Source of the DNA: Methanotrichaceae archaeon
GTDB lineage: Archaea; Halobacteriota; Methanosarcinia; Methanotrichales; Methanotrichaceae
DNA length: 64,000 bases
NCBI GenBank assembly: GCA_013178225.1
Contig: JABLXE010000006.1
Location: 62,001-126,000, forward strand
Direction of reading: 5' to 3'
Position numbers and translations under genes: made by a program
Notes under the pieces: generated by a model
What the model saw: the letters and a program-made list of their open reading frames with translations, nothing else
Databases searched by the model: none
What the model was told of the DNA's origin: nothing
Shown here: positions 1-64,000 of the stretch, piece after piece
How the letters are laid out: every line of letters starts with the position of its first letter
How positions within the stretch are numbered: the first letter of the stretch is position 1

Positions 1-138
1 GTCCTGGGCGTCCATCAGAGGGTCATCGAAGCTCGATACCAGCAGAGTCAAGTCCGACATATCATCTCTTCCTGAGGCGTTGGAGAATAACATCATGACC
101 ATCCCCGACAACAACAGGTAAACAGCAATTTTGCTCAT
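1..138 (-). CDS. Partial secreted protein (N-terminus only), same family as the 63182 gene
   Basis: The minus strand reads ATG at 138 and stays open to the window edge, giving 46 residues with the C-terminus cut off. A hydrophobic signal-peptide-like stretch covers residues 4-19. The mature part contains DLTLLVSSFDDP, which resembles DLWLLLSSYEDI in the secreted protein at 63182-63844, so the two are probably paralogues. The function is unknown. The start is the first ATG after an AT-rich spacer and I see no strong ribosome site. Confidence 0.5.
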   Translation of the reverse strand, partial: MSKIAVYLLLSGMVMMLFSNASGRDDMSDLTLLVSSFDDPLMDAQD

Positions 139-650
139 CATTAACAACCGCGCCTTTAAGGGGTATATAGACGATTACGAACAGAATTGCCCGAAAATCA
201 TCCGGATTTGGCCGAAATTCGACTAAGAAGATTTGATTAGTATTAGTAATTTAGCCAAATCTTGGCATAGTGATTAACAGATCCATTTTTTTAATCCATT
301 CTCTCGATGTTCGGTTTATTGTGGAAGGCAGTAGCCGGTGCCAAGAGGATTGACTCTTTCAGTGTCACACGATCGATGACAAAATTGAATTGGGGGTGCT
401 CTGGCATCAGGATCGGGATTGTGCCAGAGCGGGATTTCACCTGATGGCCAGGTGAATGCTGGCCTGAACTGCGGCCATGACCCTGCCGCACTTCAAACAG
501 CGTTGTTAGGAGATATGTTATTAGGTAATAAATCTTACGATTATTGTTCTAATAATTATCTTTTCTATGCATCAAAAGTTATAATTAATAGGATCACATC
601 GAGTATAGTTCGGTCAAAAAAGATCACAATCAAGGGGGGAAATGACATTC
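139..650. other. Intergenic region upstream of the dockerin-SBP gene
   Basis: About 500 bases without a convincing gene. Short open frames on both strands have no ribosome site and no protein-like composition. It is AT-rich between 165 and 260 and again between 510 and 620, so it probably holds divergent promoters for the flanking secreted-protein genes. A GGGGGGA ribosome site lies at 634-640. Confidence 0.5.
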
Positions 651-2021
651 ATGCTCAAGATTTCGAATCCGGTCGCCGTTCTGGCAGTGCTCTTGATATT
701 CTTGGCTCTGCCAGTCTCCGGCGATGACTACGTGCTCAATATATTCGGCAACGCCAATCTCGACGGCACCATCGACCAGGATGATGCCGCATACATAAAA
801 AGTATTATCGATGGAGTCGGAGCATCTACGGATCTGGCAGATGCCAATTTCGACGGCCAGATCGACGAAGCTGATGTGTCTAAAGTGCAGGACATAATAA
901 ACGGCACCGAGTCCAGCCTCACCGTTCTGGACGGAAATGGCAAGCCGATCACCATCGGCATGCCGGTGGAGAGGGTTGTGGTGGAATATCTGGACAACGC
1001 CGACATGATGCAGATCCTAAAGCAGAGCGATCTGGTAGTGGGCGTGGACCTGGCGGTGGCTAACTCCGGCTCGGAGTTCCCGGAGCTATCGGAGCGGGCC
1101 AACGTGGGAGCAATGCACAAGGAGCCGGACTACGAAAAGGTGCTGAGCCTGGATCCGGATGTGCTTCTTACCTTTTCCAATGTGACTTCGGAGAAGGAGA
1201 AGAACCTGCCCGGCGTCTCAGTACTCTTCGCGGGCCTATACTACCCGGATCTGCTCAATCCGCATACATCCGCCTTCACAGATGCGGTGAGAAAGATGGG
1301 CTATATCCTGGAAGCCCGCGGTGAGGCTGAAGATTATCTGAAGTGGCATATTGGCTCTCTGGACCAGATCCGGAGATCAACCGATCGGGTACCTGAGTCG
1401 GACCGTCCCACTGTGCTGGTGGCTGCATATCCTGAGTCGGACGAAAAGACCATCTTCACCTTCGCCAGCATCGATACCCTTACCAACATGGTGCTCCTGG
1501 CCGGCGGGAATCCGGTGGCAGCCGATCTGCCCGACTTCCTCAAGTCCACCTACCGGATCGAAGTGGACTCGGAGTGGGTGATAGAACAGAACCCCGACTA
1601 CATCGTCCTGCTGGTCGTGGCCACCACCTACAGCGGCCTGGAGCTGGACCCGCCGAGCGGCTATGATGCCGACGATCCTACAGGCATTGCTGCTGCCAGG
1701 GAGGCATTTATGAGCCGGCCTGAATACTCGAACCTGACGGCAGTTCGAAATGGAGATGTGTACATTATGAGCGGCAACATGAGAAACGACGCCACCAAAG
1801 GGCTGATAGGTGCCGCCTATCTGGCGGAGATATTCCACCCCCAGGAGATGGACCTTGACCCGGAGGAGCTGCACCGGGAGTACGTGCAGAAATTCCTGGG
1901 CCTGGACTACGATCTCGATCAGCACGGAGTGTTCATCTATCCGCCGCTGGTTGTGGATGGCCGTGTGGAGGGAGTGCCCGACCAGAGCTACGAGCTTTCC
2001 TCAGAGAATAGAGCGGCCTGA
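651..2021 (+). CDS. Secreted substrate-binding protein (BtuF/FepB class) with an N-terminal dockerin-like domain
   Basis: About 456 residues. A signal peptide (residues 1-24) is followed by two F-hand calcium-loop repeats typical of type I dockerins (NANLDGTIDQDD and DANFDGQIDEAD). Next comes a periplasmic-binding fold of the iron/cobalamin ABC family, starting near ITIGMPVERVVV, with the conserved EPDYEKVLSLDPDVLL segment. Known members bind ferric-chelate or corrinoid ligands outside the membrane for a BtuCD/FecCD transporter. No permease or ATPase of that type lies nearby, so it is an orphan component here. The ATG at 651 is preferred because the GGGGGGA site sits 11 bases upstream. The ATG at 642 is only 2 bases from it. 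Confidence 0.85.
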   Translation: MLKISNPVAVLAVLLIFLALPVSGDDYVLNIFGNANLDGTIDQDDAAYIKSIIDGVGASTDLADANFDGQIDEADVSKVQDIINGTESSLTVLDGNGKPITIGMPVERVVVEYLDNADMMQILKQSDLVVGVDLAVANSGSEFPELSERANVGAMHKEPDYEKVLSLDPDVLLTFSNVTSEKEKNLPGVSVLFAGLYYPDLLNPHTSAFTDAVRKMGYILEARGEAEDYLKWHIGSLDQIRRSTDRVPESDRPTVLVAAYPESDEKTIFTFASIDTLTNMVLLAGGNPVAADLPDFLKSTYRIEVDSEWVIEQNPDYIVLLVVATTYSGLELDPPSGYDADDPTGIAAAREAFMSRPEYSNLTAVRNGDVYIMSGNMRNDATKGLIGAAYLAEIFHPQEMDLDPEELHREYVQKFLGLDYDLDQHGVFIYPPLVVDGRVEGVPDQSYELSSENRAA

Positions 2022-2029
2022 ATAAGCAG

Positions 2030-2052
2030 GCCTCCCTTCGTTTTTATTTCAG
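2030..2052 (+). terminator. T-rich terminator after the dockerin-SBP gene
   Basis: A pyrimidine and T-rich run (cgtttttatttc) follows the stop codon of the SBP gene by about 15 bases, between this gene and the convergent ABC operon. Archaeal termination often occurs at T-rich tracts without a hairpin. This is a weak positional assignment. Confidence 0.35.
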
Positions 2053-2067
2053 CCCTCCAAAAGAGAT

Positions 2068-2748
2068 TCAAACCAGCCTTCCCCTCTCGATCACAGCTAT
2101 ATCGTGGGCCATGAAGCTCACCACCTGTGCAGAGTGTGTGATGAGCAGATATCCCATGCCCCGCTCGCGCTGCAGCTCTCTTAGCAGGTGCAGGACCTGA
2201 GCCTGCACCGATATGTCCAGGGCCGAGGTGGGCTCGTCCAGGATGATGATCTCCGGCTCCAGCAGCAGAACCCGGCCCAGCGCGATTCTCTGGTTCTGGC
2301 CGCCGGATACCTGTGAGGGACGGCGGCCCAGCAGCTCCTCTGAGAGCCCCACCGTCTGCAGCATATCGAGCGTTCGCTCATGCCAATCCCTCTTAGGCAC
2401 TTTCAAGAGGGAGAGCACTTCCTGAATCGAGCGCTCAATGCTCTTCATGGGATTCAGGGAGCCCTCCGGATCCTGAAAAACCATCTGCACCTTTCGCCGG
2501 AAGAGCCGAAAATCTCGTGCCTCCATCTTCCAGATGTCCCGGCCACCGAAGAGCACCCGTCCTTCTGATGGACGCTCCAGCCCGGCCAGGACCTTTCCCA
2601 GAGTGGTCTTGCCCGAGCCGGAGCCTCCCACCAGCCCCAAAGTTCTTCCGGGTAGAATCTCCAGATTCGCCCCCTCCAGAATGGTGCTGCGTTTCCCAAA
2701 ATATCCCGTTCGATAGGACATGCTCACGTTTTCAGAGCATAATCTCAT
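2068..2748 (-). CDS. Peptide/nickel ABC transporter ATP-binding protein (DppF/NikE type)
   Basis: About 226 residues. Walker A is GGSGSGKTT, the signature is VSGGQNQRIALGR and Walker B is IIILDEPTSALD, followed by the switch histidine in LLITHSAQ. It would energise uptake of oligopeptides, nickel or nickel chelates together with the partner ATPase and two permeases encoded upstream. The chosen ATG at 2748 overlaps the preceding stop as ATGA and has GAGGTG eight bases upstream. The longer start at 2766 would begin inside the upstream gene. It is the last gene of a six-gene operon. It lacks the C-terminal oligopeptide extension seen in its partner. Confidence 0.9.
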   Translation of the reverse strand: MRLCSENVSMSYRTGYFGKRSTILEGANLEILPGRTLGLVGGSGSGKTTLGKVLAGLERPSEGRVLFGGRDIWKMEARDFRLFRRKVQMVFQDPEGSLNPMKSIERSIQEVLSLLKVPKRDWHERTLDMLQTVGLSEELLGRRPSQVSGGQNQRIALGRVLLLEPEIIILDEPTSALDISVQAQVLHLLRELQRERGMGYLLITHSAQVVSFMAHDIAVIERGRLV

Positions 2749-3668
2749 CGACAGCACCTCACCCATCCGGTTGTTGTGGATTTTTGCACAGGCCTCTCAA
2801 TTGAGCACAGATCCCGCCTCCAGGGACAGCGGGGATGGAACCTGCATCCTTCCGGAGGATCGATCATGGATGGCGAGGGTCCGGGGATGGGCAAAAAGCC
2901 CCTTTCCGGAAGGCTGTCCAGAAGCGCCTGGGTGTAGGGATGGCTGGGGGCCTGAAGCACTTCTTCCGTTTTCCCCACCTCCATCACCTCTCCGCAGTAC
3001 ATCACCGCCACTTTGTCGGAGATCTGGCGGGCCACCTCCATATCGTGAGTGATCAGCAGAAGCGATGCCCCATTCACCTCTTTCGCCTTGCGAATCTCGC
3101 CCAGGACCTGCCCCACCATCGACTGGTCGAGTCCCTTTGTAGGTTCATCGGCAATTATTATCTTGGGGCCGAGTACAACCGAACAGGCGATCATCGCCCT
3201 CTGGTTCATGCCTCCCGAGAGCTGGAAGGGATAGCTGCTTTCCCGTCCCTTCAACCCCAGCCGCTGCAGGAGCTGAGATGAGATCTCCTCTGCCCGGGAG
3301 CGGGAGCTTCTCTTCTTCAAGATCATCGACTCTGACACCTGTTCGCTGATCTTGTAGACCGGATTGAGGGCCAAAGACGGATTCTGGAAGATGATGGCGA
3401 TATCCTGCCCCCTGATCCTGGCCATTTCCTTCTCGTCCAGCGAGAGCAGGTCCCGGCCTCGATAAATGACGCGACCGTCAACCTTTGCATTGGCGGGAAG
3501 AAGCTTCATGATGGCGTTGACCACCACCGACTTTCCGCAGCCCGTCTCCCCCACCAAGGCCAGGGTCTCATTGTATTCCAGGGCCAGGGATACCTGGGTG
3601 GCTGCCTTCACCAGTCCCTGGGGAGTTTCAAAGCTGACCGAGAGGTTCCTGATGTCGAGAAGCGCCAT
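2745..3668 (-). CDS. Peptide/nickel ABC transporter ATP-binding protein (DppD/NikD type)
   Basis: 307 residues. Walker A is GETGCGKSV, the signature is LSGGMNQRAMIA and Walker B is IIIADEPTKGLD. The C-terminus carries the oligopeptide-transporter extension with the cysteine pair GCRFHPRCPW. It is the fifth gene of the operon, four bases after the permease gene and overlapping the next ATPase gene by ATGA, so the two ATPases are probably translationally coupled. A close paralogue is encoded at 12069-13004. Family membership is clear. Sequence alone does not separate peptide from nickel specificity. Confidence 0.92.
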   Translation of the reverse strand: MALLDIRNLSVSFETPQGLVKAATQVSLALEYNETLALVGETGCGKSVVVNAIMKLLPANAKVDGRVIYRGRDLLSLDEKEMARIRGQDIAIIFQNPSLALNPVYKISEQVSESMILKKRSSRSRAEEISSQLLQRLGLKGRESSYPFQLSGGMNQRAMIACSVVLGPKIIIADEPTKGLDQSMVGQVLGEIRKAKEVNGASLLLITHDMEVARQISDKVAVMYCGEVMEVGKTEEVLQAPSHPYTQALLDSLPERGFLPIPGPSPSMIDPPEGCRFHPRCPWRRDLCSIERPVQKSTTTGWVRCCR

Positions 3669-3671
3669 TGT

Positions 3672-4514
3672 TCAATCCACCTTTACCGGCTCTATATCCC
3701 TCTCTTCCAGAATGCCGGCCATCATCACCAGCGACAGGACGAACACGGTGATGCACAACCCCGGCGGCAGATACCACCACCACATGCCGTTGATGAACCC
3801 TCCCCGGGAAAAGGCGTAGCTGATCATGGTCCCCCAGCTTTTCATAGAAGGATCGGAAAGCCCGAGAAAAGAAATGGAGGCCTCAGCGATCATGGCCGAG
3901 GCCACGGTCAGCATGAACTTGGGGGCAATGACGTAGAGGGTGTTTGGCAGCACGTCGGAGAATATCACGTGGTTGTCGGAAAACCCTATGGCTTTAGCCC
4001 CTGCCACAAAGCCCATCTCTCTCACCTGCAGGGTGCGGGAGCGGACGATTCTGGCCAGAGCCGTCCACCATAAGAGTCCCATCAGAAGCGCCATCAGCCA
4101 GAAGCTGGGGCGGAGGAACGCGGCTAAAACGATTATCAGCGGTATCTGGGGGATCATCAGAAATATGTCGGTGATGCCCATCAGCACCTCATCGGCCATT
4201 CCCCGGAAGTAACCGGCGAAGAGACCCACGGCTGTGCCCAGGGTTGCGGAAAGGATGGCTGCCGAAAATCCCACTGCCAGGGATACCCTGGAGCCGAAGA
4301 TAAGCTCAGACAAGATGTCGTGACCCATGTCGTTGGTTCCCAGCAGGTGTTCCCAGCCCGGCATCTGGTAGGGATTAAATCTCTTCCAGGGGTCATAGGG
4401 CGAGATCAGGTCAGCCAGCAGGGCGGCCAGTATGAAGGACGAGAAGATTAAGGGGCCCAGAAGGCTCCAGCGTGCTCTTATCTTCTCCTCGGCGCTCCGG
4501 AGTGCCCGGATCAC
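3672..4514 (-). CDS. Peptide/nickel ABC transporter permease (DppC/NikC type)
   Basis: About 280 residues with six predicted membrane segments. The N-terminal extension ends in the LLGTNDMGHDILSELIFG motif of this permease class, and the EAA-like loop is near REMGFVAGAKAIG. The open frame continues upstream within the dppB-like gene, but the likely start is GTG at 4514, which overlaps that gene's TGA as GTGA and has GAGGTG six bases upstream. The C-terminus contains a typical WWWYLPPGLCI segment. A decayed relative is visible at 14235-14680. Confidence 0.88.
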   Translation of the reverse strand: MIRALRSAEEKIRARWSLLGPLIFSSFILAALLADLISPYDPWKRFNPYQMPGWEHLLGTNDMGHDILSELIFGSRVSLAVGFSAAILSATLGTAVGLFAGYFRGMADEVLMGITDIFLMIPQIPLIIVLAAFLRPSFWLMALLMGLLWWTALARIVRSRTLQVREMGFVAGAKAIGFSDNHVIFSDVLPNTLYVIAPKFMLTVASAMIAEASISFLGLSDPSMKSWGTMISYAFSRGGFINGMWWWYLPPGLCITVFVLSLVMMAGILEERDIEPVKVD

Positions 4515-5452
4515 CTCTGCCACCTCACCCTCGGGTCCACCAGTCCGTAAGTCCAGTCGGCCAGGAGGTTGGCCAGAATTACCATGATGGTGATCACGGC
4601 AAAGGTCCCCTGAAGAACCGGATAATCCCTGCACAGCAGGGAGTCGTAGATCAAATTGCCCATTCCGTGCATGGAGAACACGATCTCTATGAACAGAGCG
4701 CCGCTGAAGATGAAGCCGAAATCCAGGGCCACCAGGGTGATGATCGGCAGGGCAGCATTCTTGAAGATATGTCGGAACAGTATCTGGTCGGAGGACAGTC
4801 CCTTGGCGCGGGCGTACGAGGCATAGAGCATCTGCCTCTCCTGGATCACCGATCCGCGCATGATCATATAGTTTCTGGAGGCCGAAAAGAGGGTCATGAT
4901 CAGAACCGGAAGGAATAGATGGTGCGCGATGTCTCCAATCGTTCCGCTCTGGTAGAACCCCTTCAGGGGAAACCATCCCAGCTCAAATCCCAGGAAATAG
5001 AGGGCCAGCATGGACAGGAAGTAGGGCGGCGTGCAGTAGATCAGCAGAAATCCGGTCGTCTGCAATCGGGATTTCGCCTCCTTTCTCCTCCAGCCGGCCA
5101 GGGCCCCCAGCAGGGTGCCGACAAAGGCACCCATAATTATGGATGGGGCCACCAGCAGCATGGTCCACTTGATCCTCTCCCGGATCAGACTGGAGACCGG
5201 AGCATGGAGGTGGTAGGAATAGCCGAGGTCTAGATGAAACAGATCGCGCCAGTAATTTAAGAACTGGATATGAATCGGCTGGTCCACACCCACCTTGGCC
5301 TTCAGCTCCAGCATGGCATCCTCGCTCAGGTGCACGTCTTCTCCCATGAGGTTGGTGAGCGTGTCGCCGGGCATGGCCCTGGGAATGGCGAAGTTCAATG
5401 ATATGATCAAGAAAAAAGCGATTGCATACCTGGCCGTCTTGCCCCAGAGCAT
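4511..5452 (-). CDS. Peptide/nickel ABC transporter permease (DppB/NikB type)
   Basis: 313 residues with a first membrane segment near residues 7-24, the conserved IPRAMPGD motif after it, and five further segments. The coupling loop is around YARAKGLSSDQILFRHIFKN. The C-terminal YGLVDPRVR is the usual family ending. It forms the membrane channel with the DppC-type permease, whose start overlaps this stop. Fourteen bases separate it from the upstream methyltransferase gene. No dppB counterpart survives in the second, decayed locus. Confidence 0.9.
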   Translation of the reverse strand: MLWGKTARYAIAFFLIISLNFAIPRAMPGDTLTNLMGEDVHLSEDAMLELKAKVGVDQPIHIQFLNYWRDLFHLDLGYSYHLHAPVSSLIRERIKWTMLLVAPSIIMGAFVGTLLGALAGWRRKEAKSRLQTTGFLLIYCTPPYFLSMLALYFLGFELGWFPLKGFYQSGTIGDIAHHLFLPVLIMTLFSASRNYMIMRGSVIQERQMLYASYARAKGLSSDQILFRHIFKNAALPIITLVALDFGFIFSGALFIEIVFSMHGMGNLIYDSLLCRDYPVLQGTFAVITIMVILANLLADWTYGLVDPRVRWQR

Positions 5453-5466
5453 CTTCGATGGGCTCC

Positions 5467-6246
5467 TCAGCTCAGGTGGTAGAGCAGGGCATCTTCGCTT
5501 CTGAAAAGGGCAAGAGGTTCCGGCATCCCCATAATCAGGCGGCCTCTATCTTTCAGAAACTTCGTCAGGTCATCCGGAGTCCGGTCCGAGAACCTGTACT
5601 GTTGAAATACCAGCCGCAGGGGCAGGGTGTAATCCCTCGCGAACAGCTCCACCTCGAAATCGAGTCCCATGTCTTCCAGTATGTGCTGGAGGCATCGGTA
5701 GTCGGCCGAGGCTTTGGGACCGTAGGCGAACTCGCTCAACGGGTCCACCTGCCCGGCCCTGAAGACTATGAACGCGCCTTTTCTCGATACATCCACCATC
5801 TTTTGCAGAAATCCCTCAGCCTCCTCAGCAAAGAGGCTGTAGGCGGACAGAGTGTAGTCGATCTCTCCCAGATCCTCGCATGCCGCATCTTCCCAGGATG
5901 AGTTCAATATTTCGATATTTTCGATACCTTCTGCGGCAGCCTTCCCCTGCAGCCTGTTCAGCTGGCTTCGAGATGGGTCCAGGGCGATCATCTTTCGGGT
6001 TCGTCTGGCCAGAGGAATGGCAAAGGCTCCCGTTCCGGCCCCGATATCCAAAAAATTACAGCCCGGAGCGATAAGAGTGGCGATCCTCTCCAATATCTCT
6101 CCGGGGTACTTGATGTGAGACAAAATCTCATCGTAGACTGGATAGCCTTCCCAGAACTGGTCGTCATTCCAGCCCCGATCCTTCAAGACATGTTTGTAAC
6201 TGCTCTCGTTTATGAAATTCCTCCATTCATCCGTCCACTTGCTCAT
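5467..6246 (-). CDS. Class I SAM-dependent methyltransferase inside the peptide/nickel ABC operon
   Basis: 259 residues. Motif I is FLDIGAGTGAFAIPLA, followed by an acidic residue at the end of strand 2 (MIALDPSRSQ). The N-terminus (WTDEWRNFINESSYKH) and C-terminus match neither well-known protein nor rRNA methyltransferases. The start at 6246 gives an ATGA overlap with the substrate-binding protein gene, so it is the second cistron of the operon. A related methyltransferase (14656-15468) occupies the same place in the second locus. I infer that it modifies a small-molecule ligand or chelator handled by the transporter. The substrate is not shown by the sequence. Confidence 0.85.
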   Translation of the reverse strand: MSKWTDEWRNFINESSYKHVLKDRGWNDDQFWEGYPVYDEILSHIKYPGEILERIATLIAPGCNFLDIGAGTGAFAIPLARRTRKMIALDPSRSQLNRLQGKAAAEGIENIEILNSSWEDAACEDLGEIDYTLSAYSLFAEEAEGFLQKMVDVSRKGAFIVFRAGQVDPLSEFAYGPKASADYRCLQHILEDMGLDFEVELFARDYTLPLRLVFQQYRFSDRTPDDLTKFLKDRGRLIMGMPEPLALFRSEDALLYHLS

Positions 6247-7829
6247 GCGCCGGACCTCGTCACGTTCAGGAAGTTGTCTTGGTTGTAGATGCCGTAGAGC
6301 GGATCGGAGACCCAACCCTTCCACTCACGATTATAGGGAGTCAGGACCTTGTTCCAGTAAAGGGCGATTCCCGGCAGGTTGGCTGCATAGTAATCCTGCA
6401 GATCTTCAGCATACCCTTCGAGTTCGCTCTCGCTGGTGGAGGCAAGGATATCGTCGCAAAGCTCCAGGAAGGCCGGATCGTCCAGGACGTGCAGAACTCC
6501 TTCGCCTGTTCGGCGTGAGTCGAAGTATCCCGTTCCCCAGTTGGCGTGCATCATCATGCCCCAGGGTGTGGTTCTGGTAACGGTCAGATCGTAGCCGTAC
6601 TGGTCCTTGGTAGCTATCCAGGTGCTGGAGTCCACGGTCTTGATCTCGGAATCGATTCCCAGATCGCTCAGGTACTCCTTCATCAGCTCGGAAGCCCTCT
6701 GATAATCGTTTCTGGTCAGCAGCAGCAGCTTCATGTCTTTGCCAGAGAGATTCTCACGCAGCCCGTCGCCGTTGAGGTCCTTGTATCCTGCTTCATCCAG
6801 GATCTCACGAGCCTGATCAGGATCGTACCTCAGAGCATCGGTCTCCTGGAAGTACACCATGCTGGGCGGCACGAATCCGCGATTTGCGACCTCTCCGTAT
6901 CCGAGGGCATCCAGGTTCAGGATCTCGTCGTAGTTGATTCCATAGGACAGGGCCTCCCTGAACTTAAGGTCCGACATGGGCTCCTTTTTCAGATTCATGC
7001 CCAGGAAGATCAGACCAACGTTGTCTTTCTCCACGAAGTCGAAGTTGCCGTTGTCTTCGAGCTTCTGCACATTGGCATAGGGATAGGTGCCGGCATATTT
7101 GTAGTATGCGTCCACGTCCCCCTTCTCCAGTGCCAGCGAGAGAACGTCCATATTGTCGTACATATGGACCTCAATTGCGTCTACTTGAGGCTGCTCTCCC
7201 TTCCAGTAGGGATTTTTCTGGAATTCGATCACGCCTGACGGAAGGTCGATCTTCTCGATGACGAATGGACCACAGCCTATACTTTCGCCATCGTTGATGT
7301 ACTCTACTGGATCATCTATCTCCTCCCAGATGTGCTTGGGAAGAACGTTGTAAGTGGCAAACTCAAGGTTTAGCCGGGAGTAGGGCTGATTGAGCGTGAA
7401 TACCACACTTCCGTCATCAACTGATATGTCTCGCACGGTATTCTTAATCCAGCCTGCTGATGGGACATTTTCAGCCAGGTATTCAAAGGTGAACTTCACG
7501 TCTTCTGGAGTGAGGGGGGTTCCGTCGCTCCAGTACAGGCTATCGTCTATTACGAACTTCCAGGTGCGACCGTCCTCTGAGACCTCATAGCTCTTGGCGG
7601 TCTGTCCGACCACTGCTCCATCCGGAGTCATCTTCATCAGCGGTGGATTGGAGAGATGGGCAAAGACCCCCAGAGAGGAGTCTCCCAAAATGGACGCGGA
7701 TTTGACCATATTGGGAGTTCCGATCTTCAATACGCCATCACCGCTGCCGCTATCGGCCCCTTGGGCTGCGGCGGCAATCAGCACCATGAACACAAATGCT
7801 GAAGCAATTATGTGGCGAGCAATCTTCAT
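6243..7829 (-). CDS. Extracytoplasmic solute-binding protein, family 5 (peptide/nickel)
   Basis: 528 residues. A signal peptide covers residues 1-24, and the SBP_bac_5 fold shows WKFVIDDSLYWSDGTPLTPEDVKFT, split here as the typical SDGTPLTPEDVKF motif. Family members bind peptides, nickel or nickel chelates and deliver them to DppBC-type permeases. It is the first gene of the six-gene operon. GAGGT at 7838-7842 lies nine bases upstream of the ATG, and an AT-rich promoter (TTTTTTATAC, minus strand, about 7870-7879) precedes it. No lipobox is evident, so membrane anchoring is unclear. Confidence 0.92.
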   Translation of the reverse strand: MKIARHIIASAFVFMVLIAAAAQGADSGSGDGVLKIGTPNMVKSASILGDSSLGVFAHLSNPPLMKMTPDGAVVGQTAKSYEVSEDGRTWKFVIDDSLYWSDGTPLTPEDVKFTFEYLAENVPSAGWIKNTVRDISVDDGSVVFTLNQPYSRLNLEFATYNVLPKHIWEEIDDPVEYINDGESIGCGPFVIEKIDLPSGVIEFQKNPYWKGEQPQVDAIEVHMYDNMDVLSLALEKGDVDAYYKYAGTYPYANVQKLEDNGNFDFVEKDNVGLIFLGMNLKKEPMSDLKFREALSYGINYDEILNLDALGYGEVANRGFVPPSMVYFQETDALRYDPDQAREILDEAGYKDLNGDGLRENLSGKDMKLLLLTRNDYQRASELMKEYLSDLGIDSEIKTVDSSTWIATKDQYGYDLTVTRTTPWGMMMHANWGTGYFDSRRTGEGVLHVLDDPAFLELCDDILASTSESELEGYAEDLQDYYAANLPGIALYWNKVLTPYNREWKGWVSDPLYGIYNQDNFLNVTRSGA

Positions 7830-8153
7830 GCTGTTCTACCTCATTTTTGCTACGAATAACTATCTTTTGTATAAAAAATTTGTGGCATTATCAAATAAAT
7901 AACACTTCTTCTCAAACTTAATGAGGATCAATTGATCGGCAAGGTTCATGCCGACAATAGAATCAGCAATGTTCGTATCTCTATTGTTTTCTATGTATTT
8001 TTTCAGGCAATGTAACATCATTTGTTATTTCATAATTATCAAGAATCCTGGCAAAGATCGAGATCCGGCACGGCATATTTTTAAAATAATTAAATATTGA
8101 TAAATCTCTTGCACCTGAATGAAGTGGTTTATATCAACGCGTTCCGGCAGCAA
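7830..8153. promoter_or_regulatory. Upstream region of the peptide/nickel ABC operon
   Basis: No gene is seen here. Reading on the minus strand, TATA-like sequences lie around 7870-7905. A perfect 12-base palindrome GATCAATTGATC occupies 7926-7937, placed where an operator or activator site could control the operon. The part near 8000-8110 is AT-rich and adjoins the 3' end of the gene at 8154. Confidence 0.4.
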
Positions 8154-8516
8154 TCATCTCAGCTCAAATGAGCCCTTCCTGAGGCCGTCTTCATCTTTTT
8201 CTCTGATTATCCGGCTTCCTACGATCAGTGAGATGCCGGCACATAATACTATGATGCTTGCCACCAGAAGCTCGAAGGTTAACCGGGCCTCGATTCCCAG
8301 ACGGTTTGCGATCTCCGGCGCCAGAATCATGCACGATCCGGCCATGGTGAGGAAGAGCCCGTTTAGCATTCTCCGCTCGGCTCGAAGCGTTGACCTGTCT
8401 GGCTGAGCTATCCCCTTCTCCAGCATGTACATACGCTTCTTGTGATCCAGGTAATAGACCAGGGCCAGGAATAGAATGCCTTCCATGATGATTATGGCGA
8501 TTGCCCAGTCGCTCAC
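8154..8516 (-). CDS. Small membrane protein of unknown function
   Basis: 120 residues with three predicted membrane segments: about 4-23, 50-68 and 82-101. A charged cytoplasmic loop (DHKKRMYMLEKGIAQPD) follows the first segment. The MLEKG-x-x-PD motif is seen in DUF6249-like small membrane proteins, but I cannot assign the family firmly. It starts with GTG at 8516 and has only a weak ribosome site. It is a single gene between the ABC operon and a divergent secreted-protein pair. Confidence 0.7.
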   Translation of the reverse strand: MSDWAIAIIIMEGILFLALVYYLDHKKRMYMLEKGIAQPDRSTLRAERRMLNGLFLTMAGSCMILAPEIANRLGIEARLTFELLVASIIVLCAGISLIVGSRIIREKDEDGLRKGSFELR

Positions 8517-8677
8517 GATATCACGCTCTACATGTAAAACAATTCTCCAGTTAATAATCTTTTCGATAACCTAATTAAAGCCTAATTTTAATAATATTAG
8601 TAACACCAAATGCTACATGATGTCATCTCATATTCAGAGTAGATTTATATGTCATGGGGCCATAAAGGGAACCGGAT

Positions 8678-9796
8678 ATGAGCACAAGCAATTGGATTTC
8701 CGGCAGGCCGATATCTCTGGCTCTGCTCCTCTTATTATCCTTGGCCATGGCAGGGGGAAGTGAAAATCCGGATGCCGGTCAGTCCAATGATACGATGCTA
8801 ACGACCCTGCCTGCAGGGGAAGATGGGGGAGACGGCCCTTCGGTCAGCTCGACCACGGTGCAGGTTCACGTCTATGTCAACAACAAAGATGACGATCGAC
8901 TCGATGTATCTCTCTTCATCGATGGAGATCTGATCGACAGCAATGAATTGAGCTCTGATTCGGAGAAGAAATACGGGAGCTACGATCTGGCGGAGGGAAA
9001 TCGCAGCTTCGAGATCAGCTGGCGCGATGAAGACACCAAGAAGACCTACCGGGAGAAGATCGATCAGTCGGTTCAGGATGGCGACACTATAATGATCTAC
9101 ACCGTCAAGAACACTGAGCCTGATGAATACGATCTTACCGTTCAGGCCAGAAATGAAAACGATTTTGACCTGGACGCCTATCTCTATATCGACGGTGATT
9201 ACGAGAAGAATCGGGAGATAAAGAAAGAGAGCTCCGCAGACATAGGGAAGATCAGCCTGGAGGAGGGGGTGCATGAGATCACTTTGAGGTGGCAGGATCC
9301 CGACACCGAGATGCAGTATGAGAAAAAAAAGCAGGTGATGGTCGAGAGGGACGATGTGATCGTCTTTTATGCTCCCAGAGGAGTCTCGTTTGAGAGCACA
9401 GAGGCGAAAAGCACATCAAAGACTTCATCCTCAACGACATCCTCCTCAATGACTTCCTCATCCACTGCAAAGTCCTCATCATCAACACTGAAAAGCGAGT
9501 CGGCGGCCGAAAATGACCCGGGCCAGGAAGAAAAAGCGAATTCATCGAGCCGCCAATTGGGCAATTCCTCCTCCGAATCTTCTTCCAAATCGTCCTCCAA
9601 ATTGGGCAGCACAAGCATTATGTCTTCCTCAAATGACAAGCTGTCCACGAAGAATGCTCTTACGAGCAAGGCGCTTGCGAGCCAGACGGAAAGGGGGACG
9701 GAGGTCTCGAGTTTCGGAAATGATGATGATAGTTGGAGGGTTTATATCTATGCCCTTCTGGTCCTGCTGGGGCTTTATCTCTTCTTCAGGCATTAA
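8678..9796 (+). CDS. Cell-surface protein with two repeats, Ser/Thr-rich stalk and C-terminal anchor
   Basis: 372 residues. A signal peptide (about 1-30) precedes two related beta-rich repeats, each beginning VxVxVxNxxDxxLDxxLxIDGD (residues about 65-145 and 148-230). A long Ser/Thr/Lys low-complexity stalk follows (about 240-340). A single C-terminal membrane helix ends in a basic FFRH tail. The layout suggests an exposed, possibly glycosylated surface protein. AAGGGA lies upstream of the ATG. The next gene begins inside its last codons, so the two are co-transcribed. The function is unknown. Confidence 0.75.
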   Translation: MSTSNWISGRPISLALLLLLSLAMAGGSENPDAGQSNDTMLTTLPAGEDGGDGPSVSSTTVQVHVYVNNKDDDRLDVSLFIDGDLIDSNELSSDSEKKYGSYDLAEGNRSFEISWRDEDTKKTYREKIDQSVQDGDTIMIYTVKNTEPDEYDLTVQARNENDFDLDAYLYIDGDYEKNREIKKESSADIGKISLEEGVHEITLRWQDPDTEMQYEKKKQVMVERDDVIVFYAPRGVSFESTEAKSTSKTSSSTTSSSMTSSSTAKSSSSTLKSESAAENDPGQEEKANSSSRQLGNSSSESSSKSSSKLGSTSIMSSSNDKLSTKNALTSKALASQTERGTEVSSFGNDDDSWRVYIYALLVLLGLYLFFRH

Positions 9797-11273
9797 GCTG
9801 CCTGTCACCGTTCTGGCGGTGGCGTTCCTCATCTCAACGGGCATGGCAGTGGTCTGGGGAGATGATGCCCGGGGCGACCTCAGCTGGGGGGAGAGTCTGA
9901 CGCTTGGGAACTACTCCATCCAGGCAGCCGACTTTTTCGCTCCCGAAAATTCACCCGCCAGAGTCGTCTTGACGGTCCGTTCTCAGGATCAGCCGGAAGA
10001 GAGCAGGGTCCTTCAGGCTGGCGAGGGCTTTGAGATCGACGATCGTCTCAAGGTGGTGGTGGGCCAGGTCAGGATCGAAGACCTGGTGGAGAATCAATCC
10101 AGCGCTGATGTTAGGATGTGGGTTCCGGCCGTCCCTGAGATTACTCTCCTGATCATGCCCGACAAAGACTATTATTTTGGGGGAGACGAGATAAATCTGG
10201 AGCTGGTGGCTAAAAACACCGGGTTGGCCGCAGCTGAAGGGCTGAAAGTGACAATTGAATGCCAAGATATCCCATCAATTGATGCCCTTCGCAAAGGAGT
10301 GCTGAGTCCCGGCGAGACCTGGAAGGAGGATGGCAAGAATCCGTCGATGAAGCTCCGGGCACCTTACCTCGCCGAGCCTGGCCCGGTAACCATCTCTGCT
10401 CTGGCAAGCTTTGAGGATTCCGAGGGTGCTTTCCATCAATCCCTTGCCAGAACCTCCTTTAAGGTGGCTGGGCCGCTGCAGCTGCATAAGAGATTTGAAG
10501 AGAAGCAGAGGTTTGGAAAGAATTACTTTGTCATCGATACCCTGAGAAACACCGGAAATAGAACTCTTCGCGTTACGCTGCAGGACTTCGCGGGGTCTGA
10601 TTTTAAAACCGGGTCACCGTTGTGCTGGGATCTCACGCTCCCCTCCGGCGGGACGGAGGTTGTAAGCTATGCTCTTGTGGCCAGGCAGCCTGGAACCGGA
10701 CTCGTCCTTCCTGCAGCCAGGGCCGGCTATTCGCTCGACGGAAGGGACTACCAGGTGGAGTCTGAGAGCCCCGTGGTGGACGTATTCGGTCCCTTGCTGA
10801 AAGTCTCCCGCAGAGTAAGCCCTCCAAGGCTTATCTTGGGAGAGGAGGCCGAGGTGGTCATGGAGCTGGAAAATGCCGGCAACAGGTACGCTGCAGTGAC
10901 GGTAGATAGCGACCTGCCGGAAGAGGTTCTTTTGGTAAAGGGAAGCCTGAACGGATCTTTCTCGCTTGGCCCCGGCGAGATAAAATCGCTGAGCTGCCGT
11001 CTGAAAGGCCTTCAAACCGGGCGCTTGAAGCTCTTGCCGGGAAACATCAGCTACCGGGACGTCCAGGGAAATGAGTATCAAACCGACTGTCCAGCCTCAA
11101 CCATAGTGGTCGAAGAGGAACCCCTGCCATCGGTGGAGGATCTGCAGGATAGCGAGAGTGAAAATATTCCTCTGGAGGAAGAGGCCCCGGTGGAGGGCGG
11201 ATCACCGCTTCAAGCGGCAATTCCTCTGGCTATTGTACTGGCTTTGTTCCTGGTCTTCTCCAGATACCTTTGA
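9750..11273 (+). CDS. Secreted, membrane-anchored S-layer-like or CARDB-type protein
   Basis: About 507 residues. A signal peptide lies within the first 38 residues. The N-terminal part (GESLTLGNYSIQAADF) resembles S-layer-associated domains of methanogens, followed by several Ig-like beta domains of the NEW3/CARDB kind (ELVAKNTGLAAAEGLKVTI, MELENAGNRYAAVTV). One C-terminal membrane helix closes the protein. I chose ATG 9750 because GGAGGG sits nine bases upstream. The frame is open further 5', but that stretch is the shadow of the preceding Ser-rich gene. It overlaps the convergent ATPase gene by 44 bases. Confidence 0.75.
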   Translation: MPFWSCWGFISSSGIKLPVTVLAVAFLISTGMAVVWGDDARGDLSWGESLTLGNYSIQAADFFAPENSPARVVLTVRSQDQPEESRVLQAGEGFEIDDRLKVVVGQVRIEDLVENQSSADVRMWVPAVPEITLLIMPDKDYYFGGDEINLELVAKNTGLAAAEGLKVTIECQDIPSIDALRKGVLSPGETWKEDGKNPSMKLRAPYLAEPGPVTISALASFEDSEGAFHQSLARTSFKVAGPLQLHKRFEEKQRFGKNYFVIDTLRNTGNRTLRVTLQDFAGSDFKTGSPLCWDLTLPSGGTEVVSYALVARQPGTGLVLPAARAGYSLDGRDYQVESESPVVDVFGPLLKVSRRVSPPRLILGEEAEVVMELENAGNRYAAVTVDSDLPEEVLLVKGSLNGSFSLGPGEIKSLSCRLKGLQTGRLKLLPGNISYRDVQGNEYQTDCPASTIVVEEEPLPSVEDLQDSESENIPLEEEAPVEGGSPLQAAIPLAIVLALFLVFSRYL

Positions 11274-12078
11274 TTGTCTCTTTTGCCTTTGAGCCTGGAC
11301 CTGAGAGGATATCGTTTTTAATTTTTGGGAGGCTGGTCTCAGATGCGAGAACCTTGGCAGCAAAATCCCGCCATTTCAGAGTCTCAATTATCCGCCCTTT
11401 ATCCATGATCGCTACCCTATCGCTCATGTGCTGGACCACCTCATGGTCATGGGATATGAAGAGCAAAGTCAGTTCTTGTTCCTTCTTCAGCTTCTGAATG
11501 AGGTTCAATATCTGGGCCTGCACGGAGACGTCGAGAGATGCGGTAGGCTCGTCAGCTACTATGAAGTCCGGCTTGATGGCCAGGATTCGGGCCAGGACCG
11601 CCCTCTGGTTCTGTCCGCCGCTCATCTGGTGGGGGTAGCGGTTAAAGTGTTCGGGATTAAGTCCCACGATTTCGATCAGCTCCATTACCCGCTCTCGGGT
11701 CTGCTTCTTTCCCAGCTTTCCGTTGAGACCGAGCCGCAAGGGCTCGGCAATGCAGTCTCCGATCTTCATTCTGGGGTTAAGAGACGATTCGGGGTCCTGA
11801 AAGATCATCTGCATTCTGGGCCGGATCCGGCGAAGCTCCGTCCGATTGAGGGACATGATATCGATGCCCTCGAAAAATATCTTTCCCGAGGTGGGCTCAA
11901 TCAGTCGCAATAGCATGCGTCCCACTGTTGTCTTTCCGCATCCGCTCTCTCCGATCAGACCCAGGGTCTCGCCCCGCTCGATGAAAAATGATACTCCGTC
12001 GACGGCTGTGGTGAGGTGCTTATGAAGAAGGCCGGAGGAATAGTGCTTCTTCAGATCGATGGCTTCGATCATGTGCAT
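11230..12078 (-). CDS. Second peptide/nickel ABC ATP-binding protein (DppF type)
   Basis: About 282 residues. Walker A is GESGCGKTT, the signature is MSGGQNQRAVLAR and Walker B is FIVADEPTASLD. A GAGGTG site six bases upstream favours ATG 12078. ATG 12072 would give an ATGA overlap with the upstream gene. It is a paralogue of the 2068-2748 product. Its operon has lost the permeases and binding protein, so it either serves permeases encoded elsewhere (for example those at 3672-5452) or is left over from a degrading locus. The reading frame itself is intact. Confidence 0.88.
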   Translation of the reverse strand: MHMIEAIDLKKHYSSGLLHKHLTTAVDGVSFFIERGETLGLIGESGCGKTTVGRMLLRLIEPTSGKIFFEGIDIMSLNRTELRRIRPRMQMIFQDPESSLNPRMKIGDCIAEPLRLGLNGKLGKKQTRERVMELIEIVGLNPEHFNRYPHQMSGGQNQRAVLARILAIKPDFIVADEPTASLDVSVQAQILNLIQKLKKEQELTLLFISHDHEVVQHMSDRVAIMDKGRIIETLKWRDFAAKVLASETSLPKIKNDILSGPGSKAKETIKGIWRRPGTKPVQ

Positions 12079-13004
12079 AAGTGGCACCTCACAGAATGTT
12101 CTTCTTCCAGGGCCTTCATTTCAGGGTGAATGGTCTTGCAGATATCGGTTGCCAGGGCACAGCGGGGATGAAACTTGCAGCCTGACGGAAAATCGATGAG
12201 AGACGGACTTGAGCCCGGGATAGGCACCAGTCCCCTGCTGGGGTGAGAGTTGATAAATCCACGAGTGTAAGGGTGGCAGGGATCGCTCAGAATCTCTTCG
12301 GAGGATCCCCATTCGAGAATTTCCCCGGCGTACATGACCGCTATCTGGTCGCAGATTTGGCCGGCCACGCCCAGGTCATGGGTGATCATCATCAGGGATT
12401 TTTCCTGGGTTGCTCCCTTGATCAGGTCGATTATTTGCATCTTGGTTTTGGCATCCAGCCCTTTGGTCGGTTCATCGGCGATGATGAAGGAGGGCCGGCA
12501 GGCCAGGGCCATGGCGATCAAGACCCGCTCCCGCATGCCACCGGACAGCTCATGCGGATACTGCCGGGCTCTCCTGGCCGGATCTGGCATATGCACCTCT
12601 TCCAGCATCTTCACTGCCAGGTTTAAGGCCTCTTCCCGGCTCTTTTCCAGATGTAGCCGGATGGCCTCCGCAATCTGGTCCCCGACCTTTAGAACCGGGT
12701 TTAGCGAGGTTGTGGGATTTTGCAGGATCATGGCAATCTCTCTTCCCCGGAGGCGTCTCATTTCGCCTTCTTTCATCAGCAGCAGGTCTCTTCCTCGATA
12801 GGCGATCCTTCCCTTAATTCTGGCCGTGGATTGAAGCAGACGAACGATCGCCATTCCCAGAACCGTCTTTCCGCAGCCGGTCTCGCCTATCAACCCGACC
12901 TTTCTTCCTTCCCGGATCTTCAGCGAGACGTGGTCCACTGCTTTCACCAAACCATCCTGGGTGGGAAAGGAGACGCTTAAGTCGGCAATCTCTAGCAGAG
13001 CCAT
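12069..13004 (-). CDS. Second peptide/nickel ABC ATP-binding protein (DppD type)
   Basis: 311 residues. Walker A is GETGCGKTV, the signature is LSGGMRERVLIA and Walker B is FIIADEPTKGLD, with the C-terminal oligopeptide extension GCKFHPRCALATDIC. It is paralogous to the product of 2745-3668. Its start is now separated from the methyltransferase gene at 15468 by a region carrying a permease remnant. In the intact locus a permease gene directly precedes the equivalent gene. All ATPase motifs are intact, so it is probably still functional. Confidence 0.9.
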   Translation of the reverse strand: MALLEIADLSVSFPTQDGLVKAVDHVSLKIREGRKVGLIGETGCGKTVLGMAIVRLLQSTARIKGRIAYRGRDLLLMKEGEMRRLRGREIAMILQNPTTSLNPVLKVGDQIAEAIRLHLEKSREEALNLAVKMLEEVHMPDPARRARQYPHELSGGMRERVLIAMALACRPSFIIADEPTKGLDAKTKMQIIDLIKGATQEKSLMMITHDLGVAGQICDQIAVMYAGEILEWGSSEEILSDPCHPYTRGFINSHPSRGLVPIPGSSPSLIDFPSGCKFHPRCALATDICKTIHPEMKALEEEHSVRCHLCT

Positions 13005-13475
13005 CTTGTAGACTCAATAACCCAAAATGTATTAAATCTTGCTATTATTTCTTGAATATTGGCAAGAGTCTCAATCGTATTGGATTTTTCTCTTCCGGAA
13101 CCTTCCCGTTGGGCATGAAATATCACAGAAGGCCTCTGCTGGAGAAGGCCGGCAGGGACATTCAAGGCTTCGACCATCTTCATTTTCCGGTGGCCGAAGA
13201 AGTCCTTCTGAATTGAACTCATCTGTTAGGGTGTATGCAGGTATCGAGGTTGAAAAACTTATTTTTCTCAGATTTTCTTTAATTTTACTTATTATACTTA
13301 ATAAGTGTGTTCTTTTCAAAATAATATATGAGTATTTATGAGCGCCCAGCCCCTTCTCATCAATTATCATACAATGAGTTAAAAAGTTCAATAATTGATA
13401 TCCCGAATGCTGAGAAATCCTTTTATAGTAAAAATGCATCTTAGAAAATAGACAAAATCAATGAGGTGATCTGTA
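13005..13475. promoter_or_regulatory. Divergent regulatory region with palindromes
   Basis: No convincing gene. It separates the minus-strand dppD-like gene from the plus-strand His-rich peptide. It contains an inverted repeat with perfect 8-base arms ACTTATTA/TAATAAGT (13287-13306), a second pair ATCAATTAT (13359-13367) and ATAATTGAT (13391-13399), and a TATA-like TTTTATAG at 13421-13428. The ribosome site GAGGTGAT is at 13463-13470. The arrangement suggests regulated, possibly metal-responsive, expression. Confidence 0.45.
13421..13428 (+). promoter_or_regulatory. TATA box for the His-rich peptide gene
   Basis: TTTTATAG lies about 50 bases before the ATG at 13476, which leaves room for a short leader carrying the GAGGTGAT ribosome site. 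The inverted repeat arms at 13359-13399 end about 20 bases upstream. Confidence 0.5.
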
Positions 13476-13592
13476 ATGTGTTGCCATAACAAAGATAAGC
13501 ACGAGCATGCCCACCAGCATGATAAAGAGAAGCATATCCACGAGCATATACATGATAGCGAGCATCAACACGGCCACAAATGCTGCCATTAA
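13476..13592 (+). CDS. His/Cys-rich 38-residue metal-binding peptide
   Basis: The frame encodes 38 residues, 13 of them His and 4 Cys. It begins MCCHNKDKHEH and ends HGHKCCH, so a CCH motif brackets an HxHxH-rich middle (HIHEHIH). There is no signal peptide, and the size and composition are those of a cytoplasmic metal buffer or metallochaperone. A GAGGTGAT ribosome site five bases before the ATG and a TATA box support expression. It lies inside a decayed nickel/peptide ABC locus and close to Znu-like and ECF nickel transporters, so binding of Ni, Zn or Co is a reasonable inference. It could also be a remnant of a longer His-rich protein. I do not recognise a named family. Confidence 0.7.
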   Translation: MCCHNKDKHEHAHQHDKEKHIHEHIHDSEHQHGHKCCH

Positions 13593-13680
13593 ATCATAAT
13601 TTTCTTTTCTATTTAAATTATTTAGAAAAATATGGGTCCCTTTCTGCCAGGATGCTTCTGCCCTTTAAAATTGAAGGAAA

Positions 13681-13704
13681 CCAGGAGTGCAATAATCCTC
13701 CTGG
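13681..13704. terminator. Hairpin between convergent small genes
   Basis: CCAGGAG and CTCCTGG form a perfect 7-base stem around a 10-base loop. It lies between the plus-strand His-rich peptide and the minus-strand small gene at 13713, so it may end transcription from either side. Confidence 0.4.
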
Positions 13705-13712
13705 CAGTGCCT

Positions 13713-13877
13713 CTAGTCTATGAATCCCTGCGCTTCGAAAATTAAATTACCCTTCTCGTCAAACTCGCGAAAGACCGCTACAGTTGCCATCTCTCTGGTC
13801 ACCGGGTTCATCAAGTCGTCGAAGTAGTGCATCTCGGAATGCTTCTTCACCAGGTCCATAGATCTAACTTGTTTCAT
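13713..13877 (-). CDS. Small 54-residue protein of unknown function
   Basis: The minus strand encodes 54 residues starting MKQVRSMDLVKKHSEMHYF and containing TREMATVAVFREFDEKGNL. The composition is globular and charged, with no membrane segment. A TATA-like CTTTTTATAG (13901-13910) is centred about 28 bases before the ATG, which is the spacing expected of a leaderless archaeal mRNA. I see no ribosome site, which fits that idea. The family is not recognised. Confidence 0.5.
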   Translation of the reverse strand: MKQVRSMDLVKKHSEMHYFDDLMNPVTREMATVAVFREFDEKGNLIFEAQGFID

Positions 13878-14234
13878 ATCATACTATAGTCTATCTTCAA
13901 CTATAAAAAGTATTACCTAATAGTTGGCCTTTCTAAACTAATAGGTTCAAAATGATACGACGATCTGCTCGTTCAAATTTTAAATCAATCCTGCCATAAA
14001 AATAGTACTCATTGCTGCAGTCTCAAATTCGAATCTCAAGTATCATTATTGATATTAATCATGAGATAAATTGCTACGGAACATCCCGAAAGATTCTTCC
14101 GGGAATTGGCCGAATTCATTCTTTAAACATATGCTTATCATGGTCGGAAACGATCAACAGTGCCGAATTATCTCGACTCATAGGAGACCGATTTCTTCTG
14201 CGCCACTCTGGAAAAATCGATACGTTTTGCTGGA

Positions 14235-14680
14235 GATGAAAAAAATTCCGGCTCTTCGGGTTCTAGTCCCTCCAGCCCGAATTCTGTCAATACAAAGCTC
14301 AAGACTCGCGAGTGAAATACAGAATCCAGGAGGCAGATATCGCCACCAATGGCGTTTATGAGCCCTGCGAGAGAAGGCTTAGTTGAGCATCATTCCCCAG
14401 CTTTTCTTAACCGGGTCGTTCTAGCCCCAGGAAGCTCAAGGATGCCTCGGTAAGCATCGCTACGGCAACGGCCAGGATAAACCCTGGGCCAGGATTACCT
14501 AGCGGGCGTTGGGCAGGATATGGCGCGCGATGACATAGAAGTCTGCCGCTCCCAGGGCTTTGCTATCTTTACGAAGGGCATCTCGCGAAGCTGCAGCACG
14601 TGCGAGCGCGACTGCACGTAGCCGTGGAGGTCCACCAGAAAGGTTCCGATCGCGATCATCTTGTGCCTTTTGGCCTCCAT
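14235..14680 (-). pseudogene. Decayed DppC/NikC-type permease
   Basis: On the minus strand, broken frames reproduce the C-terminal half of a DppC-type permease. SRSHVLQLREMPFVK matches SRTLQVREMGFV of the intact gene. VIARHILPNAR matches VIFSDVLPNTL, DPVKKSWGMMLN matches DPSMKSWGTMIS, and WWRYLPPGFCISL matches WWWYLPPGLCITV. The matches are interrupted by stops and change frame several times, and the N-terminal half is gone. It lies directly downstream of the methyltransferase gene, where the intact operon has dppB and dppC. This is a remnant of a deleted permease pair. Confidence 0.75.
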
Positions 14681-15468
14681 GAGAGCTTCACGTACGTCGT
14701 TTTATCCTCCATGAACAGCCGGCCATCATCTCTGCGCCAGTGAGATTCAATGTAATTATGCAGCAACTCATCGTGGGTCGTATCGAAGACGCCGAGAGTG
14801 CTTCTCAGATAGGACAAGGCCTGATCGTACCTGGCGTACTCTCGGGAAAATGATGTCCCGTGCAGAACTTCGGCATCCGGATAAAGCCCCAGATCGTAGA
14901 GAAGGTTGTAGATGACGTTGCATTTCGGATAATGCACCGGCTTGCGGCCGTAGACCTGGGAAAATAGGTCTTCTCGAATAAGCTCCCAGTTGGTAGTTCC
15001 GGCAAACCAGTAAAGGACAACCCTTTTCTTTGCCAGGCGGTCCATCTTTAGCAGAGCATCCTTGATGTCCTCGAAGCTCAGGGAGTAGGAGCCTATGACT
15101 AGATCATGAGGTTCCAGCTCTTTTGCGGATACGTCCTCCCAGCGGGAGTTGATGATTCCCACATTGGATATGCTCTCTTCATCTAAGTGCCGCTTCAGAC
15201 AGCTGATCATGGGCCTGGAGGGCTCAATTGCCGTAACCTCTCTGACAGTGCGGGCAAGGGGGACGGTCAGAATTCCCGGTCCCGAACCTATGTCCAGCAC
15301 CGACCAGGAAGGGCCGGGATCGAGGTCGGCAGCCCTTTTCTTCCCATCTGCCCAGATGCTCTCGGCCGCATCGTAGCTTTTTGCTTGTTCCTCGTTGTCG
15401 TAGTAGTTATCGCTGGTCAGGCGCGATGCCAGAAACGCATCCTTCCAGGTTTGGTTCCAGTCTACCAT
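14656..15468 (-). CDS. Second ABC-locus SAM-dependent methyltransferase
   Basis: 270 residues. Motif I is VLDIGSGPGILTVPLA, with the acidic strand-2 end TAIEPSRPM. It shares layout and several blocks with the 5467-6246 product (the acidic PSR motif, the NSRWEDV versus NSSWEDA segment, a SYSL loop), so the two are paralogues. It starts with ATG at 15468. Downstream lies the decayed permease and, further on, the second ATPase pair. Retention of the methyltransferase while the permeases decayed suggests that its product is useful independently. The substrate is unknown. Confidence 0.83.
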   Translation of the reverse strand: MVDWNQTWKDAFLASRLTSDNYYDNEEQAKSYDAAESIWADGKKRAADLDPGPSWSVLDIGSGPGILTVPLARTVREVTAIEPSRPMISCLKRHLDEESISNVGIINSRWEDVSAKELEPHDLVIGSYSLSFEDIKDALLKMDRLAKKRVVLYWFAGTTNWELIREDLFSQVYGRKPVHYPKCNVIYNLLYDLGLYPDAEVLHGTSFSREYARYDQALSYLRSTLGVFDTTHDELLHNYIESHWRRDDGRLFMEDKTTYVKLSWRPKGTR

Positions 15469-15662
15469 TGTATCGATTTCCTTAGCTTTCTGCAGTCTGT
15501 AGAGATATCATTTTGTCCCTGCTGGCCTTCGCTTCAGATCACCTTTTTTCTCTGATGGTCAGCATAAAGGCCGATCTGCCCCGCAGTAAATCGGAATATC
15601 TGAGATGAGCCACATCATAATAGTCTCATTAATGAAAAAGAAGGGCAGACTTCATTGCCCCT

Positions 15663-16547
15663 TTATAAAACCAGCTGCTTGTTGTGGTCCAAGACCTCTG
15701 CCATGGTGTTGGCTTCCGGAACAGATCCCGGGAAGTTGGTGAAGATCACGCGTTCGGCATTGATGCCCTTGTCGTTTAGCGCCTCTTCAATGCCCTTGGC
15801 CAGCTCTCCAGACTGCATGTTCTCTATAACGTAGGTGACGTTCTGGTACTTGGTCGGATTGGCGTTGATGTCGTCGACCACCTTGGCGGCGGTCTTGGTT
15901 CCGTTCATGGCGAACTCAGGAGCGAAGAAGTTGACCACCTTCATGCCCAGCCAGTCTTGTACCGGGTCCATCTGCCAGAGCATGACCACGACCTCAGTCT
16001 GGTTGAGCTTCTCCCTCTCTTCGGCGGTGGGCTCAATTGCGTCAAAGCTCTTCACGTATTCGTCGTACCGCTGCTCGTAATAGGTCTCGTTGGTCGGGTC
16101 CTTTTCCACCAGCCATCCTTTCACCTCGGCTGCCAGAACCTTGGCATTGGTCGGCGTGTTCCATCCCTGGGAGGGGTTAGAAACAGTATACCATACAACC
16201 TCTCCATAGTTGTTGGCCTTCATGAAATCGTTGACCGCAGGCATGTTGTACCTCTGGTCGTTGTTATCATTGTAGGCCATGAACATGTTGGCTTTCTCTA
16301 TGAAGTCCATGTGGAGCTGTATGCGGTTGGGGATGATGTCTGCCTGCAGGTGGGGGCACAGTGTCGGGTCGGCGATGGTGATGGCCTCGACTCGATCTCC
16401 GCCGATGGAAGTGGCAGGGTCCATCAGCACGCTGGTGGTGCTAACGATACGAAGCGTGGCTAAAGATGCGTCCTCGGCCAAGGCTGAAGCTGTCAGAAGG
16501 ATCGTTAGCATCAGCACGGCCAGGCTAAATGATTTAAATCCTCTCAT
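15663..16547 (-). CDS. Znu/Mnt-like metal ABC substrate-binding protein, divergent
   Basis: 294 residues with a signal peptide (1-24). The start of the cluster A-I fold is RIVSTTSVLMDPATSIGG, with a candidate ligand motif DPTLCPHLQAD (Cys64, His66) and His79. The canonical DPHxWLDP motif and the last His of ZnuA are not evident, so the metal may not be zinc. It is the last gene of a minus-strand cluster with the ATPase and permease at 17466-19027. A TATA-like TTTAAATAT (16570-16577) about 26 bases before the ATG and the lack of a ribosome site suggest an additional leaderless transcript. Confidence 0.8.
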   Translation of the reverse strand: MRGFKSFSLAVLMLTILLTASALAEDASLATLRIVSTTSVLMDPATSIGGDRVEAITIADPTLCPHLQADIIPNRIQLHMDFIEKANMFMAYNDNNDQRYNMPAVNDFMKANNYGEVVWYTVSNPSQGWNTPTNAKVLAAEVKGWLVEKDPTNETYYEQRYDEYVKSFDAIEPTAEEREKLNQTEVVVMLWQMDPVQDWLGMKVVNFFAPEFAMNGTKTAAKVVDDINANPTKYQNVTYVIENMQSGELAKGIEEALNDKGINAERVIFTNFPGSVPEANTMAEVLDHNKQLVL

Positions 16548-16693
16548 ATGTTCAGCTTGTTAATACTAAATATTTAAATTTTACTACAATTAGATTAATA
16601 ATCCTTGCAAATTCATAATAACTCAGACAACTGCAAATGCGGAGGAAAGCAGAGCGACTATGAACTTTCTTCCTCCGGACAGAACCGCGTCCG

Positions 16694-17443
16694 TTAGTCA
16701 GACTTGACCAGAAACGATGCTCCCGCGTCTCCGGCCATTCTCCTTGCGATCTTCACCGGGATTCCCATGGCCAGGCAGCTTTCCGGCAGCCACTGCCTGG
16801 CTGAAGGGTCTGTAGGGCCCAGGTATATTTTAGAGACAGAGGCGTTCTCTGCCATTCCCGCAGGATAGGTGATCAGGGTGGCACATGCCGGTCCCCAAGG
16901 GGCGGATATAGAGTTGATTGCGTCAGGGCTGCCGAAATGGGCCAGTGCGCACAGGTCCCGGATCTGCTCGCCGCCGGCAAAACATATTATGCATCTTACC
17001 CCAGGATCGTCAGCCATCCCCTCGCAGCGCCCGATCACCACATACCTGCCCATTGGTTTGATATCTCCCACTGCATCGTAGGTCTCACGGGCCACAGTCT
17101 CGTCCGCTTTTAGTCGCTTTGGTGCAAGATTTTCATCCGGTGATGTGGTGGCCATGAGGCCCGGCAGTCGAGGATCGAATCCGCAATATCCGAACCACGC
17201 AGGTCCGCCGATGCAGCGGCAGAAGGACCGGCCCGTCTCATGTCTGATGTAGACCGGATCAGTTATTCTGCCGTCTGCTAAGTGGTACACGGCAGAGGCC
17301 AGACATTCGCTGATCGAGGATGAGGGAATGACCTTTCCCGGCAGCCAGTCCGAGCCGTAGGCGCACAGCGGCCAGGTCTTCATGTTCACAGCCTCAGCCA
17401 GTCGACTTCCGATCTCCGCGATAGATAATTCCTCTTTTTCCAT
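16694..17443 (-). CDS. DUF169 family protein
   Basis: 249 residues, soluble, with many cysteines (FCRCIGG, RCIICFAGGEQ) and conserved stretches such as CALAHFGSPDAIN and APWGPACATLI typical of DUF169. The biochemical role of the family is not known. Such genes are frequent in methanogens and anaerobes. It sits 22 bases after the permease gene and before the binding-protein gene in the metal transporter cluster, so it may handle or sense the imported metal or cofactor. GAGG lies about 11 bases before the ATG. Confidence 0.8.
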   Translation of the reverse strand: MEKEELSIAEIGSRLAEAVNMKTWPLCAYGSDWLPGKVIPSSSISECLASAVYHLADGRITDPVYIRHETGRSFCRCIGGPAWFGYCGFDPRLPGLMATTSPDENLAPKRLKADETVARETYDAVGDIKPMGRYVVIGRCEGMADDPGVRCIICFAGGEQIRDLCALAHFGSPDAINSISAPWGPACATLITYPAGMAENASVSKIYLGPTDPSARQWLPESCLAMGIPVKIARRMAGDAGASFLVKSD

Positions 17444-17465
17444 AGCAAGAAACGCCTCTGGTCTT

Positions 17466-18296
17466 TCAGTGAATTTTCGTGTTTATCCTTCTCTTGAACG
17501 ACAGCATTACGGATAAGGCAAAGACGGCTGTGAGCAACAGCGCCACCAGCGGCGCTACCGGAAGCGTGAACTCAAAGCCTGCCCATACGCCGAAGATGCT
17601 CACCAGCAGGGCCACGACCGGGGCCACGACGAACATGGACTTCACGTTGAAGCAGAACTGGCTGGCGATTGAAGCCGGCGTCACCAGCAGGACGAATATC
17701 AGAAGGCCGCCCACGATGTTGAGGCTTAGCGCCACCGACAGGGCGATGATGAAGAGCAGGATATAATAAACGAGCTTGACTCGAATGCCGGCCGCCTCGG
17801 CGATCTTCATGTTAAACATGATGGCCGAGATCTCCTTGTAAAAAGCCAGGACGAAGATGATGGAAAGTCCGCAGACTGCAGCCAGGGCGTAAATCTCCTC
17901 TCTGTAAAGAGAGATTACGTCTCCGAAGAGAAGCGCGCTGGCCGAAAGCCCCCTGCCCATGTACTCCATGTAAGAGATCAGGAAGACGGCCACTGCCATG
18001 GACATGGCGAAGAGAACGCCTAACGTCGCGTCCGCCGCCATTTTAGCTTTGTCGCTTATCGGCCCGATCAGGGCTGCCACGCCCATGCTGAAGGCTATGG
18101 CTGCCGCCTGGGCGTTTCCTCCCACGAACATTCCGATGGCCGCTCCGGCAAATGCGGCATGAGACATGGTGAAGCCGATAGAGGATAGCGCCATGCGGGA
18201 GATTATTACCCCCAGTATGCTGCAGGCGATGGAGACGAAGATCATGGCCTCGAGGGCATGGCAGACCACGTTGTTGGGAATTAACGGCTCGAGCAT
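17466..18296 (-). CDS. Znu-like metal ABC transporter permease
   Basis: 276 residues with about eight hydrophobic segments of the ABC-3 permease family. It contains GFTMSHAAFAGAAIGM, which corresponds to the conserved SHAAxxGxxxG loop, and LLVTPASIASQF near the C-terminus. The open frame extends far upstream into the ATPase gene, but the ATG at 18296 is preceded by AAGGTG eight bases away and overlaps that gene by 16 bases. It forms the membrane channel for the ATPase and binding protein of the same cluster. Confidence 0.88.
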   Translation of the reverse strand: MLEPLIPNNVVCHALEAMIFVSIACSILGVIISRMALSSIGFTMSHAAFAGAAIGMFVGGNAQAAAIAFSMGVAALIGPISDKAKMAADATLGVLFAMSMAVAVFLISYMEYMGRGLSASALLFGDVISLYREEIYALAAVCGLSIIFVLAFYKEISAIMFNMKIAEAAGIRVKLVYYILLFIIALSVALSLNIVGGLLIFVLLVTPASIASQFCFNVKSMFVVAPVVALLVSIFGVWAGFEFTLPVAPLVALLLTAVFALSVMLSFKRRINTKIH

Positions 18297-19027
18297 CTTC
18301 CGTTCACCTTGCACTCTTTTCTGATGATATCTTCTACTTCTCCTGCTGTACAGTTCATGTCGTAGGTGATCGTTCCTGAGTTCATGACCACCAGGTGGAT
18401 GGGTATGTCCGGGAGGCCGTCGAAGGCGTGTGCTACTATCAGAGTGGGAATTCCATCGCGCACCAGATCCTTGAACACGCCCTGCAGGTACTCTCTGGCG
18501 TGGAAATCGAGATTGCTGAAGGGCTCGTCCAGCATCATGACCTCCGGCTCCTTGGCGAGGTTGTGGGCGATCATGGTCTTCTGCTGCTGCCCGCCGCTGA
18601 GCGTGCCGATGGTCTTGTGGACCAGGTCCTCGATTCCGACCCGGCGTATGGCCCGGTCTGCAGCCTCGTAGTCCTGCTTCGAGGGCTGCTTCAGAAGGCC
18701 TAGGCGTCCGAAGCGTCCCATCATCACCACCTGCTCTACGGTAAAGGGTGTGAAGGGATCGAAGTAGAAATTCTGAATCACGTAGCCCACTCTCTTTCTC
18801 ACCTCGTCTGCGGAACGGGACACGTCCAGGCCGCAGACGGATGCGCTGCCGTGGGTGATCTTGACCAGGCCGTTCATCGACTCCAGCAGCGTCGTCTTGC
18901 CGGCACTGTTGGGGCCGCCGATTACCACATATTCGCCTTGATCCACGTGCAGGGACAGGTTCTTGATAACTGCCTTGTCGCCACCTTCGTATGCGGTGTA
19001 AATGCCTTTCAGGTCGATTAGTGCCAA
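18281..19027 (-). CDS. Znu-like metal ABC transporter ATP-binding protein
   Basis: 248 residues. Walker A is GGPNSAGKTT, the signature is LSGGQQQKTMIA and Walker B is VMMLDEPFSNLD. It is of the manganese/zinc/iron ATPase class. It starts with TTG at 19027 with a GGTG-containing site upstream, 14 bases after the FmdE-like gene. The C-terminus is slightly extended (KECKVNGRCSSR), with two cysteines that could touch metal. It works with the permease that overlaps its end. Confidence 0.88.
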   Translation of the reverse strand: MALIDLKGIYTAYEGGDKAVIKNLSLHVDQGEYVVIGGPNSAGKTTLLESMNGLVKITHGSASVCGLDVSRSADEVRKRVGYVIQNFYFDPFTPFTVEQVVMMGRFGRLGLLKQPSKQDYEAADRAIRRVGIEDLVHKTIGTLSGGQQQKTMIAHNLAKEPEVMMLDEPFSNLDFHAREYLQGVFKDLVRDGIPTLIVAHAFDGLPDIPIHLVVMNSGTITYDMNCTAGEVEDIIRKECKVNGRCSSR

Positions 19028-19041
19028 GGCCCGACACCGCT

Positions 19042-19491
19042 TTAGATGGTATCTGCGGTGAAAAGCTCTTCATCGGGCATGCCGTACATATCGACCGCCA
19101 GCGCCTCAATGAGCTGGCTGTAATCGTCGCCGCCAGACGACGGAAACTTGATCTGCCTCGGCCGGATCACAATTTTTCTCTTCCCGGAGGAAAACTCGCA
19201 CCGGATCTCGTCGCAGACCACAATATCGATATTTCTCTTCCCAAGAGTGCAGCCACTTCCGATCTGAATGCCGTCTGCCAGGCATGATTGAGGCGGCACG
19301 CCCTCACAGAATACAGCCGCTTTCATCTGGAAGGGGTCGTGGCAGAAGTTCTGCCGGACATAACTGCCTATCCGGTATCCCAGCACAATATAAGGACCCA
19401 GGTGGCCGTGGAAGGCCGCGAGGTCTTCGATTGAATACTGCTTTTCCAATCCCGTGTATCTGCATCCGCTTGCTGCGTGGCTCATGTTCAT
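19042..19491 (-). CDS. FmdE-like protein
   Basis: 149 residues. The hallmark FHGHLGPYIVLGYRIG covers residues 27-42, followed by conserved cysteines 62, 70 and 81 (CEGVPPQSCLADGIQ, SGCTLGKRNI), as in the FmdE/FwdE family linked to formylmethanofuran dehydrogenase operons. No formylmethanofuran dehydrogenase genes are present. Instead it leads a metal ABC transporter cluster, so it may be a metal-binding partner. The protein lacks the zinc-finger tail of longer FmdE proteins. ATG 19491 or 19485 are equally possible starts. Confidence 0.82.
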   Translation of the reverse strand: MNMSHAASGCRYTGLEKQYSIEDLAAFHGHLGPYIVLGYRIGSYVRQNFCHDPFQMKAAVFCEGVPPQSCLADGIQIGSGCTLGKRNIDIVVCDEIRCEFSSGKRKIVIRPRQIKFPSSGGDDYSQLIEALAVDMYGMPDEELFTADTI

Positions 19492-19931
19492 ACTGCTCCG
19501 TTGGCTTGGGTATTATTCTGCATGCTCGATGTTACATATTAAATTGTTGTGCGTGCAAGTTAATACATAATATCTGAATATTATAATATTATAACTAACC
19601 TCTTTCTCCCTCTGGATTCGATTGGATAGCATTTCACGGTCGGTGATGAAAAGCCAAAATGAACATCAAGTACCAGGTCTATATCTTCTGCGAACGGGTT
19701 TTATCAGTCCCCCTTGGTCCGAATCCTATACGGTTGGTTTTCACTAATGTGTTTCGAGAGGCGGCGTGGATTGATTTGGATGAAATTCTTGGACGAGGGG
19801 CATGGAGACCTCGTGCTTTAGGCAGTGCTGCTGTTTCCAAATGGCTGTCGGGTTATACTTTTCTCAGTAAGATTAATATTATATGATATTACTATGGGCT
19901 GCCAATAGATGATCCCAAGGAGGGACGACTT
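19492..19931. promoter_or_regulatory. Divergent promoter region between the fmdE-like gene and MC1
   Basis: No gene is supported. It is AT-rich with several TATA-like runs (19560-19595 on the minus side, 19876-19890 on the plus side). A 75-codon plus-strand frame at 19659 has no ribosome site and no recognisable features, so I leave it out. Confidence 0.45.
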
Positions 19932-20204
19932 ATAGCCGACAAGAGAAATTTTGCGCTCAGAGACGTCGATGGCAAAGAGATTGGCGTATTTACGGGAAAG
20001 TCTCCCCGGCAGGCCGCCCTGAAGGCGGCCACCAGGGGATTTACAGATATACGGCTGAGGGAGAAAGGAACCAAGAAGGTCCACGTCTTCCTGGGCACGA
20101 GAATCCAGGTGAAGAGCCCCAAGAGCGCTCCGGAATGGATGCCGAAGAAAATCTGGAAGCCATCGGTAAAAAAGATCGGGGTAGAGAGGGTTGAGGAGAT
20201 CTGA
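19932..20204 (+). CDS. Chromosomal protein MC1 with an apparent ATA start codon
   Basis: 90 residues, close to the 93 of known MC1 proteins. Conserved blocks are KRNFALRDVDG, GVFTGKSPRQAALKAATRG, RLREKGTKKVHVF and PEWMPKKIWKPSVKK. MC1 is a small basic monomeric DNA-bending chromatin protein of Methanosarcinales and haloarchaea. No ATG, GTG or TTG occurs in frame between the upstream stop at 19884 and the first conserved residue. The only codon matching the expected N-terminus is ATA at 19932, preceded by AAGGAGGG (19917-19924) with a seven-base spacer. The reading frame is otherwise intact. It could use ATA as a start, or reflect an ATG-to-ATA change or a sequence error. Confidence 0.85.
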   Translation: MADKRNFALRDVDGKEIGVFTGKSPRQAALKAATRGFTDIRLREKGTKKVHVFLGTRIQVKSPKSAPEWMPKKIWKPSVKKIGVERVEEI

Positions 20205-21188
20205 GGACCGGGTTGGACTGAAGGGCTGGAAGGTCGAGATTGAGAGTCTTGCCTTCTCAGCCATAATTCTCGGCCATAATCTTCCAATGCAGCCATCCTC
20301 TCTTTGACCCATTCAAACCATTTCTCTTCGCATCTTATGCAGTCGTTCTTCATCTATGGCCCAAGGGATGATGCGCTGCGAAATTGTCGGGGGCTTCATT
20401 GAAGCCGAGTTCAGGGGTGCTTTGCTTCGTGTGGCCGTTCTGACTGAGTCAGTCGCGGCTTGAGATGATGTTCCTGGATTCAACTGCATCTCCTCTCTAT
20501 CGGGTATTCCTCCATAAACGGAGGTCCAGCAATCAGATGATAGATGACGATGGATGGTTCAAAATATAACGGAAATCAAATTTTAAGTTGCTACAATAAC
20601 CGAAAGATTTATTACTGTATAAGATATCAAGCAGTTGGAGAGCGACGAGCAAGCGGCCTCCTTTACCATGCTGTCGAAACGCCCTGGTGACTGCCATTCC
20701 AGGGCGGCTCCTCTTCTGAAACGTCAGATCTTCAGAGATTTGGGATGAAACCTGTGCCTTTTCAGTCCATTCTTGATAGGTTCAATTTCGGTCGATCAGG
20801 CATTCCGATACCATATCCGATTACGTGTGATCTTGTAGCACAAAATTAATTAATATTGGGAAGAATATTTATTAGTGTCTTTTAAATAGCACGCAACGAA
20901 TGATCTCCTTTCTGCTGGCGGAAACAGGGGGGGCATCTCCCGCATGCTGGAAAAAGCTACCCGCATAAAATTCGGGGCTTTAAGGAGCCTCGATGGTGCT
21001 TCCTGACGCACTCAGCGGAAGGATCCAAGTCGGGAGGCTCATTTCCGTTAATTTGGGGTGTATCATTTGATCTCATCTGAACGCATCCTCCGAAGCCATC
21101 ATTTTCTCATAGATCACTGCAGAAAACACTTTGTTATAATTTATTAGAAAAAAGTGTTATATACTAAGAATTCCACTCACGCATTGAT
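20205..21188. other. Long intergenic region, rich in inverted repeats
   Basis: Nearly 1 kb with no supported gene. A minus-strand frame starting at 20353 (MKNDCIRCEEKWFEW) looks protein-like for about 30 residues but then runs antisense to MC1. Inverted repeats include GGCTTC-ATT-GAAGCC (20392-20406), GACTGA-G-TCAGTC (20442-20454), CCTCC-ATAAAC-GGAGG (20509-20524) and CGCCCTGG/CCAGGGCG near 20690-20716. TATA-like sequences lie near 20610-20625 and 20879-20888. Untranslated RNAs are possible. Confidence 0.4.
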
Positions 21189-21905
21189 GTGATGGTGATG
21201 AAAATGCGGCTAATATCGCTTTTCTTGACACTACTGGCCCTAAGCTGGCCGGTCTCTTCGATTGAACCCCTTTACCTTGGAACCGGAGCCTCTGATCAGG
21301 TGATAAACCTCGATTCTGGTGCGGCCCGGTCTTCTCAGGGCTATAACTTCGGAAAAACCGGCTTCGCAGCTCCCACCGTCCCTCAGGTTATGGCCCTGAG
21401 TTCGACCGTTATGCTGACTGAAGCCCAGGAATTGAGAGATGAAGCACAGGCTGCAAGAGACGAGGCCGTATTGGCCAGAGATGAGGCTAGAGTGGCAAAT
21501 GAACGGGCTCAAGCGCTGGTCTCTATAGTTGAAGAGATCCAAGAGCTGGTCGACGACCTGGCGACTTCTGCCCGATCCAACTCTGAGGCCAGTGTCGCGA
21601 GCGTTTCCAGATGCGAGGACCTCCTCAAATTGACGAACGAGACCTATGTCAGGACCCAATCACTATCATCGGCTGTGGAGAGAAACTTGAGTCGGATCGA
21701 ATACGACCTTCTGCAGGCAAAACATTATGCCGACGCTTCTTCTCTGAACGCTGCCAAAGCCTCCGATAATTTAAATCAAACTCTATCCGTCTACAACAGA
21801 ACTCTGGTCGTCAGAGATGAATGTAAGGCAGCTCTGGGCAATATCACGCTCCTGGCGAAAGAGGTACAGTCGAACGCCGATCACGTGAGGGCCTGGACCA
21901 GCTAA
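21189..21905 (+). CDS. Secreted coiled-coil protein of unknown function
   Basis: 238 residues. The signal peptide ends near residue 24. A linker rich in Gly/Ser leads to a long alanine/glutamate-rich coiled coil from about residue 75 (AQELRDEAQAARDEAVLARD) to the end, with several N-glycosylation-type NxT/S sites. There is no C-terminal anchor. Four in-frame ATGs are close together (21189-21204), and the last follows GGTGAT, so the true start may be 21204. It is a single gene with an AT-rich promoter upstream. I do not recognise the family. Confidence 0.7.
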   Translation: MMVMKMRLISLFLTLLALSWPVSSIEPLYLGTGASDQVINLDSGAARSSQGYNFGKTGFAAPTVPQVMALSSTVMLTEAQELRDEAQAARDEAVLARDEARVANERAQALVSIVEEIQELVDDLATSARSNSEASVASVSRCEDLLKLTNETYVRTQSLSSAVERNLSRIEYDLLQAKHYADASSLNAAKASDNLNQTLSVYNRTLVVRDECKAALGNITLLAKEVQSNADHVRAWTS

Positions 21906-22139
21906 AACTCTCCCTGAGCAGTTCTTAGGCAGGTTTAATTTACATATTTTTATTGATGTTTTGATAACAACGAGGCCCTCAAATAATTGATTCGAGCGTT
22001 TCTTTTTCGTTGATTTGGCTTGGAATCCCGGTGTTGGGCAGATTGTCGGTCAATGCTTCCACTAGAAGTCGCCTATGAGATGGTATCTTAGGAAATCTTA
22101 AATAATTAGTATTACTTTTAGTATACGGAGGTAAAAAAT

Positions 22140-23021
22140 TTGAAACGAATATTAATAAGCATTTTAGTACTAATGCTATTAGGCATGATGGCGGCAAATG
22201 CCCACGAAACCTTTGTCCGGCCCATCTCCGGCTGGGTCAATGTTGGAGACATTGCCGTTCTGCCTATCGGAAGCGGACACAACACGTCCTCAACTGAGCT
22301 TCCTGAGGGCTTCGCGTACGTGAAGATCTCCAGCCAATCCGGGCAGGTGCTGAACCATACCCTCAATGAGAAAACTGCCACCAACGGCTTCTGGAAGCTC
22401 TACGACTTCGACGTTGATGAGCCTGGCCTCTATGTAGTCGATCTCTACCACACCGAAGGCTCTTGGACGCACTTCATCACCAATCCGCCGGCAACCGGAT
22501 ACTGGGAGCACGCATATGTCGATGAGATCGACTTCGACGCCCTGAACACCACCGGCTGGGCTGACGACTGGTACGTAGAAAGGTCATATCCAAAGCTCTG
22601 CTATGCCAAAGCCTTTGTAGCCGGGCCGAGCTCTGATTTCTCCCTGGCCTCAAAGCCCATTGGGCAGGCGCTGGAGATGGTCCCGCTGGACAATATCACT
22701 TCGGTTGGAGACGGCGAGTTCGAGTTCCAGGTGTTCTTCCAGGGCCAGCCGTTCGATAACCTCACCGTCACCGCGGAGCGGGTCGGCGATGACACCAAGC
22801 TGGAGGCTGTCACCGATGAGGAAGGCAAGGTCAAGCTGAACCTAACCGAATCCTCTGAGATTACCGAGTGGCTGATCAGGACGGACACGGGAATGGATCA
22901 GCGCGTGGTGGAACTAACGGATCTTCCCAGAGGCCGGAACTCTCAGGAGAAGAGCTACGTGGGGCCGGTCTACAGGACTGCATTGACCCTTCGAAACGAC
23001 TATATCATGAATCCGGCATAG
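22140..23021 (+). CDS. DUF4198-type extracytoplasmic metal-uptake-associated protein
   Basis: 293 residues. The signal peptide is residues 1-21, giving a mature N-terminus beginning AHETFVRP, then two beta-rich domains as in DUF4198 proteins. Members often sit next to nickel/cobalt ECF transporters, and their exposed N-terminal His after cleavage is a plausible metal ligand. The TTG start at 22140 has a perfect GGAGGT seven bases upstream. It converges on the ECF nickel/cobalt operon (23050-27794), which encodes two more DUF4198 proteins. There is no C-terminal anchor, so it may be released or bound to partners. Confidence 0.78.
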   Translation: MKRILISILVLMLLGMMAANAHETFVRPISGWVNVGDIAVLPIGSGHNTSSTELPEGFAYVKISSQSGQVLNHTLNEKTATNGFWKLYDFDVDEPGLYVVDLYHTEGSWTHFITNPPATGYWEHAYVDEIDFDALNTTGWADDWYVERSYPKLCYAKAFVAGPSSDFSLASKPIGQALEMVPLDNITSVGDGEFEFQVFFQGQPFDNLTVTAERVGDDTKLEAVTDEEGKVKLNLTESSEITEWLIRTDTGMDQRVVELTDLPRGRNSQEKSYVGPVYRTALTLRNDYIMNPA

Positions 23022-23049
23022 GCGGGCGACATAATGGATGGTCCATGAA

Positions 23050-23871
23050 TTATTTTTTAAAGTAGTTCCTGATTGCGGCTTTTGCCTCCTCTTTTGTAAA
23101 TGGCGTCGGTCCGGAGTAGCAGCCTTCTGCTCGCAGTTCCAGAAAGAGATCTGCGAAGAGCGGCATTTCAAGGCCCAATTCCCTCAACAATTCTCGTCTC
23201 TGAAGAATTTCTCTTGCCTCTCCATTGGACACCAGCTTGCGGTTCAAGAGTAGAATCCTGTCTGCCAGCAGGGGCACGGTGTTCACGTCGTGGGTGGCTG
23301 TCACCAAAGTTGTTCCTTCGGCCTGCAGCTTCCTGATCAGACGGATCATCTCAGTCTTGGACCTGGGGTCCAGATTGGAGGTGGGTTCATCCAGGACCAG
23401 CACCATTGGTCTCATCGAGAGGACCGTTGCCAAAGATGCCTTCTTTCGCTGCCCGAAGCTCAGATGGTGAGGACTTCTTTCCGACAGGTTCAGGAGGCCG
23501 ACCGATTCCAGCGCCCAGCGCACTCTCTTTTGGACCTCCGCTTCTGAGAGGCCCATATTCCTGGGTCCGAAGGCCACATCCTCTTTCAGGGTGGGCATGA
23601 AGAGCTGGTCATCCGGGTCCTGGAACACCACCCCCACTTGGCTTCGAATCCAGCCAAGGCTGTGTTCTTCAATCTCTCTATCCATGATGCGAACGAGGCC
23701 GCTGCCCCGCAGGAGACCGTTCAGGTGCAGAAGCAGAGTTGACTTTCCGGCACCGTTGGGTCCTAAAAGGGCGATGGATTCTCCCTTTAGGACCGAGAAG
23801 GTAACCCCATCCAGGGCCGGCGTCCCATCGGGATAACTGTAGCTCAGGTTTTCAACTTCTATGGCCTTCAT
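23050..23871 (-). CDS. cbiO: ECF nickel/cobalt transporter ATP-binding protein (CbiO/NikO)
   Basis: 273 residues. Walker A is GPNGAGKST, the signature is the CbiO-type LSFGQRKKASLA, and Walker B is VLVLDEPTSNLD. It hydrolyses ATP to drive the energy-coupling module of an ECF-type nickel or cobalt importer with CbiQ and CbiM. It is the last gene of the seven-gene operon, 28 bases after cbiQ. Nickel is more likely than cobalt given the NikL/DUF4198 partners, but sequence does not decide. Confidence 0.9.
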   Translation of the reverse strand: MKAIEVENLSYSYPDGTPALDGVTFSVLKGESIALLGPNGAGKSTLLLHLNGLLRGSGLVRIMDREIEEHSLGWIRSQVGVVFQDPDDQLFMPTLKEDVAFGPRNMGLSEAEVQKRVRWALESVGLLNLSERSPHHLSFGQRKKASLATVLSMRPMVLVLDEPTSNLDPRSKTEMIRLIRKLQAEGTTLVTATHDVNTVPLLADRILLLNRKLVSNGEAREILQRRELLRELGLEMPLFADLFLELRAEGCYSGPTPFTKEEAKAAIRNYFKK

Positions 23872-23899
23872 TTTTTCCCCCAGTCCGTTTCAATCTCCT

Positions 23900-24649
23900 T
23901 TAAAGTGCCTGAATGCCGATTGCCGCACTCAGCACCAGGAAACATTTCAGGATATCGTCCATTCCGATCTCACGTCGGCTGCCGACGTGAATGGTCCCCG
24001 TGTAGCCCCTGGAGATCATTGCCAAAAAGACCTCTTCCGCTCTCTCGTAGCTTCTGATCAGAAGCATGGCCAGGGACAGGGATAGTATTCGAGCGGTCTT
24101 GAAATCCGACCTCTTGATGAATCCTTTAGAATCCATAGACCTGCTCATGGTAGTCAGCTCTTCATTCAAAAGAAAAATATAACGATAAGCGAAGAGGAAT
24201 ATCTGCTCCAGTGAGCCTGGAAGCCCCATGTCGCGCAGAGCTCTGATGGTCACAGTGAAGGGGGCCGTTGCCACAATCAGCAGAGCCAGGAGAGCTGCTG
24301 CCAGCCCGCGAATGAAAAATAGCAGGCCAGTAGACAGACCTTGAGCGCTGGGGGCAATTGCCGAGATCGAAAAAAGGGGATCTCCGCTGGTAGTGAAAGG
24401 CAGAATGATCACAAAGGGCAGGAGAAAGAGTGCTGGCCACTTCATGAACCTTGCCACGTGGTCCAGAGGAAGTCTCGATATTACGATCAGCAGTAGCGCT
24501 ACGGCTAGGCCAGCCAATGCTTTCGGGATGTCTCCCGCCAGAGCCACGGAGAAGATAAGGACCAGGATGGATAGGACCCTGGCCCTCGCTTCCCAGCAGT
24601 GGATTGGGGACTCCAGCCTGAAGCACTCTTCGAGGTCGAAGTGGCTCAT
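23900..24649 (-). CDS. cbiQ: ECF nickel/cobalt transporter transmembrane T component (CbiQ/NikQ)
   Basis: 249 residues with about five hydrophobic segments. The coupling motifs are SMDSKGF (for ARSxG-type helix one) and MLLIRSYERAEEVFLAMISRGY, the usual second coupling helix. It links the ATPase CbiO to the substrate-specific CbiM. It lies ten bases after the upstream NikL-like gene and is clearly in the same operon. Confidence 0.9.
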   Translation of the reverse strand: MSHFDLEECFRLESPIHCWEARARVLSILVLIFSVALAGDIPKALAGLAVALLLIVISRLPLDHVARFMKWPALFLLPFVIILPFTTSGDPLFSISAIAPSAQGLSTGLLFFIRGLAAALLALLIVATAPFTVTIRALRDMGLPGSLEQIFLFAYRYIFLLNEELTTMSRSMDSKGFIKRSDFKTARILSLSLAMLLIRSYERAEEVFLAMISRGYTGTIHVGSRREIGMDDILKCFLVLSAAIGIQAL

Positions 24650-24659
24650 GCGTCTGTTG

Positions 24660-25067
24660 CTATCCCTTCCTCGATACGTAGATCATGGCCAGCCCGGCGA
24701 TTCCCAGCAGATACCCGAGGCCAGCAGCCGCTCGCCAAGGCATTGACACTTCGTCCTCCTGCCGTTTCTGTTCCAGGTTCAAGGTGAGCTCTGCCCTGTG
24801 CCCGGTTGACTGGCTGATGAAAGTGACCTCGCCTGTGCCGCTATCGGGTGTGAAAGTATATGTGCCATTTTCATCCGTCACCCCTTCAGCCACGGTCTTT
24901 CCATCGCTTTGTACTTCGATCTCGGCTCCCTGGGCCGGTGTGCCGTCATCGTAAAGGGCTGTTACCTGCAGCTCGTTGACCTTGTAGCCCATCATCATCC
25001 GGTGGGCGTCCGAGACGTCACAGGCCAGCAGAAAAAGGAAGAGAATGAGTGCTGTCTTTCTCCTCAT
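24660..25067 (-). CDS. NikL-type small membrane-anchored protein of the nickel ECF operon
   Basis: 135 residues. The signal peptide is cleaved near residue 21, leaving AHRMMMGYKV. A carboxypeptidase-regulatory-like beta domain follows (GTPAQGAEIEVQSDG, TDENGTYTFTPDSG), and then a single C-terminal membrane helix with a basic tail. Such proteins replace CbiN in many archaeal nickel transporters. The His next to the cleavage site and the Met cluster may bind metal outside the cell. Its start overlaps the stop of the paralogous gene 25064-25459 as ATGA. Confidence 0.8.
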   Translation of the reverse strand: MRRKTALILFLFLLACDVSDAHRMMMGYKVNELQVTALYDDGTPAQGAEIEVQSDGKTVAEGVTDENGTYTFTPDSGTGEVTFISQSTGHRAELTLNLEQKRQEDEVSMPWRAAAGLGYLLGIAGLAMIYVSRKG

Positions 25068-25459
25068 CTTTTCTCCTCTCTTTTTCGTCTGATTCTGGAT
25101 ATCACGATCAGGGGACCGAGAACGGCCAGCCCTGCGGCGGCTGCCTTGACCGGCTCGCTGTTATCGATGTTCACAAATCCCTTCTCGCTGTGCCCGCCAC
25201 CTGAGACCTCGTATCTCCAGTTGCCTGTGCCTTTTCCGGGAAGAACCACGGTGAACTTGCCTGTGGCGTCGGTAGTGTTCTCTGCGAACAGCTCGTCGCC
25301 TTCATAGAGCTTGACCCGGGCATTCGCGGCCGGGCTTCCGTCGTCGAAGAAGACGTACAGGTCCATAGTTATTCTCTGTCCGATAAACATCCTGTGGGCG
25401 CTGGCCGACCCCGCACATAGCAGCGCAGCAAGTAGGATTAAGGCCAAAATTCTCTTCAA
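25064..25459 (-). CDS. NikL-type small membrane-anchored protein, paralogue
   Basis: 131 residues with the same layout as the neighbouring 24660-25067 product: signal peptide, mature AHRMFIGQRI, a beta domain (DDGSPAANARVKLYEGDEL, TDATGKFTVVLPG), one C-terminal membrane helix and a basic RRKREEKR tail. The adjacent pair probably arose by tandem duplication. The gene begins two bases after cbiM ends. The pair likely forms part of the substrate-binding module in place of CbiN. Confidence 0.8.
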   Translation of the reverse strand: MKRILALILLAALLCAGSASAHRMFIGQRITMDLYVFFDDGSPAANARVKLYEGDELFAENTTDATGKFTVVLPGKGTGNWRYEVSGGGHSEKGFVNIDNSEPVKAAAAGLAVLGPLIVISRIRRKREEKR

Positions 25460-25461
25460 TT

Positions 25462-26091
25462 TCAGTGCACCTCTGAAGTTCTATTTCTGCTGCCGCTGAG
25501 CATCTCTGGCTTGACATTTACCAGAAGACCTGCAGCGCCACCGGCTACCACCGCTTCGATTAGCACCACCGGTAGGTGGACGCCTATCACCAGAATCGAT
25601 ATCTCCCGGAATTCTTCTCCCATGGCCAGCAGCTCCAGTGATACCATTAAGACCGATGTCAGGACCGCCAGACCGCCTGCCAGGCCGCCGAACACGACTT
25701 CTCTCCTGGGCGTCTTCAAGCCCCTGCGGTGCTCGAAAATCTGCCAGGCCAAAAGCGCCGGAAGCCCGATGTTAAAGGTATTAACACCCAGGACGGTGAT
25801 TCCACCGTGCTGAAAGAAGACCGCTTGAAGCGTCAGAGCCACAAATACTCCGGCATAGGCTCTTCTGCCGAGCAGTATTCCGGCAAGGCCGTTCATTATC
25901 AGGTGAACTGAGGTGGGGCCTATCGGAAAGTGGACCAGGCTGGCCACAAAGAGGGCGGCGGTGATCAGCGATATCTTGGGAATCTCCTCCGCCTTGACGC
26001 CCTTCAAAGAAGAGTACAGCAGGACGGCGGTCAGGACGAAGCCTGCCGCCAGCATGGTCGGGGGAAGAACCCCGTCGGAGATGTGGACCAT
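25462..26091 (-). CDS. cbiM: ECF nickel/cobalt transporter substrate-specific component (CbiM/NikM)
   Basis: 209 residues with about six or seven hydrophobic segments. The family N-terminus is MVHISDGVLPP, and conserved sites are GPTSVHLIMNG (His63) and QAVFFQHGGITVLGVN. In solved NikM proteins the metal is held by the N-terminal amine, the second-residue His and a membrane His. Here the His is encoded third, after Met-Val. Removal of Met before Val would restore His as residue two. It is the third gene of the operon, ten bases after the DUF4198 gene. Confidence 0.9.
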   Translation of the reverse strand: MVHISDGVLPPTMLAAGFVLTAVLLYSSLKGVKAEEIPKISLITAALFVASLVHFPIGPTSVHLIMNGLAGILLGRRAYAGVFVALTLQAVFFQHGGITVLGVNTFNIGLPALLAWQIFEHRRGLKTPRREVVFGGLAGGLAVLTSVLMVSLELLAMGEEFREISILVIGVHLPVVLIEAVVAGGAAGLLVNVKPEMLSGSRNRTSEVH

Positions 26092-26101
26092 TGGCTGCCT
26101 C

Positions 26102-26887
26102 TCACTTATCCACCCAGAAGGTCAGATAGGCAGTTGGAGCTATCTGGTCGTACTCCAGCTCTTCACCTTTCCGGAAGTAGCCTTGGGAGTCGTCCTCTTC
26201 TGCGGTCCAGCTTCCGCTCTCATCAATTGTCGCCTCGAAGCTCAGCACCCAAAGGCCGGGCTTAGTGGTTGTAAAGCTGATGTTTCCGTCCTCGCTGGAG
26301 CCCTCGATCTCCGTCTCCTGGGCATGCTGGATCACCAGCACGTCCTCCGGCAGCCTGACCACAGTCGCGCTGTAGTCTCCGGAAACCTCTCTTCCGTTCC
26401 ACAGGACTTGGGCCTTGAACTCCTCTCCGGACTGAAGGCCGTAAGGATCGGTCTCAGGCACTATCTCCAGGCCCCGGCCGCTGGACCAGCCGAAGCCCTG
26501 GCCCGAATCGACTGTCAAGAGTGCCCGGCCGTACTTCTCTACCAGGCTGGAGCTGCCTGCAGCCCCGAACCACTCGGGATTGAAGAGGGTGGTCTTCATC
26601 TGCAGGTCCATGATATAGCAGCCTGGTTCCGGCAGGGAAACAGCTCCCATGAGGCCGCCCTGAAAGGGTTCCAGATTCAGCTCTTCCTCTTGGCCGTCAG
26701 GCCAAATCAGGCGGGCCAGGGGTAATGAGGCGATCTCCTGGTCTGCAGAGCCGCCGTGGCCGTAGGCAATCCAGAAGTCAGCTTTCGAGTTCGTGGACAG
26801 GTCTCTTGGAAACTCTACGTAAAGAGAATGGCCTGAGGCTGATGATACCAGTATCCCCAGCAGCAGTACAAAAATTATGCTCCTCAT
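26102..26887 (-). CDS. DUF4198 protein of the nickel/cobalt operon (NikK-like)
   Basis: 261 residues. The signal peptide (1-19) leaves a mature start GHSLYVEFP. The beta-rich DUF4198 fold includes WIAYGHGGSADQE and the terminal TAYLTFWVD. It is probably a surface metal-capture partner of the ECF transporter, and the exposed His near the mature N-terminus fits that. It is paralogous to the next gene upstream and to the 22140 product. An 11-base tandem duplication in its leader (26945-26966) lies near a TATA-like sequence, so it may have an internal promoter. Confidence 0.78.
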   Translation of the reverse strand: MRSIIFVLLLGILVSSASGHSLYVEFPRDLSTNSKADFWIAYGHGGSADQEIASLPLARLIWPDGQEEELNLEPFQGGLMGAVSLPEPGCYIMDLQMKTTLFNPEWFGAAGSSSLVEKYGRALLTVDSGQGFGWSSGRGLEIVPETDPYGLQSGEEFKAQVLWNGREVSGDYSATVVRLPEDVLVIQHAQETEIEGSSEDGNISFTTTKPGLWVLSFEATIDESGSWTAEEDDSQGYFRKGEELEYDQIAPTAYLTFWVDK

Positions 26888-27002
26888 AATATCTCTATCA
26901 TAGGTGTGTTTTAGTATTAAAAAATCTTGCTATATTCAGACATAATAATATCATCATAATATCATCATGATCTTTGCAAAAAATAGATAATGGCGGAGAA
27001 GG

Positions 27003-27794
27003 CTACGGCCTCACCCAGATCGACATGATCGAGCTGTACCTGGTGACGTTATACGGCACCTCGTCTCCAATCTTGTAATGGCCAGCGCTTTCTGAGGTGG
27101 CAATCCACTTCCCAGGCTCTTGGAGGTCGTAGTTCGCGCTTACCTGCCATAGTCCTCCCTGGCTGAAGCTAACGGTGAACGACCCTTGATCGCCGCTGGA
27201 TCCGGTCTGGGTCTCGGAGGCGGAGTTGAGCGGGAATGCCAAATATGTGACGTTGACCGGCTGGCCGTTATATTTGGCCTGGAAGGTTACGTTCTCCTCG
27301 ACTTTGATTTCATAGGGAGCCTTTTCGGGATTGATCTCCAGAGGAACGCCTGCGTCCCAGCTGCCCTGGCTCTCATTGCCCACATGAATCACTGCTTTGG
27401 CATAGCTGTGACCGAGTCTGGGATTGCTGGGTCCGCTTCCATGCCAGGCGGCGTCGTAGACTGAAGGGTTGCGCGAAACTAGAAAGACGTAGTCTCCAGG
27501 CCAGTAGAGGGTCACGTCGCTAAAGGCATAGCCGATCCAGCCGTATGCGGGGAGCCACTTGCCTTGGTCCATCGCCAGGTCCAGTCTCTGCCCGTCGGGA
27601 GTGACCAGATTGTTGGCCTCAGATGACGGGGCAGTAATGCCAGTTGGATCGTCCAAATGGCCCCAGAAGGAATAAACGCTCTGGGTATCTCCGACATCAG
27701 CTACATCTTTCGATTCTACCCACATGCTGTGGGCGCTTGCATTCATGGTCGCCGCTCCAATCAGGAGCAGGAACAGTGCTAAAACTGCTCTCAT
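27003..27794 (-). CDS. DUF4198 protein of the nickel/cobalt operon (NikK-like), first gene
   Basis: 263 residues from ATG 27794, which has GTGGTG six bases upstream. A longer frame to 27851 would add residues ahead of the signal peptide. After cleavage the mature protein starts AHSMWVESKDV. It contains YSFWGHLDDP and ends with a MSIWVRP strand, like its downstream paralogue. It is the first gene of the operon and follows an AT-rich promoter with a 20-base palindrome. Its role as an extracytoplasmic nickel or cobalt binder is inferred from context. Confidence 0.78.
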   Translation of the reverse strand: MRAVLALFLLLIGAATMNASAHSMWVESKDVADVGDTQSVYSFWGHLDDPTGITAPSSEANNLVTPDGQRLDLAMDQGKWLPAYGWIGYAFSDVTLYWPGDYVFLVSRNPSVYDAAWHGSGPSNPRLGHSYAKAVIHVGNESQGSWDAGVPLEINPEKAPYEIKVEENVTFQAKYNGQPVNVTYLAFPLNSASETQTGSSGDQGSFTVSFSQGGLWQVSANYDLQEPGKWIATSESAGHYKIGDEVPYNVTRYSSIMSIWVRP

Positions 27795-27841
27795 AACAAT
27801 CACCACTTTCCTGATATCTTTTATTGTTAAATAGTTTTCTA

Positions 27842-27861
27842 TTAGTAACAATTATTGCTAA
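27842..27861. promoter_or_regulatory. 20-base imperfect palindrome upstream of the nickel/cobalt operon
   Basis: TTAGTAACAATTATTGCTAA matches its own reverse complement at 16 of 20 positions (TTAG-AA arms). It lies about 50 bases before the first ATG of the operon and next to TATA-like sequences on the minus strand (27868-27896). It is a candidate operator for a metal-responsive repressor of the NikR or DtxR kind. The identity of the regulator is not shown. Confidence 0.4.
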
Positions 27862-27931
27862 TAATTATTTTATAAAAACACTTTTTTATATAAATATTTT
27901 GATAAGAATGAACCTGGAGTGTCTCGAAAAA

Positions 27932-27967
27932 GATTGCATCGAATTTTCAAAATGATTGCATCGAATT
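27932..27967. repeat. Pair of 14-base direct repeats spaced 22 bases
   Basis: GATTGCATCGAATT occurs at 27932-27945 and again at 27954-27967. The 22-base spacing is about two helical turns. It lies between the 3' end of pheA and the nickel/cobalt operon promoter, so it may be a binding site. No gene overlaps it. Confidence 0.5.
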
Positions 27968-28011
27968 CGATTAGGAGCGTGCGAAAGGCTGAGCCTTCAA
28001 AAAGATTTTTT

Positions 28012-28812
28012 TCAGGCCCGCGGGTAGGACCCCAGCACCTTGACCATATTCGCCTTTTCATCGATTGCGGAGAGCGCCTCTCTGATGGGCGGGTCTTCTA
28101 TGTGTCCCTCAAGATCGATGTAGAAATAGTAGTCTCCAAGTCCCCTGCGGCTGGGCCGGGACTCGATTCTGGTCAGGTTTATGCCCCGTTCGGCGAACTC
28201 CTGCAGGATGGAATAAAGCGCTCCAGGCCTATCACGCTGCAGGTAAACGGCCAGGGAAGTCTTGTCCCGTCCGGTGGGGCGAGGAATCTCTTTTCCAACC
28301 ACTGCAAAGCGGGTGATGTTGTCGCTTCCGTCCTGGATATCCCGGGCCAGGACCTTCAGGCCGTAGGCTTCTGCCGCCCCCGCGCTGGCCACAGCCGCCA
28401 TCTCCGGAAACTCCTGCGCCAGGCGAGCGGCATGGCTGGTGGACCCGGTGGTCCGAATCTCAGCTCCCGGATAGTTGCGGCGCAGGTACTGCCGGCACTG
28501 GGCCAGGGCCTGGGGATGAGATAGCACCACCCTGACCTCGCTCTCTCCCCGGCCGAGCAGGCAGTGCCTTATGGGCAGGTTGACCTCGGCCATAATTGTC
28601 ACCTGCAGGCGCAAGAGCAGATCCATGACCTGGCCGATCGACCCCTCCAGGCTGTTTTCCAGGGGAACCACGCCGCAGTCCAGCTCTCCAGACTCGACCG
28701 CCGACAGTATGTCCTCGAAGTCGTCCAGGTAGACCAGCTGGGCATCCGGGTTCCACTTCCTGGCCGCCCTCTCCGAGTTAGTACCCTCCGGTCCCAGTAC
28801 CCCTGCTCTCAA
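28012..28812 (-). CDS. pheA: Prephenate dehydratase
   Basis: 266 residues. It converts prephenate to phenylpyruvate in phenylalanine synthesis. The catalytic domain (about 1-180) has GPEGTNSERAA, PLENSLEGSIG and the active-site NITRFAVV motif. A C-terminal ACT domain follows (GALYSILQEFAERGINLTRIESRP), the usual phenylalanine feedback site. It starts with TTG at 28812, overlapping the stop of the HMG-CoA reductase gene as TTGA, so the two are co-translated. Other chorismate-pathway genes lie at 30144 and 34021-35152. Confidence 0.93.
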   Translation of the reverse strand: MRAGVLGPEGTNSERAARKWNPDAQLVYLDDFEDILSAVESGELDCGVVPLENSLEGSIGQVMDLLLRLQVTIMAEVNLPIRHCLLGRGESEVRVVLSHPQALAQCRQYLRRNYPGAEIRTTGSTSHAARLAQEFPEMAAVASAGAAEAYGLKVLARDIQDGSDNITRFAVVGKEIPRPTGRDKTSLAVYLQRDRPGALYSILQEFAERGINLTRIESRPSRRGLGDYYFYIDLEGHIEDPPIREALSAIDEKANMVKVLGSYPRA

Positions 28813-30068
28813 CTCTTCTGCAACTCCGATATGATCTCTTGTGCTCTATCCACGCTTATTCTGCGTTCCGCCGCCATCCTTGCAGCCACCATCTCTATCA
28901 GGTCGCAGGAGGCTCCGGCCTGAACGGCGATGTTCTTGGCGTGAAGAGACATATGCCCCCTCTGGATGCCCTCGGTGGCCAGCGCCCTCAGAGCGGCGAA
29001 GTTCTGGCAAAGCCCGACTGCCGCCATGATGCGGGACAGGTCGTCGGCACTCTTGACGCCCAGCATCTTCACCGCAGCCTTGGCGGTGGGATGAACCCTG
29101 GTTGCTCCTCCCACCAGCCCCACTGCAGCGGGAAGCTCAATTGACCCCACTAGGTCTCCGTCCCGGTTCTTCTCGTAGCGGGTGAGCGACTGGTAGCGGC
29201 CCTTGATGGCGGCATAGGAATGGGCTCCGGCTTCCACCGCCCTGGTGTCGTTGCCGGTGGCCAGCACCACCGCGGTTATCCCGTTCATGATTCCCTTGTT
29301 GTGGGTGGCCGCCCGGTACGGATCGACCTCTGCTAGGGCAGCCGCCTGTATCATTCCGTCAACGACCTCCGATCCTCCGATCTCATCGGCCCGGAAGACC
29401 GCTCTGGCGCGGGCCAGCCGCAGGTCTGCCAGGTTGGAGATGATCCTCAGGAATACTCTTCCGCCGGTCAGCTGCTCGATTCTGGGAGCCAGGGCCTCGG
29501 CCATGGTGTTCACGGCGTTGGCCCCCATGGCATCGCGGCAGTCCACGATCAGGTGAGCGACAACCATTGGGCCGACGCGGGAGTCTATCACGTAGACCTC
29601 GATGTCTTTGACTCCTCCTCCGTACCTGACCAGCATAGGATCTTTTTCGTTGGCCGCTGCCATCAGCTCGTCTTTGTGCAGCAGAATGTTCTGCCGGGCC
29701 GCGAAGGGATCGGAAACCCCGGTAGCCTGAATCTGGGCCCGCATTACCGGGCCGCTGCTGCTGGTCTGAAATCCTCCGCCGGGCCGGGCCATGCGGGCTC
29801 CGTTGCTGGCGGCGGCAATCACCGACGGCTCCTCGGTGGCCATGGGAATAAGGACCTCTCTTCCATCGATCTGGAAGTTGGTGGCCACTCCCAAAGGCAC
29901 CTGAATCATGCCGATTACGTTCTCCACCATCTTGTCCGCCTGCTCCAGCAGAAGTCCGGTTTTTAACCAGGAGACCTCCTCCTGGCCGAGGCCTGCACGC
30001 TCTGCCGCCAGCTTGAGCCTCTCTTCCGGAGGAAGCTTGTAGAACCCTGAAATTCTTGAGGAATCCAT
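28809..30068 (-). CDS. Hydroxymethylglutaryl-CoA reductase, class II
   Basis: About 419 residues. It reduces HMG-CoA to mevalonate for archaeal isoprenoid lipids. Class II features are the N-terminus ISGFYKLPPEERLKL, ENVIGMIQVPLGVATNF, the catalytic Glu in MATEEPSV, Lys in HNKGIMNG, Asp in LATGNDTRA and the C-terminal His in RGHMSLHAKN. Class II enzymes are mostly bacterial and occur in a few archaea such as Archaeoglobus, so transfer is likely in the lineage's past. ATG 30068 has AAGGTG six bases upstream. A GTG at 30077 is the alternative. Confidence 0.93.
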   Translation of the reverse strand: MDSSRISGFYKLPPEERLKLAAERAGLGQEEVSWLKTGLLLEQADKMVENVIGMIQVPLGVATNFQIDGREVLIPMATEEPSVIAAASNGARMARPGGGFQTSSSGPVMRAQIQATGVSDPFAARQNILLHKDELMAAANEKDPMLVRYGGGVKDIEVYVIDSRVGPMVVAHLIVDCRDAMGANAVNTMAEALAPRIEQLTGGRVFLRIISNLADLRLARARAVFRADEIGGSEVVDGMIQAAALAEVDPYRAATHNKGIMNGITAVVLATGNDTRAVEAGAHSYAAIKGRYQSLTRYEKNRDGDLVGSIELPAAVGLVGGATRVHPTAKAAVKMLGVKSADDLSRIMAAVGLCQNFAALRALATEGIQRGHMSLHAKNIAVQAGASCDLIEMVAARMAAERRISVDRAQEIISELQKS

Positions 30069-30143
30069 TTCTCGCACCTTGCCGGATAGACAAAGGTCAT
30101 CACAAGGGAAAAACTTTATTCTGGGGCTGGAGAAACTATTTTC

Positions 30144-31691
30144 GTGTCATCCGGACCATCGAGCCTCAGGCAGGATAGGATCTCAGCCAGGATCATCGAT
30201 CTGGAGATGGCAGTGGGACGCCTCAGCCCGGTGCAGAAGATGCTTCTCGGAACCGACGGCTCGGTCACGGGTCTCCTGGAAGTTCTGACCGGATCTGCCG
30301 TGACAATTGAGACCCTGGCGCAAGAAGTTGAGGCTGCAGAGCCTGTGGTGGCCGAAGAGCTGGGGATTGATCCCGGCGAAGAGGTGAACCACAGGGTGGT
30401 CAGGCTGCTTCGGGCAGACAGCAGAGAGACCCTGATTTACGCGGTCTCGCATACACCGCTCAAGAGGCTGGAGCCGGGGTTCAAAGAGGATCTGATCCGG
30501 GCTGACATCCCCATCGGCGTCATCCTGAAGAAGCATAATATCGAGTCCCGTCGCGACATCATCTCCGCCGGATCGGCTCCGGCCGGCCAGGAGATGAGCA
30601 GGATCTTCAACATATTTCCTGATGAGCCCGTGCTCTCTCGCACCTACCGGATAATCAGGCACGGCCAGCCGCTGATCTCTATTCGAGAGGCTTTTCCCTA
30701 CAACAGCTTTCAAGACCACCGCCGGGTGGTGATACAGACCCCTTCCCGAATTCACCTCACCCTGACCGATCTTTCCGGAAGCTCCGGGCGGGTGGATGGA
30801 GGCGTGGGAATCACCCTGGACCGGCCCAACATAATCCTGGAGGGTGAGGCGTCGCACGACATCACCGTCGATGGAGATGTCGATGGCCGCGCCCGGAGAG
30901 CAGCAGAGGCGGTCAGAGCGCATTTCGGCCTGGGCGGTGCCAGGCTCTCGGTCAGAGGGATCTACCGGCTGCACACCGGCCTGGGCGGGGGAACTCAGCT
31001 GGCTCTGGCCGCGGGAAAAGCGCTGTGCGAGCTTTACGATCTATCGGCCAGCGCCCGCCAGATCGCATCCATCGTTAACCGCGGCGGCACCAGCGGCATA
31101 GGAACTGCTGCCTTTGAGTCTGGCGGCTTTATAATCGATGGTGGTCACAGCTTCGGGCCGGGAAGAGACAAGACCGATTTCCGGCCGTCCGCGGCCTCTA
31201 AAGGCGTCCGTCCGCCACCGGTGATCGCGCGCCACGAGTTTCCCTCCCGCTGGAAGGTCCTGCTGGCGGTTCCTAACCTGCCTAAGGGAGCCTTTGGGCA
31301 GGATGAGGTCGATATCTTCAAGAAGTACTGTCCAGTGCCCTGTACCGAGGTGCACGAGCTGTGCTACCAGATACTGGCCCGAATGGTCCCGTCCCTGGTC
31401 GAGGAAGACCTGGACGAGTTCGGCTCAGCGGTCAACAGAGTGCAGGAGCTGGGGTTCAAGAAGGTGGAGGTGATGCTCCAGCATCCTCTGGTGCGACGTC
31501 TCATCGAGGAGATGAGGAACGCCGGCGCGGCCTGTGCGGGCCTGAGTTCCTTTGGTCCCACGGTCTATGCCATAACCGATACTCAAGAACGGGATATTGA
31601 GTCCGCGGCGCGAGAATTGCTGCAAGAGCTGGGTGGCGAGGTCTTGATCACCGGCTCCCGGAACTTCGGTGCCGCCATGAGGACCGCTTGA
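30144..31691 (+). CDS. Fusion of chorismate-lyase-like (DUF98) domain and beta-RFAP synthase
   Basis: 515 residues. Residues about 20-190 match the DUF98/UbiC-like chorismate lyase family (SPVQKMLLGTDGS, ADIPIGVILKKHNIESRRD). Residues about 195-515 are a GHMP-type beta-ribofuranosylaminobenzene 5'-phosphate synthase (TPSRIHLTLTDLSG, LHTGLGGGTQLAL, SSFGPTVYAI). Known chemistry suggests the first domain makes 4-hydroxybenzoate from chorismate and the second joins a hydroxy- or aminobenzoate to PRPP, the first step of methanopterin synthesis. One protein would link both steps. It starts with GTG at 30144, divergent from the HMG-CoA reductase gene. Confidence 0.88.
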   Translation: MSSGPSSLRQDRISARIIDLEMAVGRLSPVQKMLLGTDGSVTGLLEVLTGSAVTIETLAQEVEAAEPVVAEELGIDPGEEVNHRVVRLLRADSRETLIYAVSHTPLKRLEPGFKEDLIRADIPIGVILKKHNIESRRDIISAGSAPAGQEMSRIFNIFPDEPVLSRTYRIIRHGQPLISIREAFPYNSFQDHRRVVIQTPSRIHLTLTDLSGSSGRVDGGVGITLDRPNIILEGEASHDITVDGDVDGRARRAAEAVRAHFGLGGARLSVRGIYRLHTGLGGGTQLALAAGKALCELYDLSASARQIASIVNRGGTSGIGTAAFESGGFIIDGGHSFGPGRDKTDFRPSAASKGVRPPPVIARHEFPSRWKVLLAVPNLPKGAFGQDEVDIFKKYCPVPCTEVHELCYQILARMVPSLVEEDLDEFGSAVNRVQELGFKKVEVMLQHPLVRRLIEEMRNAGAACAGLSSFGPTVYAITDTQERDIESAARELLQELGGEVLITGSRNFGAAMRTA

Positions 31692-31748
31692 CAGGCATTT
31701 AATGATAGTTCAATTGGCGTCTTGAAGCATGTTTTGAAGGATGGTTTC

Positions 31749-32801
31749 ATGAGCGATATAAAGTCGTTATTGGAAAGGCTCAGCAATGCCCACGGCATTT
31801 CGGGAAGAGAGGAGTCCGTTCTGGAGATGGTGCAAAAGGAGATCGGCCCTTATGTGGATGAAGTAAAAACAGACTGCATCGGGAACCTCATCGCCACGAA
31901 AAAGGGAGATTCTTTCTCCGTCATGATCGAGGCTCATGCCGATGAGATCGGCCTCATGGTCAAGCACATCGATGAAAAGGGCTTCTTGCGGTTTATCAAG
32001 ATCGGAGGGTGGTTCGACCAGACGCTCTTAAACCAGAGGGTGGTCGTTCATGCCGCTTCCGGTCCGGTTTTCGGCGTGATCGGCTCCAAGCCGCCTCACG
32101 TCATGAAGGACGAGGACAAGAAGAAGCCGGTGGAGTCCAAGGACATGTTCGTGGACGTCGGCTGCCAGAGCAAAAAGGAGGTCGAAGATCTGGGCATCCT
32201 TCCCGGAACCGCCATCTCGATAGACCGGGAGTTTGCCTCGCTGCAGGGCGACCGGGTGACCGGCAAGGCCTTCGACAACCGCGCCGGATTGGTGGCCGTG
32301 ATCGAGGCCCTGAAGAGGACCCGCGCCAAGAGCACCATTCATATCGTGGCCGCGGTTCAGGAAGAGGTGGGGCTAAAAGGCGCAAAGGTTAGCGCCTACG
32401 GTCTGAATCCGGATCTGGCCATTGCCGCGGACGTGACTATTCCCGGCGACCATCCGGGAATCGATATGAAGGACGCACCGGTGGAGATGGGCAAGGGGCC
32501 GGTGGTGGTGGTGGCTGACGGATCCGGAAGAGGACTGATCGCCTCACCCGTGGTGCTGAGCTGGCTCACTGAGACCGCCAAAAAATTCGATATTCCGGTG
32601 CAGCTGGAGGCATCCGACGGCGGAACCACAGATGCGACGTCCATTCACCTGACCAAGGCCGGCATTCCCACCGGCGTCATAAGTGTGGCCACGAGGTACA
32701 TCCACTCGCCGGTCGAGGTCCTGAGCCTGAAGGACATAGATCAGGCTGCGGAGCTAATAGCTCGGGCTCTGGAGAGCGCTCCGGCTTATTTCAAAAAATA
32801 A
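31749..32801 (+). CDS. M42 family metallo-aminopeptidase (tetrahedral aminopeptidase type)
   Basis: 350 residues. It trims peptides from the N-terminus in the cytosol. The di-metal ligand motifs are EAHADEIGLM, the FDNRAG aspartate, VQEEVGLKGA (catalytic Glu pair), AADVTIPGDHPG and a late His in TRYIHSPVE. The ATG at 31749 follows AAGGATGG, and a longer frame from 31722 is less likely. It is a single gene ended by a T-rich tract. Length and motifs are normal. An endoglucanase label often given to this family is not supported by its known activity. Confidence 0.9.
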   Translation: MSDIKSLLERLSNAHGISGREESVLEMVQKEIGPYVDEVKTDCIGNLIATKKGDSFSVMIEAHADEIGLMVKHIDEKGFLRFIKIGGWFDQTLLNQRVVVHAASGPVFGVIGSKPPHVMKDEDKKKPVESKDMFVDVGCQSKKEVEDLGILPGTAISIDREFASLQGDRVTGKAFDNRAGLVAVIEALKRTRAKSTIHIVAAVQEEVGLKGAKVSAYGLNPDLAIAADVTIPGDHPGIDMKDAPVEMGKGPVVVVADGSGRGLIASPVVLSWLTETAKKFDIPVQLEASDGGTTDATSIHLTKAGIPTGVISVATRYIHSPVEVLSLKDIDQAAELIARALESAPAYFKK

Positions 32802-32802
32802 A

Positions 32803-32856
32803 TTATACTATTATTTTTTATTTTTGGTTTATGCGTTTTTAACGTATTTTATTTAA
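32803..32856 (+). terminator. T-rich terminator after the M42 peptidase gene
   Basis: A run of T-tracts (attattttttatttttggtttatg and following) begins a few bases after the stop codon at 32801, with no following gene on the plus strand. It fits the oligo-T termination signals of archaea. Confidence 0.5.
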
Positions 32857-33020
32857 GAATCTTAATGTTGGCATCATTGCCGTTTGCCTGCGGGATTACG
32901 ACCCATTAAAACTGCTAAATCACTCGAAAATAGCTCAAATCCGATTAGCTCAATTTATCAACAAATATGAATAAAAGGGCCTCTGGGGGGACAGCCGGAA
33001 CCCCTCCCGCAGAGTTCGCT

Positions 33021-33131
33021 TCAGCTTCCACCGATGAGGCTTATCACGAAGTAGGCCAGGATTGTTCCTACTACGAAGACTATCGCGAAGGAACCGTATA
33101 TCAGCGAAGGAGCCAGTACGAATTCAGTCAT
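33021..33131 (-). CDS. 36-residue single-span membrane protein
   Basis: The minus strand encodes 36 residues starting MTEFVLAPSLIYG, with one membrane helix (about residues 12-32) and no charged tail. The ATG lies four bases after the stop of the universal stress protein gene, so it is the downstream cistron, with GAGATGATC as a possible ribosome site inside that gene's end. It may be a small regulator or subunit of a membrane complex. The family is not recognised. Confidence 0.5.
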   Translation of the reverse strand: MTEFVLAPSLIYGSFAIVFVVGTILAYFVISLIGGS

Positions 33132-33135
33132 GCGA

Positions 33136-33567
33136 TCATCTCACAACCAGCACTGGAATAGTTGCCCAGTAGAGCACCTTCTGAACTACGCTGCCAATCA
33201 ATAGCTTTGAGGCCCCGGACTCACCATGGCTTCCCATGATGATCAGGTCGGCACCATTGGCGGCGGCCACGTCGATTACCACATTGGCAGGAGCGCCAGC
33301 TCGAACGATGGCATCGGCTTTTACGCCTTTGTCTGCAGCCATCTTCTTAATAGCATCGACTGCCTTCTGGCCTGCGGCCATCAGCTTGTCCTCAACTTCC
33401 TTCTTGTCGGACCCCAGCTGTCTGACTGCACTGGCGATTACTACCTCATTCACTACGTTAAGCGCTATGACTTCTGCTCCGAGAGCCTTAGCCAGCTCTA
33501 CGCCCTCCTCAGCGGCCTTCCTTGATTTATCCGAGCCGTCAGTGGCGATCAGTATCCGCTTGTACAT
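33136..33567 (-). CDS. Universal stress protein (UspA family)
   Basis: 143 residues. The N-terminal strand is KRILIATDGS, and the ATP-binding signature GSHGESGASKLLIGSV occurs near the C-terminus, followed by VLYWATIPVLVV. It is a single-domain nucleotide-binding member. Its usual partner or signal is not known. A 36-residue membrane protein gene begins four bases downstream, so the pair is co-transcribed. An AT-rich promoter lies between 33570 and 33614. Confidence 0.9.
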   Translation of the reverse strand: MYKRILIATDGSDKSRKAAEEGVELAKALGAEVIALNVVNEVVIASAVRQLGSDKKEVEDKLMAAGQKAVDAIKKMAADKGVKADAIVRAGAPANVVIDVAAANGADLIIMGSHGESGASKLLIGSVVQKVLYWATIPVLVVR

Positions 33568-33614
33568 CCTATCCCACCTTTGAGCCGTCTATCTCACTGA
33601 CATTGTATAAATAG

Positions 33615-34004
33615 CTATCTTCCGCACTGCAGAATTCTGATCGCCAGCAAGGCTGCGTTTTCTCCGTTGTCTATGCCCACACAGGCCACTGGAACTCCTG
33701 GCGGCATTTGCACAATTGAAAGCAGCGCATCGAGTCCGCCCAGCTTGGCCGATACCGGCACTCCTATCACCGGCTTTCGGGTGCGAGAGGCGATTACTCC
33801 GGGAAGGGCCGCTGACAGTCCGGCAACACCGATGAAAACCTTTGCGTCGCTCTCCTTCAGGTACTGCTCCAGCTCGGCCGGATTTCTGTGGGCGGAGAGG
33901 ACCTTGTGCTCGCAGCTTGTCCCTTCCGCCTCCAGGCGGGAGAGGATCCTGTCAACTATCGCCTGGTCCGATTTGGATCCTGAGATCACGCTAACATTCA
34001 CCAT
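33615..34004 (-). CDS. purE: N5-carboxyaminoimidazole ribonucleotide mutase-type PurE
   Basis: 129 residues. It takes part in the AIR carboxylation step of purine synthesis. The phosphate and substrate motifs are [25 protein letters not shown] and [12 protein letters not shown]. It is shorter than typical bacterial PurE (about 160), truncated mainly at the C-terminus, but all active-site blocks are present. It is 16 bases after the chorismate mutase gene, so it is the last cistron of that operon. Archaeal PurE proteins can be of either class I or II, and the sequence does not settle this. Confidence 0.88.
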
Positions 34005-34020
34005 TTTTATCCCTGGTCCT

Positions 34021-34302
34021 TTATCCCTGGTCCCTGCCCTGCAGCTCTTGCTGTTTCTCCAGGCTCATCCTGATCAAAATCTCAAAAATATTTCTCACGG
34101 CACCGGCATCCAGCCCCAGTTCCGTCGCCATGTCCATGGCCCGGGAGAGGACCAGCTTCTCCTGATCAGGATCGCTGATGCGGATTCCCGAGGTGCGCTT
34201 GGCCTCGAAGATCTTCTTGGCGATCTTTAGACGCTTATCAATCAGTCCGATGATCTCTCGATCGATGTCTTCGATCTCTCTGCGATGATCTGACAGACCC
34301 AA
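34021..34302 (-). CDS. Chorismate mutase, AroQ type
   Basis: About 93 residues, all helical. The AroQ pattern is [19 protein letters not shown], followed by R[14 protein letters not shown] and a third helix ending in [12 protein letters not shown]. It converts chorismate to prephenate for Phe/Tyr synthesis. A TTG at 34302 lies six bases after GAGGGG and just after the shikimate kinase stop, so I prefer it to the GTG at 34329, which lies inside that gene. Its product feeds PheA, encoded at 28012-28812. Confidence 0.85.
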
Positions 34303-34303
34303 A

Positions 34304-35152
34304 TTATACCCCTCTGCCCTTGGTTGCACTTCGGTTATTGGTTCGGGTATTTATTATTCTGCCCCCCAGATCGCTCCATGCTTCCTCCAGCGAGGCTATC
34401 CCGTCCTGCGAGATCAGGGCGGCATAGGCAGGACCTGTGCCCGAGAGACTGACACCCGAGGCTCCCGCCTCCAGAGCCCTGAGTTGCGGCTCGGCGGATA
34501 GGCCCAGGGCCGCGCAATAGGCGAACCCGTTCAGGGTCATGGCACGCCGGTAATCCCCCCTCATGGCCAGCTCGAAGGCCAGGTCTGCTAACGGGGCAAT
34601 GGCCCTGGATCGCTTGATGTCAGTATCTCTGGAGAAGGCCTGTCTGTTCGGAACCAGAAGCAGCACCGCGGAGTCGATCTCCTCTCTTTTCAAGAGCTTC
34701 ATCTCCCGGTTGTCGGTGACCACTACTCCTCCCAGCATGGAGGCCAGAGCATCATCCAGCGCTCCGGTGATGGTCACTTTTGCCTCTCTCGCGGCTGCAA
34801 CGCCCAGTTTCGCCGCATCTACCAGGTCCATCTCTTCGCCCAGCGCATCCAGCGTTGCCAGGACCACGGCATTGGCAGCAGTGCTGCTGCTCTTCAGCCC
34901 GCTGGCCACCGGAATCTCGCTCCAGGTGCGGACCACAGCGCCGTCGTCGCAGCCGAAGTGCTGCAAGACCCGTTCCGCGCACTTCTCGATCAGGGTCGTG
35001 TCCACAAAAGGAACGTCGCCCCTGATGCATCCCGAGCGGTTCAGCTCCACCTCCGCCGAGGTCTTCAGGTTTATGCCGAAGGCGCAGCCTTTCCAGGTGG
35101 AGACGGCGTTAAGAACTGTGGCTGCGCCGCAGGCGGTGGCAAATCCCCTCAA
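34304..35152 (-). CDS. Shikimate kinase, archaeal GHMP type
   Basis: 282 residues of the GHMP kinase fold, unrelated to bacterial AroK. The ATP-binding motif is PVASGLKSSSTAANAVVLATLDA, seen here as VASGLKSSSTAANAV, with TITGALDDALASMLGG and the C-terminal LSGTGPAYAAL. It phosphorylates shikimate on the way to chorismate. It starts with TTG at 35152, overlapping the preceding stop as TTGA. The chorismate mutase gene follows at once, so the operon groups two successive parts of aromatic synthesis. Confidence 0.92.
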   Translation of the reverse strand: MRGFATACGAATVLNAVSTWKGCAFGINLKTSAEVELNRSGCIRGDVPFVDTTLIEKCAERVLQHFGCDDGAVVRTWSEIPVASGLKSSSTAANAVVLATLDALGEEMDLVDAAKLGVAAAREAKVTITGALDDALASMLGGVVVTDNREMKLLKREEIDSAVLLLVPNRQAFSRDTDIKRSRAIAPLADLAFELAMRGDYRRAMTLNGFAYCAALGLSAEPQLRALEAGASGVSLSGTGPAYAALISQDGIASLEEAWSDLGGRIINTRTNNRSATKGRGV

Positions 35153-35673
35153 GCCATCTCCATCTCGAAGATCTTCTTGAGCTTGTCCAGCTCTTTTACG
35201 AAGTCTTCTCGGCCCTCGCGGGTGTGCTTGGCGATCATCTTGTTCAGGTACTCCATCTCAGCGATGGAGGAGGTGAATGCAGGCTGGTAGTTTCCCAGGG
35301 CGTAGAGCGGAATCACTTCTACGCCGCCCTTATTGGTCGCCTCCTCCAGTCCCTTGACCACCACCATGAAAACATAGTTCTTGTAGCCCAGGCCGCGGGC
35401 GATGTTCTTGGCATAGGCGTTCATTTGCTGCACCCGCCGCGAGGAGAGGCTCTTGTAGGCGGCAACTGAGTCCTTGTACTCTACGAACATCACGGCTTCG
35501 TCGGACCACAGCAGAGCGTCGTATTCCACGATGGCCACCGAATTTTTGAGAGCGACCACGTTAAATAGGACGCCCCGGCACCAGTTGATGTTGAGGTGAA
35601 GCCGGAAATCGGCCTCGCTTAGAGGGGATGTCCGGGGCTTGAGGACGTATGGGTCGCTGGACAGTTCGATCAT
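35149..35673 (-). CDS. Hypothetical protein with a PD-(D/E)XK nuclease-like core
   Basis: 174 residues. The segment IVEYDALLWSDEAVMFVEYK has the spacing of a PD-(D/E)XK nuclease core (Asp in EYDALLW, then Glu-x-Lys about 15 residues later). The C-terminal part is helical and charged. The first gene of the shikimate kinase/chorismate mutase/PurE operon, it overlaps the next gene by four bases. Nuclease activity is an inference from a short motif. The domain may bind nucleic acid or be inactive. The start ATG at 35673 is the only candidate with a full N-terminus. Confidence 0.65.
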   Translation of the reverse strand: MIELSSDPYVLKPRTSPLSEADFRLHLNINWCRGVLFNVVALKNSVAIVEYDALLWSDEAVMFVEYKDSVAAYKSLSSRRVQQMNAYAKNIARGLGYKNYVFMVVVKGLEEATNKGGVEVIPLYALGNYQPAFTSSIAEMEYLNKMIAKHTREGREDFVKELDKLKKIFEMEMA

Positions 35674-35751
35674 GAACCAACCATGCTTCTACTGCTTAAT
35701 TGGCTTTTCCAAGGTGTCTGTTGCACGAGAAACGACTGAAATGCTCCATTT

Positions 35752-36912
35752 CTACCCCCTGGCCAGGTTCCAGGCCAAATCCAGCACCGTCCTGGGCCGC
35801 GCCAGAAAGACCTTGGCCCCGGCATGAAACGATTTCTTAAATAGGCCGCCCTCTGACACCAGGGCCTTTCCCGAGAGCCTCTGGACCATTCGGTCGATTT
35901 CGCCGTCCTTCATGCCGGCCAGCGTTTCCAGGGCCGCCCGCCCCATGCGGTACTCCCAGCGAAATTCCGCGTTCCAGAGCCGTTCATACTCAGAAAGCCC
36001 TTGTCTGGACACATCCCCCGAGGTGGTAGCGTCAGCAGCCACCTGGCCGCAGATCTGGCCGGCGCGCATGGAGTAGGCCAGGCCGCTCTGGCCCGCAGCT
36101 CCGCCGACGACCATCAGGGAGTCGGAGACTACCTGGCCGGGAAGGACTGCTATGGGATCGCCTCCGCTGCGGACCGAGAGGATCTTTAGGTCCTCGATGT
36201 CTCGATAGGCTGACGACTTGTAGGCCTTGAATATTTTTAAAAATGAGCGGAAGAAGGACTGCACGTGGGGCCCGTGGCCGCGCACGAAGACCGCCAGGGT
36301 GGCCCTGTCTCCTCCCGCCGGGGAGAAGGTGGCCTTCCATCCGGGGGCCATGCTCCCTATCCAGTATTGAAAGAACATCTCCTCTCCCAGGCCGGGGTGG
36401 CTGACCTCTGCCTCCATGGCCCAGGCTATGTCCTGGGGATGACGCATGGGCTTGAGACCGGCCTTCTGGGCCAGATGAGAGCCTATGCCGGAGGCATCTA
36501 TTGCCACCCTCGCCCTGATCTCTCCCTGTGCCGATGAAACGGAGATGCTGCCAGGATGCCGGTTTATGTACTTGACCTCGTCTCGCAGCAGCGAGACCCC
36601 TGCGGCTTCAGCCGCCTTCAGATAATACTGATCCAGCTTTTCGCGGTCCAGGAAATATCCCCTGGCGGGAATGGTCGCGCCGTGGCCGGATGGGGATAGG
36701 ATGCGCATGCCCTGCAGCTCTTTTTGCACATAGCAGTCTAAAATCTCCACCTTTGCCCGGGAGGCCATGCCCTCGAAGATGGTGTTGGCCGGGTGGTTCA
36801 GGTTTCCCAGATCCCGGTCCAAGAGAATTACCTCCGCGTTGGATCTCGCGGCGGAAGTAGCTGCCATCAGCCCCGCAGGCGAGGCGCCTACCACCAGCAC
36901 GTCGCACTTCAT
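35752..36912 (-). CDS. Geranylgeranyl reductase family FAD-dependent oxidoreductase
   Basis: 386 residues. The FAD-binding GxGxxG-type motif is VLVVGASPAGLMAATSAA at the N-terminus. A central DASGIGSHLAQKAGL and the late VVGGAAGQSGLAYSMRAG (for the usual GDAAGxxxPxxGxG) follow. Relatives saturate geranylgeranyl chains of archaeal lipids or reduce other polyprenyl groups. The GDAAG motif is altered to GGAAG, so the substrate may differ. It is a single gene with a short AT-rich upstream region next to the first DUF1699 gene. Confidence 0.85.
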   Translation of the reverse strand: MKCDVLVVGASPAGLMAATSAARSNAEVILLDRDLGNLNHPANTIFEGMASRAKVEILDCYVQKELQGMRILSPSGHGATIPARGYFLDREKLDQYYLKAAEAAGVSLLRDEVKYINRHPGSISVSSAQGEIRARVAIDASGIGSHLAQKAGLKPMRHPQDIAWAMEAEVSHPGLGEEMFFQYWIGSMAPGWKATFSPAGGDRATLAVFVRGHGPHVQSFFRSFLKIFKAYKSSAYRDIEDLKILSVRSGGDPIAVLPGQVVSDSLMVVGGAAGQSGLAYSMRAGQICGQVAADATTSGDVSRQGLSEYERLWNAEFRWEYRMGRAALETLAGMKDGEIDRMVQRLSGKALVSEGGLFKKSFHAGAKVFLARPRTVLDLAWNLARG

Positions 36913-37021
36913 TCTATGGGTGCTCGGCAGAGGATGAATTTAACCTTTCTTAGGGATCGGGTGCTTGAGAACAAAGATCGGGGTTATAAAAGGGGGCAAA
37001 AAGAGGCCGGATGCCTCTTGT

Positions 37022-37429
37022 TCAGGCTGTAATCTTGGTCTTGGCGATGTACTTTATCAGATCCTGGCCCAGCCTGGCCTTCTTCTGAATTGAGCTGGCC
37101 ACATCGTCGAGGTTGCTGCCGCTCTCTGCCAGCTTGCGGATCTCTTCCATGGTGGTCTCATCCACGGTAAAGTACTCGTCCAGGTCCTTTCTGTGGCCCC
37201 ACACATCGCCTTCCAGGAGTTCTATTCCCTGCATGTCCAGGAATACCTGGATGGCATTGGACATGGTTTTCCTGTAGGAAGGAGGGACCTGGATCATCCT
37301 GAGCCGGGGACATTTCTGCATCAGGTTGAGGAAGTCGACGTTCGACGCTCTGAAAGCTAGGTGAACCATCTTCTCATTGGGGTTGAGATCAGAAATCTCA
37401 TTTTTTGAGCTGACTACTCTAAGTCTCAT
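37022..37429 (-). CDS. DUF1699 family protein, copy 1
   Basis: 135 residues of DUF1699, a family I know only from methanogens of this order. It begins MRLRVVSSKNEISDL, with an internal CPRLRMIQVPPSYRKTMSNA and a C-terminal LIKYIAKTKITA. A second copy at 38096-38503 is nearly identical along its length. The aligned start is ATG 37429, and MSM at 37435 is an alternative. No function is known. The upstream region shares a 22-base block with copy 2, including TATTAATAAT, so both copies keep the same promoter. Confidence 0.85.
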   Translation of the reverse strand: MRLRVVSSKNEISDLNPNEKMVHLAFRASNVDFLNLMQKCPRLRMIQVPPSYRKTMSNAIQVFLDMQGIELLEGDVWGHRKDLDEYFTVDETTMEEIRKLAESGSNLDDVASSIQKKARLGQDLIKYIAKTKITA

Positions 37430-38095
37430 AGACACTCCGGTTTGGAAGGAATAATATCATATTATTAATAGACACTTGCACTATACGCATGTGTACATAT
37501 AGTTATGCTTAGACCATATTCTCAGTAATAAATGAATCAAAGTGGGTCGGATATGTTTGAATTTTACGATATTCGCATATTGGATGCTCAAATTGAGAAT
37601 ACGGGACCATCAGATGTCCGCATGTAAGACGTCAATGCCTGTCATTCGTTTCAACCACGATTGATTTCTCCGACTGGCATTTTTGATATGCTCCGCTCTA
37701 CTCTTAACACTAATTTCGGTCACATACCTGTCAAAATCAATGGGTTGGAAAGTGATACAATTGACTCAAATTTGCATCAACAAAAATTGCTGGAAAGTCA
37801 AAAATAATATCAGTTGGCGTGGGATCGAGTCCCGAAAGGAGACTTCGAGATCCGGGCCGGATGCAGAATTTTCCGGCCTTCCCGAATTGCGCTCTTTCCC
37901 TCGCATCAGTTATCACCAGGCTGCCTTCCTGGCGGTCTGCCCCAGGATTGCTATTGCGAGAACCGGGATTCTTGCCTCTGCGCAGAAGCTCTCAAGCGAA
38001 AAGCAGAGAATCAAGGTGACAAAAGAATGGGATAAAAGGGGAAATAAAAGAGGGGGGACAAAAGGTAGCAGAGAGGGCGATCGAATGCCTCTTGT
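37430..38095. other. Spacer between the duplicated DUF1699 genes
   Basis: About 660 bases with no supported gene. It begins with the promoter of copy 1 (block at 37459-37480). A plus-strand frame of 159 codons from 37683 runs antisense into copy 2 and has no family features. The segment 38030-38095 matches 36990-37021 after copy 1 (aaaag.gggacaaaa... and the tail ggatgcctcttgttcaggctg), so the duplication includes the 3' flank. Confidence 0.5.
37459..37480 (-). promoter_or_regulatory. Shared promoter block, copy 1
   Basis: A 22-base block containing TATTAATAAT (minus strand) is identical to the block at 38533-38554 and sits about 30-50 bases before the copy 1 ATG, in TATA position. The sequence on both sides is less conserved, which points to selection on this element. 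Confidence 0.55.
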
Positions 38096-38503
38096 TCAGG
38101 CTGTGATCTTGGTCTTGGCGATGTACTTTATCAGATCCTGGCCCAGTCTGGTCTTCTTCTGAACTGAGCTGGCCACTTCGTCGGGGTTGCTGCCGCCCTC
38201 TGCCAGCTTGCGGATCTCTTCCATGGAGGTCTCATCCACAGTGAAGTACTCGTCCAGGTCCTTTCGGTGGCCCCACACATCGCCTTCCAGGAGTTCTATT
38301 CCCTGCATGTCCAGGAATACCTGGATGGCATTGGACATGGTCTTTTTGTAGGAAGGGGGAACCTGGATCATCCTGAGCCGGGGACATTTCTGCATCAGGT
38401 TGAGGAAGTCAACGTTCGAGGCTCTGAAGGCCAGATGAACCATCTTCTCGTTAGGGCTCAGATCGGGGATCTCGTTCCTTGAACTGATAACTCTAAGTCT
38501 CAT
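38096..38503 (-). CDS. DUF1699 family protein, copy 2
   Basis: 135 residues. It differs from copy 1 at only a handful of positions (for example SSRNEIPDLS for SSKNEISDLN, SYKKTMSNA for SYRKTMSNA, KKTRLGQ for KKARLGQ). The substitutions are conservative and the frame is intact, so both copies are probably functional. It starts with ATG at 38503 after an AT-rich leader carrying the shared promoter block (38533-38554). The function is unknown. Confidence 0.85.
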   Translation of the reverse strand: MRLRVISSRNEIPDLSPNEKMVHLAFRASNVDFLNLMQKCPRLRMIQVPPSYKKTMSNAIQVFLDMQGIELLEGDVWGHRKDLDEYFTVDETSMEEIRKLAEGGSNPDEVASSVQKKTRLGQDLIKYIAKTKITA

Positions 38504-38532
38504 AATATCACGTCGGCTAAATCAAGGCATTT

Positions 38533-38554
38533 ATATTATTAATAGACACTTGCA
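38533..38554 (-). promoter_or_regulatory. Shared promoter block, copy 2
   Basis: It is identical to the 22-base block at 37459-37480 and in the same position relative to the gene start, with the TATA-like TATTAATAAT on the minus strand. The adjacent sequence (gtgtacac) is partly palindromic and differs slightly from copy 1 (tatacgca). Confidence 0.55.
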
Positions 38555-38890
38555 GTGTACACTTCTGTTTAAATCAATTTTAATAGAACCGGATTTGAGG
38601 CGTGGGCATTCGATGCAGAGCCTGATGTTAGCTGGTGTTTACGGTTACCACATAAGCCCGGGCAAAGATTACGGCCCTTACCATGAGCCGGGCAAGGATT
38701 ACGTCGTGAAGACCTGCACTTTGATTATGCGGCTAATCCAACCTTATAACGGAATTCGGGTGGGATTCTCTTTTTAGGGTGGGATGGCCAAAGGCCTGTT
38801 TGCACATCGCTTTTCGTCGGCATCAATGAAATTCAGCCCTATTATAATAATATCCGTTTTATGTATTTAAGCATATTATATTCCATCACC
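38555..38890. other. Intergenic region with a short internal repeat
   Basis: No convincing gene. A 75-codon plus-strand frame (38550) contains a duplicated CCGGGCAA(A/G)GATTACG segment (about 38658 and 38688), giving PGKDY twice, but it lacks a ribosome site and family features. The 3' part becomes AT-rich toward the pycB promoter. Confidence 0.35.
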
Positions 38891-38900
38891 TTTATATAAG
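38891..38900 (+). promoter_or_regulatory. TATA box upstream of pycB
   Basis: TTTATATAAG is a near-consensus archaeal TATA element. Transcription would start near 38920, giving a leader of about 190 bases before pycB that holds the small frame at 38967. Confidence 0.6.
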
Positions 38901-38966
38901 ATACAATGGATGGTGCTGGGGAATTGAGATCTTATCCGCTGAACAATAAATGGGCCGCTAGACGAT

Positions 38967-39101
38967 ATGGATCTCGATGGCAAAGTACGGGCGCAGGCTT
39001 TCGATCTAGAGCGCGAGGCGTCCCGGAGCGAAGAGAAGGGCGGAATAAGATTGATGATTGTCAGCTGCGGGTCGAAGGGATTAATAAGCAGAGGAGTATA
39101 G
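38967..39101 (+). CDS. Possible 44-residue leader protein before pycB
   Basis: A frame of 44 residues (MDLDGKVRAQAFDLEREAS at the start, RLMIVSCGSKGLISRG at the end) lies between the TATA box at 38891 and pycB. The composition is protein-like, but there is no clear ribosome site and no family that I recognise. It ends 12 bases before the pycB ATG. It may be a leader peptide, a small gene or chance. Confidence 0.3.
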   Translation: MDLDGKVRAQAFDLEREASRSEEKGGIRLMIVSCGSKGLISRGV

Positions 39102-39113
39102 GAGAAGATCTTC

Positions 39114-40823
39114 ATGGGCAGGGTAAAGCTTACTGAGACGGTTTTTCGGGATGCTCACCAGTCTCTCCTGGCAACCAGGATGAGGACCAGGGATATGCTT
39201 CCCATTGCAGAGAAGATGGATCAGGTTGGATTCTTCTCGGTGGAGATGTGGGGCGGAGCAACCTTCGATGCTTGCATCAGGTACCTGAACGAGGATCCCT
39301 GGGAGCGTTTGCGGGCGCTGAAGAAGGCTATGCCCAACACTCCTATGCAGATGCTTCTGCGCGGGCAGAACCTGGTTGGATACAGGCATTATGCAGATGA
39401 TGTGGTTGACAAATTCGTGGAGATGGCGGCCAAAAACGGGATCGATATCTTCAGGATCTTTGATGCGGTAAACGACATCCGCAATATGGAGCGCTCCATC
39501 AAGGCCGCGAAGGCTGCGGGGGCACACGTTCAGGGAGGCATAAGCTACACTATCTCTCCGGTGCATACCAATGAACAGTTCGCGGACTTCGCGGTGAAGC
39601 TTTCTGAACTTGGCTGCGACTCCATCTGCATCAAAGACATGGCCGGCCTGATCACTCCTCAGAACGCCTACGACCTGATCCAGGCCATCAAGGCCGAGGT
39701 GGATCTGCCCCTGAACTTGCACACTCACTGCACCAGCGGCATGGCCCAGTACAGCTACCTGCGCGGGGTTCAGGCGGGTGCGGACATCCTGGATACTGCC
39801 ATGTCCCCGCTGTCAGGTGGAACCTCACAGCCCTCCACCGAGAGCGTGGTGGCAGCCCTGCAGGGAACTCCTTACGATACGCATCTCGATCTGGGACTGC
39901 TGACCGAGATCAAGAGATACTTCGAAAAGATCGTGGAGATATACGCCCCGGTCTTCAATCCCATTGCGGCCAAGGTTGATACCAATGTCCTGGTGTACCA
40001 GGTTCCGGGGGGGATGCTCTCCAACCTGGTGTCTCAGCTGATCGAGCAGAATGCGCTCGACAAGTACGAGGAGGTGCTGGCCGAGATCACCAGGGTGAGA
40101 AAAGACCTGGGGTATCCTCCCTTGGTGACTCCCACCAGCCAGATAGTGGGAACTCAGGCCGTGCTGAACGTCGTCACCGGAGACCGCTACAAGATGGTTC
40201 CCAAAGAGGTCAAGGATTACGTCAAGGGCCTCTACGGCCGCTCTCCGGCAATGATCGATCCCAAGGTGCGGCTCAAGGTTCTGTGCGATGAGGAACCGAT
40301 AACCATCCGCCCGGCCGACCTTTTGCCCGCCGAGTACGAAAACGCAAGGCGGGAAATGGATTCCCAGGGGCTGGCCCGTAAGGAGGAGGACTATCTAACT
40401 TACGCTCTGTATCCTCAGGTGGCCCCCAAGTTCTTGAAGGGTGCGGCCATCGAAGAGCCTCTGGAGAAGAAGGCTCCGGAACCCGTTCGGGGGGCAGCTC
40501 AGCTCAAGGGTGAGCCCATGGCCTTCAACATCGAGGTTGAGGGAGAGGCCTATCTGGTGAAGGTAGCCCCTGCCGGGATGACCATCGAGCAGGCTCAGCC
40601 CAAGGCACCCAAAGACGGCGTGACCGTGCCCATGCAGGGCGTGGTGATCAGATACCTGGTCAAGAAGGGTGACCGCGTCTCCGCAGGGGATGCCGTGGCG
40701 GTGATCGAGGCCATGAAGATGGAGCAGAATGTGGCAGCCAATAAGGACGGCACGGTCAAGGAGATCTACGTCAAGGAGGGCACAACGGTCTCTCCGGGCG
40801 ATGTGTTGATGTCCATAGAATAA
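39114..40823 (+). CDS. pycB: Pyruvate carboxylase subunit B (carboxyltransferase plus biotin carrier)
   Basis: 569 residues. The carboxyltransferase domain has TVFRDAHQSLLATRMRT, MWGGATFDACIRYL, the metal-binding LHTHCTSGMA and the Lys-containing IKDMAGL. A linker leads to a biotinyl domain with EAMKMEQN, where Lys535 is the biotin site. With the separately encoded PycA it makes oxaloacetate for biosynthesis. PycA is not in the window. Oxaloacetate decarboxylase alpha has the same layout, but in methanogens the anabolic carboxylase is expected. GGAG lies about ten bases before the ATG. Confidence 0.92.
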   Translation: MGRVKLTETVFRDAHQSLLATRMRTRDMLPIAEKMDQVGFFSVEMWGGATFDACIRYLNEDPWERLRALKKAMPNTPMQMLLRGQNLVGYRHYADDVVDKFVEMAAKNGIDIFRIFDAVNDIRNMERSIKAAKAAGAHVQGGISYTISPVHTNEQFADFAVKLSELGCDSICIKDMAGLITPQNAYDLIQAIKAEVDLPLNLHTHCTSGMAQYSYLRGVQAGADILDTAMSPLSGGTSQPSTESVVAALQGTPYDTHLDLGLLTEIKRYFEKIVEIYAPVFNPIAAKVDTNVLVYQVPGGMLSNLVSQLIEQNALDKYEEVLAEITRVRKDLGYPPLVTPTSQIVGTQAVLNVVTGDRYKMVPKEVKDYVKGLYGRSPAMIDPKVRLKVLCDEEPITIRPADLLPAEYENARREMDSQGLARKEEDYLTYALYPQVAPKFLKGAAIEEPLEKKAPEPVRGAAQLKGEPMAFNIEVEGEAYLVKVAPAGMTIEQAQPKAPKDGVTVPMQGVVIRYLVKKGDRVSAGDAVAVIEAMKMEQNVAANKDGTVKEIYVKEGTTVSPGDVLMSIE

Positions 40824-40848
40824 TCTGGGGTTTCAGAGGGATTCAGAG

Positions 40849-41724
40849 TTGACTATCAAGAGAGAACAGGTGCTGATCGAGGCTCTGCCTTACATCCGGG
40901 AGTTTTACGACTCCATAATGATCTTCAAGATCGGGGGGTCGATCATGTCCGATCGCGAAGTCCTGGAGGACTTCATAGAGGATGTGGTCTTGCTGCGCTA
41001 CATCGGCATTCACCCCATAATCGTGCACGGTGGGGGCCCGGAGATCTCGCAGGCCATGCAGAGGTTCGGAAAGAAGGCTGAGTTCGTAGGCGGGCTGAGG
41101 GTTACGGATAAGGAGACCTTGCAGATTGCCCGCATGGTCCTGCTGGGAAACATCAATGCCGAATTGGTGAACCTGATCGGCAAGTATGGCGGCAAGGGAA
41201 TCGGGCTATCCGGTCAGGACGGCATGTTCTTGAAGGCCAAAAAGAAGCCTCCGGTGAAGGTTCAGGGGCAGGACCCCGTGGACCTGGGGTTCGTCGGCGA
41301 AGTGCAGCGCGTGGACCCTGAGATCCTGATGGTCATGGCCGGCAAAGGCTACATTCCCGTGATCTCTCCCATCGCCGTGGATGACGAGGGCAACAACCTG
41401 AACGTAAACGCAGACACCGCTGCAGGGGCAGTGGCCACAGCCCTCCGGGCCAAGAAGTTCATGTCCATCACCGATGTGGAAGGGGTCAGGATGAATCCCG
41501 ATGATCCAAAAAGCGTGATCTCCGAGTTTCCGGCGTCGGATTTCGACCGTCTGGTGCAGGAGGGTATCATAAAGGGCGGCATGATTCCAAAAGTGGAGGC
41601 CTGTGTTCGAGTGGTGGAGAGCGGGGTTGAAAAGGCTCACATCATCGACGGCCGGAGGTCGCACGCCATCCTGCTGGAGCTGCTCACCGATGAGGGCGTG
41701 GGCACCATGATCAGCAGGGATTGA
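40849..41724 (+). CDS. argB: Acetylglutamate kinase
   Basis: 291 residues. It phosphorylates N-acetylglutamate, the second step of arginine synthesis. Motifs are FKIGGSIM, the nucleotide/substrate loop VHGGGPEIS, GLRVTDKETL, NVNADTAAGAVA and IKGGMIPKVEA. It starts with TTG at 40849, 25 bases after pycB, with AGAGGG upstream, so it is probably co-transcribed with pycB. It ends before a T-rich stretch (41728-41737). The C-terminus and length are normal. Confidence 0.93.
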   Translation: MTIKREQVLIEALPYIREFYDSIMIFKIGGSIMSDREVLEDFIEDVVLLRYIGIHPIIVHGGGPEISQAMQRFGKKAEFVGGLRVTDKETLQIARMVLLGNINAELVNLIGKYGGKGIGLSGQDGMFLKAKKKPPVKVQGQDPVDLGFVGEVQRVDPEILMVMAGKGYIPVISPIAVDDEGNNLNVNADTAAGAVATALRAKKFMSITDVEGVRMNPDDPKSVISEFPASDFDRLVQEGIIKGGMIPKVEACVRVVESGVEKAHIIDGRRSHAILLELLTDEGVGTMISRD

Positions 41725-41726
41725 AT

Positions 41727-41740
41727 CTCCTTTTTTGTCG
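41727..41740 (+). terminator. T-rich terminator after argB
   Basis: CTCCTTTTTTGTCG directly follows the argB stop codon and precedes a new AT-rich promoter region (41755-41790) for the next gene. Confidence 0.4.
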
Positions 41741-41816
41741 TGTGGAATAGGTATGGTTATTTATACTATTAACTTTTATTATAACCTAAAGGCATAAGTC
41801 TGAAGGGGGACGTATT

Positions 41817-42086
41817 ATGGTTGATTTTGCCGGACCTATGCAAGCCCGCCTGGCGGCATTCAAGGCAGCGATCGTATTTGAGAAAGATGAAGCAGACGAT
41901 ATAGCCCAATCGAAGCAGGTGCTGAGATATTTCTGGCCCGGCCCGGTTGTGGTCGTCTTCTCCGAGGGACCATTGGGGGTCATGCGGAGGGTGGAGATGG
42001 CCTGGCGGTGCCTTTTCGGAAGGAACGTCAAGGGGCTTTGCTATGAGCCTCCGGAATGGGCACTGGAAAAAAATGAGATGGCTTGA
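41817..42086 (+). CDS. Hypothetical 89-residue protein
   Basis: 89 residues, soluble, with a central beta-rich core (FWPGPVVVVFSEGPLGVM) and a late CLFGRNVKGLCYEPPEW. AAGGGGGAC lies eight bases before the ATG, and an AT-rich promoter is upstream, so I consider it real. It is a single gene whose stop codon is followed at once by four 14-base tandem repeats. I do not recognise the family. Confidence 0.65.
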   Translation: MVDFAGPMQARLAAFKAAIVFEKDEADDIAQSKQVLRYFWPGPVVVVFSEGPLGVMRRVEMAWRCLFGRNVKGLCYEPPEWALEKNEMA

Positions 42087-42088
42087 TT

Positions 42089-42144
42089 AGCCAGGTTTGA
42101 TCAGCCAGGTTTGATCAGCCAGGTTTGATCAGCCAGGTTTGATC
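42089..42144. repeat. Four perfect 14-base tandem repeats
   Basis: AGCCAGGTTTGATC is repeated four times without mismatch, starting three bases after the stop codon at 42084-42086. The unit does not code in the upstream frame and is not a multiple of three. It may arise by slippage or act as a 3' regulatory or binding element. Confidence 0.9.
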
Positions 42145-42396
42145 TTTATCAATCCTTAATTCTTTTGCGGGGATCCTCGCAATTGCCAGCAAAAACAAAG
42201 AACATGATTTGCAGTTTATCTCCTGGTTCTATGCTTTTTTGGCAAACTGTGAGGCTCCAATTTACAACCACAGAGGTGCAGAGCAGAGGGGATAACCTCT
42301 GCCGATTCCATCCACATAATTCGCTGAAGAGCCTTTTTTAGGAAGGCCGGGCAGCGAGAGCAAAGGCTATTACCTAAAGGCGCAGTTAGAGCCGTT
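42145..42396. other. Intergenic region before hisF
   Basis: I see no gene in these 250 bases. The hisF start at 42397 has only a weak purine-rich region upstream (gcgcagttagagcc). Confidence 0.4.
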
Positions 42397-43212
42397 ATGA
42401 AAAGTTATGCAAAGATCATACCCTGTCTGGACGTGAAAGTTGTAGACGGCGTGCCGTCGGTTGTAAAGGGCGTGAAGTTCGTCGACCTCAAGCGTCAGGG
42501 AGACCCGGTAGAATTTGCCAGGCGCTACCAAGAACAGGGGGCAGACGAGCTGATATTCCTGGATATAACCGCTTCCCATGAAGGCCGAAGTACAATGGTG
42601 GACGTGGCCCGCAGGGTGGCTGATGTGGTGGATATTCCGTTCGCCGTCGGAGGTGGAATCGGCACCCTTGAGGGCATCAAGGAGCTGCTGGATGCCGGAG
42701 CCGATAAAGTTGGGATAAATACTGCGGCCGTTAAGAATCCCGATTTCGTAAAGGAGGCTTCATCGGCCTTCGGCCCGGAGCGGATAACGGTAGCTGTAGA
42801 CGCACGCAGGAACATGGACCTCCGGCCGGGCGTAAACGTCTATGAAATGGAAGACGGCTCTAAAGCCTGGTTCGAACTTGTGATTTACGGGGGCCGGACG
42901 CCCGTGGGAATCGACGCCATCGACTGGTGCAAAAAGATGGAGGATTTTGGAGCAGGAGAGATTCTGCCCACCAGCATGGACCGGGATGGGACCAACATCG
43001 GCTACGATCTGCCGCTCACTGCCGCCATCTGCAGCAAAATCAACATTCCGGTGATCGCCAGTGGAGGAGCATCTACCCCTCAGCATATCCTGGAGGCCTT
43101 TACAATAGCTCATGCGGATGCGGCTTTGGCTGCCGGCATGTTCCACCGGGGAGAATATACGGTTGCTCAGGTTAAAGATTATCTGCGGGAAAATGGGATT
43201 TGCGTGAGTTGA
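42397..43212 (+). CDS. hisF: Imidazole glycerol phosphate synthase subunit HisF
   Basis: 271 residues of (beta-alpha)8 fold. The first catalytic Asp is in IIPCLDVK, and the second is in TVAVDARRN. Phosphate-binding motifs are VGGGIGTLEG and VIASGGASTPQH. With HisH it forms the cyclase that yields imidazole glycerol phosphate and AICAR in histidine synthesis. HisH is not in the window. The gene stands alone after a non-coding stretch. Length and motifs are normal for archaea. Confidence 0.94.
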   Translation: MKSYAKIIPCLDVKVVDGVPSVVKGVKFVDLKRQGDPVEFARRYQEQGADELIFLDITASHEGRSTMVDVARRVADVVDIPFAVGGGIGTLEGIKELLDAGADKVGINTAAVKNPDFVKEASSAFGPERITVAVDARRNMDLRPGVNVYEMEDGSKAWFELVIYGGRTPVGIDAIDWCKKMEDFGAGEILPTSMDRDGTNIGYDLPLTAAICSKINIPVIASGGASTPQHILEAFTIAHADAALAAGMFHRGEYTVAQVKDYLRENGICVS

Positions 43213-43309
43213 ATGGGGCGCAGATCCTCATTAAATATTTTATTCTCTAATTATTCTTCCCAAAGATTATCCCTAATTTTTTGATCTACGTGTAACTCAA
43301 AACCAGAAC

Positions 43310-44479
43310 TCAAATCCTCAGGAAGCTCTCCGGAGCCAGGCTGGTTGCCAGCATGACCATGTTGATCTCGCGGTGGTCCCGCCAGGTAGCCGATAGCCTG
43401 TTCCTGTCGGTCATCCAGAACTGCTCGATCTTTTCCCGGAGCGGCAGGTAGTCCGTCAGGTCCTTGACCAGGCCCGGGAGATCGTTTCCCTGCCCGAAGG
43501 TGCCCGGATTTCTTTTCATCACCTCCTGCACCTTAACGACTGCCGAGAGCCCGATGGACAGCCCGAGTTCGCGAAAGGCCAGCCGGTACTCAGCCGGGTG
43601 CAGCAGCGAATCGCCAGTTACAAAGGACTCCATCCCCCTTGCGGCCGAGTCCAGCACGGCTCTTAAAAGGGCCGGGTCTTTCAGGCGGCCCTCGGCCATA
43701 AGTTGAGCGATTCTGCAGCCATCGAAGAGGAGGCCACCGGTGCCCAGCGGATCATTCGTGGCCAGGAAAATCCCCCTGCAGATCTCGGATATATCGACGA
43801 TCTCTGGTTTTAGGTCCAATGGTGGCGATTTTCCGAAATCCCTTCTTCCCGCCTCCTGCAGCTCGTGGTAAGTGACGAAGCCGTCCAGGGGATCGTGCTG
43901 TCCCATAGATGAGACCAGGGGGCGCGTGAGGTCTATGCTCATCTTCCAGCGCATCCTCTTTTGACCTCCCTGAGGTGGCTCGTAGGTAAACCTGGCATGG
44001 GCTATACGCGCAAGTTCCATCGCCCATCTGGTGTAGGTCGGATCTGAGGTCACACGGCTCACGCAGTTGAGCGCATGCATCCATTTGGTCAGGTAGTGGT
44101 AATACTGGCCGTCCTGGTCCCATTCCAGGCGCTCGTCCGCTGCCTCTTCCGCTTTCCTCTCGTTCAGCTTCTTTCCGATGCGAAGGCCCCCGATGGTGGG
44201 ATGAAGCGTCCCCTCCTTCTCGCCGAGTCCGCTGATCCAGCCGGATCTGGGATCGTCCTGGCGGTGTTGCCCGAGAGTATGGTGGACCTGATCTACAAGC
44301 TTCAAGGCCAGATCGAGGTAAGCCCTCTCGGAGGTCTGCCTGAACAGCTCGAGGTAGTTACACACCGCAAAGGCGTCTGTCCAGAGATACCGCCGGCAGT
44401 GCGGCAGAGCGGTGCTAAGCCCGGTCAGACCGGCAAAGTTCAGCATGATATCCTTAACAGTGTTAACATCGGGGCTCAA
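43310..44479 (-). CDS. Hypothetical protein, probably an alpha/alpha-toroid
   Basis: 389 residues, soluble and highly helical. Helical repeat-like segments (YLDLALKLVDQVHHTLG, YTRWAMELARIAHARF, LRAVLDSAARGMESFV) and aromatic-rich loops (LWTDAFAVCNYLELF) resemble six-hairpin glycosidase or epimerase folds. I find no catalytic motif that would fix an activity. It is a single gene converging on hisF. Function unassigned. Confidence 0.65.
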   Translation of the reverse strand: MSPDVNTVKDIMLNFAGLTGLSTALPHCRRYLWTDAFAVCNYLELFRQTSERAYLDLALKLVDQVHHTLGQHRQDDPRSGWISGLGEKEGTLHPTIGGLRIGKKLNERKAEEAADERLEWDQDGQYYHYLTKWMHALNCVSRVTSDPTYTRWAMELARIAHARFTYEPPQGGQKRMRWKMSIDLTRPLVSSMGQHDPLDGFVTYHELQEAGRRDFGKSPPLDLKPEIVDISEICRGIFLATNDPLGTGGLLFDGCRIAQLMAEGRLKDPALLRAVLDSAARGMESFVTGDSLLHPAEYRLAFRELGLSIGLSAVVKVQEVMKRNPGTFGQGNDLPGLVKDLTDYLPLREKIEQFWMTDRNRLSATWRDHREINMVMLATSLAPESFLRI

Positions 44480-44652
44480 TTCTTCCTTTCCCTCTTTTTG
44501 TCCTTATAATCCAGTTTTTGTCGTTGGCTGGTTTCTATTGTTTCTATTATTAGTCCAAATGTTTTCCACAAGCAGGGGGTGGATTGCCCCCTTTTATGGT
44601 TGTCTTGGTAGCTGAATTTTTGCACAGAAAAAATTAGGATAAAGTCCTGCGA

Positions 44653-44940
44653 TCAAATCTGCACCGGTTCTTCCCTGATACGGCTGATCCTTATCACCAC
44701 ATCCCCATCCGGGCAGGTTATGTCAGCGTAGCCTTCCTTCTTTTCCCAGGGCATCTTCTCGCTATACCGCATCGCGAAGGCAGAAGGAAAGACGGCATTG
44801 AATGCTCTTACGCACATCCCTTCAGGAGTTCGGGCTTGGAAGATAAATGTCTCACCTTTTTTCATCTTTGCTGCACCAATGCATTTCTCTCTGTCTTCCC
44901 CGATGCTGATCACTTCGCATTTTATTTTATATGCTGCCAT
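44653..44940 (-). CDS. TIGR04076-like small protein
   Basis: 95 residues. The pattern CEVISIGEDREKCIGAAKMKKGE near the start (split here as KCEVISIGEDREKC), CVRAFNAVFPSAFAMRY in the middle and the C-terminal DITCPDGDVVIRIS are typical of the TIGR04076 family of small proteins in anaerobes and archaea. Three conserved cysteines could bind metal or a cluster. The role is unknown. A purine-rich GGAGGAAG site precedes the ATG. It is an isolated gene. Confidence 0.75.
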   Translation of the reverse strand: MAAYKIKCEVISIGEDREKCIGAAKMKKGETFIFQARTPEGMCVRAFNAVFPSAFAMRYSEKMPWEKKEGYADITCPDGDVVIRISRIREEPVQI

Positions 44941-45109
44941 TTTCTTCCTCCGAACTAATGCCTTGGGGCTCAGAACGACGTCCTTTTCGGTTAACGGCCC
45001 AGTACCGTATAATTTAGGATTATCATTCTATGGCCTGCAATATGTATTATCTGGCGATAATATTTAGCTGTTCCTCGTGGCTGTCGTTCAGGACCTTTAA
45101 GCTCAAACG
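44941..45109. other. Intergenic region
   Basis: It is AT-rich near 45000-45060 and probably carries the promoter for the minus-strand TIGR04076-like gene. I see no gene. Confidence 0.4.
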
Positions 45110-45618
45110 TCAGGATGGCTTCCGAGGATCCGAAATCCTGCTGCTAATGCCCCTTTCCTCCTCATTTATGGTCGAGTTGAGCTTGAAGACAGGCACAATG
45201 GGCGCTTCTTCGTGAAATAGTATCTCTTCCTCGACCAGAGTTACAATTATTGGGGTAGTATCCTCGCTGGTCACAGCTGTGTAGAATTCACGCTACTCTT
45301 TGCGCTGCAGCGCCGCCCTTTTCAGTGCCGATACCCTGTAGCGGTTTTTAGCCCACTTCTCTTGCATTCCACCAAAAAGGTTCCATTGCCCTTTTCGGCA
45401 ACGACGTCGTACTGCCTTCTTCTCCTTTTAGAAGTCTTTACTTTTCCGACCTGGGCCCAAGAATCGTCTCTTGAAGATGATGCCACCAGCCTCTCAAAGC
45501 CCTGCCAGGCCTCTTCCTCGGAGTCTTTCTGCAGGTATTCGATACTTTCTGATGTTCTCGAAATCCATCTCAGGGGCCTCTTATCAGGTGGATTTGCCGC
45601 TTCCTCCAGGTGAACCAT
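45110..45618 (-). pseudogene. Broken restriction-endonuclease-like gene
   Basis: The first frame (ATG 45618) encodes 98 residues that end soon after a nuclease-like core, RQYDVVAEKGNGTFLVECKR, where Asp and Glu-x-Lys fit PD-(D/E)XK. After a frame shift the minus strand continues with YRVSALKRAALQRKE, an in-frame TAG, then REFYTAVTSEDTTPIIVTLV and PVFKLNSTINEEERGISS, ending at 45110. The pieces read as one former nuclease-like protein of about 170 residues, broken by one frame shift and one stop. No ribosome site precedes the ATG. Sequence error is a less likely explanation because two lesions are needed. Confidence 0.55.
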
Positions 45619-45968
45619 TTTTGGTAGAGGGCGTGATCGCTCAGGCCGGGCTTATGCCTTCTCCTTTGCCTGGCAGCTCTTCTATCTTCGCCCTATGAAT
45701 TGAATGCGGTTCTGCTACTGTGCGAGACTGAGGTCCGTTCCGTCTATCGCCTTATTTTCCTTTTCCGCTGCGACTTCGCGGCTCTTCGGTCTCAATGCCT
45801 TCATAGCTCCGGCTGGCAGACCCGGCAGAACCTTCAATCAATATTGAAAAAATATTGCCCGCAATTGAAGGGCTGGTCGGCTTAATTGATAAGCTGCCTT
45901 CGAATAGTAGCGTTGATGTGAGATACTGGATCGAAGGTATATCACTCCATTGTCATCTCGCTTCCTAT
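45619..45968. other. Intergenic region
   Basis: About 350 bases with no supported gene. A short plus-strand frame at 45700 has no ribosome site and an unusual Cys/Leu-rich composition. Confidence 0.4.
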
Positions 45969-46259
45969 TTAGAGCCCTAATATCGCCTTTTTCTTGGCGT
46001 CAAATTCTTCTTGGGTAATAATGCCCTGCTTCTGCAGCTCGGCCAGCTTTTGCAGTTCTGCTACATCGCTATCAGATACTCCTGTCGCCTGTTGGCCTGG
46101 CTGAGCCTGAGCGGCTGCCTGCTGCTGTGCAGCAGCTTGCTTTTGATATTTCTGTTGCTGCCTGTGTGATACAGCGCCCATGGTGGCCGAAGCTGTGCCG
46201 GCAATTACCGCTGTTCTTGCCATCGTTCCTACCAAACCCGGACCGCGTCTGATTACCAT
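45969..46259 (-). CDS. SHOCT-domain small protein
   Basis: About 96 residues from ATG 46259, which has GGAGG eight bases upstream. A hydrophobic glycine/alanine segment (MARTAVIAGTASATMGAVSH) is followed by a Gln/Ala-rich linker. The C-terminal SHOCT motif is LQKLAELQKQGIITQEEFDAKK. SHOCT domains often end small membrane or stress proteins and mediate interactions. It sits 28 bases after the DUF6325 gene, its usual neighbour, so the pair forms an operon. Confidence 0.8.
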   Translation of the reverse strand: MVIRRGPGLVGTMARTAVIAGTASATMGAVSHRQQQKYQKQAAAQQQAAAQAQPGQQATGVSDSDVAELQKLAELQKQGIITQEEFDAKKKAILGL

Positions 46260-46287
46260 CGCCAAATCCTCCATTTGCACAATCTGT

Positions 46288-46719
46288 TCACATTTTCTCA
46301 GCTGCAGCGAAATCGATCGCTGCCTGGGCAATTTCATGCGGTATGCGATCATAGGCAATCAGCTGCCCGTCGGCATTTCGCACCGCTTTGGCAAAGCGTG
46401 ATGCCCATAAGTTCTCCCAGACCAGCAATCCTGCAGACGAGTTGTTGGGAAGATCCTTTCCGATAAGCTGAAGATCCTCTTCATTAAAAAGGCCGCGAAC
46501 CTCATATTTGAGCGAGCTAAATGGAGCCTCCTCGTCCCTGGATAAGTCGCTCAGCTCAATTGCTTCTACCATTCCGTCCTGGCCCTTTTTGACAAATACC
46601 AGATCTAGGATGCGAATAAGACCGCTTTCAATTAGCTCTGCCAGCGCAGGAACGATTTCTCCTTTGAAACGGTTTCCAGGAAACCCGATTACAATGTATT
46701 CGACTGGACCTATCTCCAT
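46288..46719 (-). CDS. DUF6325 family protein
   Basis: 143 residues. The family motifs GPVEYIVIGFPGNRFKGEI, ESGLIRILDLVFVKK and a C-terminal AADAxD-type helix (here AQAAIDFAAAEKM) are clear. Members are soluble stress-associated proteins of unknown biochemical role, generally paired with a SHOCT protein as here. The ATG at 46719 follows an AT-rich promoter. Confidence 0.82.
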   Translation of the reverse strand: MEIGPVEYIVIGFPGNRFKGEIVPALAELIESGLIRILDLVFVKKGQDGMVEAIELSDLSRDEEAPFSSLKYEVRGLFNEEDLQLIGKDLPNNSSAGLLVWENLWASRFAKAVRNADGQLIAYDRIPHEIAQAAIDFAAAEKM

Positions 46720-47054
46720 AACTGACCACCATATTTTTAGATATGACTCTTGAGGGATTCCTAAAGCGTTGATCTGAAATTATGCCACAAATTTCGGAGA
46801 TGTAGTATTCTCAAAGCTGCTGATTGCTTTTTGGTTTTTGTTGGCAGCGATCATGTCAATTAGGATATCCCTTTGTTTATTCCACGTTATACTATTTACA
46901 CTTTATTCAGATTTCTTTAATGCTCCTTCGAATCCCAAGAGCCTTTGCTAGAGGAGGGAACCCAGGATGGTTCGTGTAAGGTGCTTTTGCACCGTATCTG
47001 GGCGAAAAACCGCCTAATTGCCGTCCGTGATGGCGTTCATACTTATTATGAACC
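46720..47054. other. Intergenic region upstream of the palindromic promoter
   Basis: No gene is supported. It contains a GGTGC-TTTT-GCACC hairpin near 46980 and CCCAG/CTGGG arms around it (about 46961-47004), so a small structured transcript is possible. Confidence 0.35.
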
Positions 47055-47087
47055 GGCCTCAAATAGGTATATATTATTTTTGAGGCC
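47055..47087. promoter_or_regulatory. Palindrome enclosing a TATA box
   Basis: GGCCTCAAA (47055-47063) and TTTGAGGCC (47079-47087) are perfect inverted repeats around a TATA element (TATATATT, 47068-47075). A protein binding this site would block or recruit TBP directly. It drives rightward transcription toward a hairpin-rich segment and the small genes at 47231 and 47584. Confidence 0.6.
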
Positions 47088-47097
47088 TATTGGTCTA

Positions 47098-47180
47098 TGA
47101 GGTCCGCTGGATCTAGGACCTGAGCTGTAGCACCTGGCCGCAGCTCACGGGATTTCCGGGCTTGGTGCTTGATCAAGCAG
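47098..47180 (+). ncRNA. Candidate structured RNA with three consecutive hairpins
   Basis: About 25 bases after the TATA box there are three stems: AGGTCC/GGACCT (47100-47121), TGAGCTG/CAGCTCA (47121-47147) and the palindrome GCTTGATCAAGC (47167-47178). The region does not code for a protein with a ribosome site. It could be a small RNA or a structured 5' leader of the downstream small genes. I cannot match it to a known RNA family. Confidence 0.35.
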
Positions 47181-47230
47181 GGGATCGAAAAGAACGAAAG
47201 AACAGGCATAAAGCAAGGTCGTTGTAAATC

Positions 47231-47419
47231 ATGGAAATAGGAGAGACCAGCAACCTGTATTTAATGTTAATGTACGTATATTTGAAGTCTTATGGAGAAG
47301 CCATAGCCGATTTTGAATGCGCTGTAAAGGATTCCGGCTATGCAGACATGGCTTTAATGGCCGTCAGGCAGAAGTATTCAGAAAAGATCGACAAGGTAGC
47401 CGGCGTCGTCTCATCCTAG
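47231..47419 (+). CDS. Small 62-residue hypothetical protein
   Basis: 62 residues, helical, with an amphipathic segment (LMLMYVYLKSYGEAIADFE) and a charged C-terminal helix (RQKYSEKIDKVAG). The composition looks like a real protein and resembles one TPR-like helix pair, but no ribosome site is clear. It lies downstream of the candidate RNA and could be translated from the same transcript. The family is not recognised. Confidence 0.4.
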   Translation: MEIGETSNLYLMLMYVYLKSYGEAIADFECAVKDSGYADMALMAVRQKYSEKIDKVAGVVSS

Positions 47420-47583
47420 ATGGCGCTGGCAAGTATCCTCCCAAACCTTTTTCTTCTGGCGAAAGCTCTTTCTGGTTGAGCCGCCGCCGGGAATTTAAGC
47501 GCCCTTCAGGAGACGATTATGTATTTAGCGATGGTGTTAATGGTAGTTTTCAGCCGACACAAGGATGCAGGAGGAAGAAGGCC

Positions 47584-47865
47584 TTGATCTGTCTCCGGTG
47601 CGGCAGCTGTTGTATTCATCTGGATGTGGCGGTGGCAAATCCGGACTGCATCCTGGCCGACGGAAGCCTGGACCCAAGAAGGCCCGATTCCTTGATCTTC
47701 AAGCCCTCAGGCAGCGTCTGCCCCCACCTGCAATTCGAGGACGGCCTGGCAGTCTGCCGGATTCACCACCTATCCTGCTATTCCGGCACGCCCTGCGATC
47801 AGTTTGAGCAGATCGGCCGCGAGGACGATGTATGTGTAATGGGCGGCTACTTCAGGACTCTTTAG
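47584..47865 (+). CDS. CxxCxxxCC zinc/iron-cluster family protein (YkgJ-like)
   Basis: 93 residues from TTG 47584, which has AGGAGG nine bases upstream. Longer in-frame starts add a stretch with no family similarity. The conserved cysteines form CLRCGSCC, then VCPHL, CRIHHLSCYSG and PCDQF, as in the YkgJ family of presumed metal-cluster proteins. The first cysteines lie right at the N-terminus. The role is unknown. Confidence 0.8.
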   Translation: MICLRCGSCCIHLDVAVANPDCILADGSLDPRRPDSLIFKPSGSVCPHLQFEDGLAVCRIHHLSCYSGTPCDQFEQIGREDDVCVMGGYFRTL

Positions 47866-47931
47866 CACCCGGATTCTCATCAGCAGCCCGGGTTGCCAAT
47901 TGATTGAGGTGGCCAAGACGGTCATTTCAAT

Positions 47932-49971
47932 TCAACCTCCACTCAGGGCACTTTGCAGCCCTGGTATCTCGTCTGCCCCCACTGGAACCGTAACCGTCCT
48001 CTCCTGGAGATTTTGCCCAAAGGGCTCGAAAGCCCCCCCCAGGTGCTTCGACAGGAAGGCCTCGGCTATGGGATACAGAGATCCCTGGTGTTGCAGGGCC
48101 GAAATCTCATGCCCTTCCTGCGGATAGAGGACGTAGGTCACTTCCTTTCCTCCGGCCGTCAGTCTTCTCACCAAATCCTCCGTCTCCTCGGCCTTTACTT
48201 CCTGGTCCTGGGCCCCCTGAAAGATCAACAGCGGTTTTTGAATGCCCTTCGGGAGATAAAACGGAGATCGGCTCTCCAGCTTCTCCCTTCCTTCTTTGGT
48301 GAACACATCTCCCACTCTGGCCGCATAAATTTCCTTCTCAGGCTCCTGGTCCTGGCTCTCGACAAAGGTGACCAGGTTGGAAGGCCCGCTGATGTCCAGG
48401 CCGGCGGCAAAGACCTCTGGGGAAAAAGTCAGCCCTGCCAGGGCGGCATGCCCTCCATAGCCCTCCCCCATGATGGCAATCCTCCTGGGATCGGCTATCC
48501 CCTCCTTGACCGACCAGTTCAAGGCATCGAGCAGGTCCTGCTGCATCTTGCCTCCCCATTCTCTGTTCCCCTGGTTCATGAACGACTTTCCGAAGCCTGT
48601 TGATCCCCGGTAATTCACGCTCAATACCGCGTAACCGCGATTGGCCAGCCATTGATGGACCGGGTCAAAGCCCCAGTAGACCCTTTCCCAGGGACCGTCA
48701 TGGACGTAGAGCACCATTGGAACCGGCCGGTCCGGGCGGTTGTCTCCGTCCCTGTCGCTTTCCGGAGGAATGGTGTAGTAGCTCACCAGGTTCAGGCCGT
48801 CTCGAGCCTTGATGATCACGGGGATCATCCGGGAGAGTCGATAACCCTCCAGCTCTTCATTGGCGGTGAAAAGGAACTGCGCCGATTCATCATCCCGGTG
48901 GTAATAGTAGTAATGAACTGCATTTTCGTCTGCGTGATATGAAATAAGCCAGGATCTGTCGTCCAGAGAGCGGCCCAGGATCTCCACATCTCCGTTGTCC
49001 ACGGCGCTCAAGTACAGAAGATCGTTGGCAATGGATTCTTCAATTATCTTCCAGCGCTTTCGATCGTAAGTGAAGGCTGCAGCCTGCACATTTTTGCTGG
49101 ATGGATCGATGATCACGTCCGTCAGGTCTGCCTTGGGATTGTCGGCGATCAGCGTTCTTTCCCCGGTTGTGAGATCCAGAGAATAGAGCCCAGCTGTATC
49201 TCTACCCCTGCTATCGGAGAGATAGACTGCTTGCCGGCTGTGGTTGAATCCCAGAACTCTGGTAAACTGTGCGTCGCTGTTGCTGACGTTGAAGAAAGGG
49301 GTCCATCCCTGGTCGGAGGGCCGGAAGTAATTCCTCTCGCCATCAGGCCCATCCATATAGGCCAGCCGGACTTCGAAGTCTTCGTCGATCTCAAAGCCGT
49401 CGAAGCCCGGGTTCTTCGCCAGGGTGGAGGTCTCTCCTGTTTCAATGTTCACTTTGTAGACATCTGAATATCTCGGGTTGCGTTTGTTAAGGCCGATCAC
49501 GATCTCTTGCGGATTTTTTGCTGAGACCGCCAGAACGTGGGCCGAGATGCCCCTTAAGGGAGTAAGATCCAGGGTCTTACCGCTGCTAAGATTTAAGCTG
49601 AAGATTCTTGTGTTGCCATCGCCCTGTGGATCCTGCTGGTAGATGAGGTGTCTGCCGGTGTAAGCCCAGGAATAATCGCTTATATTTCTCTCGACCCTGG
49701 TAACCTGCTGTTCCGACCGGTCTTTATCCGGCTCCATTACCCAAATGTTGAGAATTCCATTTGCCGGGGCCAGGTAGCTGATCCGAGATCCGTCAGGGCT
49801 GATCTTGGCTTCGCTTCTGAGAGGACTGGCGAATAGGGCTTGTCTGGCAATGAGCAATTCGTTTTCAGCAGAAGATCCTGCGCTGCTACGATCCCTGACG
49901 GTCTTTCCCTCTTCCAGGCAGCCACATGCTAAAAGCAACAACAAAACGGCACAGACGATTAACAATCTCAT
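47932..49971 (-). CDS. S9 prolyl-oligopeptidase-like lipoprotein lacking the serine nucleophile
   Basis: 679 residues. A lipobox-like signal (LLLLLACGC) suggests an anchored lipoprotein. A beta-propeller (about 40-400) precedes an alpha/beta hydrolase domain. The nucleophile elbow that should read GxSxGG is GEGYGG: codon 48460-48462 is GGC, so residue 504 is Gly, not Ser. The acid (Asp589, GAQDQEV) and base (His621, PQEGHE) are kept. The loss of Ser makes peptidase activity unlikely, so it may bind peptides or act as a scaffold. The gene is otherwise intact. Confidence 0.9.
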   Translation of the reverse strand: MRLLIVCAVLLLLLACGCLEEGKTVRDRSSAGSSAENELLIARQALFASPLRSEAKISPDGSRISYLAPANGILNIWVMEPDKDRSEQQVTRVERNISDYSWAYTGRHLIYQQDPQGDGNTRIFSLNLSSGKTLDLTPLRGISAHVLAVSAKNPQEIVIGLNKRNPRYSDVYKVNIETGETSTLAKNPGFDGFEIDEDFEVRLAYMDGPDGERNYFRPSDQGWTPFFNVSNSDAQFTRVLGFNHSRQAVYLSDSRGRDTAGLYSLDLTTGERTLIADNPKADLTDVIIDPSSKNVQAAAFTYDRKRWKIIEESIANDLLYLSAVDNGDVEILGRSLDDRSWLISYHADENAVHYYYYHRDDESAQFLFTANEELEGYRLSRMIPVIIKARDGLNLVSYYTIPPESDRDGDNRPDRPVPMVLYVHDGPWERVYWGFDPVHQWLANRGYAVLSVNYRGSTGFGKSFMNQGNREWGGKMQQDLLDALNWSVKEGIADPRRIAIMGEGYGGHAALAGLTFSPEVFAAGLDISGPSNLVTFVESQDQEPEKEIYAARVGDVFTKEGREKLESRSPFYLPKGIQKPLLIFQGAQDQEVKAEETEDLVRRLTAGGKEVTYVLYPQEGHEISALQHQGSLYPIAEAFLSKHLGGAFEPFGQNLQERTVTVPVGADEIPGLQSALSGG

Positions 49972-49978
49972 GAATTTC

Positions 49979-50467
49979 TCAACTATTTCCGTTCAGGGTC
50001 TCGGAGGCTATTAGAAAGCCTATGGCCCTCTCTGCCAGAGGATATCTATGCACCAGTGCTTTGAACCTTTTGCCGTGATTGGGTTCGATGAGATGGGCAA
50101 GCTCATGGACGATGACGTAGTCCTCCACCCAGCGCGGCATCTCGGACATTTTTTGGCTTATCCGGATGGTCCGGCTGTAAACGCTGCAGGACCCCCGTCT
50201 CCGCTTCTGGTTGGTGGAGTAGGTGATGCTGTTCCAGGTCAGCTTGCCCTCAAAGTACTTGTGGTTTAAATGCTGAGCCCGGGCCTCGAGCCCTGAATTG
50301 TCGCGAGGAAGGCTTCGCTTGATCAGCCTCTCTTTGAGATGGGAGATATGGTCCACAAGTGCGGCCTCAGGAATACTGTACGGGGCCAGCACCTCCATTT
50401 TTCCATCGACCATTCTGGCCTGGATGGTCTTCCTGCGCCGCTTGGACCTCTTGACTACAACCTCCAT
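49979..50467 (-). CDS. YgjP/WssB-like metallopeptidase-fold protein (DUF45)
   Basis: 162 residues. The HExxH motif VIVHELAHLIEPNHGKRF supplies the two zinc His and the catalytic Glu, with the third His in NHGKRF. The N-terminal strands (EVVVKRSKRRRKTI) and SCSVYSRTIRIS are typical of the YgjP family. The biological substrate is unsettled in the family. It starts at ATG 50467, with GAGG upstream, and lies just before the S9-like gene on the same strand. Confidence 0.85.
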   Translation of the reverse strand: MEVVVKRSKRRRKTIQARMVDGKMEVLAPYSIPEAALVDHISHLKERLIKRSLPRDNSGLEARAQHLNHKYFEGKLTWNSITYSTNQKRRRGSCSVYSRTIRISQKMSEMPRWVEDYVIVHELAHLIEPNHGKRFKALVHRYPLAERAIGFLIASETLNGNS

Positions 50468-50623
50468 CTTCGGCTCTCCTCTTGCCTATTGTATCACGAG
50501 AGTTATTAATAATTTTCTTTAGAAAGTTTGTGAAGCCGATGGCTCACTTGGTATTATGTTATATAAAAAAAACGTAAGTTATATATTGTACTTTAGCTAA
50601 AGAAGCCATCGGGGGTCTTCGCA

Positions 50624-52633
50624 TTGGGCATTGAAGATCTAAAAATAATAAGAAATAAGATCACAGAGAAAGGATACTCCTGGTCGGCCGGTTCCACGTC
50701 GATGTCGAGGCTGCCTGCGGATACCCGTAAGAAATATCTCGGCCTGGTCGCCACCGAAGATGAGATCAAGCGCGTGCAGAAGACCATAACTGAGGAAGAC
50801 GCCCGCGCCGCCGCTGAGGGCCGGGTCTCTGTTCATCCGGCCTCCTGGGACTGGAGGTCTTTATCCGGCCTGGATTGGACAACGCCCGTCAAAGACCAGG
50901 GAGCCTGCGGCTCTTGTGTGGCCTTTGCTGCGGTATCCACCATCGAATCGAACCTGGAGATATTCAAGAGAGATCCGTACCTTAACCCGGATCTCTCCGA
51001 GGCCGATCTCTTCTTCCGGGGATGCGGCAACTGCTGCGGACGGGGCTGGTATTTCACCAATGCCCTGAGGTATGCGCAAAGCAGCGGCATTCCCGACGAG
51101 CAGTGCTATCCCTACGACAGCGAATCGAATAAGCCCTGCCCGGACCGGGACCGGCGTCTCACAAAAATAAAGAGCTGGCGGGCTATCTTCAGTTCGTCCC
51201 TGGCCAAGGAGTGGATCTCTCTCAGAGGTCCGGTGATGGCCGGCATGCAGGTCTACGAGGACTTCTACTATTACCAGAGCGGCGTTTACAAAAGCGTCTG
51301 GGGGGCGTTCATAGGCAATCACGCCATAACTGTCGTGGGCTACAATGATGCTGAAGGATACTGGATATGCAAGAACAGCTGGGGGACGGAATGGGGCGAG
51401 AAGGGCTGGTTCAGGATAGCCTACGGAGATTCGGGCCTGGGGAGCACATTTGCCTTTTACACCGCCGAGTTCACCAGCGATGACGATATAATCATGCCCA
51501 AGAGCGGCCGCGTATTTGCCCGTTTGCGAGAGGTCAATCAGGCCTCCGACGACCAGATTTTCCTCTACTATCCCCAGAAGAAGCCTCTATTCAAGGCGGC
51601 GGCGGAAAATGTGGGAAAATCGTTTGAGGTGGGCGAGTTTTCCTCCGGAAGCCGGCTGATCTTGGGGCTGTCCACCCCCGATGGGAATACCTTCTACACC
51701 GACCAGGCCCTCAATAAGGACTCCTGCGATCACGTGAAAAAGGTGCAGACCGGCACCTACAAGTGGGAGCTGCGCTGGGAGGACTTCTTCGGACTGGGCG
51801 AGCAGGATTACAACGATGTCATCATGGATGTGGAGGTCTTCAGCTCCTGGACTGAAGATCTGGTCATGCCCAAGGAAGGACGGGTCTACATCAAGTTCAA
51901 GAGCCGGAACACCGGGTCCAAGAATCGGTTTATGCTCTTTTCGCCCGAGAACAAGCTGATCTTCGAGGCCGATTCTTCCAACCTCGGACAGAGCTTCGAT
52001 ATTGGGCGGTTTGAGAAGGGAGCAAAGCTTACCTTTGCCCTGAAGACTGAGGACGGGAATACCTACTATACTGACCTGGTTCTGAACCCTGACAGCAAGA
52101 GCCATGTGAAGAAGCTTCCCATCGGCTACAACAAATGGGAACTGCGCTGGGAGGACGCAGTCGAACTGGGGGACAAGGACTTCAACGACCTGATAATCGA
52201 GGTCGAGGTGCTCCCCACCACCAACGAAGACGTGGTGCTGGCCAAGGAGAGCCGGGTGATGGCCCGCTTCATCAGCATGAAGACCGATCAGGCCAACGAG
52301 TTCTGGCTGTACGATCAGGAGGCGGGAAAGCTCTCCTCCAAGCTCTTCGACGCCACGCGGGAAAACATCGGCAAGACCATTGAGGTTGGGACCTATCCTG
52401 CCGGCACCCGCCTGGTCTTTGCCCTGAAGGCCCAGGACGGCCGCGTTTACTGCACCGACAGCAACCTCAATCCTGATGCTCGCGGCCATGTTCTGAAGCT
52501 GCCCCTCGGAGCTTACAAATGTCAGCTGCGCTGGGAGGATCTGTACCAGCTGAGAGACCGGGATTACAACGATCTGGTGGTGGAGATCTTGATGCTTCCC
52601 AAAGAATGGGGGTGGAACGACTACCAGCATTAA
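50624..52633 (+). CDS. Papain-like (C1) cysteine protease with three C-terminal DUF4114-type repeats
   Basis: 669 residues. The catalytic Cys98 lies in DQGACGSCVAFA, His233 in IGNHAITVVGYN and Asn251 in CKNSWGTEWGEKGWF, with Gln92 for the oxyanion hole. A prodomain-like segment (1-70) precedes them. From about residue 285 three tandem repeats of about 120 residues each end in acidic YNDVIMDVEV, FNDLIIEVEV and YNDLVVEILM motifs. No signal peptide is visible at the TTG start (50624, GGGGGT upstream). It may thus be cytoplasmic or secreted unconventionally. Confidence 0.88.
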   Translation: MGIEDLKIIRNKITEKGYSWSAGSTSMSRLPADTRKKYLGLVATEDEIKRVQKTITEEDARAAAEGRVSVHPASWDWRSLSGLDWTTPVKDQGACGSCVAFAAVSTIESNLEIFKRDPYLNPDLSEADLFFRGCGNCCGRGWYFTNALRYAQSSGIPDEQCYPYDSESNKPCPDRDRRLTKIKSWRAIFSSSLAKEWISLRGPVMAGMQVYEDFYYYQSGVYKSVWGAFIGNHAITVVGYNDAEGYWICKNSWGTEWGEKGWFRIAYGDSGLGSTFAFYTAEFTSDDDIIMPKSGRVFARLREVNQASDDQIFLYYPQKKPLFKAAAENVGKSFEVGEFSSGSRLILGLSTPDGNTFYTDQALNKDSCDHVKKVQTGTYKWELRWEDFFGLGEQDYNDVIMDVEVFSSWTEDLVMPKEGRVYIKFKSRNTGSKNRFMLFSPENKLIFEADSSNLGQSFDIGRFEKGAKLTFALKTEDGNTYYTDLVLNPDSKSHVKKLPIGYNKWELRWEDAVELGDKDFNDLIIEVEVLPTTNEDVVLAKESRVMARFISMKTDQANEFWLYDQEAGKLSSKLFDATRENIGKTIEVGTYPAGTRLVFALKAQDGRVYCTDSNLNPDARGHVLKLPLGAYKCQLRWEDLYQLRDRDYNDLVVEILMLPKEWGWNDYQH

Positions 52634-52696
52634 TATTTTTATAATATTTAGAAGGTTTCCGCGCAGCTATTTATGTGGCCAGGTTCGCGGTTTCCG

Positions 52697-53152
52697 TCAG
52701 TTGCAGGGCAGCCAGTCCACGCTCACCTCTCCCGGCCGGCTGTCGGACCAGAGCTGAATGAACTTCTCGACCGAGAAGACTCCGGTCAGGTCCTCGATGC
52801 TCCGCCCTATCAGGCGGTGGCGACCCTTGCCGTCTGCCTGGGGATCGACGGACTGCCAGCCGATATGAGCCTTGCCCACCACATTTGAGTTTATGGAGGC
52901 CTCCAGCGCTCCGCCCGGACCAGAACCTGCCGGCATGCCCGATCGGGTGCTGACCTCCGTGTTCCTCTCCAGCTGCTCGAAATCGGTGTACGACTCGGTG
53001 AATGCAGCTCCGGCCTCATAGTTCTTGACCAAAAGCACATCTTTCTCTCCGCCGTTGTTCATGGCCGAGTAATAGTTCATAGGCATCTCAGCGCCTGCAA
53101 TCGCCGCAAGAACGATCAATGCGACTATGCATGCCGGGCCTCTTCTCCCCAA
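52697..53152 (-). CDS. Secreted hypothetical protein
   Basis: 151 residues. A signal peptide (about 1-21, ending AIAGA) leads to a small soluble domain with no recognised fold, containing LLVKNYEAGAAFTESYTDF and a terminal VDWLPCN. It starts with TTG at 53152, with GGTGAT seven bases upstream. The gene is single and minus-strand, between the protease and the TPR gene. I do not recognise the family. Confidence 0.65.
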   Translation of the reverse strand: MGRRGPACIVALIVLAAIAGAEMPMNYYSAMNNGGEKDVLLVKNYEAGAAFTESYTDFEQLERNTEVSTRSGMPAGSGPGGALEASINSNVVGKAHIGWQSVDPQADGKGRHRLIGRSIEDLTGVFSVEKFIQLWSDSRPGEVSVDWLPCN

Positions 53153-53321
53153 AGAGATATCACCTCAGATCGTTGATTGACGTGACTGCACTAAAAGCTG
53201 TCGATCGACATCATGTCGCTCGCGAATGCTTTTCAGGCACTTTTATCCGGGCTCGAAATGAAAGCTGTATGCCCGATCAGGTTGGCCCAAAAAATGATCC
53301 CGGCTAAAAATGAGGGGAAAT

Positions 53322-54128
53322 TCAGGCTGCCCCCAGTTGCCGGGCCCTGGCCAGGGCATCCTGTCCTTCGCTGTAGTGGCCGATGTCCTGCAGTGTCAGT
53401 CCTTTGTTCTTCCAGGCCACGCCGTAGGTGGGATCCATCTCCAGTGCGCGGTCGAAGCTTGCGAGAGCCTCCTGGTACTGCTGCAGGTCTCGCAGTACCA
53501 CGCCCTTGTTGTTCCATCCGCGCGGATCGTTGGGATTTATGCGGATGGCCTTCTCAAAGCAGGTCAGTGCATTGGCATTCTTTCCGTCCATCGCCAGGAT
53601 CATGCCCTTGCTGGACCAGGCCTCGTAATAGTCGGGGTTCAGGTCGATTGCCCGGTCGAAGTTGGCAGCTGCTTCCTGATGATTTCCGAGGCCAATCCCC
53701 TCTGCCAGCCCGCGATAGTTCCAGGTTTCCGCAAGGCCGGAATCCAGTGCCAAAGACCGGTCGAAATCGGCAATGGCATCCCCGTATCTTCCCAAAGCTG
53801 CCAGGGCCTGGCCTCGGTTGCTCCAGGCCTCGGCAAAAGACGGGTTCCTGTCCAAGGCCTCATCGTAGGCCTGGATGGACTCCTCATGCCGCCCCTGGCA
53901 AAAGGAGAGGACTATTCCTTTGTTGTTCCAGATCTCCGGGTTGTCGGGTTCAAGTTCCAGGGCCTTTTCGAGGCTTAGCAGAGACCCACTGTAGTCGCCC
54001 TGGTGGTACTGCTGCACAGCCTGGTCGGACCAGTATTCTGCGGTGTAATTCTCTCCCCAGCATGACCCTGAAGACAGGAATCCCAATGCAATAATTGTAA
54101 TAATCGCCAGCTTCATGCTGGCTACCAT
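53322..54128 (-). CDS. Secreted TPR-repeat protein
   Basis: 268 residues. The signal peptide (about 1-24) is followed by seven tetratricopeptide units of 34 residues (for example AEYWSDQAVQQYHQGDYSG, then PDNPEIWNNKGIVLSFCQGR and later copies with AxxxxNKG-type helices). TPR arrays usually mediate protein contacts, here outside the membrane. ATG 54128 or 54116 are possible starts, neither with a strong ribosome site. A palindrome GGTAGATAGATCTACC (54137-54152) lies just upstream and may be an operator. Confidence 0.85.
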   Translation of the reverse strand: MVASMKLAIITIIALGFLSSGSCWGENYTAEYWSDQAVQQYHQGDYSGSLLSLEKALELEPDNPEIWNNKGIVLSFCQGRHEESIQAYDEALDRNPSFAEAWSNRGQALAALGRYGDAIADFDRSLALDSGLAETWNYRGLAEGIGLGNHQEAAANFDRAIDLNPDYYEAWSSKGMILAMDGKNANALTCFEKAIRINPNDPRGWNNKGVVLRDLQQYQEALASFDRALEMDPTYGVAWKNKGLTLQDIGHYSEGQDALARARQLGAA

Positions 54129-54296
54129 TATCTGGTGGTAGATAGATCTACCTCTTGCCGGAAATATGAGGAAGGATTATGGAAAAACCCGTAAATCCGG
54201 TGCACCCGCAAATCCGGTACCCATGCATCAGCAGGCAGAGGCCCTTGGCATGGGCACTCCCCGGCAGTGGATCGCCTTTGTGGTATCAAGTTCGCC

Positions 54297-54839
54297 TTAA
54301 TCTTCCCCTTTGCCGTAGCGGTTGGCAAAATTCCGGATCTCCTCGGCCTTCTGCTTGGCGGTCTTGCTCTTCATTTCATGCTCTCCGCGTTTCAGGATAT
54401 CTTTCAGGTCTATTAGCGCCCTTATGACCCCTGCCGTCTCATTGTAAAGTTTCTTTGCCTCTTCACGGGTGAGCTGCTTTTCCCGCAGCATCTCCTCTTC
54501 CTGATGCTCCTTCTTCTCCAGGAGTTCTATCATCTCCTGAACCTGAATCGTTTCCTGATCGGTGAGTTCTTTTTCATTTATGAGCCTCCAGATGAGATGG
54601 TGAAGGTCCACCACCGATTTATCTGCATGGACCTCGGGCGGCAGGTCGCTTTTTGCCTGATGATACTTCTCCATCTCCGCTCTCAGGCTTTCCCTGTCAA
54701 TCTCGCACTCTTCGGGCTCCTTTACGCCCACCCAGACCAGAGAACGGTGAAGGCTGGCCAGCAAGCGCTTTCGTTCTTCAGAGGTGAGGTAATCTCCTAT
54801 TTCCGCCTCAGCCACTTCTGCGTGGTCATTGGACATCAT
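54297..54839 (-). CDS. Helical, coiled-coil hypothetical protein
   Basis: 180 residues, highly charged and helical, with a long Glu/Lys-rich coiled coil (LEKKEHQEEEMLREKQ). The N-terminal part is acidic, and the C-terminus carries a nuclear-like basic KSKTAKQKAEEIRNFANRYG. No family is recognised. Two adjacent ATGs (54839, 54836) are possible starts. It is a single gene with an AT-rich upstream stretch. Confidence 0.65.
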   Translation of the reverse strand: MMSNDHAEVAEAEIGDYLTSEERKRLLASLHRSLVWVGVKEPEECEIDRESLRAEMEKYHQAKSDLPPEVHADKSVVDLHHLIWRLINEKELTDQETIQVQEMIELLEKKEHQEEEMLREKQLTREEAKKLYNETAGVIRALIDLKDILKRGEHEMKSKTAKQKAEEIRNFANRYGKGED

Positions 54840-55036
54840 TCATACTAAATTATTTTATGATATTACTATTTTGCGCTCTCCGGCCTTCCCCCTTCTTTTC
54901 CGTCCTTTTGGCGGGATCGCCAGGCGAAAACGGCCAGGCGGACTTCAGGCACAAAAGTTAACTAACTATATGTCGATATTTGGATCAGCAGCCCTGACCT
55001 TTTCCGGCCGGGGCCTAGCAATGAGGTGGTTCAAGG

Positions 55037-55486
55037 TTGAAGCGATTCGATTTATTGCTCGAAGAGGACATCTCAGGCTATCAAGGCGAATTGAGCGACC
55101 TGATCAGCCAGGCACCGGCCCTGTACAGGCTCATGACCCATCTGCTCGACGATCCAGCCCTTCCCAGGAATCTATCTCCGCTGGTGATCGCAGCTATAGC
55201 TTATTTCATAGCTCCGGCAGACATCATCCCCGAGGAGAGAGTGGGCCCCATGGGTTATGTCGACGACATCTACCTCTGTGCCTTTGTAGCGGATAAGGTG
55301 ATGAGTGAATCCGGGTCCGAGGCAATTCTCATCCGCGGCTGGGACGGACGGGTCCCGGTCGTGCAGCTGGTAAGAGATATCCTGAACCGGGAACGGGAGC
55401 TGATCGGAGATAAAAGGGAGGCCATCCTCCAATACATCGGCTATGAGCAGCTGGGCGGACTGGCCAGATCGGATGAGGTGGATTAG
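55037..55486 (+). CDS. DUF1232 (YkvA-like) family protein
   Basis: 149 residues. The DUF1232 core is SPLVIAAIAYFIAPADIIPE followed by GYVDDIYLCAFVADKV, with the conserved Asp-Asp and P-x-D-x-I-P turn. The family is small and membrane-associated, function unknown. It starts with TTG at 55037, with GAGGTGG seven bases upstream. A hydrophobic stretch near the middle may touch the membrane. Confidence 0.82.
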   Translation: MKRFDLLLEEDISGYQGELSDLISQAPALYRLMTHLLDDPALPRNLSPLVIAAIAYFIAPADIIPEERVGPMGYVDDIYLCAFVADKVMSESGSEAILIRGWDGRVPVVQLVRDILNRERELIGDKREAILQYIGYEQLGGLARSDEVD

Positions 55487-55569
55487 GCGCTAAAGAGACC
55501 TGAATCGCGCAATTTCCGGCAACCCTCCTCATTTCGGCCTCCGAGAGCAAATGGCTCCGGCGGGCATAA

Positions 55570-55941
55570 TCAGGCATCTGGTCGAGTATATTCTGGCGAA
55601 CGGGGCATTTTGGTTCGGCCCCCATCATGTGATTTTCCTGCTCGGTAGGGCCTTCTGGTCTGCCGGCCGCAGCGAAGGCAGGTGACTGTGAGCACTCCTT
55701 CGCGCAACCTGACTCGCGTTTCGGATGCGGGCAGATAGCTTCCGCAGTGCCGGCAAAAGAGGGCCTTTAAATGGCGGGGCATGCGTACCCTCATGCGGGT
55801 GCTGATCCTTCTGGCGATCTGGACGTACCTGTCGCATCTATCCGGATGGACGTCGTAGGCCTCTGCTGCCAGCTGAAACAGCCTTTCCATGCGCTCTCTT
55901 GAAAGCTCTCTGGCCCTCTGTGCGTCTTTCTTCCGTCTCAC
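55570..55941 (-). CDS. rnp4: Ribonuclease P protein component 4 (Rpp21/Rpr2)
   Basis: 123 residues. Two helices (EAYDVHPDRCDRYVQIARRI) precede the zinc ribbon with CRHC (near residue 65) and CLRC (near 90) and a basic tail. Its product is one of the archaeal RNase P proteins that help the catalytic RNA mature tRNA 5' ends. It starts with GTG at 55941, with GAGGGG eight bases upstream. Its frame is intact. Confidence 0.9.
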   Translation of the reverse strand: MRRKKDAQRARELSRERMERLFQLAAEAYDVHPDRCDRYVQIARRISTRMRVRMPRHLKALFCRHCGSYLPASETRVRLREGVLTVTCLRCGRQTRRPYRAGKSHDGGRTKMPRSPEYTRPDA

Positions 55942-55999
55942 GTCTATTCCCCTCGCAGGGCAGAATATTTAATCTATCTCCACGGGCCCATGTGCCTCT

Positions 56000-56269
56000 A
56001 TGGTTGCTTCCTCCCAGGTTTCATCCATTAAGATCACACCGGAGATGGTTGAGTACATAAAAGCCAGGTCGTCCGACCTGCGCGTGGCCACCACCTGCGA
56101 AGGGCCGCTCATCTTTCCGGTGAGGATCAGCCCGTCCAAGCCCACCGACCTGGTGATCCAGGTGGGCGAGCGCAGGGTCTACATATCGCTGGTCCAGGCG
56201 CGGTTCATAAAGACCATAAATGCCGACATGCTGCCGCGCTGCGCCCTGGAGAAGAAGCGGAAATGTTAG
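56000..56269 (+). CDS. Conserved hypothetical 89-residue archaeal protein
   Basis: 89 residues, compact alpha/beta. It contains SSIKITPEMVEYIKARSSD at the start, TCEGPLIFPVRISPSKPTDL in the middle (RVATTCEGP first) and a basic C-terminus KKRKC. No ribosome site is evident, but a TATA-like AATATTTAATC lies about 32 bases upstream, so translation may be leaderless. It converges on the XTP pyrophosphatase gene. I do not recognise the family name. Confidence 0.65.
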   Translation: MVASSQVSSIKITPEMVEYIKARSSDLRVATTCEGPLIFPVRISPSKPTDLVIQVGERRVYISLVQARFIKTINADMLPRCALEKKRKC

Positions 56270-56272
56270 GGC

Positions 56273-56815
56273 CTAGGGCTCTGGGCGGGATGAAAGCCAG
56301 GCCTTCAGGGCATTCATCGAGGCGCTGCGGTGAGATATGCAATTCTTCTCATCTATCTCCATCTCGCCCAGGCTTCTGTTGCCCAGATAGAAGATGGGGT
56401 CGTAGCCGAATCCCAGGTTTCCTCGTTCTTCGAACCCTATCCGGCCGTGGACCTCGCCCTCGAAGGTTACCGGCTCCAGGCCGGGCTCAGCATAGGCCAC
56501 AACCGACCTGAAGAAAGCCCTGCGGTCCGTCTCTTCGCTCATCAGCTTCAAGATCCCCTGGTTGCCGACGGTCTTCTGCACGTAGGCCGAATAGACGCCG
56601 GGAAAGCCCTTGAGCGCGGGTATGAACAGTCCGGCATCCTCGATCATGACCGGCCCCTCCAGCCTCCTTGCTACCTCCCGAATTCCGAAATCTGCCACTT
56701 CTTCCAGAGTATCAGCCTGAATCTCGGTGTAGCCTATGTTTCTCATCTCCAGGTCTTCGAAGATTTCCCGCGCTTCTGCAAACTTGCCCCTGTTGCTGGT
56801 GACGAAATAGATCAT
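56273..56815 (-). CDS. XTP/dITP pyrophosphatase (RdgB/HAM1 family)
   Basis: 180 residues. It hydrolyses non-canonical purine triphosphates. The N-terminal SNRGKFAEAREIF, IEDAGLFIPALKGFPGVYSA, and FGYDPIFYLG with the following HRSASMNAL are diagnostic. The start ATG at 56815 is unambiguous and length is normal. It is a single minus-strand gene convergent to the previous one. Confidence 0.92.
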   Translation of the reverse strand: MIYFVTSNRGKFAEAREIFEDLEMRNIGYTEIQADTLEEVADFGIREVARRLEGPVMIEDAGLFIPALKGFPGVYSAYVQKTVGNQGILKLMSEETDRRAFFRSVVAYAEPGLEPVTFEGEVHGRIGFEERGNLGFGYDPIFYLGNRSLGEMEIDEKNCISHRSASMNALKAWLSSRPEP

Positions 56816-56983
56816 AGGATTTCAGTGCTCCAAATTTCATTGCTCCAAATGCTCCAAATATCAAGCTCTGTCAGAGCATCATGGATATCTAGGTTGCTGA
56901 AGCGTTCAGGGAAATGTTTTTTTGGTGGCGCGAACAGAACTTCACATAGGTTAAGGTCTTTGCAGACATTTAGGTGAAAATAA

Positions 56984-58222
56984 ATGGATCTCGGGGATAG
57001 AGTATCGGTGGAGAAAGACGGCAGCGTGTACCAGGGTGTGCTGATGCCGTCACGGCGCAAGGATCATGTGGTAATTAAGCTCGACAACGGCTATAACATT
57101 GGGCTCTCTGTCCCCTCGTCCAGGATCACGCTTGTGGAAAAGGGTCACGAGTTGAAGCTGCCGCCACCGCCGCCTCTCAAGAGCAGGCCGGGGATGCCTA
57201 CAGTCTCCATTCTATCCACTGGAGGGACCATCGCCAGCAAAGTGGATTACCGGACCGGCGCTGTCACCAGCCAGTTCTCAGCCGGCGAGATCATTTCCGC
57301 CATCCCCGAGCTGGAAGAGATCGCCAACTATCGGGCCCGGGTCATCTACCAGATTCTGAGCGAGAACATGCGCGCTGAATACTGGATGGAGCTGGCCCGC
57401 GCGGTGGCTGCCGAAATTGCCTCGGGTGCCGAAGGGGTGATAATTACTCACGGCACGGACACCATGATGTACACCGCTGCTGCTTTATCCTTCATGCTGC
57501 GAACGCCGGTGCCGGTGGTGGTGGTGGGCTCGCAGAGAAGCTCGGACCGCCCCAGCAGCGATTCGGCCATGAACGCCATCTGTGCGGCAACTGTAGCCAT
57601 CAGCGACATCGCTGAGGTCTGTGTGGTGATGCATGGTGACACCAGCGATGACTACTGCTCCATTCACCGCGGGACCCGGGTGCGTAAGATGCACACCTCC
57701 CGAAGAGACGCATTCCAGAGCGTTAACTGCAGTCCTATCGGCCGGGTGGACTATCTCACCCGAAAGATAAGGCCCCTCATTCCCTACAGGCAGCGCGGCC
57801 AGGTCGAGCTGGAGCTGATGGACCGGCTGGAGCCCAACTGCGCCCTGGTAAAATACACGCCCGGCTCATCTCCCGACGTCTTGGACTATTACGTAGATCG
57901 GGGCTACAAGGGCCTGGTCATTGAAGGAACCGGCCTTGGCCACGTGGCCTCCAACTGGATACCTTCAATTAAGAGGGCCACAGAAGAGGGATTACCGGTG
58001 GTGGTGACCTCGCAGTGCCTGAGGGGAAGAATCTGCGATCGAGTCTACGATACCGGCCGGGATATGCTGGCCGCAGGGGCAATAGAAGGCGAGGATATGC
58101 TGCCTGAGGTGGCTCTGGTTAAGCTGATGTGGGTTCTGGGCAACAGGCCGGAAGAAGTTCAAACCCTGATGAGGACCCCTCTGGCCGGAGAGATCTCGTT
58201 CTCGACCCCCATAACTGTGTGA
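56984..58222 (+). CDS. gatD: Glutamyl-tRNA(Gln) amidotransferase subunit D
   Basis: 412 residues. An N-terminal SH3-like domain (about 1-60) precedes the asparaginase-type domain with [10 protein letters not shown] (Thr82), [15 protein letters not shown] (Thr158, Asp159) and [16 protein letters not shown]. With GatE it makes Gln-tRNA from Glu-tRNA in archaea. GatE is not in the window. A purine-rich GTGAAAA lies just upstream, with no strong ribosome site. It is followed by L10e and aIF2-beta genes. Confidence 0.94.
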
Positions 58223-58286
58223 GGCCAAGCCTTATAAACTAAGCGAAGATAGAGGGCAAATCTCAAGATTATCGGAGGAATTTGTT

Positions 58287-58802
58287 TTGACACGCAAGCC
58301 AGGAAGCATGTATAGACGATGGGAGCGCCCCTACACCCGAAGGGAGTACATGGGCGGCGTTCCGGGAAGCAAAGTAGTTCATTACGACATGGGAAATCTG
58401 CAGGAGGACTTCCCTGTGACCATGAACCTGGTGGTAAAAGAGCCCTGCCAGATCAGGCATACCGCTCTCGAGGCCGCCAGGGTTTCAGCTAATCGTTATC
58501 TAATGAAGGTGGTTGGCCGAACCAACTTCCATCTCAAGCTCAGGGTATACCCCCATCACGTGATTCGCGAGAACAAGCAGGCCACAGGCGCGGGTGCAGA
58601 CCGTGTATCCAGCGGAATGAGGCGTGCCTTCGGCAAAGCGGTGGGCACTGCGGCCCAGGTTGAGGCCGGACAGAATCTCTTCACCCTAAGCGTGCCCGTT
58701 CAATACGTGAACGATGCCAAGATCTCTCTCAAGAGGGCAGGCCACAAGCTCCCTACACCCATTCAGATCGTCGTGGAATCGGGTCAAGAGCTGATAAGGT
58801 AA
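58287..58802 (+). CDS. rpl10e: Ribosomal protein L10e (uL16)
   Basis: 171 residues. It is a 50S subunit protein near the tRNA sites. The motif set [19 protein letters not shown] at the start, [13 protein letters not shown] and [21 protein letters not shown] (split as [13 protein letters not shown]) is diagnostic for archaeal L10e. It starts with TTG at 58287, with GGAGG eight bases upstream. aIF2-beta follows five bases later. Confidence 0.95.
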
Positions 58803-58807
58803 TCCTG

Positions 58808-59437
58808 ATGGATAATTATCTCGAGGGTCTGGAGCGGGCTATGCAGAAGATGCCCGCCACCAAGGAATCCAAAGAACGGTTCGTGCTGCCGTCTCCGCGG
58901 GTCTTTTATGAGGGCAAGACCACTGTCCTTGAAAACTTCATGTCCATAGCTGACACTCTGAACCGGGAACCGGATCACCTCATGAAGTATCTCTTGCAGG
59001 AGCTGGGGACTGCCGGCAAGATCGAGGGCCAGCGCGGCATCTTCCAGGGAAAGTTCAGCGAGCCGGCCATGGCTCGTCATATCGAATCCTATTTCGAGGA
59101 GTACGTGGTCTGTACCGAGTGCAGGCTTCCGGATACTCACCTGACCAAGAACGACCGGGTGCTGATGCTGAAGTGTGACGCTTGCGGAGCTCACCGGCCG
59201 GTGAGGAAGAGAAAAGCTACGACCACGGTGCAGAAGGACTTGATAGAAGAGGGCGAGACCTATGAGCTGCGCATTGAGTCGGTCGGCAACAAGGGCGACG
59301 GAATTGCCAAGGTGGACAAGTTCCTGATCTTCGTTCCACATGCGGTCAAGGGCGAAGTGGTAAAGGTCAAGATCAAGAAGATCAGCGGCACGCTGGCCTT
59401 CGCGGAAATAGTCGAACGTGTGGGCAAGGCTTCTTAG
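58808..59437 (+). CDS. Translation initiation factor aIF2-beta with C-terminal TRAM domain
   Basis: 209 residues. Residues 1-135 are the aIF2-beta core with the zinc ribbon CTEC and CDAC (near residues 98-125) and the [14 protein letters not shown] block. Residues about 147-205 form a TRAM domain ([20 protein letters not shown]). The beta subunit assists initiator tRNA delivery. The TRAM RNA-binding module is a fusion found in some archaea. It is five bases after L10e and directly abuts the 77-residue gene. Confidence 0.93.
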
Positions 59438-59671
59438 ATGGACGAACAGATCAGGCTCAGCTTCACTGAGAACCACAAATACTGCCTGGAGTTCTCGCCG
59501 CCGGAGTTCTGGATGCCATTTGCATCCAGCTATACCGGCCTTCCCTGGACTGAGATTTCTGAGAGCCGGGTGTCTGTAGTCGCGGAGAACTATTCGTACC
59601 TGCTCGACCTTCTGGTTCAAGCCAGGCTCTTCCGCCTGAGCACCAGGCCCAACGACGCGCATTTTCAGTGA
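59438..59671 (+). CDS. 77-residue hypothetical protein in the aIF2-beta/cofE operon
   Basis: 77 residues, soluble. It contains CLEFSPPEFWMPFASSYTG near the middle and ends ARLFRLSTRPND. It begins at the base after the aIF2-beta stop and overlaps the cofE start by four bases, so it belongs to the operon. No family is recognised. Co-location may reflect a role in translation or F420 metabolism. Confidence 0.65.
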   Translation: MDEQIRLSFTENHKYCLEFSPPEFWMPFASSYTGLPWTEISESRVSVVAENYSYLLDLLVQARLFRLSTRPNDAHFQ

Positions 59672-60414
59672 GATCGGTCGCTAAGATGTCATCTTTGCAG
59701 GGATATACAGTCCCAGGTCTGCCGCTGGTCCGGGAAGGCGACGACCTGGCTGCCCTGGTGAAATCCCATTTCGAGCTTCAGGATGGCGACGTTCTCCTTC
59801 TGGCCAGCACCATAGTTGCCAAGGCCGAGGGCCGTTTCAGGATGCTGGAGGATTACCGGCCGTCGCCCCGGGCTCTGAAGATCGCGAGCGACCTTGGAAA
59901 GGACCCCCGTTTCGTGCAGGCCGTTCTGGAGGAGTCTGCAGATGTCCTGCTGGAGCGTCCTTTTCTGCTGGTTGCAACCCGTTTCGGGCACATAGGCGTT
60001 AATGCCGGCATCGACCAGTCCAATGTCGGAGAGGGCCGGATCCTGCTCCTGCCCGAGGACCCATCCGCCAGTGCGGAGGCCATTCGCGAAAGGCTTCATT
60101 GCGACTGTGCGGTGATAGTTACTGACACCTGCGGCCGCCCCTTTCGCACCGGTGTGGCTGCAGTGGCAATAGGCTGGGCGGGAATCGGGCCGCTTCGAGA
60201 CTGGCGGGGCGAGCGTGACCTGCACGGAAGGCCCCTGGAGATTACCCTGGAGGCGGTTGCAGACGAGATGGCGAGCGCGGCAAACCTGCTGATGGGCGAG
60301 GCCGGAGGCGGGACTCCGGCAGTGGTTCTGCGTGGCCTTGACTACCCTCGCTGCGGCCAGAGCCTGTTCCGGACGGAGGAGCAGGACGTCATTCGCAGGC
60401 ATTTGCGAAGTTGA
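59668..60414 (+). CDS. cofE: Coenzyme F420-0:L-glutamate ligase
   Basis: 248 residues. It adds glutamates to F420-0. Motifs are GDVLLLASTIVAKAEGR, the nucleotide site FGHIGVNAGIDQSNV, DTCGRPFRTGVAAVAIG and the C-terminal RGLDYPRCGQS. The GTG at 59668 overlaps the previous stop as GTGA. ATG 59686 is an alternative. cofC follows, so the two F420 genes are adjacent. Confidence 0.93.
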   Translation: MRSVAKMSSLQGYTVPGLPLVREGDDLAALVKSHFELQDGDVLLLASTIVAKAEGRFRMLEDYRPSPRALKIASDLGKDPRFVQAVLEESADVLLERPFLLVATRFGHIGVNAGIDQSNVGEGRILLLPEDPSASAEAIRERLHCDCAVIVTDTCGRPFRTGVAAVAIGWAGIGPLRDWRGERDLHGRPLEITLEAVADEMASAANLLMGEAGGGTPAVVLRGLDYPRCGQSLFRTEEQDVIRRHLRS

Positions 60415-60448
60415 ATGCTTTATCGATATTCTCAGGAAGGCTTCAGGC

Positions 60449-61096
60449 GTGCCCGGATCTGTGCAAGTGATAATCCCTTTCAAGCTGAATGGTGCCAAGA
60501 GCAGACTGGAGTCAGTCCTCTCTTCCCAAGAGCGCACGTCTCTGGCGCTGGCCATGTTCCATGATGTTCTGAAAGCGACTGCTGGAGCTGGCAGAAGAAC
60601 CGTTCTGACCAGACCTGGCGGAAGAGGGTGCATCTCCGGAAATCTCGCCGTCCGGGAGTCGGAAAAGGGATTAAACGAAGCTTTGAACGAGCTTATCGAG
60701 GACTGGCAGAACTGTGGATGGCCAGAGGATCTGCTGATAGTCATGGCCGACCTGGCCCTCCTGACGAGACGCGAAGTATCCGCTTTTCTTCAGGTGGCCG
60801 GCGAGGTGGTCTTCTCTCCCGGCCGTGGAGGCGGGACCAACATGATACTGGTTCGAAGCCCCAGGTTCAGAACCTGCTACCAGGGCCTGAGCTATCTCAA
60901 ACATCTCGATTCTGCCCGGAAGCTGGGCCTGGCGACAGGAATCTATGAATCGTTCAGGGCAGGCTGTGACATCGATGAGCCGTCAGACCTGCCAGAGATC
61001 CTGATTCACGGCCACGGCGAAAGCCGGGCTTTCCTGGAGGCGATCGGCTTTTCGCTATCCGAAAACGGTCGCTCCGGGCTGCTGCGAAAAAAGTAG
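60449..61096 (+). CDS. cofC: 2-phospho-L-lactate guanylyltransferase
   Basis: About 215 residues. It transfers GMP to 2-phospholactate early in F420 synthesis. Features are the N-terminal IPFKLNGAKSRLESVLS, LLIVMADLALLTRREVSAFL and SPGRGGGTNMILVRSP. The metal-binding GCDIDEPSDL is near the C-terminus. GTG 60449 has AGGAAGG eight bases upstream. The open frame extends into cofE but that is its shadow. F420 carries electrons in methanogenesis. Confidence 0.92.
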   Translation: MPGSVQVIIPFKLNGAKSRLESVLSSQERTSLALAMFHDVLKATAGAGRRTVLTRPGGRGCISGNLAVRESEKGLNEALNELIEDWQNCGWPEDLLIVMADLALLTRREVSAFLQVAGEVVFSPGRGGGTNMILVRSPRFRTCYQGLSYLKHLDSARKLGLATGIYESFRAGCDIDEPSDLPEILIHGHGESRAFLEAIGFSLSENGRSGLLRKK

Positions 61097-61103
61097 AGCT
61101 TCT

Positions 61104-61607
61104 TTAGTAAACGGTCACCCTTTTCACGCCCTCCATCTCCGTCAGAAGCCGGACCAGGTCTCCGGGAATTTTGCCTTCGGTGATGATGGTGAGCTTCGGG
61201 TCTTCCACGAAATAAGGATCGTCAGACACTGCCTGGCGGATGGAGAGGCCGTACCTGGCGACGGCGCTGGCCACGCTGCCCAGCAGTCCCGTCTTGGCGG
61301 CATTAACCGGCGTGATCTCTATTACCCCCAGCCCCAGCACCGGCGCGACATCCCCTAAAAAGGTCATGGAATGAATATTCCGGAAGACCTTCCACAGGGT
61401 CTGGTCTTCGCGAATGGCCTGGGCGGTGGTATCCACCACTCTTCGATCTACATCCAGCTCTTTGGCGATCTGGGCATGAGGTATCTCGATTGAGCCCGAG
61501 ACCACCCTGCCGCGATCGCTGATCTGAAACCCTCTCTGCAGGATGAGTCTTATGACCTTTTCCTGGGCCGGGAACCTCTTGAATTTATTGAGAATTTCCT
61601 GCCACAT
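61104..61607 (-). CDS. HTH and ACT-domain amino acid regulator (COG2150 type)
   Basis: 167 residues. An N-terminal winged-helix-like region (EKVIRLILQRGFQI, IPHAQIAKELDVDRRVVD) precedes an ACT domain (GLLGSVASAVARYGLSIRQAV, DLVRLLTEMEGVKRVTV). Members are thought to regulate amino acid metabolism, with the ACT domain sensing a ligand. Targets are unknown. It starts at ATG 61607 and converges on cofC. Confidence 0.85.
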   Translation of the reverse strand: MWQEILNKFKRFPAQEKVIRLILQRGFQISDRGRVVSGSIEIPHAQIAKELDVDRRVVDTTAQAIREDQTLWKVFRNIHSMTFLGDVAPVLGLGVIEITPVNAAKTGLLGSVASAVARYGLSIRQAVSDDPYFVEDPKLTIITEGKIPGDLVRLLTEMEGVKRVTVY

Positions 61608-61708
61608 ATTAGTCCACCTAACCCTAGTGCTGAAGGTATTAAAAAGGGCATCCCCTTAGCCCAGAAATAGCTTCTAGTAAGCCCCGTGGCTGCAGGGTCC
61701 CGTAAATT

Positions 61709-62806
61709 TCAGGAGAACATCTCTTTGGGAGGCTCCCGGTAGTCCTTCCGTGCTTTGGAGACCTTCTCCTCCAGATGCCCCTGAGAAATGCCGCATCCGT
61801 CCATAATGGCGTGGTGAAGGGCGGCTTTGAGCACTTTTTCCACCAGGTCTCTTCCGGAAAATCCTTCCGTGGCCCTGGCGATCTCATGCAGATTTACGTC
61901 CTTCATCTCCTGGGGCAGAGTTCGAGAGTTGAACTCCAGGATTTGCAGCCGCTCCTCAAGGCTTGGCAGCTTGAACTCTATCTCTTCTTCAAACCGGGAG
62001 CGTATGGAGCTGTCGATGAACTCTATCTTGTTGGTGGCGGCAATGGTGCAGACGCCCTCTCGGTTCTGAATGCCGTCCATCTCGGTCAGGAGCGAATTCA
62101 CGATCTCAGAGACATCTCCTCGAAGGTCCTGATAGCGCCGGTCGAGGGCGATCGCGTCCAGCTCGTCGATGAATATGATGCAGGGCGCAATCTGCTCGGC
62201 CTTTTCGTAGAGGCTGTGAATCTGGCGAGCCCCTTCGCCCACGAATTCCCCTATGAGCGACGTGGCCTTTACCGGCAGCATGGGAACGCCGGCTTCTGTG
62301 GCCAGGGCTTTGGCAATCATGGTCTTTCCTGTGCCGGATACACCATAAAAGAGCACGTTTCTGGGGGCCCACCGGCCGAACTTTTCCGGCTCAGCCAGGA
62401 ATTTCTCTACGATCTTAACCTTTCGTTTGGCTGTCTCCTGGCCGATGACGTCATCGAACCTGACGTTGTATTCGACCTTCGCAGGCTCCGTCTTCTTTTC
62501 GACCTCGATTACTGTCTCAGAGCCCACCACGGAAAAGCGCGGATAGACTTTTACCACTTTGAAGGCAAAATCTGGATAAAGTCTGCGATCGAAGAGATAG
62601 CTCCCGGGTCTTACATTCTCACCGTACCACTGTTCACGGGCATACAGCTCAAAGAGCCTGGGCTCTGCCACCACCGGATACTCCTGGAACAGGCTCTTTA
62701 AGGGATACCCTGCCGGCCGGAGAAGCATATACCTGGCACCCATGGCCCGGCTCCGGTCGAGTTTTCCTCTCTCTCCCTTGGTTCCGCTCTTCTGAATGGA
62801 TCGCAC
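61709..62806 (-). CDS. Single-domain AAA family ATPase
   Basis: 365 residues from GTG 62806. The AAA core has Walker A GVSGTGKTM, Walker B IIFIDELDAI, a sensor 1 TIAATNKIEF and an arginine finger region SSIRSRFEEEIEF. An N-terminal 110 residues (RPAGYPLKSLFQEYPVVAE) form a non-AAA domain. A TATA-like TTTAATAA is centred 28 bases before GTG 62806, which suggests a leaderless start. ATG 62743 with GGAG upstream is the alternative. Its substrate is not apparent. Confidence 0.85.
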   Translation of the reverse strand: MRSIQKSGTKGERGKLDRSRAMGARYMLLRPAGYPLKSLFQEYPVVAEPRLFELYAREQWYGENVRPGSYLFDRRLYPDFAFKVVKVYPRFSVVGSETVIEVEKKTEPAKVEYNVRFDDVIGQETAKRKVKIVEKFLAEPEKFGRWAPRNVLFYGVSGTGKTMIAKALATEAGVPMLPVKATSLIGEFVGEGARQIHSLYEKAEQIAPCIIFIDELDAIALDRRYQDLRGDVSEIVNSLLTEMDGIQNREGVCTIAATNKIEFIDSSIRSRFEEEIEFKLPSLEERLQILEFNSRTLPQEMKDVNLHEIARATEGFSGRDLVEKVLKAALHHAIMDGCGISQGHLEEKVSKARKDYREPPKEMFS

Positions 62807-62929
62807 AAAGAAATTTGGAGTCCGAAGATTATTAAAGCTATTGGCTTTTTCGGTGGTCGGGTCCGATAGTAATTAATACCACTTCATCCAAGCACTAGGC
62901 ATCTGATGATGTAGGTGGAGGATAAAAAA

Positions 62930-63022
62930 ATGGGAGATAATGCAGTAGCGATTGTCTTGATGGTAGTCGGGTTTCTGATCACATTCATGCTGCCGCTCTA
63001 CGCCCTGACCGCACTGTTCTGA
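62930..63022 (+). CDS. 30-residue single-span membrane protein
   Basis: 30 residues with one membrane helix (starts MGDNAVAIVLMVVGF, ends YALTALF). GGTGGAGG at 62914-62921 lies eight bases before the ATG, a strong ribosome site for such a short frame. A partner complex is possible but none is evident. Its hairpin-like downstream AAAGAGTCTTTTTT run (63074-63083) could terminate the transcript. Confidence 0.6.
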   Translation: MGDNAVAIVLMVVGFLITFMLPLYALTALF

Positions 63023-63067
63023 GCGGACAGAAAGACGCCTAATTTTTAGGCCGGTAGCGGATGCTCT

Positions 63068-63085
63068 TTTAAAGAGTCTTTTTTC
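63068..63085 (+). terminator. Hairpin-like terminator after the 30-residue gene
   Basis: TTTTAAAGAGTCTTTTTT contains short complementary arms (AAAGA/TCTTT) and a T-run about 50 bases after the stop codon of the small membrane protein gene. Confidence 0.4.
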
Positions 63086-63181
63086 TGGCTGGTTCCTTTT
63101 TACGGGGCATAAGCCTATTATAGATAACATACACAAATAATCTCGGGAGTAAATGCTTTATATCTCGGGGATGCTGGGCAG

Positions 63182-63844
63182 ATGAGGTATTCGCTTCTTC
63201 CTGCCATCGTAATTTTGATCTGTTCTTCCTCGGTAGCTACAGAAGTCAACGATCTGTGGCTGCTGCTGTCCAGCTATGAAGATATCGGCATCACGGTCAA
63301 GGACCTGGCCTTCTTCCTGGTCACCCACGGCTACGATGCGTTACCCGGGAAATCTTACGTCACAGTTGAGATCTCTGACGGATCGGAAGTCTATCTCACG
63401 CCCAACGGCGGCGCTGAAAGGCTGGCCGATTTGTGGATGACGCCTCCGGCCGAGAAGGCCGGGCCGGTGAAGGTCATATCTTCGGATGCAGTTCAAGTTG
63501 ATGTGAGGCGCGACAGGACCGGCAATGCCGGTTTTATAAAGACCGCCAGCAGATACGTAATCTTTCCCGTGGCTCCGCTGGGAATGTGCTACGATGGGTC
63601 TCAGCAGCTGGAAAACACTTACAAAAGCTTTGGATACGATGTGAATTACATGTACGATCCCAGCGGATTCGACTCTCAAGGTCATCTCTGGATTGTGCTG
63701 GAAGACGACCATACCGATACCTGGTTGGCCGTAGACAGCTACTATGGTGTGATGGCGGATGACGATTCATACTATCGGGCTCCCTATGCCTTTGCGGACT
63801 TTAAATATCTGGATTCGGTGAACCCAAAATGGAACGCAGGTTGA
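63182..63844 (+). CDS. Secreted protein related to the product at the left window edge
   Basis: 220 residues. The signal peptide (about 1-18) precedes a domain with DLWLLLSSYEDI, then LAFFLVTHGYDALPG, and a C-terminal HLWIVLEDDHTDTWLAVDSYYG. There is no anchor. The mature N-terminus resembles that of the partial gene at 1-138. I do not recognise the family. A transglutaminase-like fold is suggested only by the late W-x-x-L-E-D-D...D-x-W-LAVDSY pattern. Confidence 0.65.
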   Translation: MRYSLLPAIVILICSSSVATEVNDLWLLLSSYEDIGITVKDLAFFLVTHGYDALPGKSYVTVEISDGSEVYLTPNGGAERLADLWMTPPAEKAGPVKVISSDAVQVDVRRDRTGNAGFIKTASRYVIFPVAPLGMCYDGSQQLENTYKSFGYDVNYMYDPSGFDSQGHLWIVLEDDHTDTWLAVDSYYGVMADDDSYYRAPYAFADFKYLDSVNPKWNAG

Positions 63845-63911
63845 GCTGTTTAGTTGAGGAACGCGAGGCCTGTGATGAAGGTAGATGGTGGGCTGAAAGG
63901 AGAGAACGATT

Positions 63912-64000
63912 ATGTCACATGCTTTGAAGCCTGCAATATGTCTGTTATTGCTGGCCTGTTGTGCAGCCGGCCAGTTGCTACCGGAGTTCGATTTCCTGGC
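63912..64000 (+). CDS. Partial secreted or lipoprotein precursor (cut by window end)
   Basis: The frame opens with ATG at 63912 and runs off the window, giving 29 residues. It begins MSHALKPAICLLLLACCAAG, a signal peptide with a lipobox-like LACC. AAAGGAGAG lies seven bases before the ATG, a strong ribosome site. The mature part is missing, so no family can be given. Confidence 0.6.
   Translation, partial: MSHALKPAICLLLLACCAAGQLLPEFDFL

Follow-up and report, generated by a model that had tools for sequence, protein, structure and literature searches.

Does a very short reading frame rich in histidine and cysteine, lying among transporter genes of a Methanotrichaceae archaeon, encode a protein, and if so, what might that protein do? 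To our knowledge, the storage and routing of nickel inside acetate-using methanogens are largely open, despite the high nickel demand of these organisms. Methanogens need much nickel, and its uptake is thought to run through Nik and CbiMNQO systems (PMC10617489). A preliminary description of the DNA considered here had put forward the frame as a plausible metal buffer or chaperone.

The window (the whole 64,000-nucleotide stretch of DNA that was analyzed) carries the frame at 13476-13592 on the forward strand, stop codon included, and its translation is MCCHNKDKHEHAHQHDKEKHIHEHIHDSEHQHGHKCCH. As originally claimed, 13 of the 38 residues are His and four are Cys, with a CCH at each end and HxHxH repeats between them, and the ATG is preceded, a few bases upstream, by a good ribosome site, GAGGTGAT (13463-13470, forward strand), and 54 nt upstream by an archaeal TATA box, TTTATAG (13422-13428, forward strand). 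No N-terminal signal peptide was seen on inspection. With 45% His plus Cys, the peptide is the extreme of the 583 ORFs of 25 to 80 amino acids in the window (the next ORF reaches 23%), and the highest value found among 60 shuffled windows was 30%. The two inverted repeats reported upstream are indeed present and perfect (9 nt at 13359-13367/13391-13399, read as ATCAATTAT-N23-ATAATTGAT, and 8 nt at 13287-13294/13299-13306), but we recognized no counterpart upstream of the peptide genes of relatives and therefore place little weight on them.

A homologous frame in close relatives, on which the preliminary description had made its proposal depend, was readily found. A protein search of 40 related genomes returned intact homologues at 63 to 79% identity with both CCH caps kept, and a search with a profile of 22 members located the peptide in 27 of the 50 family genomes examined, the archaeal family being taken as the Methanothrix group. 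Both caps and nearly all His residues are invariant in the homologues (in eight archaeal members, 20 columns do not vary), Cys, Lys, Asp, and Glu positions are conserved as well, and the invariant His codons swap freely between CAT and CAC. The median pairwise dN/dS was 0.087 in the archaeal set (20 sequences of equal length) and likewise 0.087 in a bacterial set (16 sequences) described below. The ribosome site GGAGGTGA is kept 5' of almost all homologues, and, of 28 archaeal upstream regions, most have a box similar to TTTATAG between -46 and -78. We concluded that the window peptide is the product of a genuine, strongly conserved small gene under purifying selection. About half of the archaeal family lacks the gene or has it in broken form, and decayed copies are found at L010 and L016: that of genome G008 has lost its start and acquired an internal stop, and a second copy in G003, lying behind CbiO, has lost its first part. 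The peptide gene is therefore dispensable in some lineages and not essential.

As a separate observation, many peptide genes of the Methanothrix group (e.g., L173, L174, L176, and L182) carry the motif GCTACAAATTG some 68 nt 5' of the TATA box, in some cases with TTATGCATAA still farther 5'. The former is a possible regulator site, and it is not present upstream of the peptide gene in the window.

The family proved wider than the preliminary description had suggested, extending from acetate-using methanogens to some anaerobic bacteria. A DNA pattern scan of 84,980 species, each represented by one genome, gave 61 stretches, 45 of which encode the peptide; the other 16 (e.g., L024, L034, and L067) encode none and were dropped. 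The hosts are Methanothrix-group genomes, one Methanospirillum metagenome-assembled genome (MAG), and bacterial MAGs labelled Deltaproteobacteria, Syntrophobacterales, Desulfobacca, Nitrospira, or Nitrospiraceae. The bacterial form (Desulfobacterota and Nitrospirota) has 52 or 53 residues and always keeps the CCH end, and the first 11 residues of the window peptide (MCCHNKDKHEH) are kept in several bacterial members. Whole-phylum draws found the peptide in 13 of 345 genomes of the phylum of G066 and in 4 of 346 of the phylum of G067. Among 295 genomes of the archaeal phylum, no free-standing peptide was found outside the family, the weak matches all lying inside frames of 360 to 406 residues. 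This patchy two-domain spread suggests transfer between anaerobes that share sediments. The peptide had no match above the curated cutoffs of Pfam and NCBIfam, no match in a sequence search of the PDB, and none in a tblastn search of plasmids, and we found no earlier description of it in the literature searched. We define the family by CCH at both ends, an HxHxH core, a length of 38 to 53 amino acids, and purifying selection, all of which the peptide shows, and by a recurrent Ni/Co neighborhood, which is found in the family and is looser in the window itself. Judged by its sequence, the peptide is the archaeal branch of an undescribed His/Cys family of 38 to 53 residues, unnamed in the libraries searched.

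The window holds several transport systems around the gene. A full Nik/Opp set (binding protein, permeases, and two ATPases) lies at 2068-7829, and beside this operon is a secreted binding-protein-like ORF with dockerin-like repeats (DANLDGTIDQDDAAYIKSII..., 642-2021, forward strand). A second pair of Nik/Opp-type ATPases occupies 11230-13004 on the reverse strand (11230-12087 and 12069-13004), the latter (ABC_tran plus oligo_HPY) being divergent from the peptide gene, and a similar divergent pair occurs in G056 (L175). This pair had been read as a second operon that lost its permeases; what is seen is only the absence of permeases beside it. The nearby Znu-like and ECF systems were correctly described. 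A ZnuA/B/C-like system lies at 15663-19027, and homologues of its ZnuA-like metal-binding protein (15663-16547, reverse strand) adjoin the peptide gene in L031/L171, L079/L169, and L181; ECF-type CbiO (23050-23871) and CbiQ (23900-24649), both on the reverse strand, are followed by CbiM at 25501-26085 (G000:C25:87501-88085). The Ni/Co linkage is thus looser in the window itself, where CbiM is 12 kb from the peptide gene and the nearest neighbors are of uncertain substrate.

Across the family, the neighbors identified by Pfam and NCBIfam were CbiM, CbiN, CbiQ, CbiK (a cobaltochelatase), DUF4198, NikL-type subunits, ZnuA, FmdE, CDF efflux proteins, and Nik/Opp components, CbiO also recurring among the ECF neighbors; the commonest in both domains were ECF Ni/Co genes, NikL, DUF4198, and CbiK. 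With an ECF reference gene set that had been picked from the peptide loci themselves, at least one ECF Ni/Co gene was present in 21 of 50 peptide loci and in none of 20 stretches drawn as controls from these genomes (Fisher p = 3e-4), and adding ZnuA, FmdE, CDF, and two recurrent small proteins raised the count to 29 of 50 loci, again with no controls. Because of this origin of the reference set, we tested the linkage again from the positions of CbiM as identified by Pfam: of 41 genomes, 11 have CbiM no more than 8 kb from the peptide, where 0.58 would be expected (Poisson P = 4e-11, a value that is too small, the genomes being related, although the linkage is nonetheless seen in archaea and bacteria). 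Conservation beside nickel genes, named at the outset as what would favor a metal-related role, thus extends to distant bacteria. One-direction arrays are found in L033 (CbiQ-CbiO-peptide) and L044 (CbiO-peptide), NikL/DUF4198 lies directly 5' of the peptide gene in L028 and L063, and CbiK is convergent with it in L039, L048, L057, L071, and L076. In L025 (2399-2737, reverse strand), a peptide-related His run (MCGRDKDQHEHAHAHEEVTHSHDG...) is fused to a CopZ-like HMA domain (Pfam HMA, E = 4e-12). Fifteen of the 50 loci have no metal-transport neighbor in the DNA examined, several of them on short contigs.

Other features of these loci may be recorded here. A 122-amino-acid protein ending in WHHCCQLCSLDD is encoded ~0.9 kb 5' of the peptide gene in L035 (1477-1842, forward strand) and also in L049, L058, and L069, coming after CbiO in L035, L058, and L069; that of L035 has no Pfam or NCBIfam match, and it may be a further metal binder encoded in that array. 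The archaeal CbiO ATPases of L017, L018, and L021 end in a His-rich, peptide-like tail (e.g., IHEHMHVHGKLVHEHLHDHEEEHKHGHLTA); such tails are present also in genomes without the peptide, and they are a possible evolutionary source or functional equivalent of it. An 85-amino-acid protein without a Pfam match lies between CbiK and the convergent peptide gene in L025 (140-394, forward strand), L048, and L057, and cobalamin riboswitches precede CbiK near the peptide gene in L048 (7314-7502, reverse strand), L057 (5518-5706, forward strand), and L076 (1302-1485, reverse strand).

In bacteria, the peptide gene is followed by a structured RNA. A 91-nt element begins, as a strong match, a few bases past the peptide stop codon in 17 of the 18 bacterial peptide-bearing genomes (the RNA model was built from these loci, so that the match beside the peptide is partly by construction, whereas the conservation itself is not); the element is degenerate in G072, and one strand has decayed in G351. 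Its outer helix has 12 pairs and shows compensatory changes, its GCC-ACGAA-GGC mini-hairpin is invariant, and it also contains a third helix and a U-run (L207:5956-6049, forward strand, with equivalents in L189-L206). Pairing holds in 96.5% of its pair cells, and every shuffle fell short on all five measures; a comparison with Rfam 15 gave no meaningful match. In the class of G066, 26 of 29 genomes contain the core of the element, GCCACGAAGGC-hairpin-CGTGGYTTTTT (the reversed control pattern gave 0), and many copies lie within ~150 nt before CbiM, DUF4198, TonB-receptor, and outer-membrane genes; these downstream genes were identified by eye, and a few of them were checked in Pfam. Leader copies occur in L245, L250/L152, L252 (two), L190, L251, and L258-L287. 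Through this RNA, the bacterial peptide is connected with genes of Ni/Co uptake. The mini-hairpin and the intrinsic terminator have a strand in common, which makes the RNA a candidate for a new attenuator or riboswitch, apparently one serving a Ni/Co regulon. None of the five Methanothrix-group genomes tested contains it, the archaeal 3' flanks have no shared RNA element, and it is therefore not part of the feature in the window. Tentatively, the peptide could be the metal-buffering arm of a Ni/Co regulon run in bacteria by an undescribed RNA switch, in which the GCC-ACGAA-GGC mini-hairpin would compete with the intrinsic terminator (AAGCCACGAA / TTCGTGGCTT-Tn). Placed in the leaders of genes for CbiM, DUF4198, TonB receptors, and outer-membrane proteins, and in a longer version immediately 3' of the peptide gene, the switch would couple uptake and buffering to the Ni/Co level of the cell (or to a corrinoid/tetrapyrrole signal); we regard this scheme as possible, and on balance doubtful.

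Nickel binding is known for His-rich proteins that contain CC motifs; one such protein, Hpn of Helicobacter, sequesters nickel and participates in passing it to urease (PMC4671568). Hpn and Hpn-2 are, like the peptide, small, His-rich, free-standing, and nickel-linked, but the peptide is capped at each end by CCH, and its HxH ladder is regular and free of poly-His or Gln-rich parts. Hpn has been described from gastric Helicobacter (PMC4671568), whereas the peptide is found in archaea and anaerobic bacteria (the Methanothrix group, Desulfobacterota, and Nitrospirota) beside Ni/Co importer genes. CooJ, a His-rich nickel protein of CODH operons, resembles it in having a His-rich segment, which in CooJ binds nickel, and in its CODH-bearing hosts (PMC6006190). 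CooJ is a 12.6-kDa protein whose His residues are confined to a C-terminal domain (PMC6006190), whereas the peptides are of 4 to 6 kDa, both archaeal and bacterial forms have His along their whole length, and none was seen in a CODH operon. The His-rich tails of UreE (the sole NCBIfam similarity of the peptide, E = 4.5) and of CbiO from the same archaeal family have a similar HxHxH composition, but these runs are tails of folded proteins, whereas the peptide is a separate gene product with CCH caps. CopZ/HMA metallochaperones are linked to it by the L025 fusion, the only case with an HMA domain; the peptide itself has neither that domain (no Pfam match) nor MxCxxC.

By analogy with Hpn and CooJ and from the gene linkage, from which we infer binding, the metal, and its hand-over, the peptide is probably a buffer or carrier of Ni(II)/Co(II) in the cytosol, disordered when empty, that would work much as Hpn does and would presumably belong to a separate family. 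Ni(II) and/or Co(II) would enter through ECF (CbiMNQO/Nik) or Nik/Opp importers and be bound in the cytosol by the HxHxH runs and the two CCH caps; binding would lower the level of free metal, which could then be handed to sinks such as cobalt/nickel chelatases and CODH or hydrogenase maturation. The invariant caps and His ladder in both domains, the low dN/dS with free exchange of His codons, the ECF linkage (21 of 50 loci versus 0 of 20), the excess of nearby CbiM genes, the L025 fusion, and the bacterial RNA core, which stands both behind the peptide gene and before CbiM and DUF4198 genes, argue for this reading, and the ZnuA and CDF neighbors, the 15 loci without a metal-transport neighbor, the 12-kb distance of CbiM in the window, and the patchy presence argue against it. 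The proposed buffer or chaperone role is well supported by association with Ni/Co uptake genes.

The same position near several metal transporters would suit a metallothionein-like buffer or detoxifier of zinc, copper, or cadmium. Paired cysteines are suited to soft metals, L043 and L031 have ZnuA-like and CDF neighbors, and the HMA fold, to which the His run of L025 is fused, is best known for copper; His residues far outnumber Cys, however, and the Ni/Co genes listed above are the commonest recurrent neighbors in both domains, so that we consider another metal unlikely. A role as an importer accessory subunit, docking on CbiO/CbiQ or CbiM and taking metal at the cytosolic mouth, would fit the operon-like arrays in which the peptide follows CbiO (L033, L044, L059, and L069) and the peptide-like tails of several archaeal CbiO proteins, which may act likewise, but many members are far from any importer gene and the archaeal gene's own promoter suggests separate expression, making this role quite improbable. 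We also considered, and set aside as very improbable, a regulatory leader peptide whose translation would control the terminator 3' of its gene in the style of his-operon attenuation: the peptide is His-rich and a terminator-like RNA starts just past the stop codon in bacteria, but archaeal members lack the RNA, the Cys, Lys, Asp, and Glu positions are conserved as well, and no consistent same-strand target gene lies downstream. A chance open frame, which its shortness and lack of a name in the libraries searched might suggest, is already refuted by the low dN/dS, the ribosome sites, and the two-domain conservation, and by a composition never reached in shuffled windows.

On the evidence of sequence comparison, then, the Ni/Co-linked peptides form a new family with an unusual cross-domain spread, and the kind of molecule to which they probably belong, the His-rich metal buffer, is a known one. 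The case shows that comparative genomics can validate a very small frame beside transporters, and a peptide of 4 to 6 kDa that occurs from archaea to sulfate reducers and Nitrospirota, and that can be synthesized, is a concrete candidate for a part in nickel routing.
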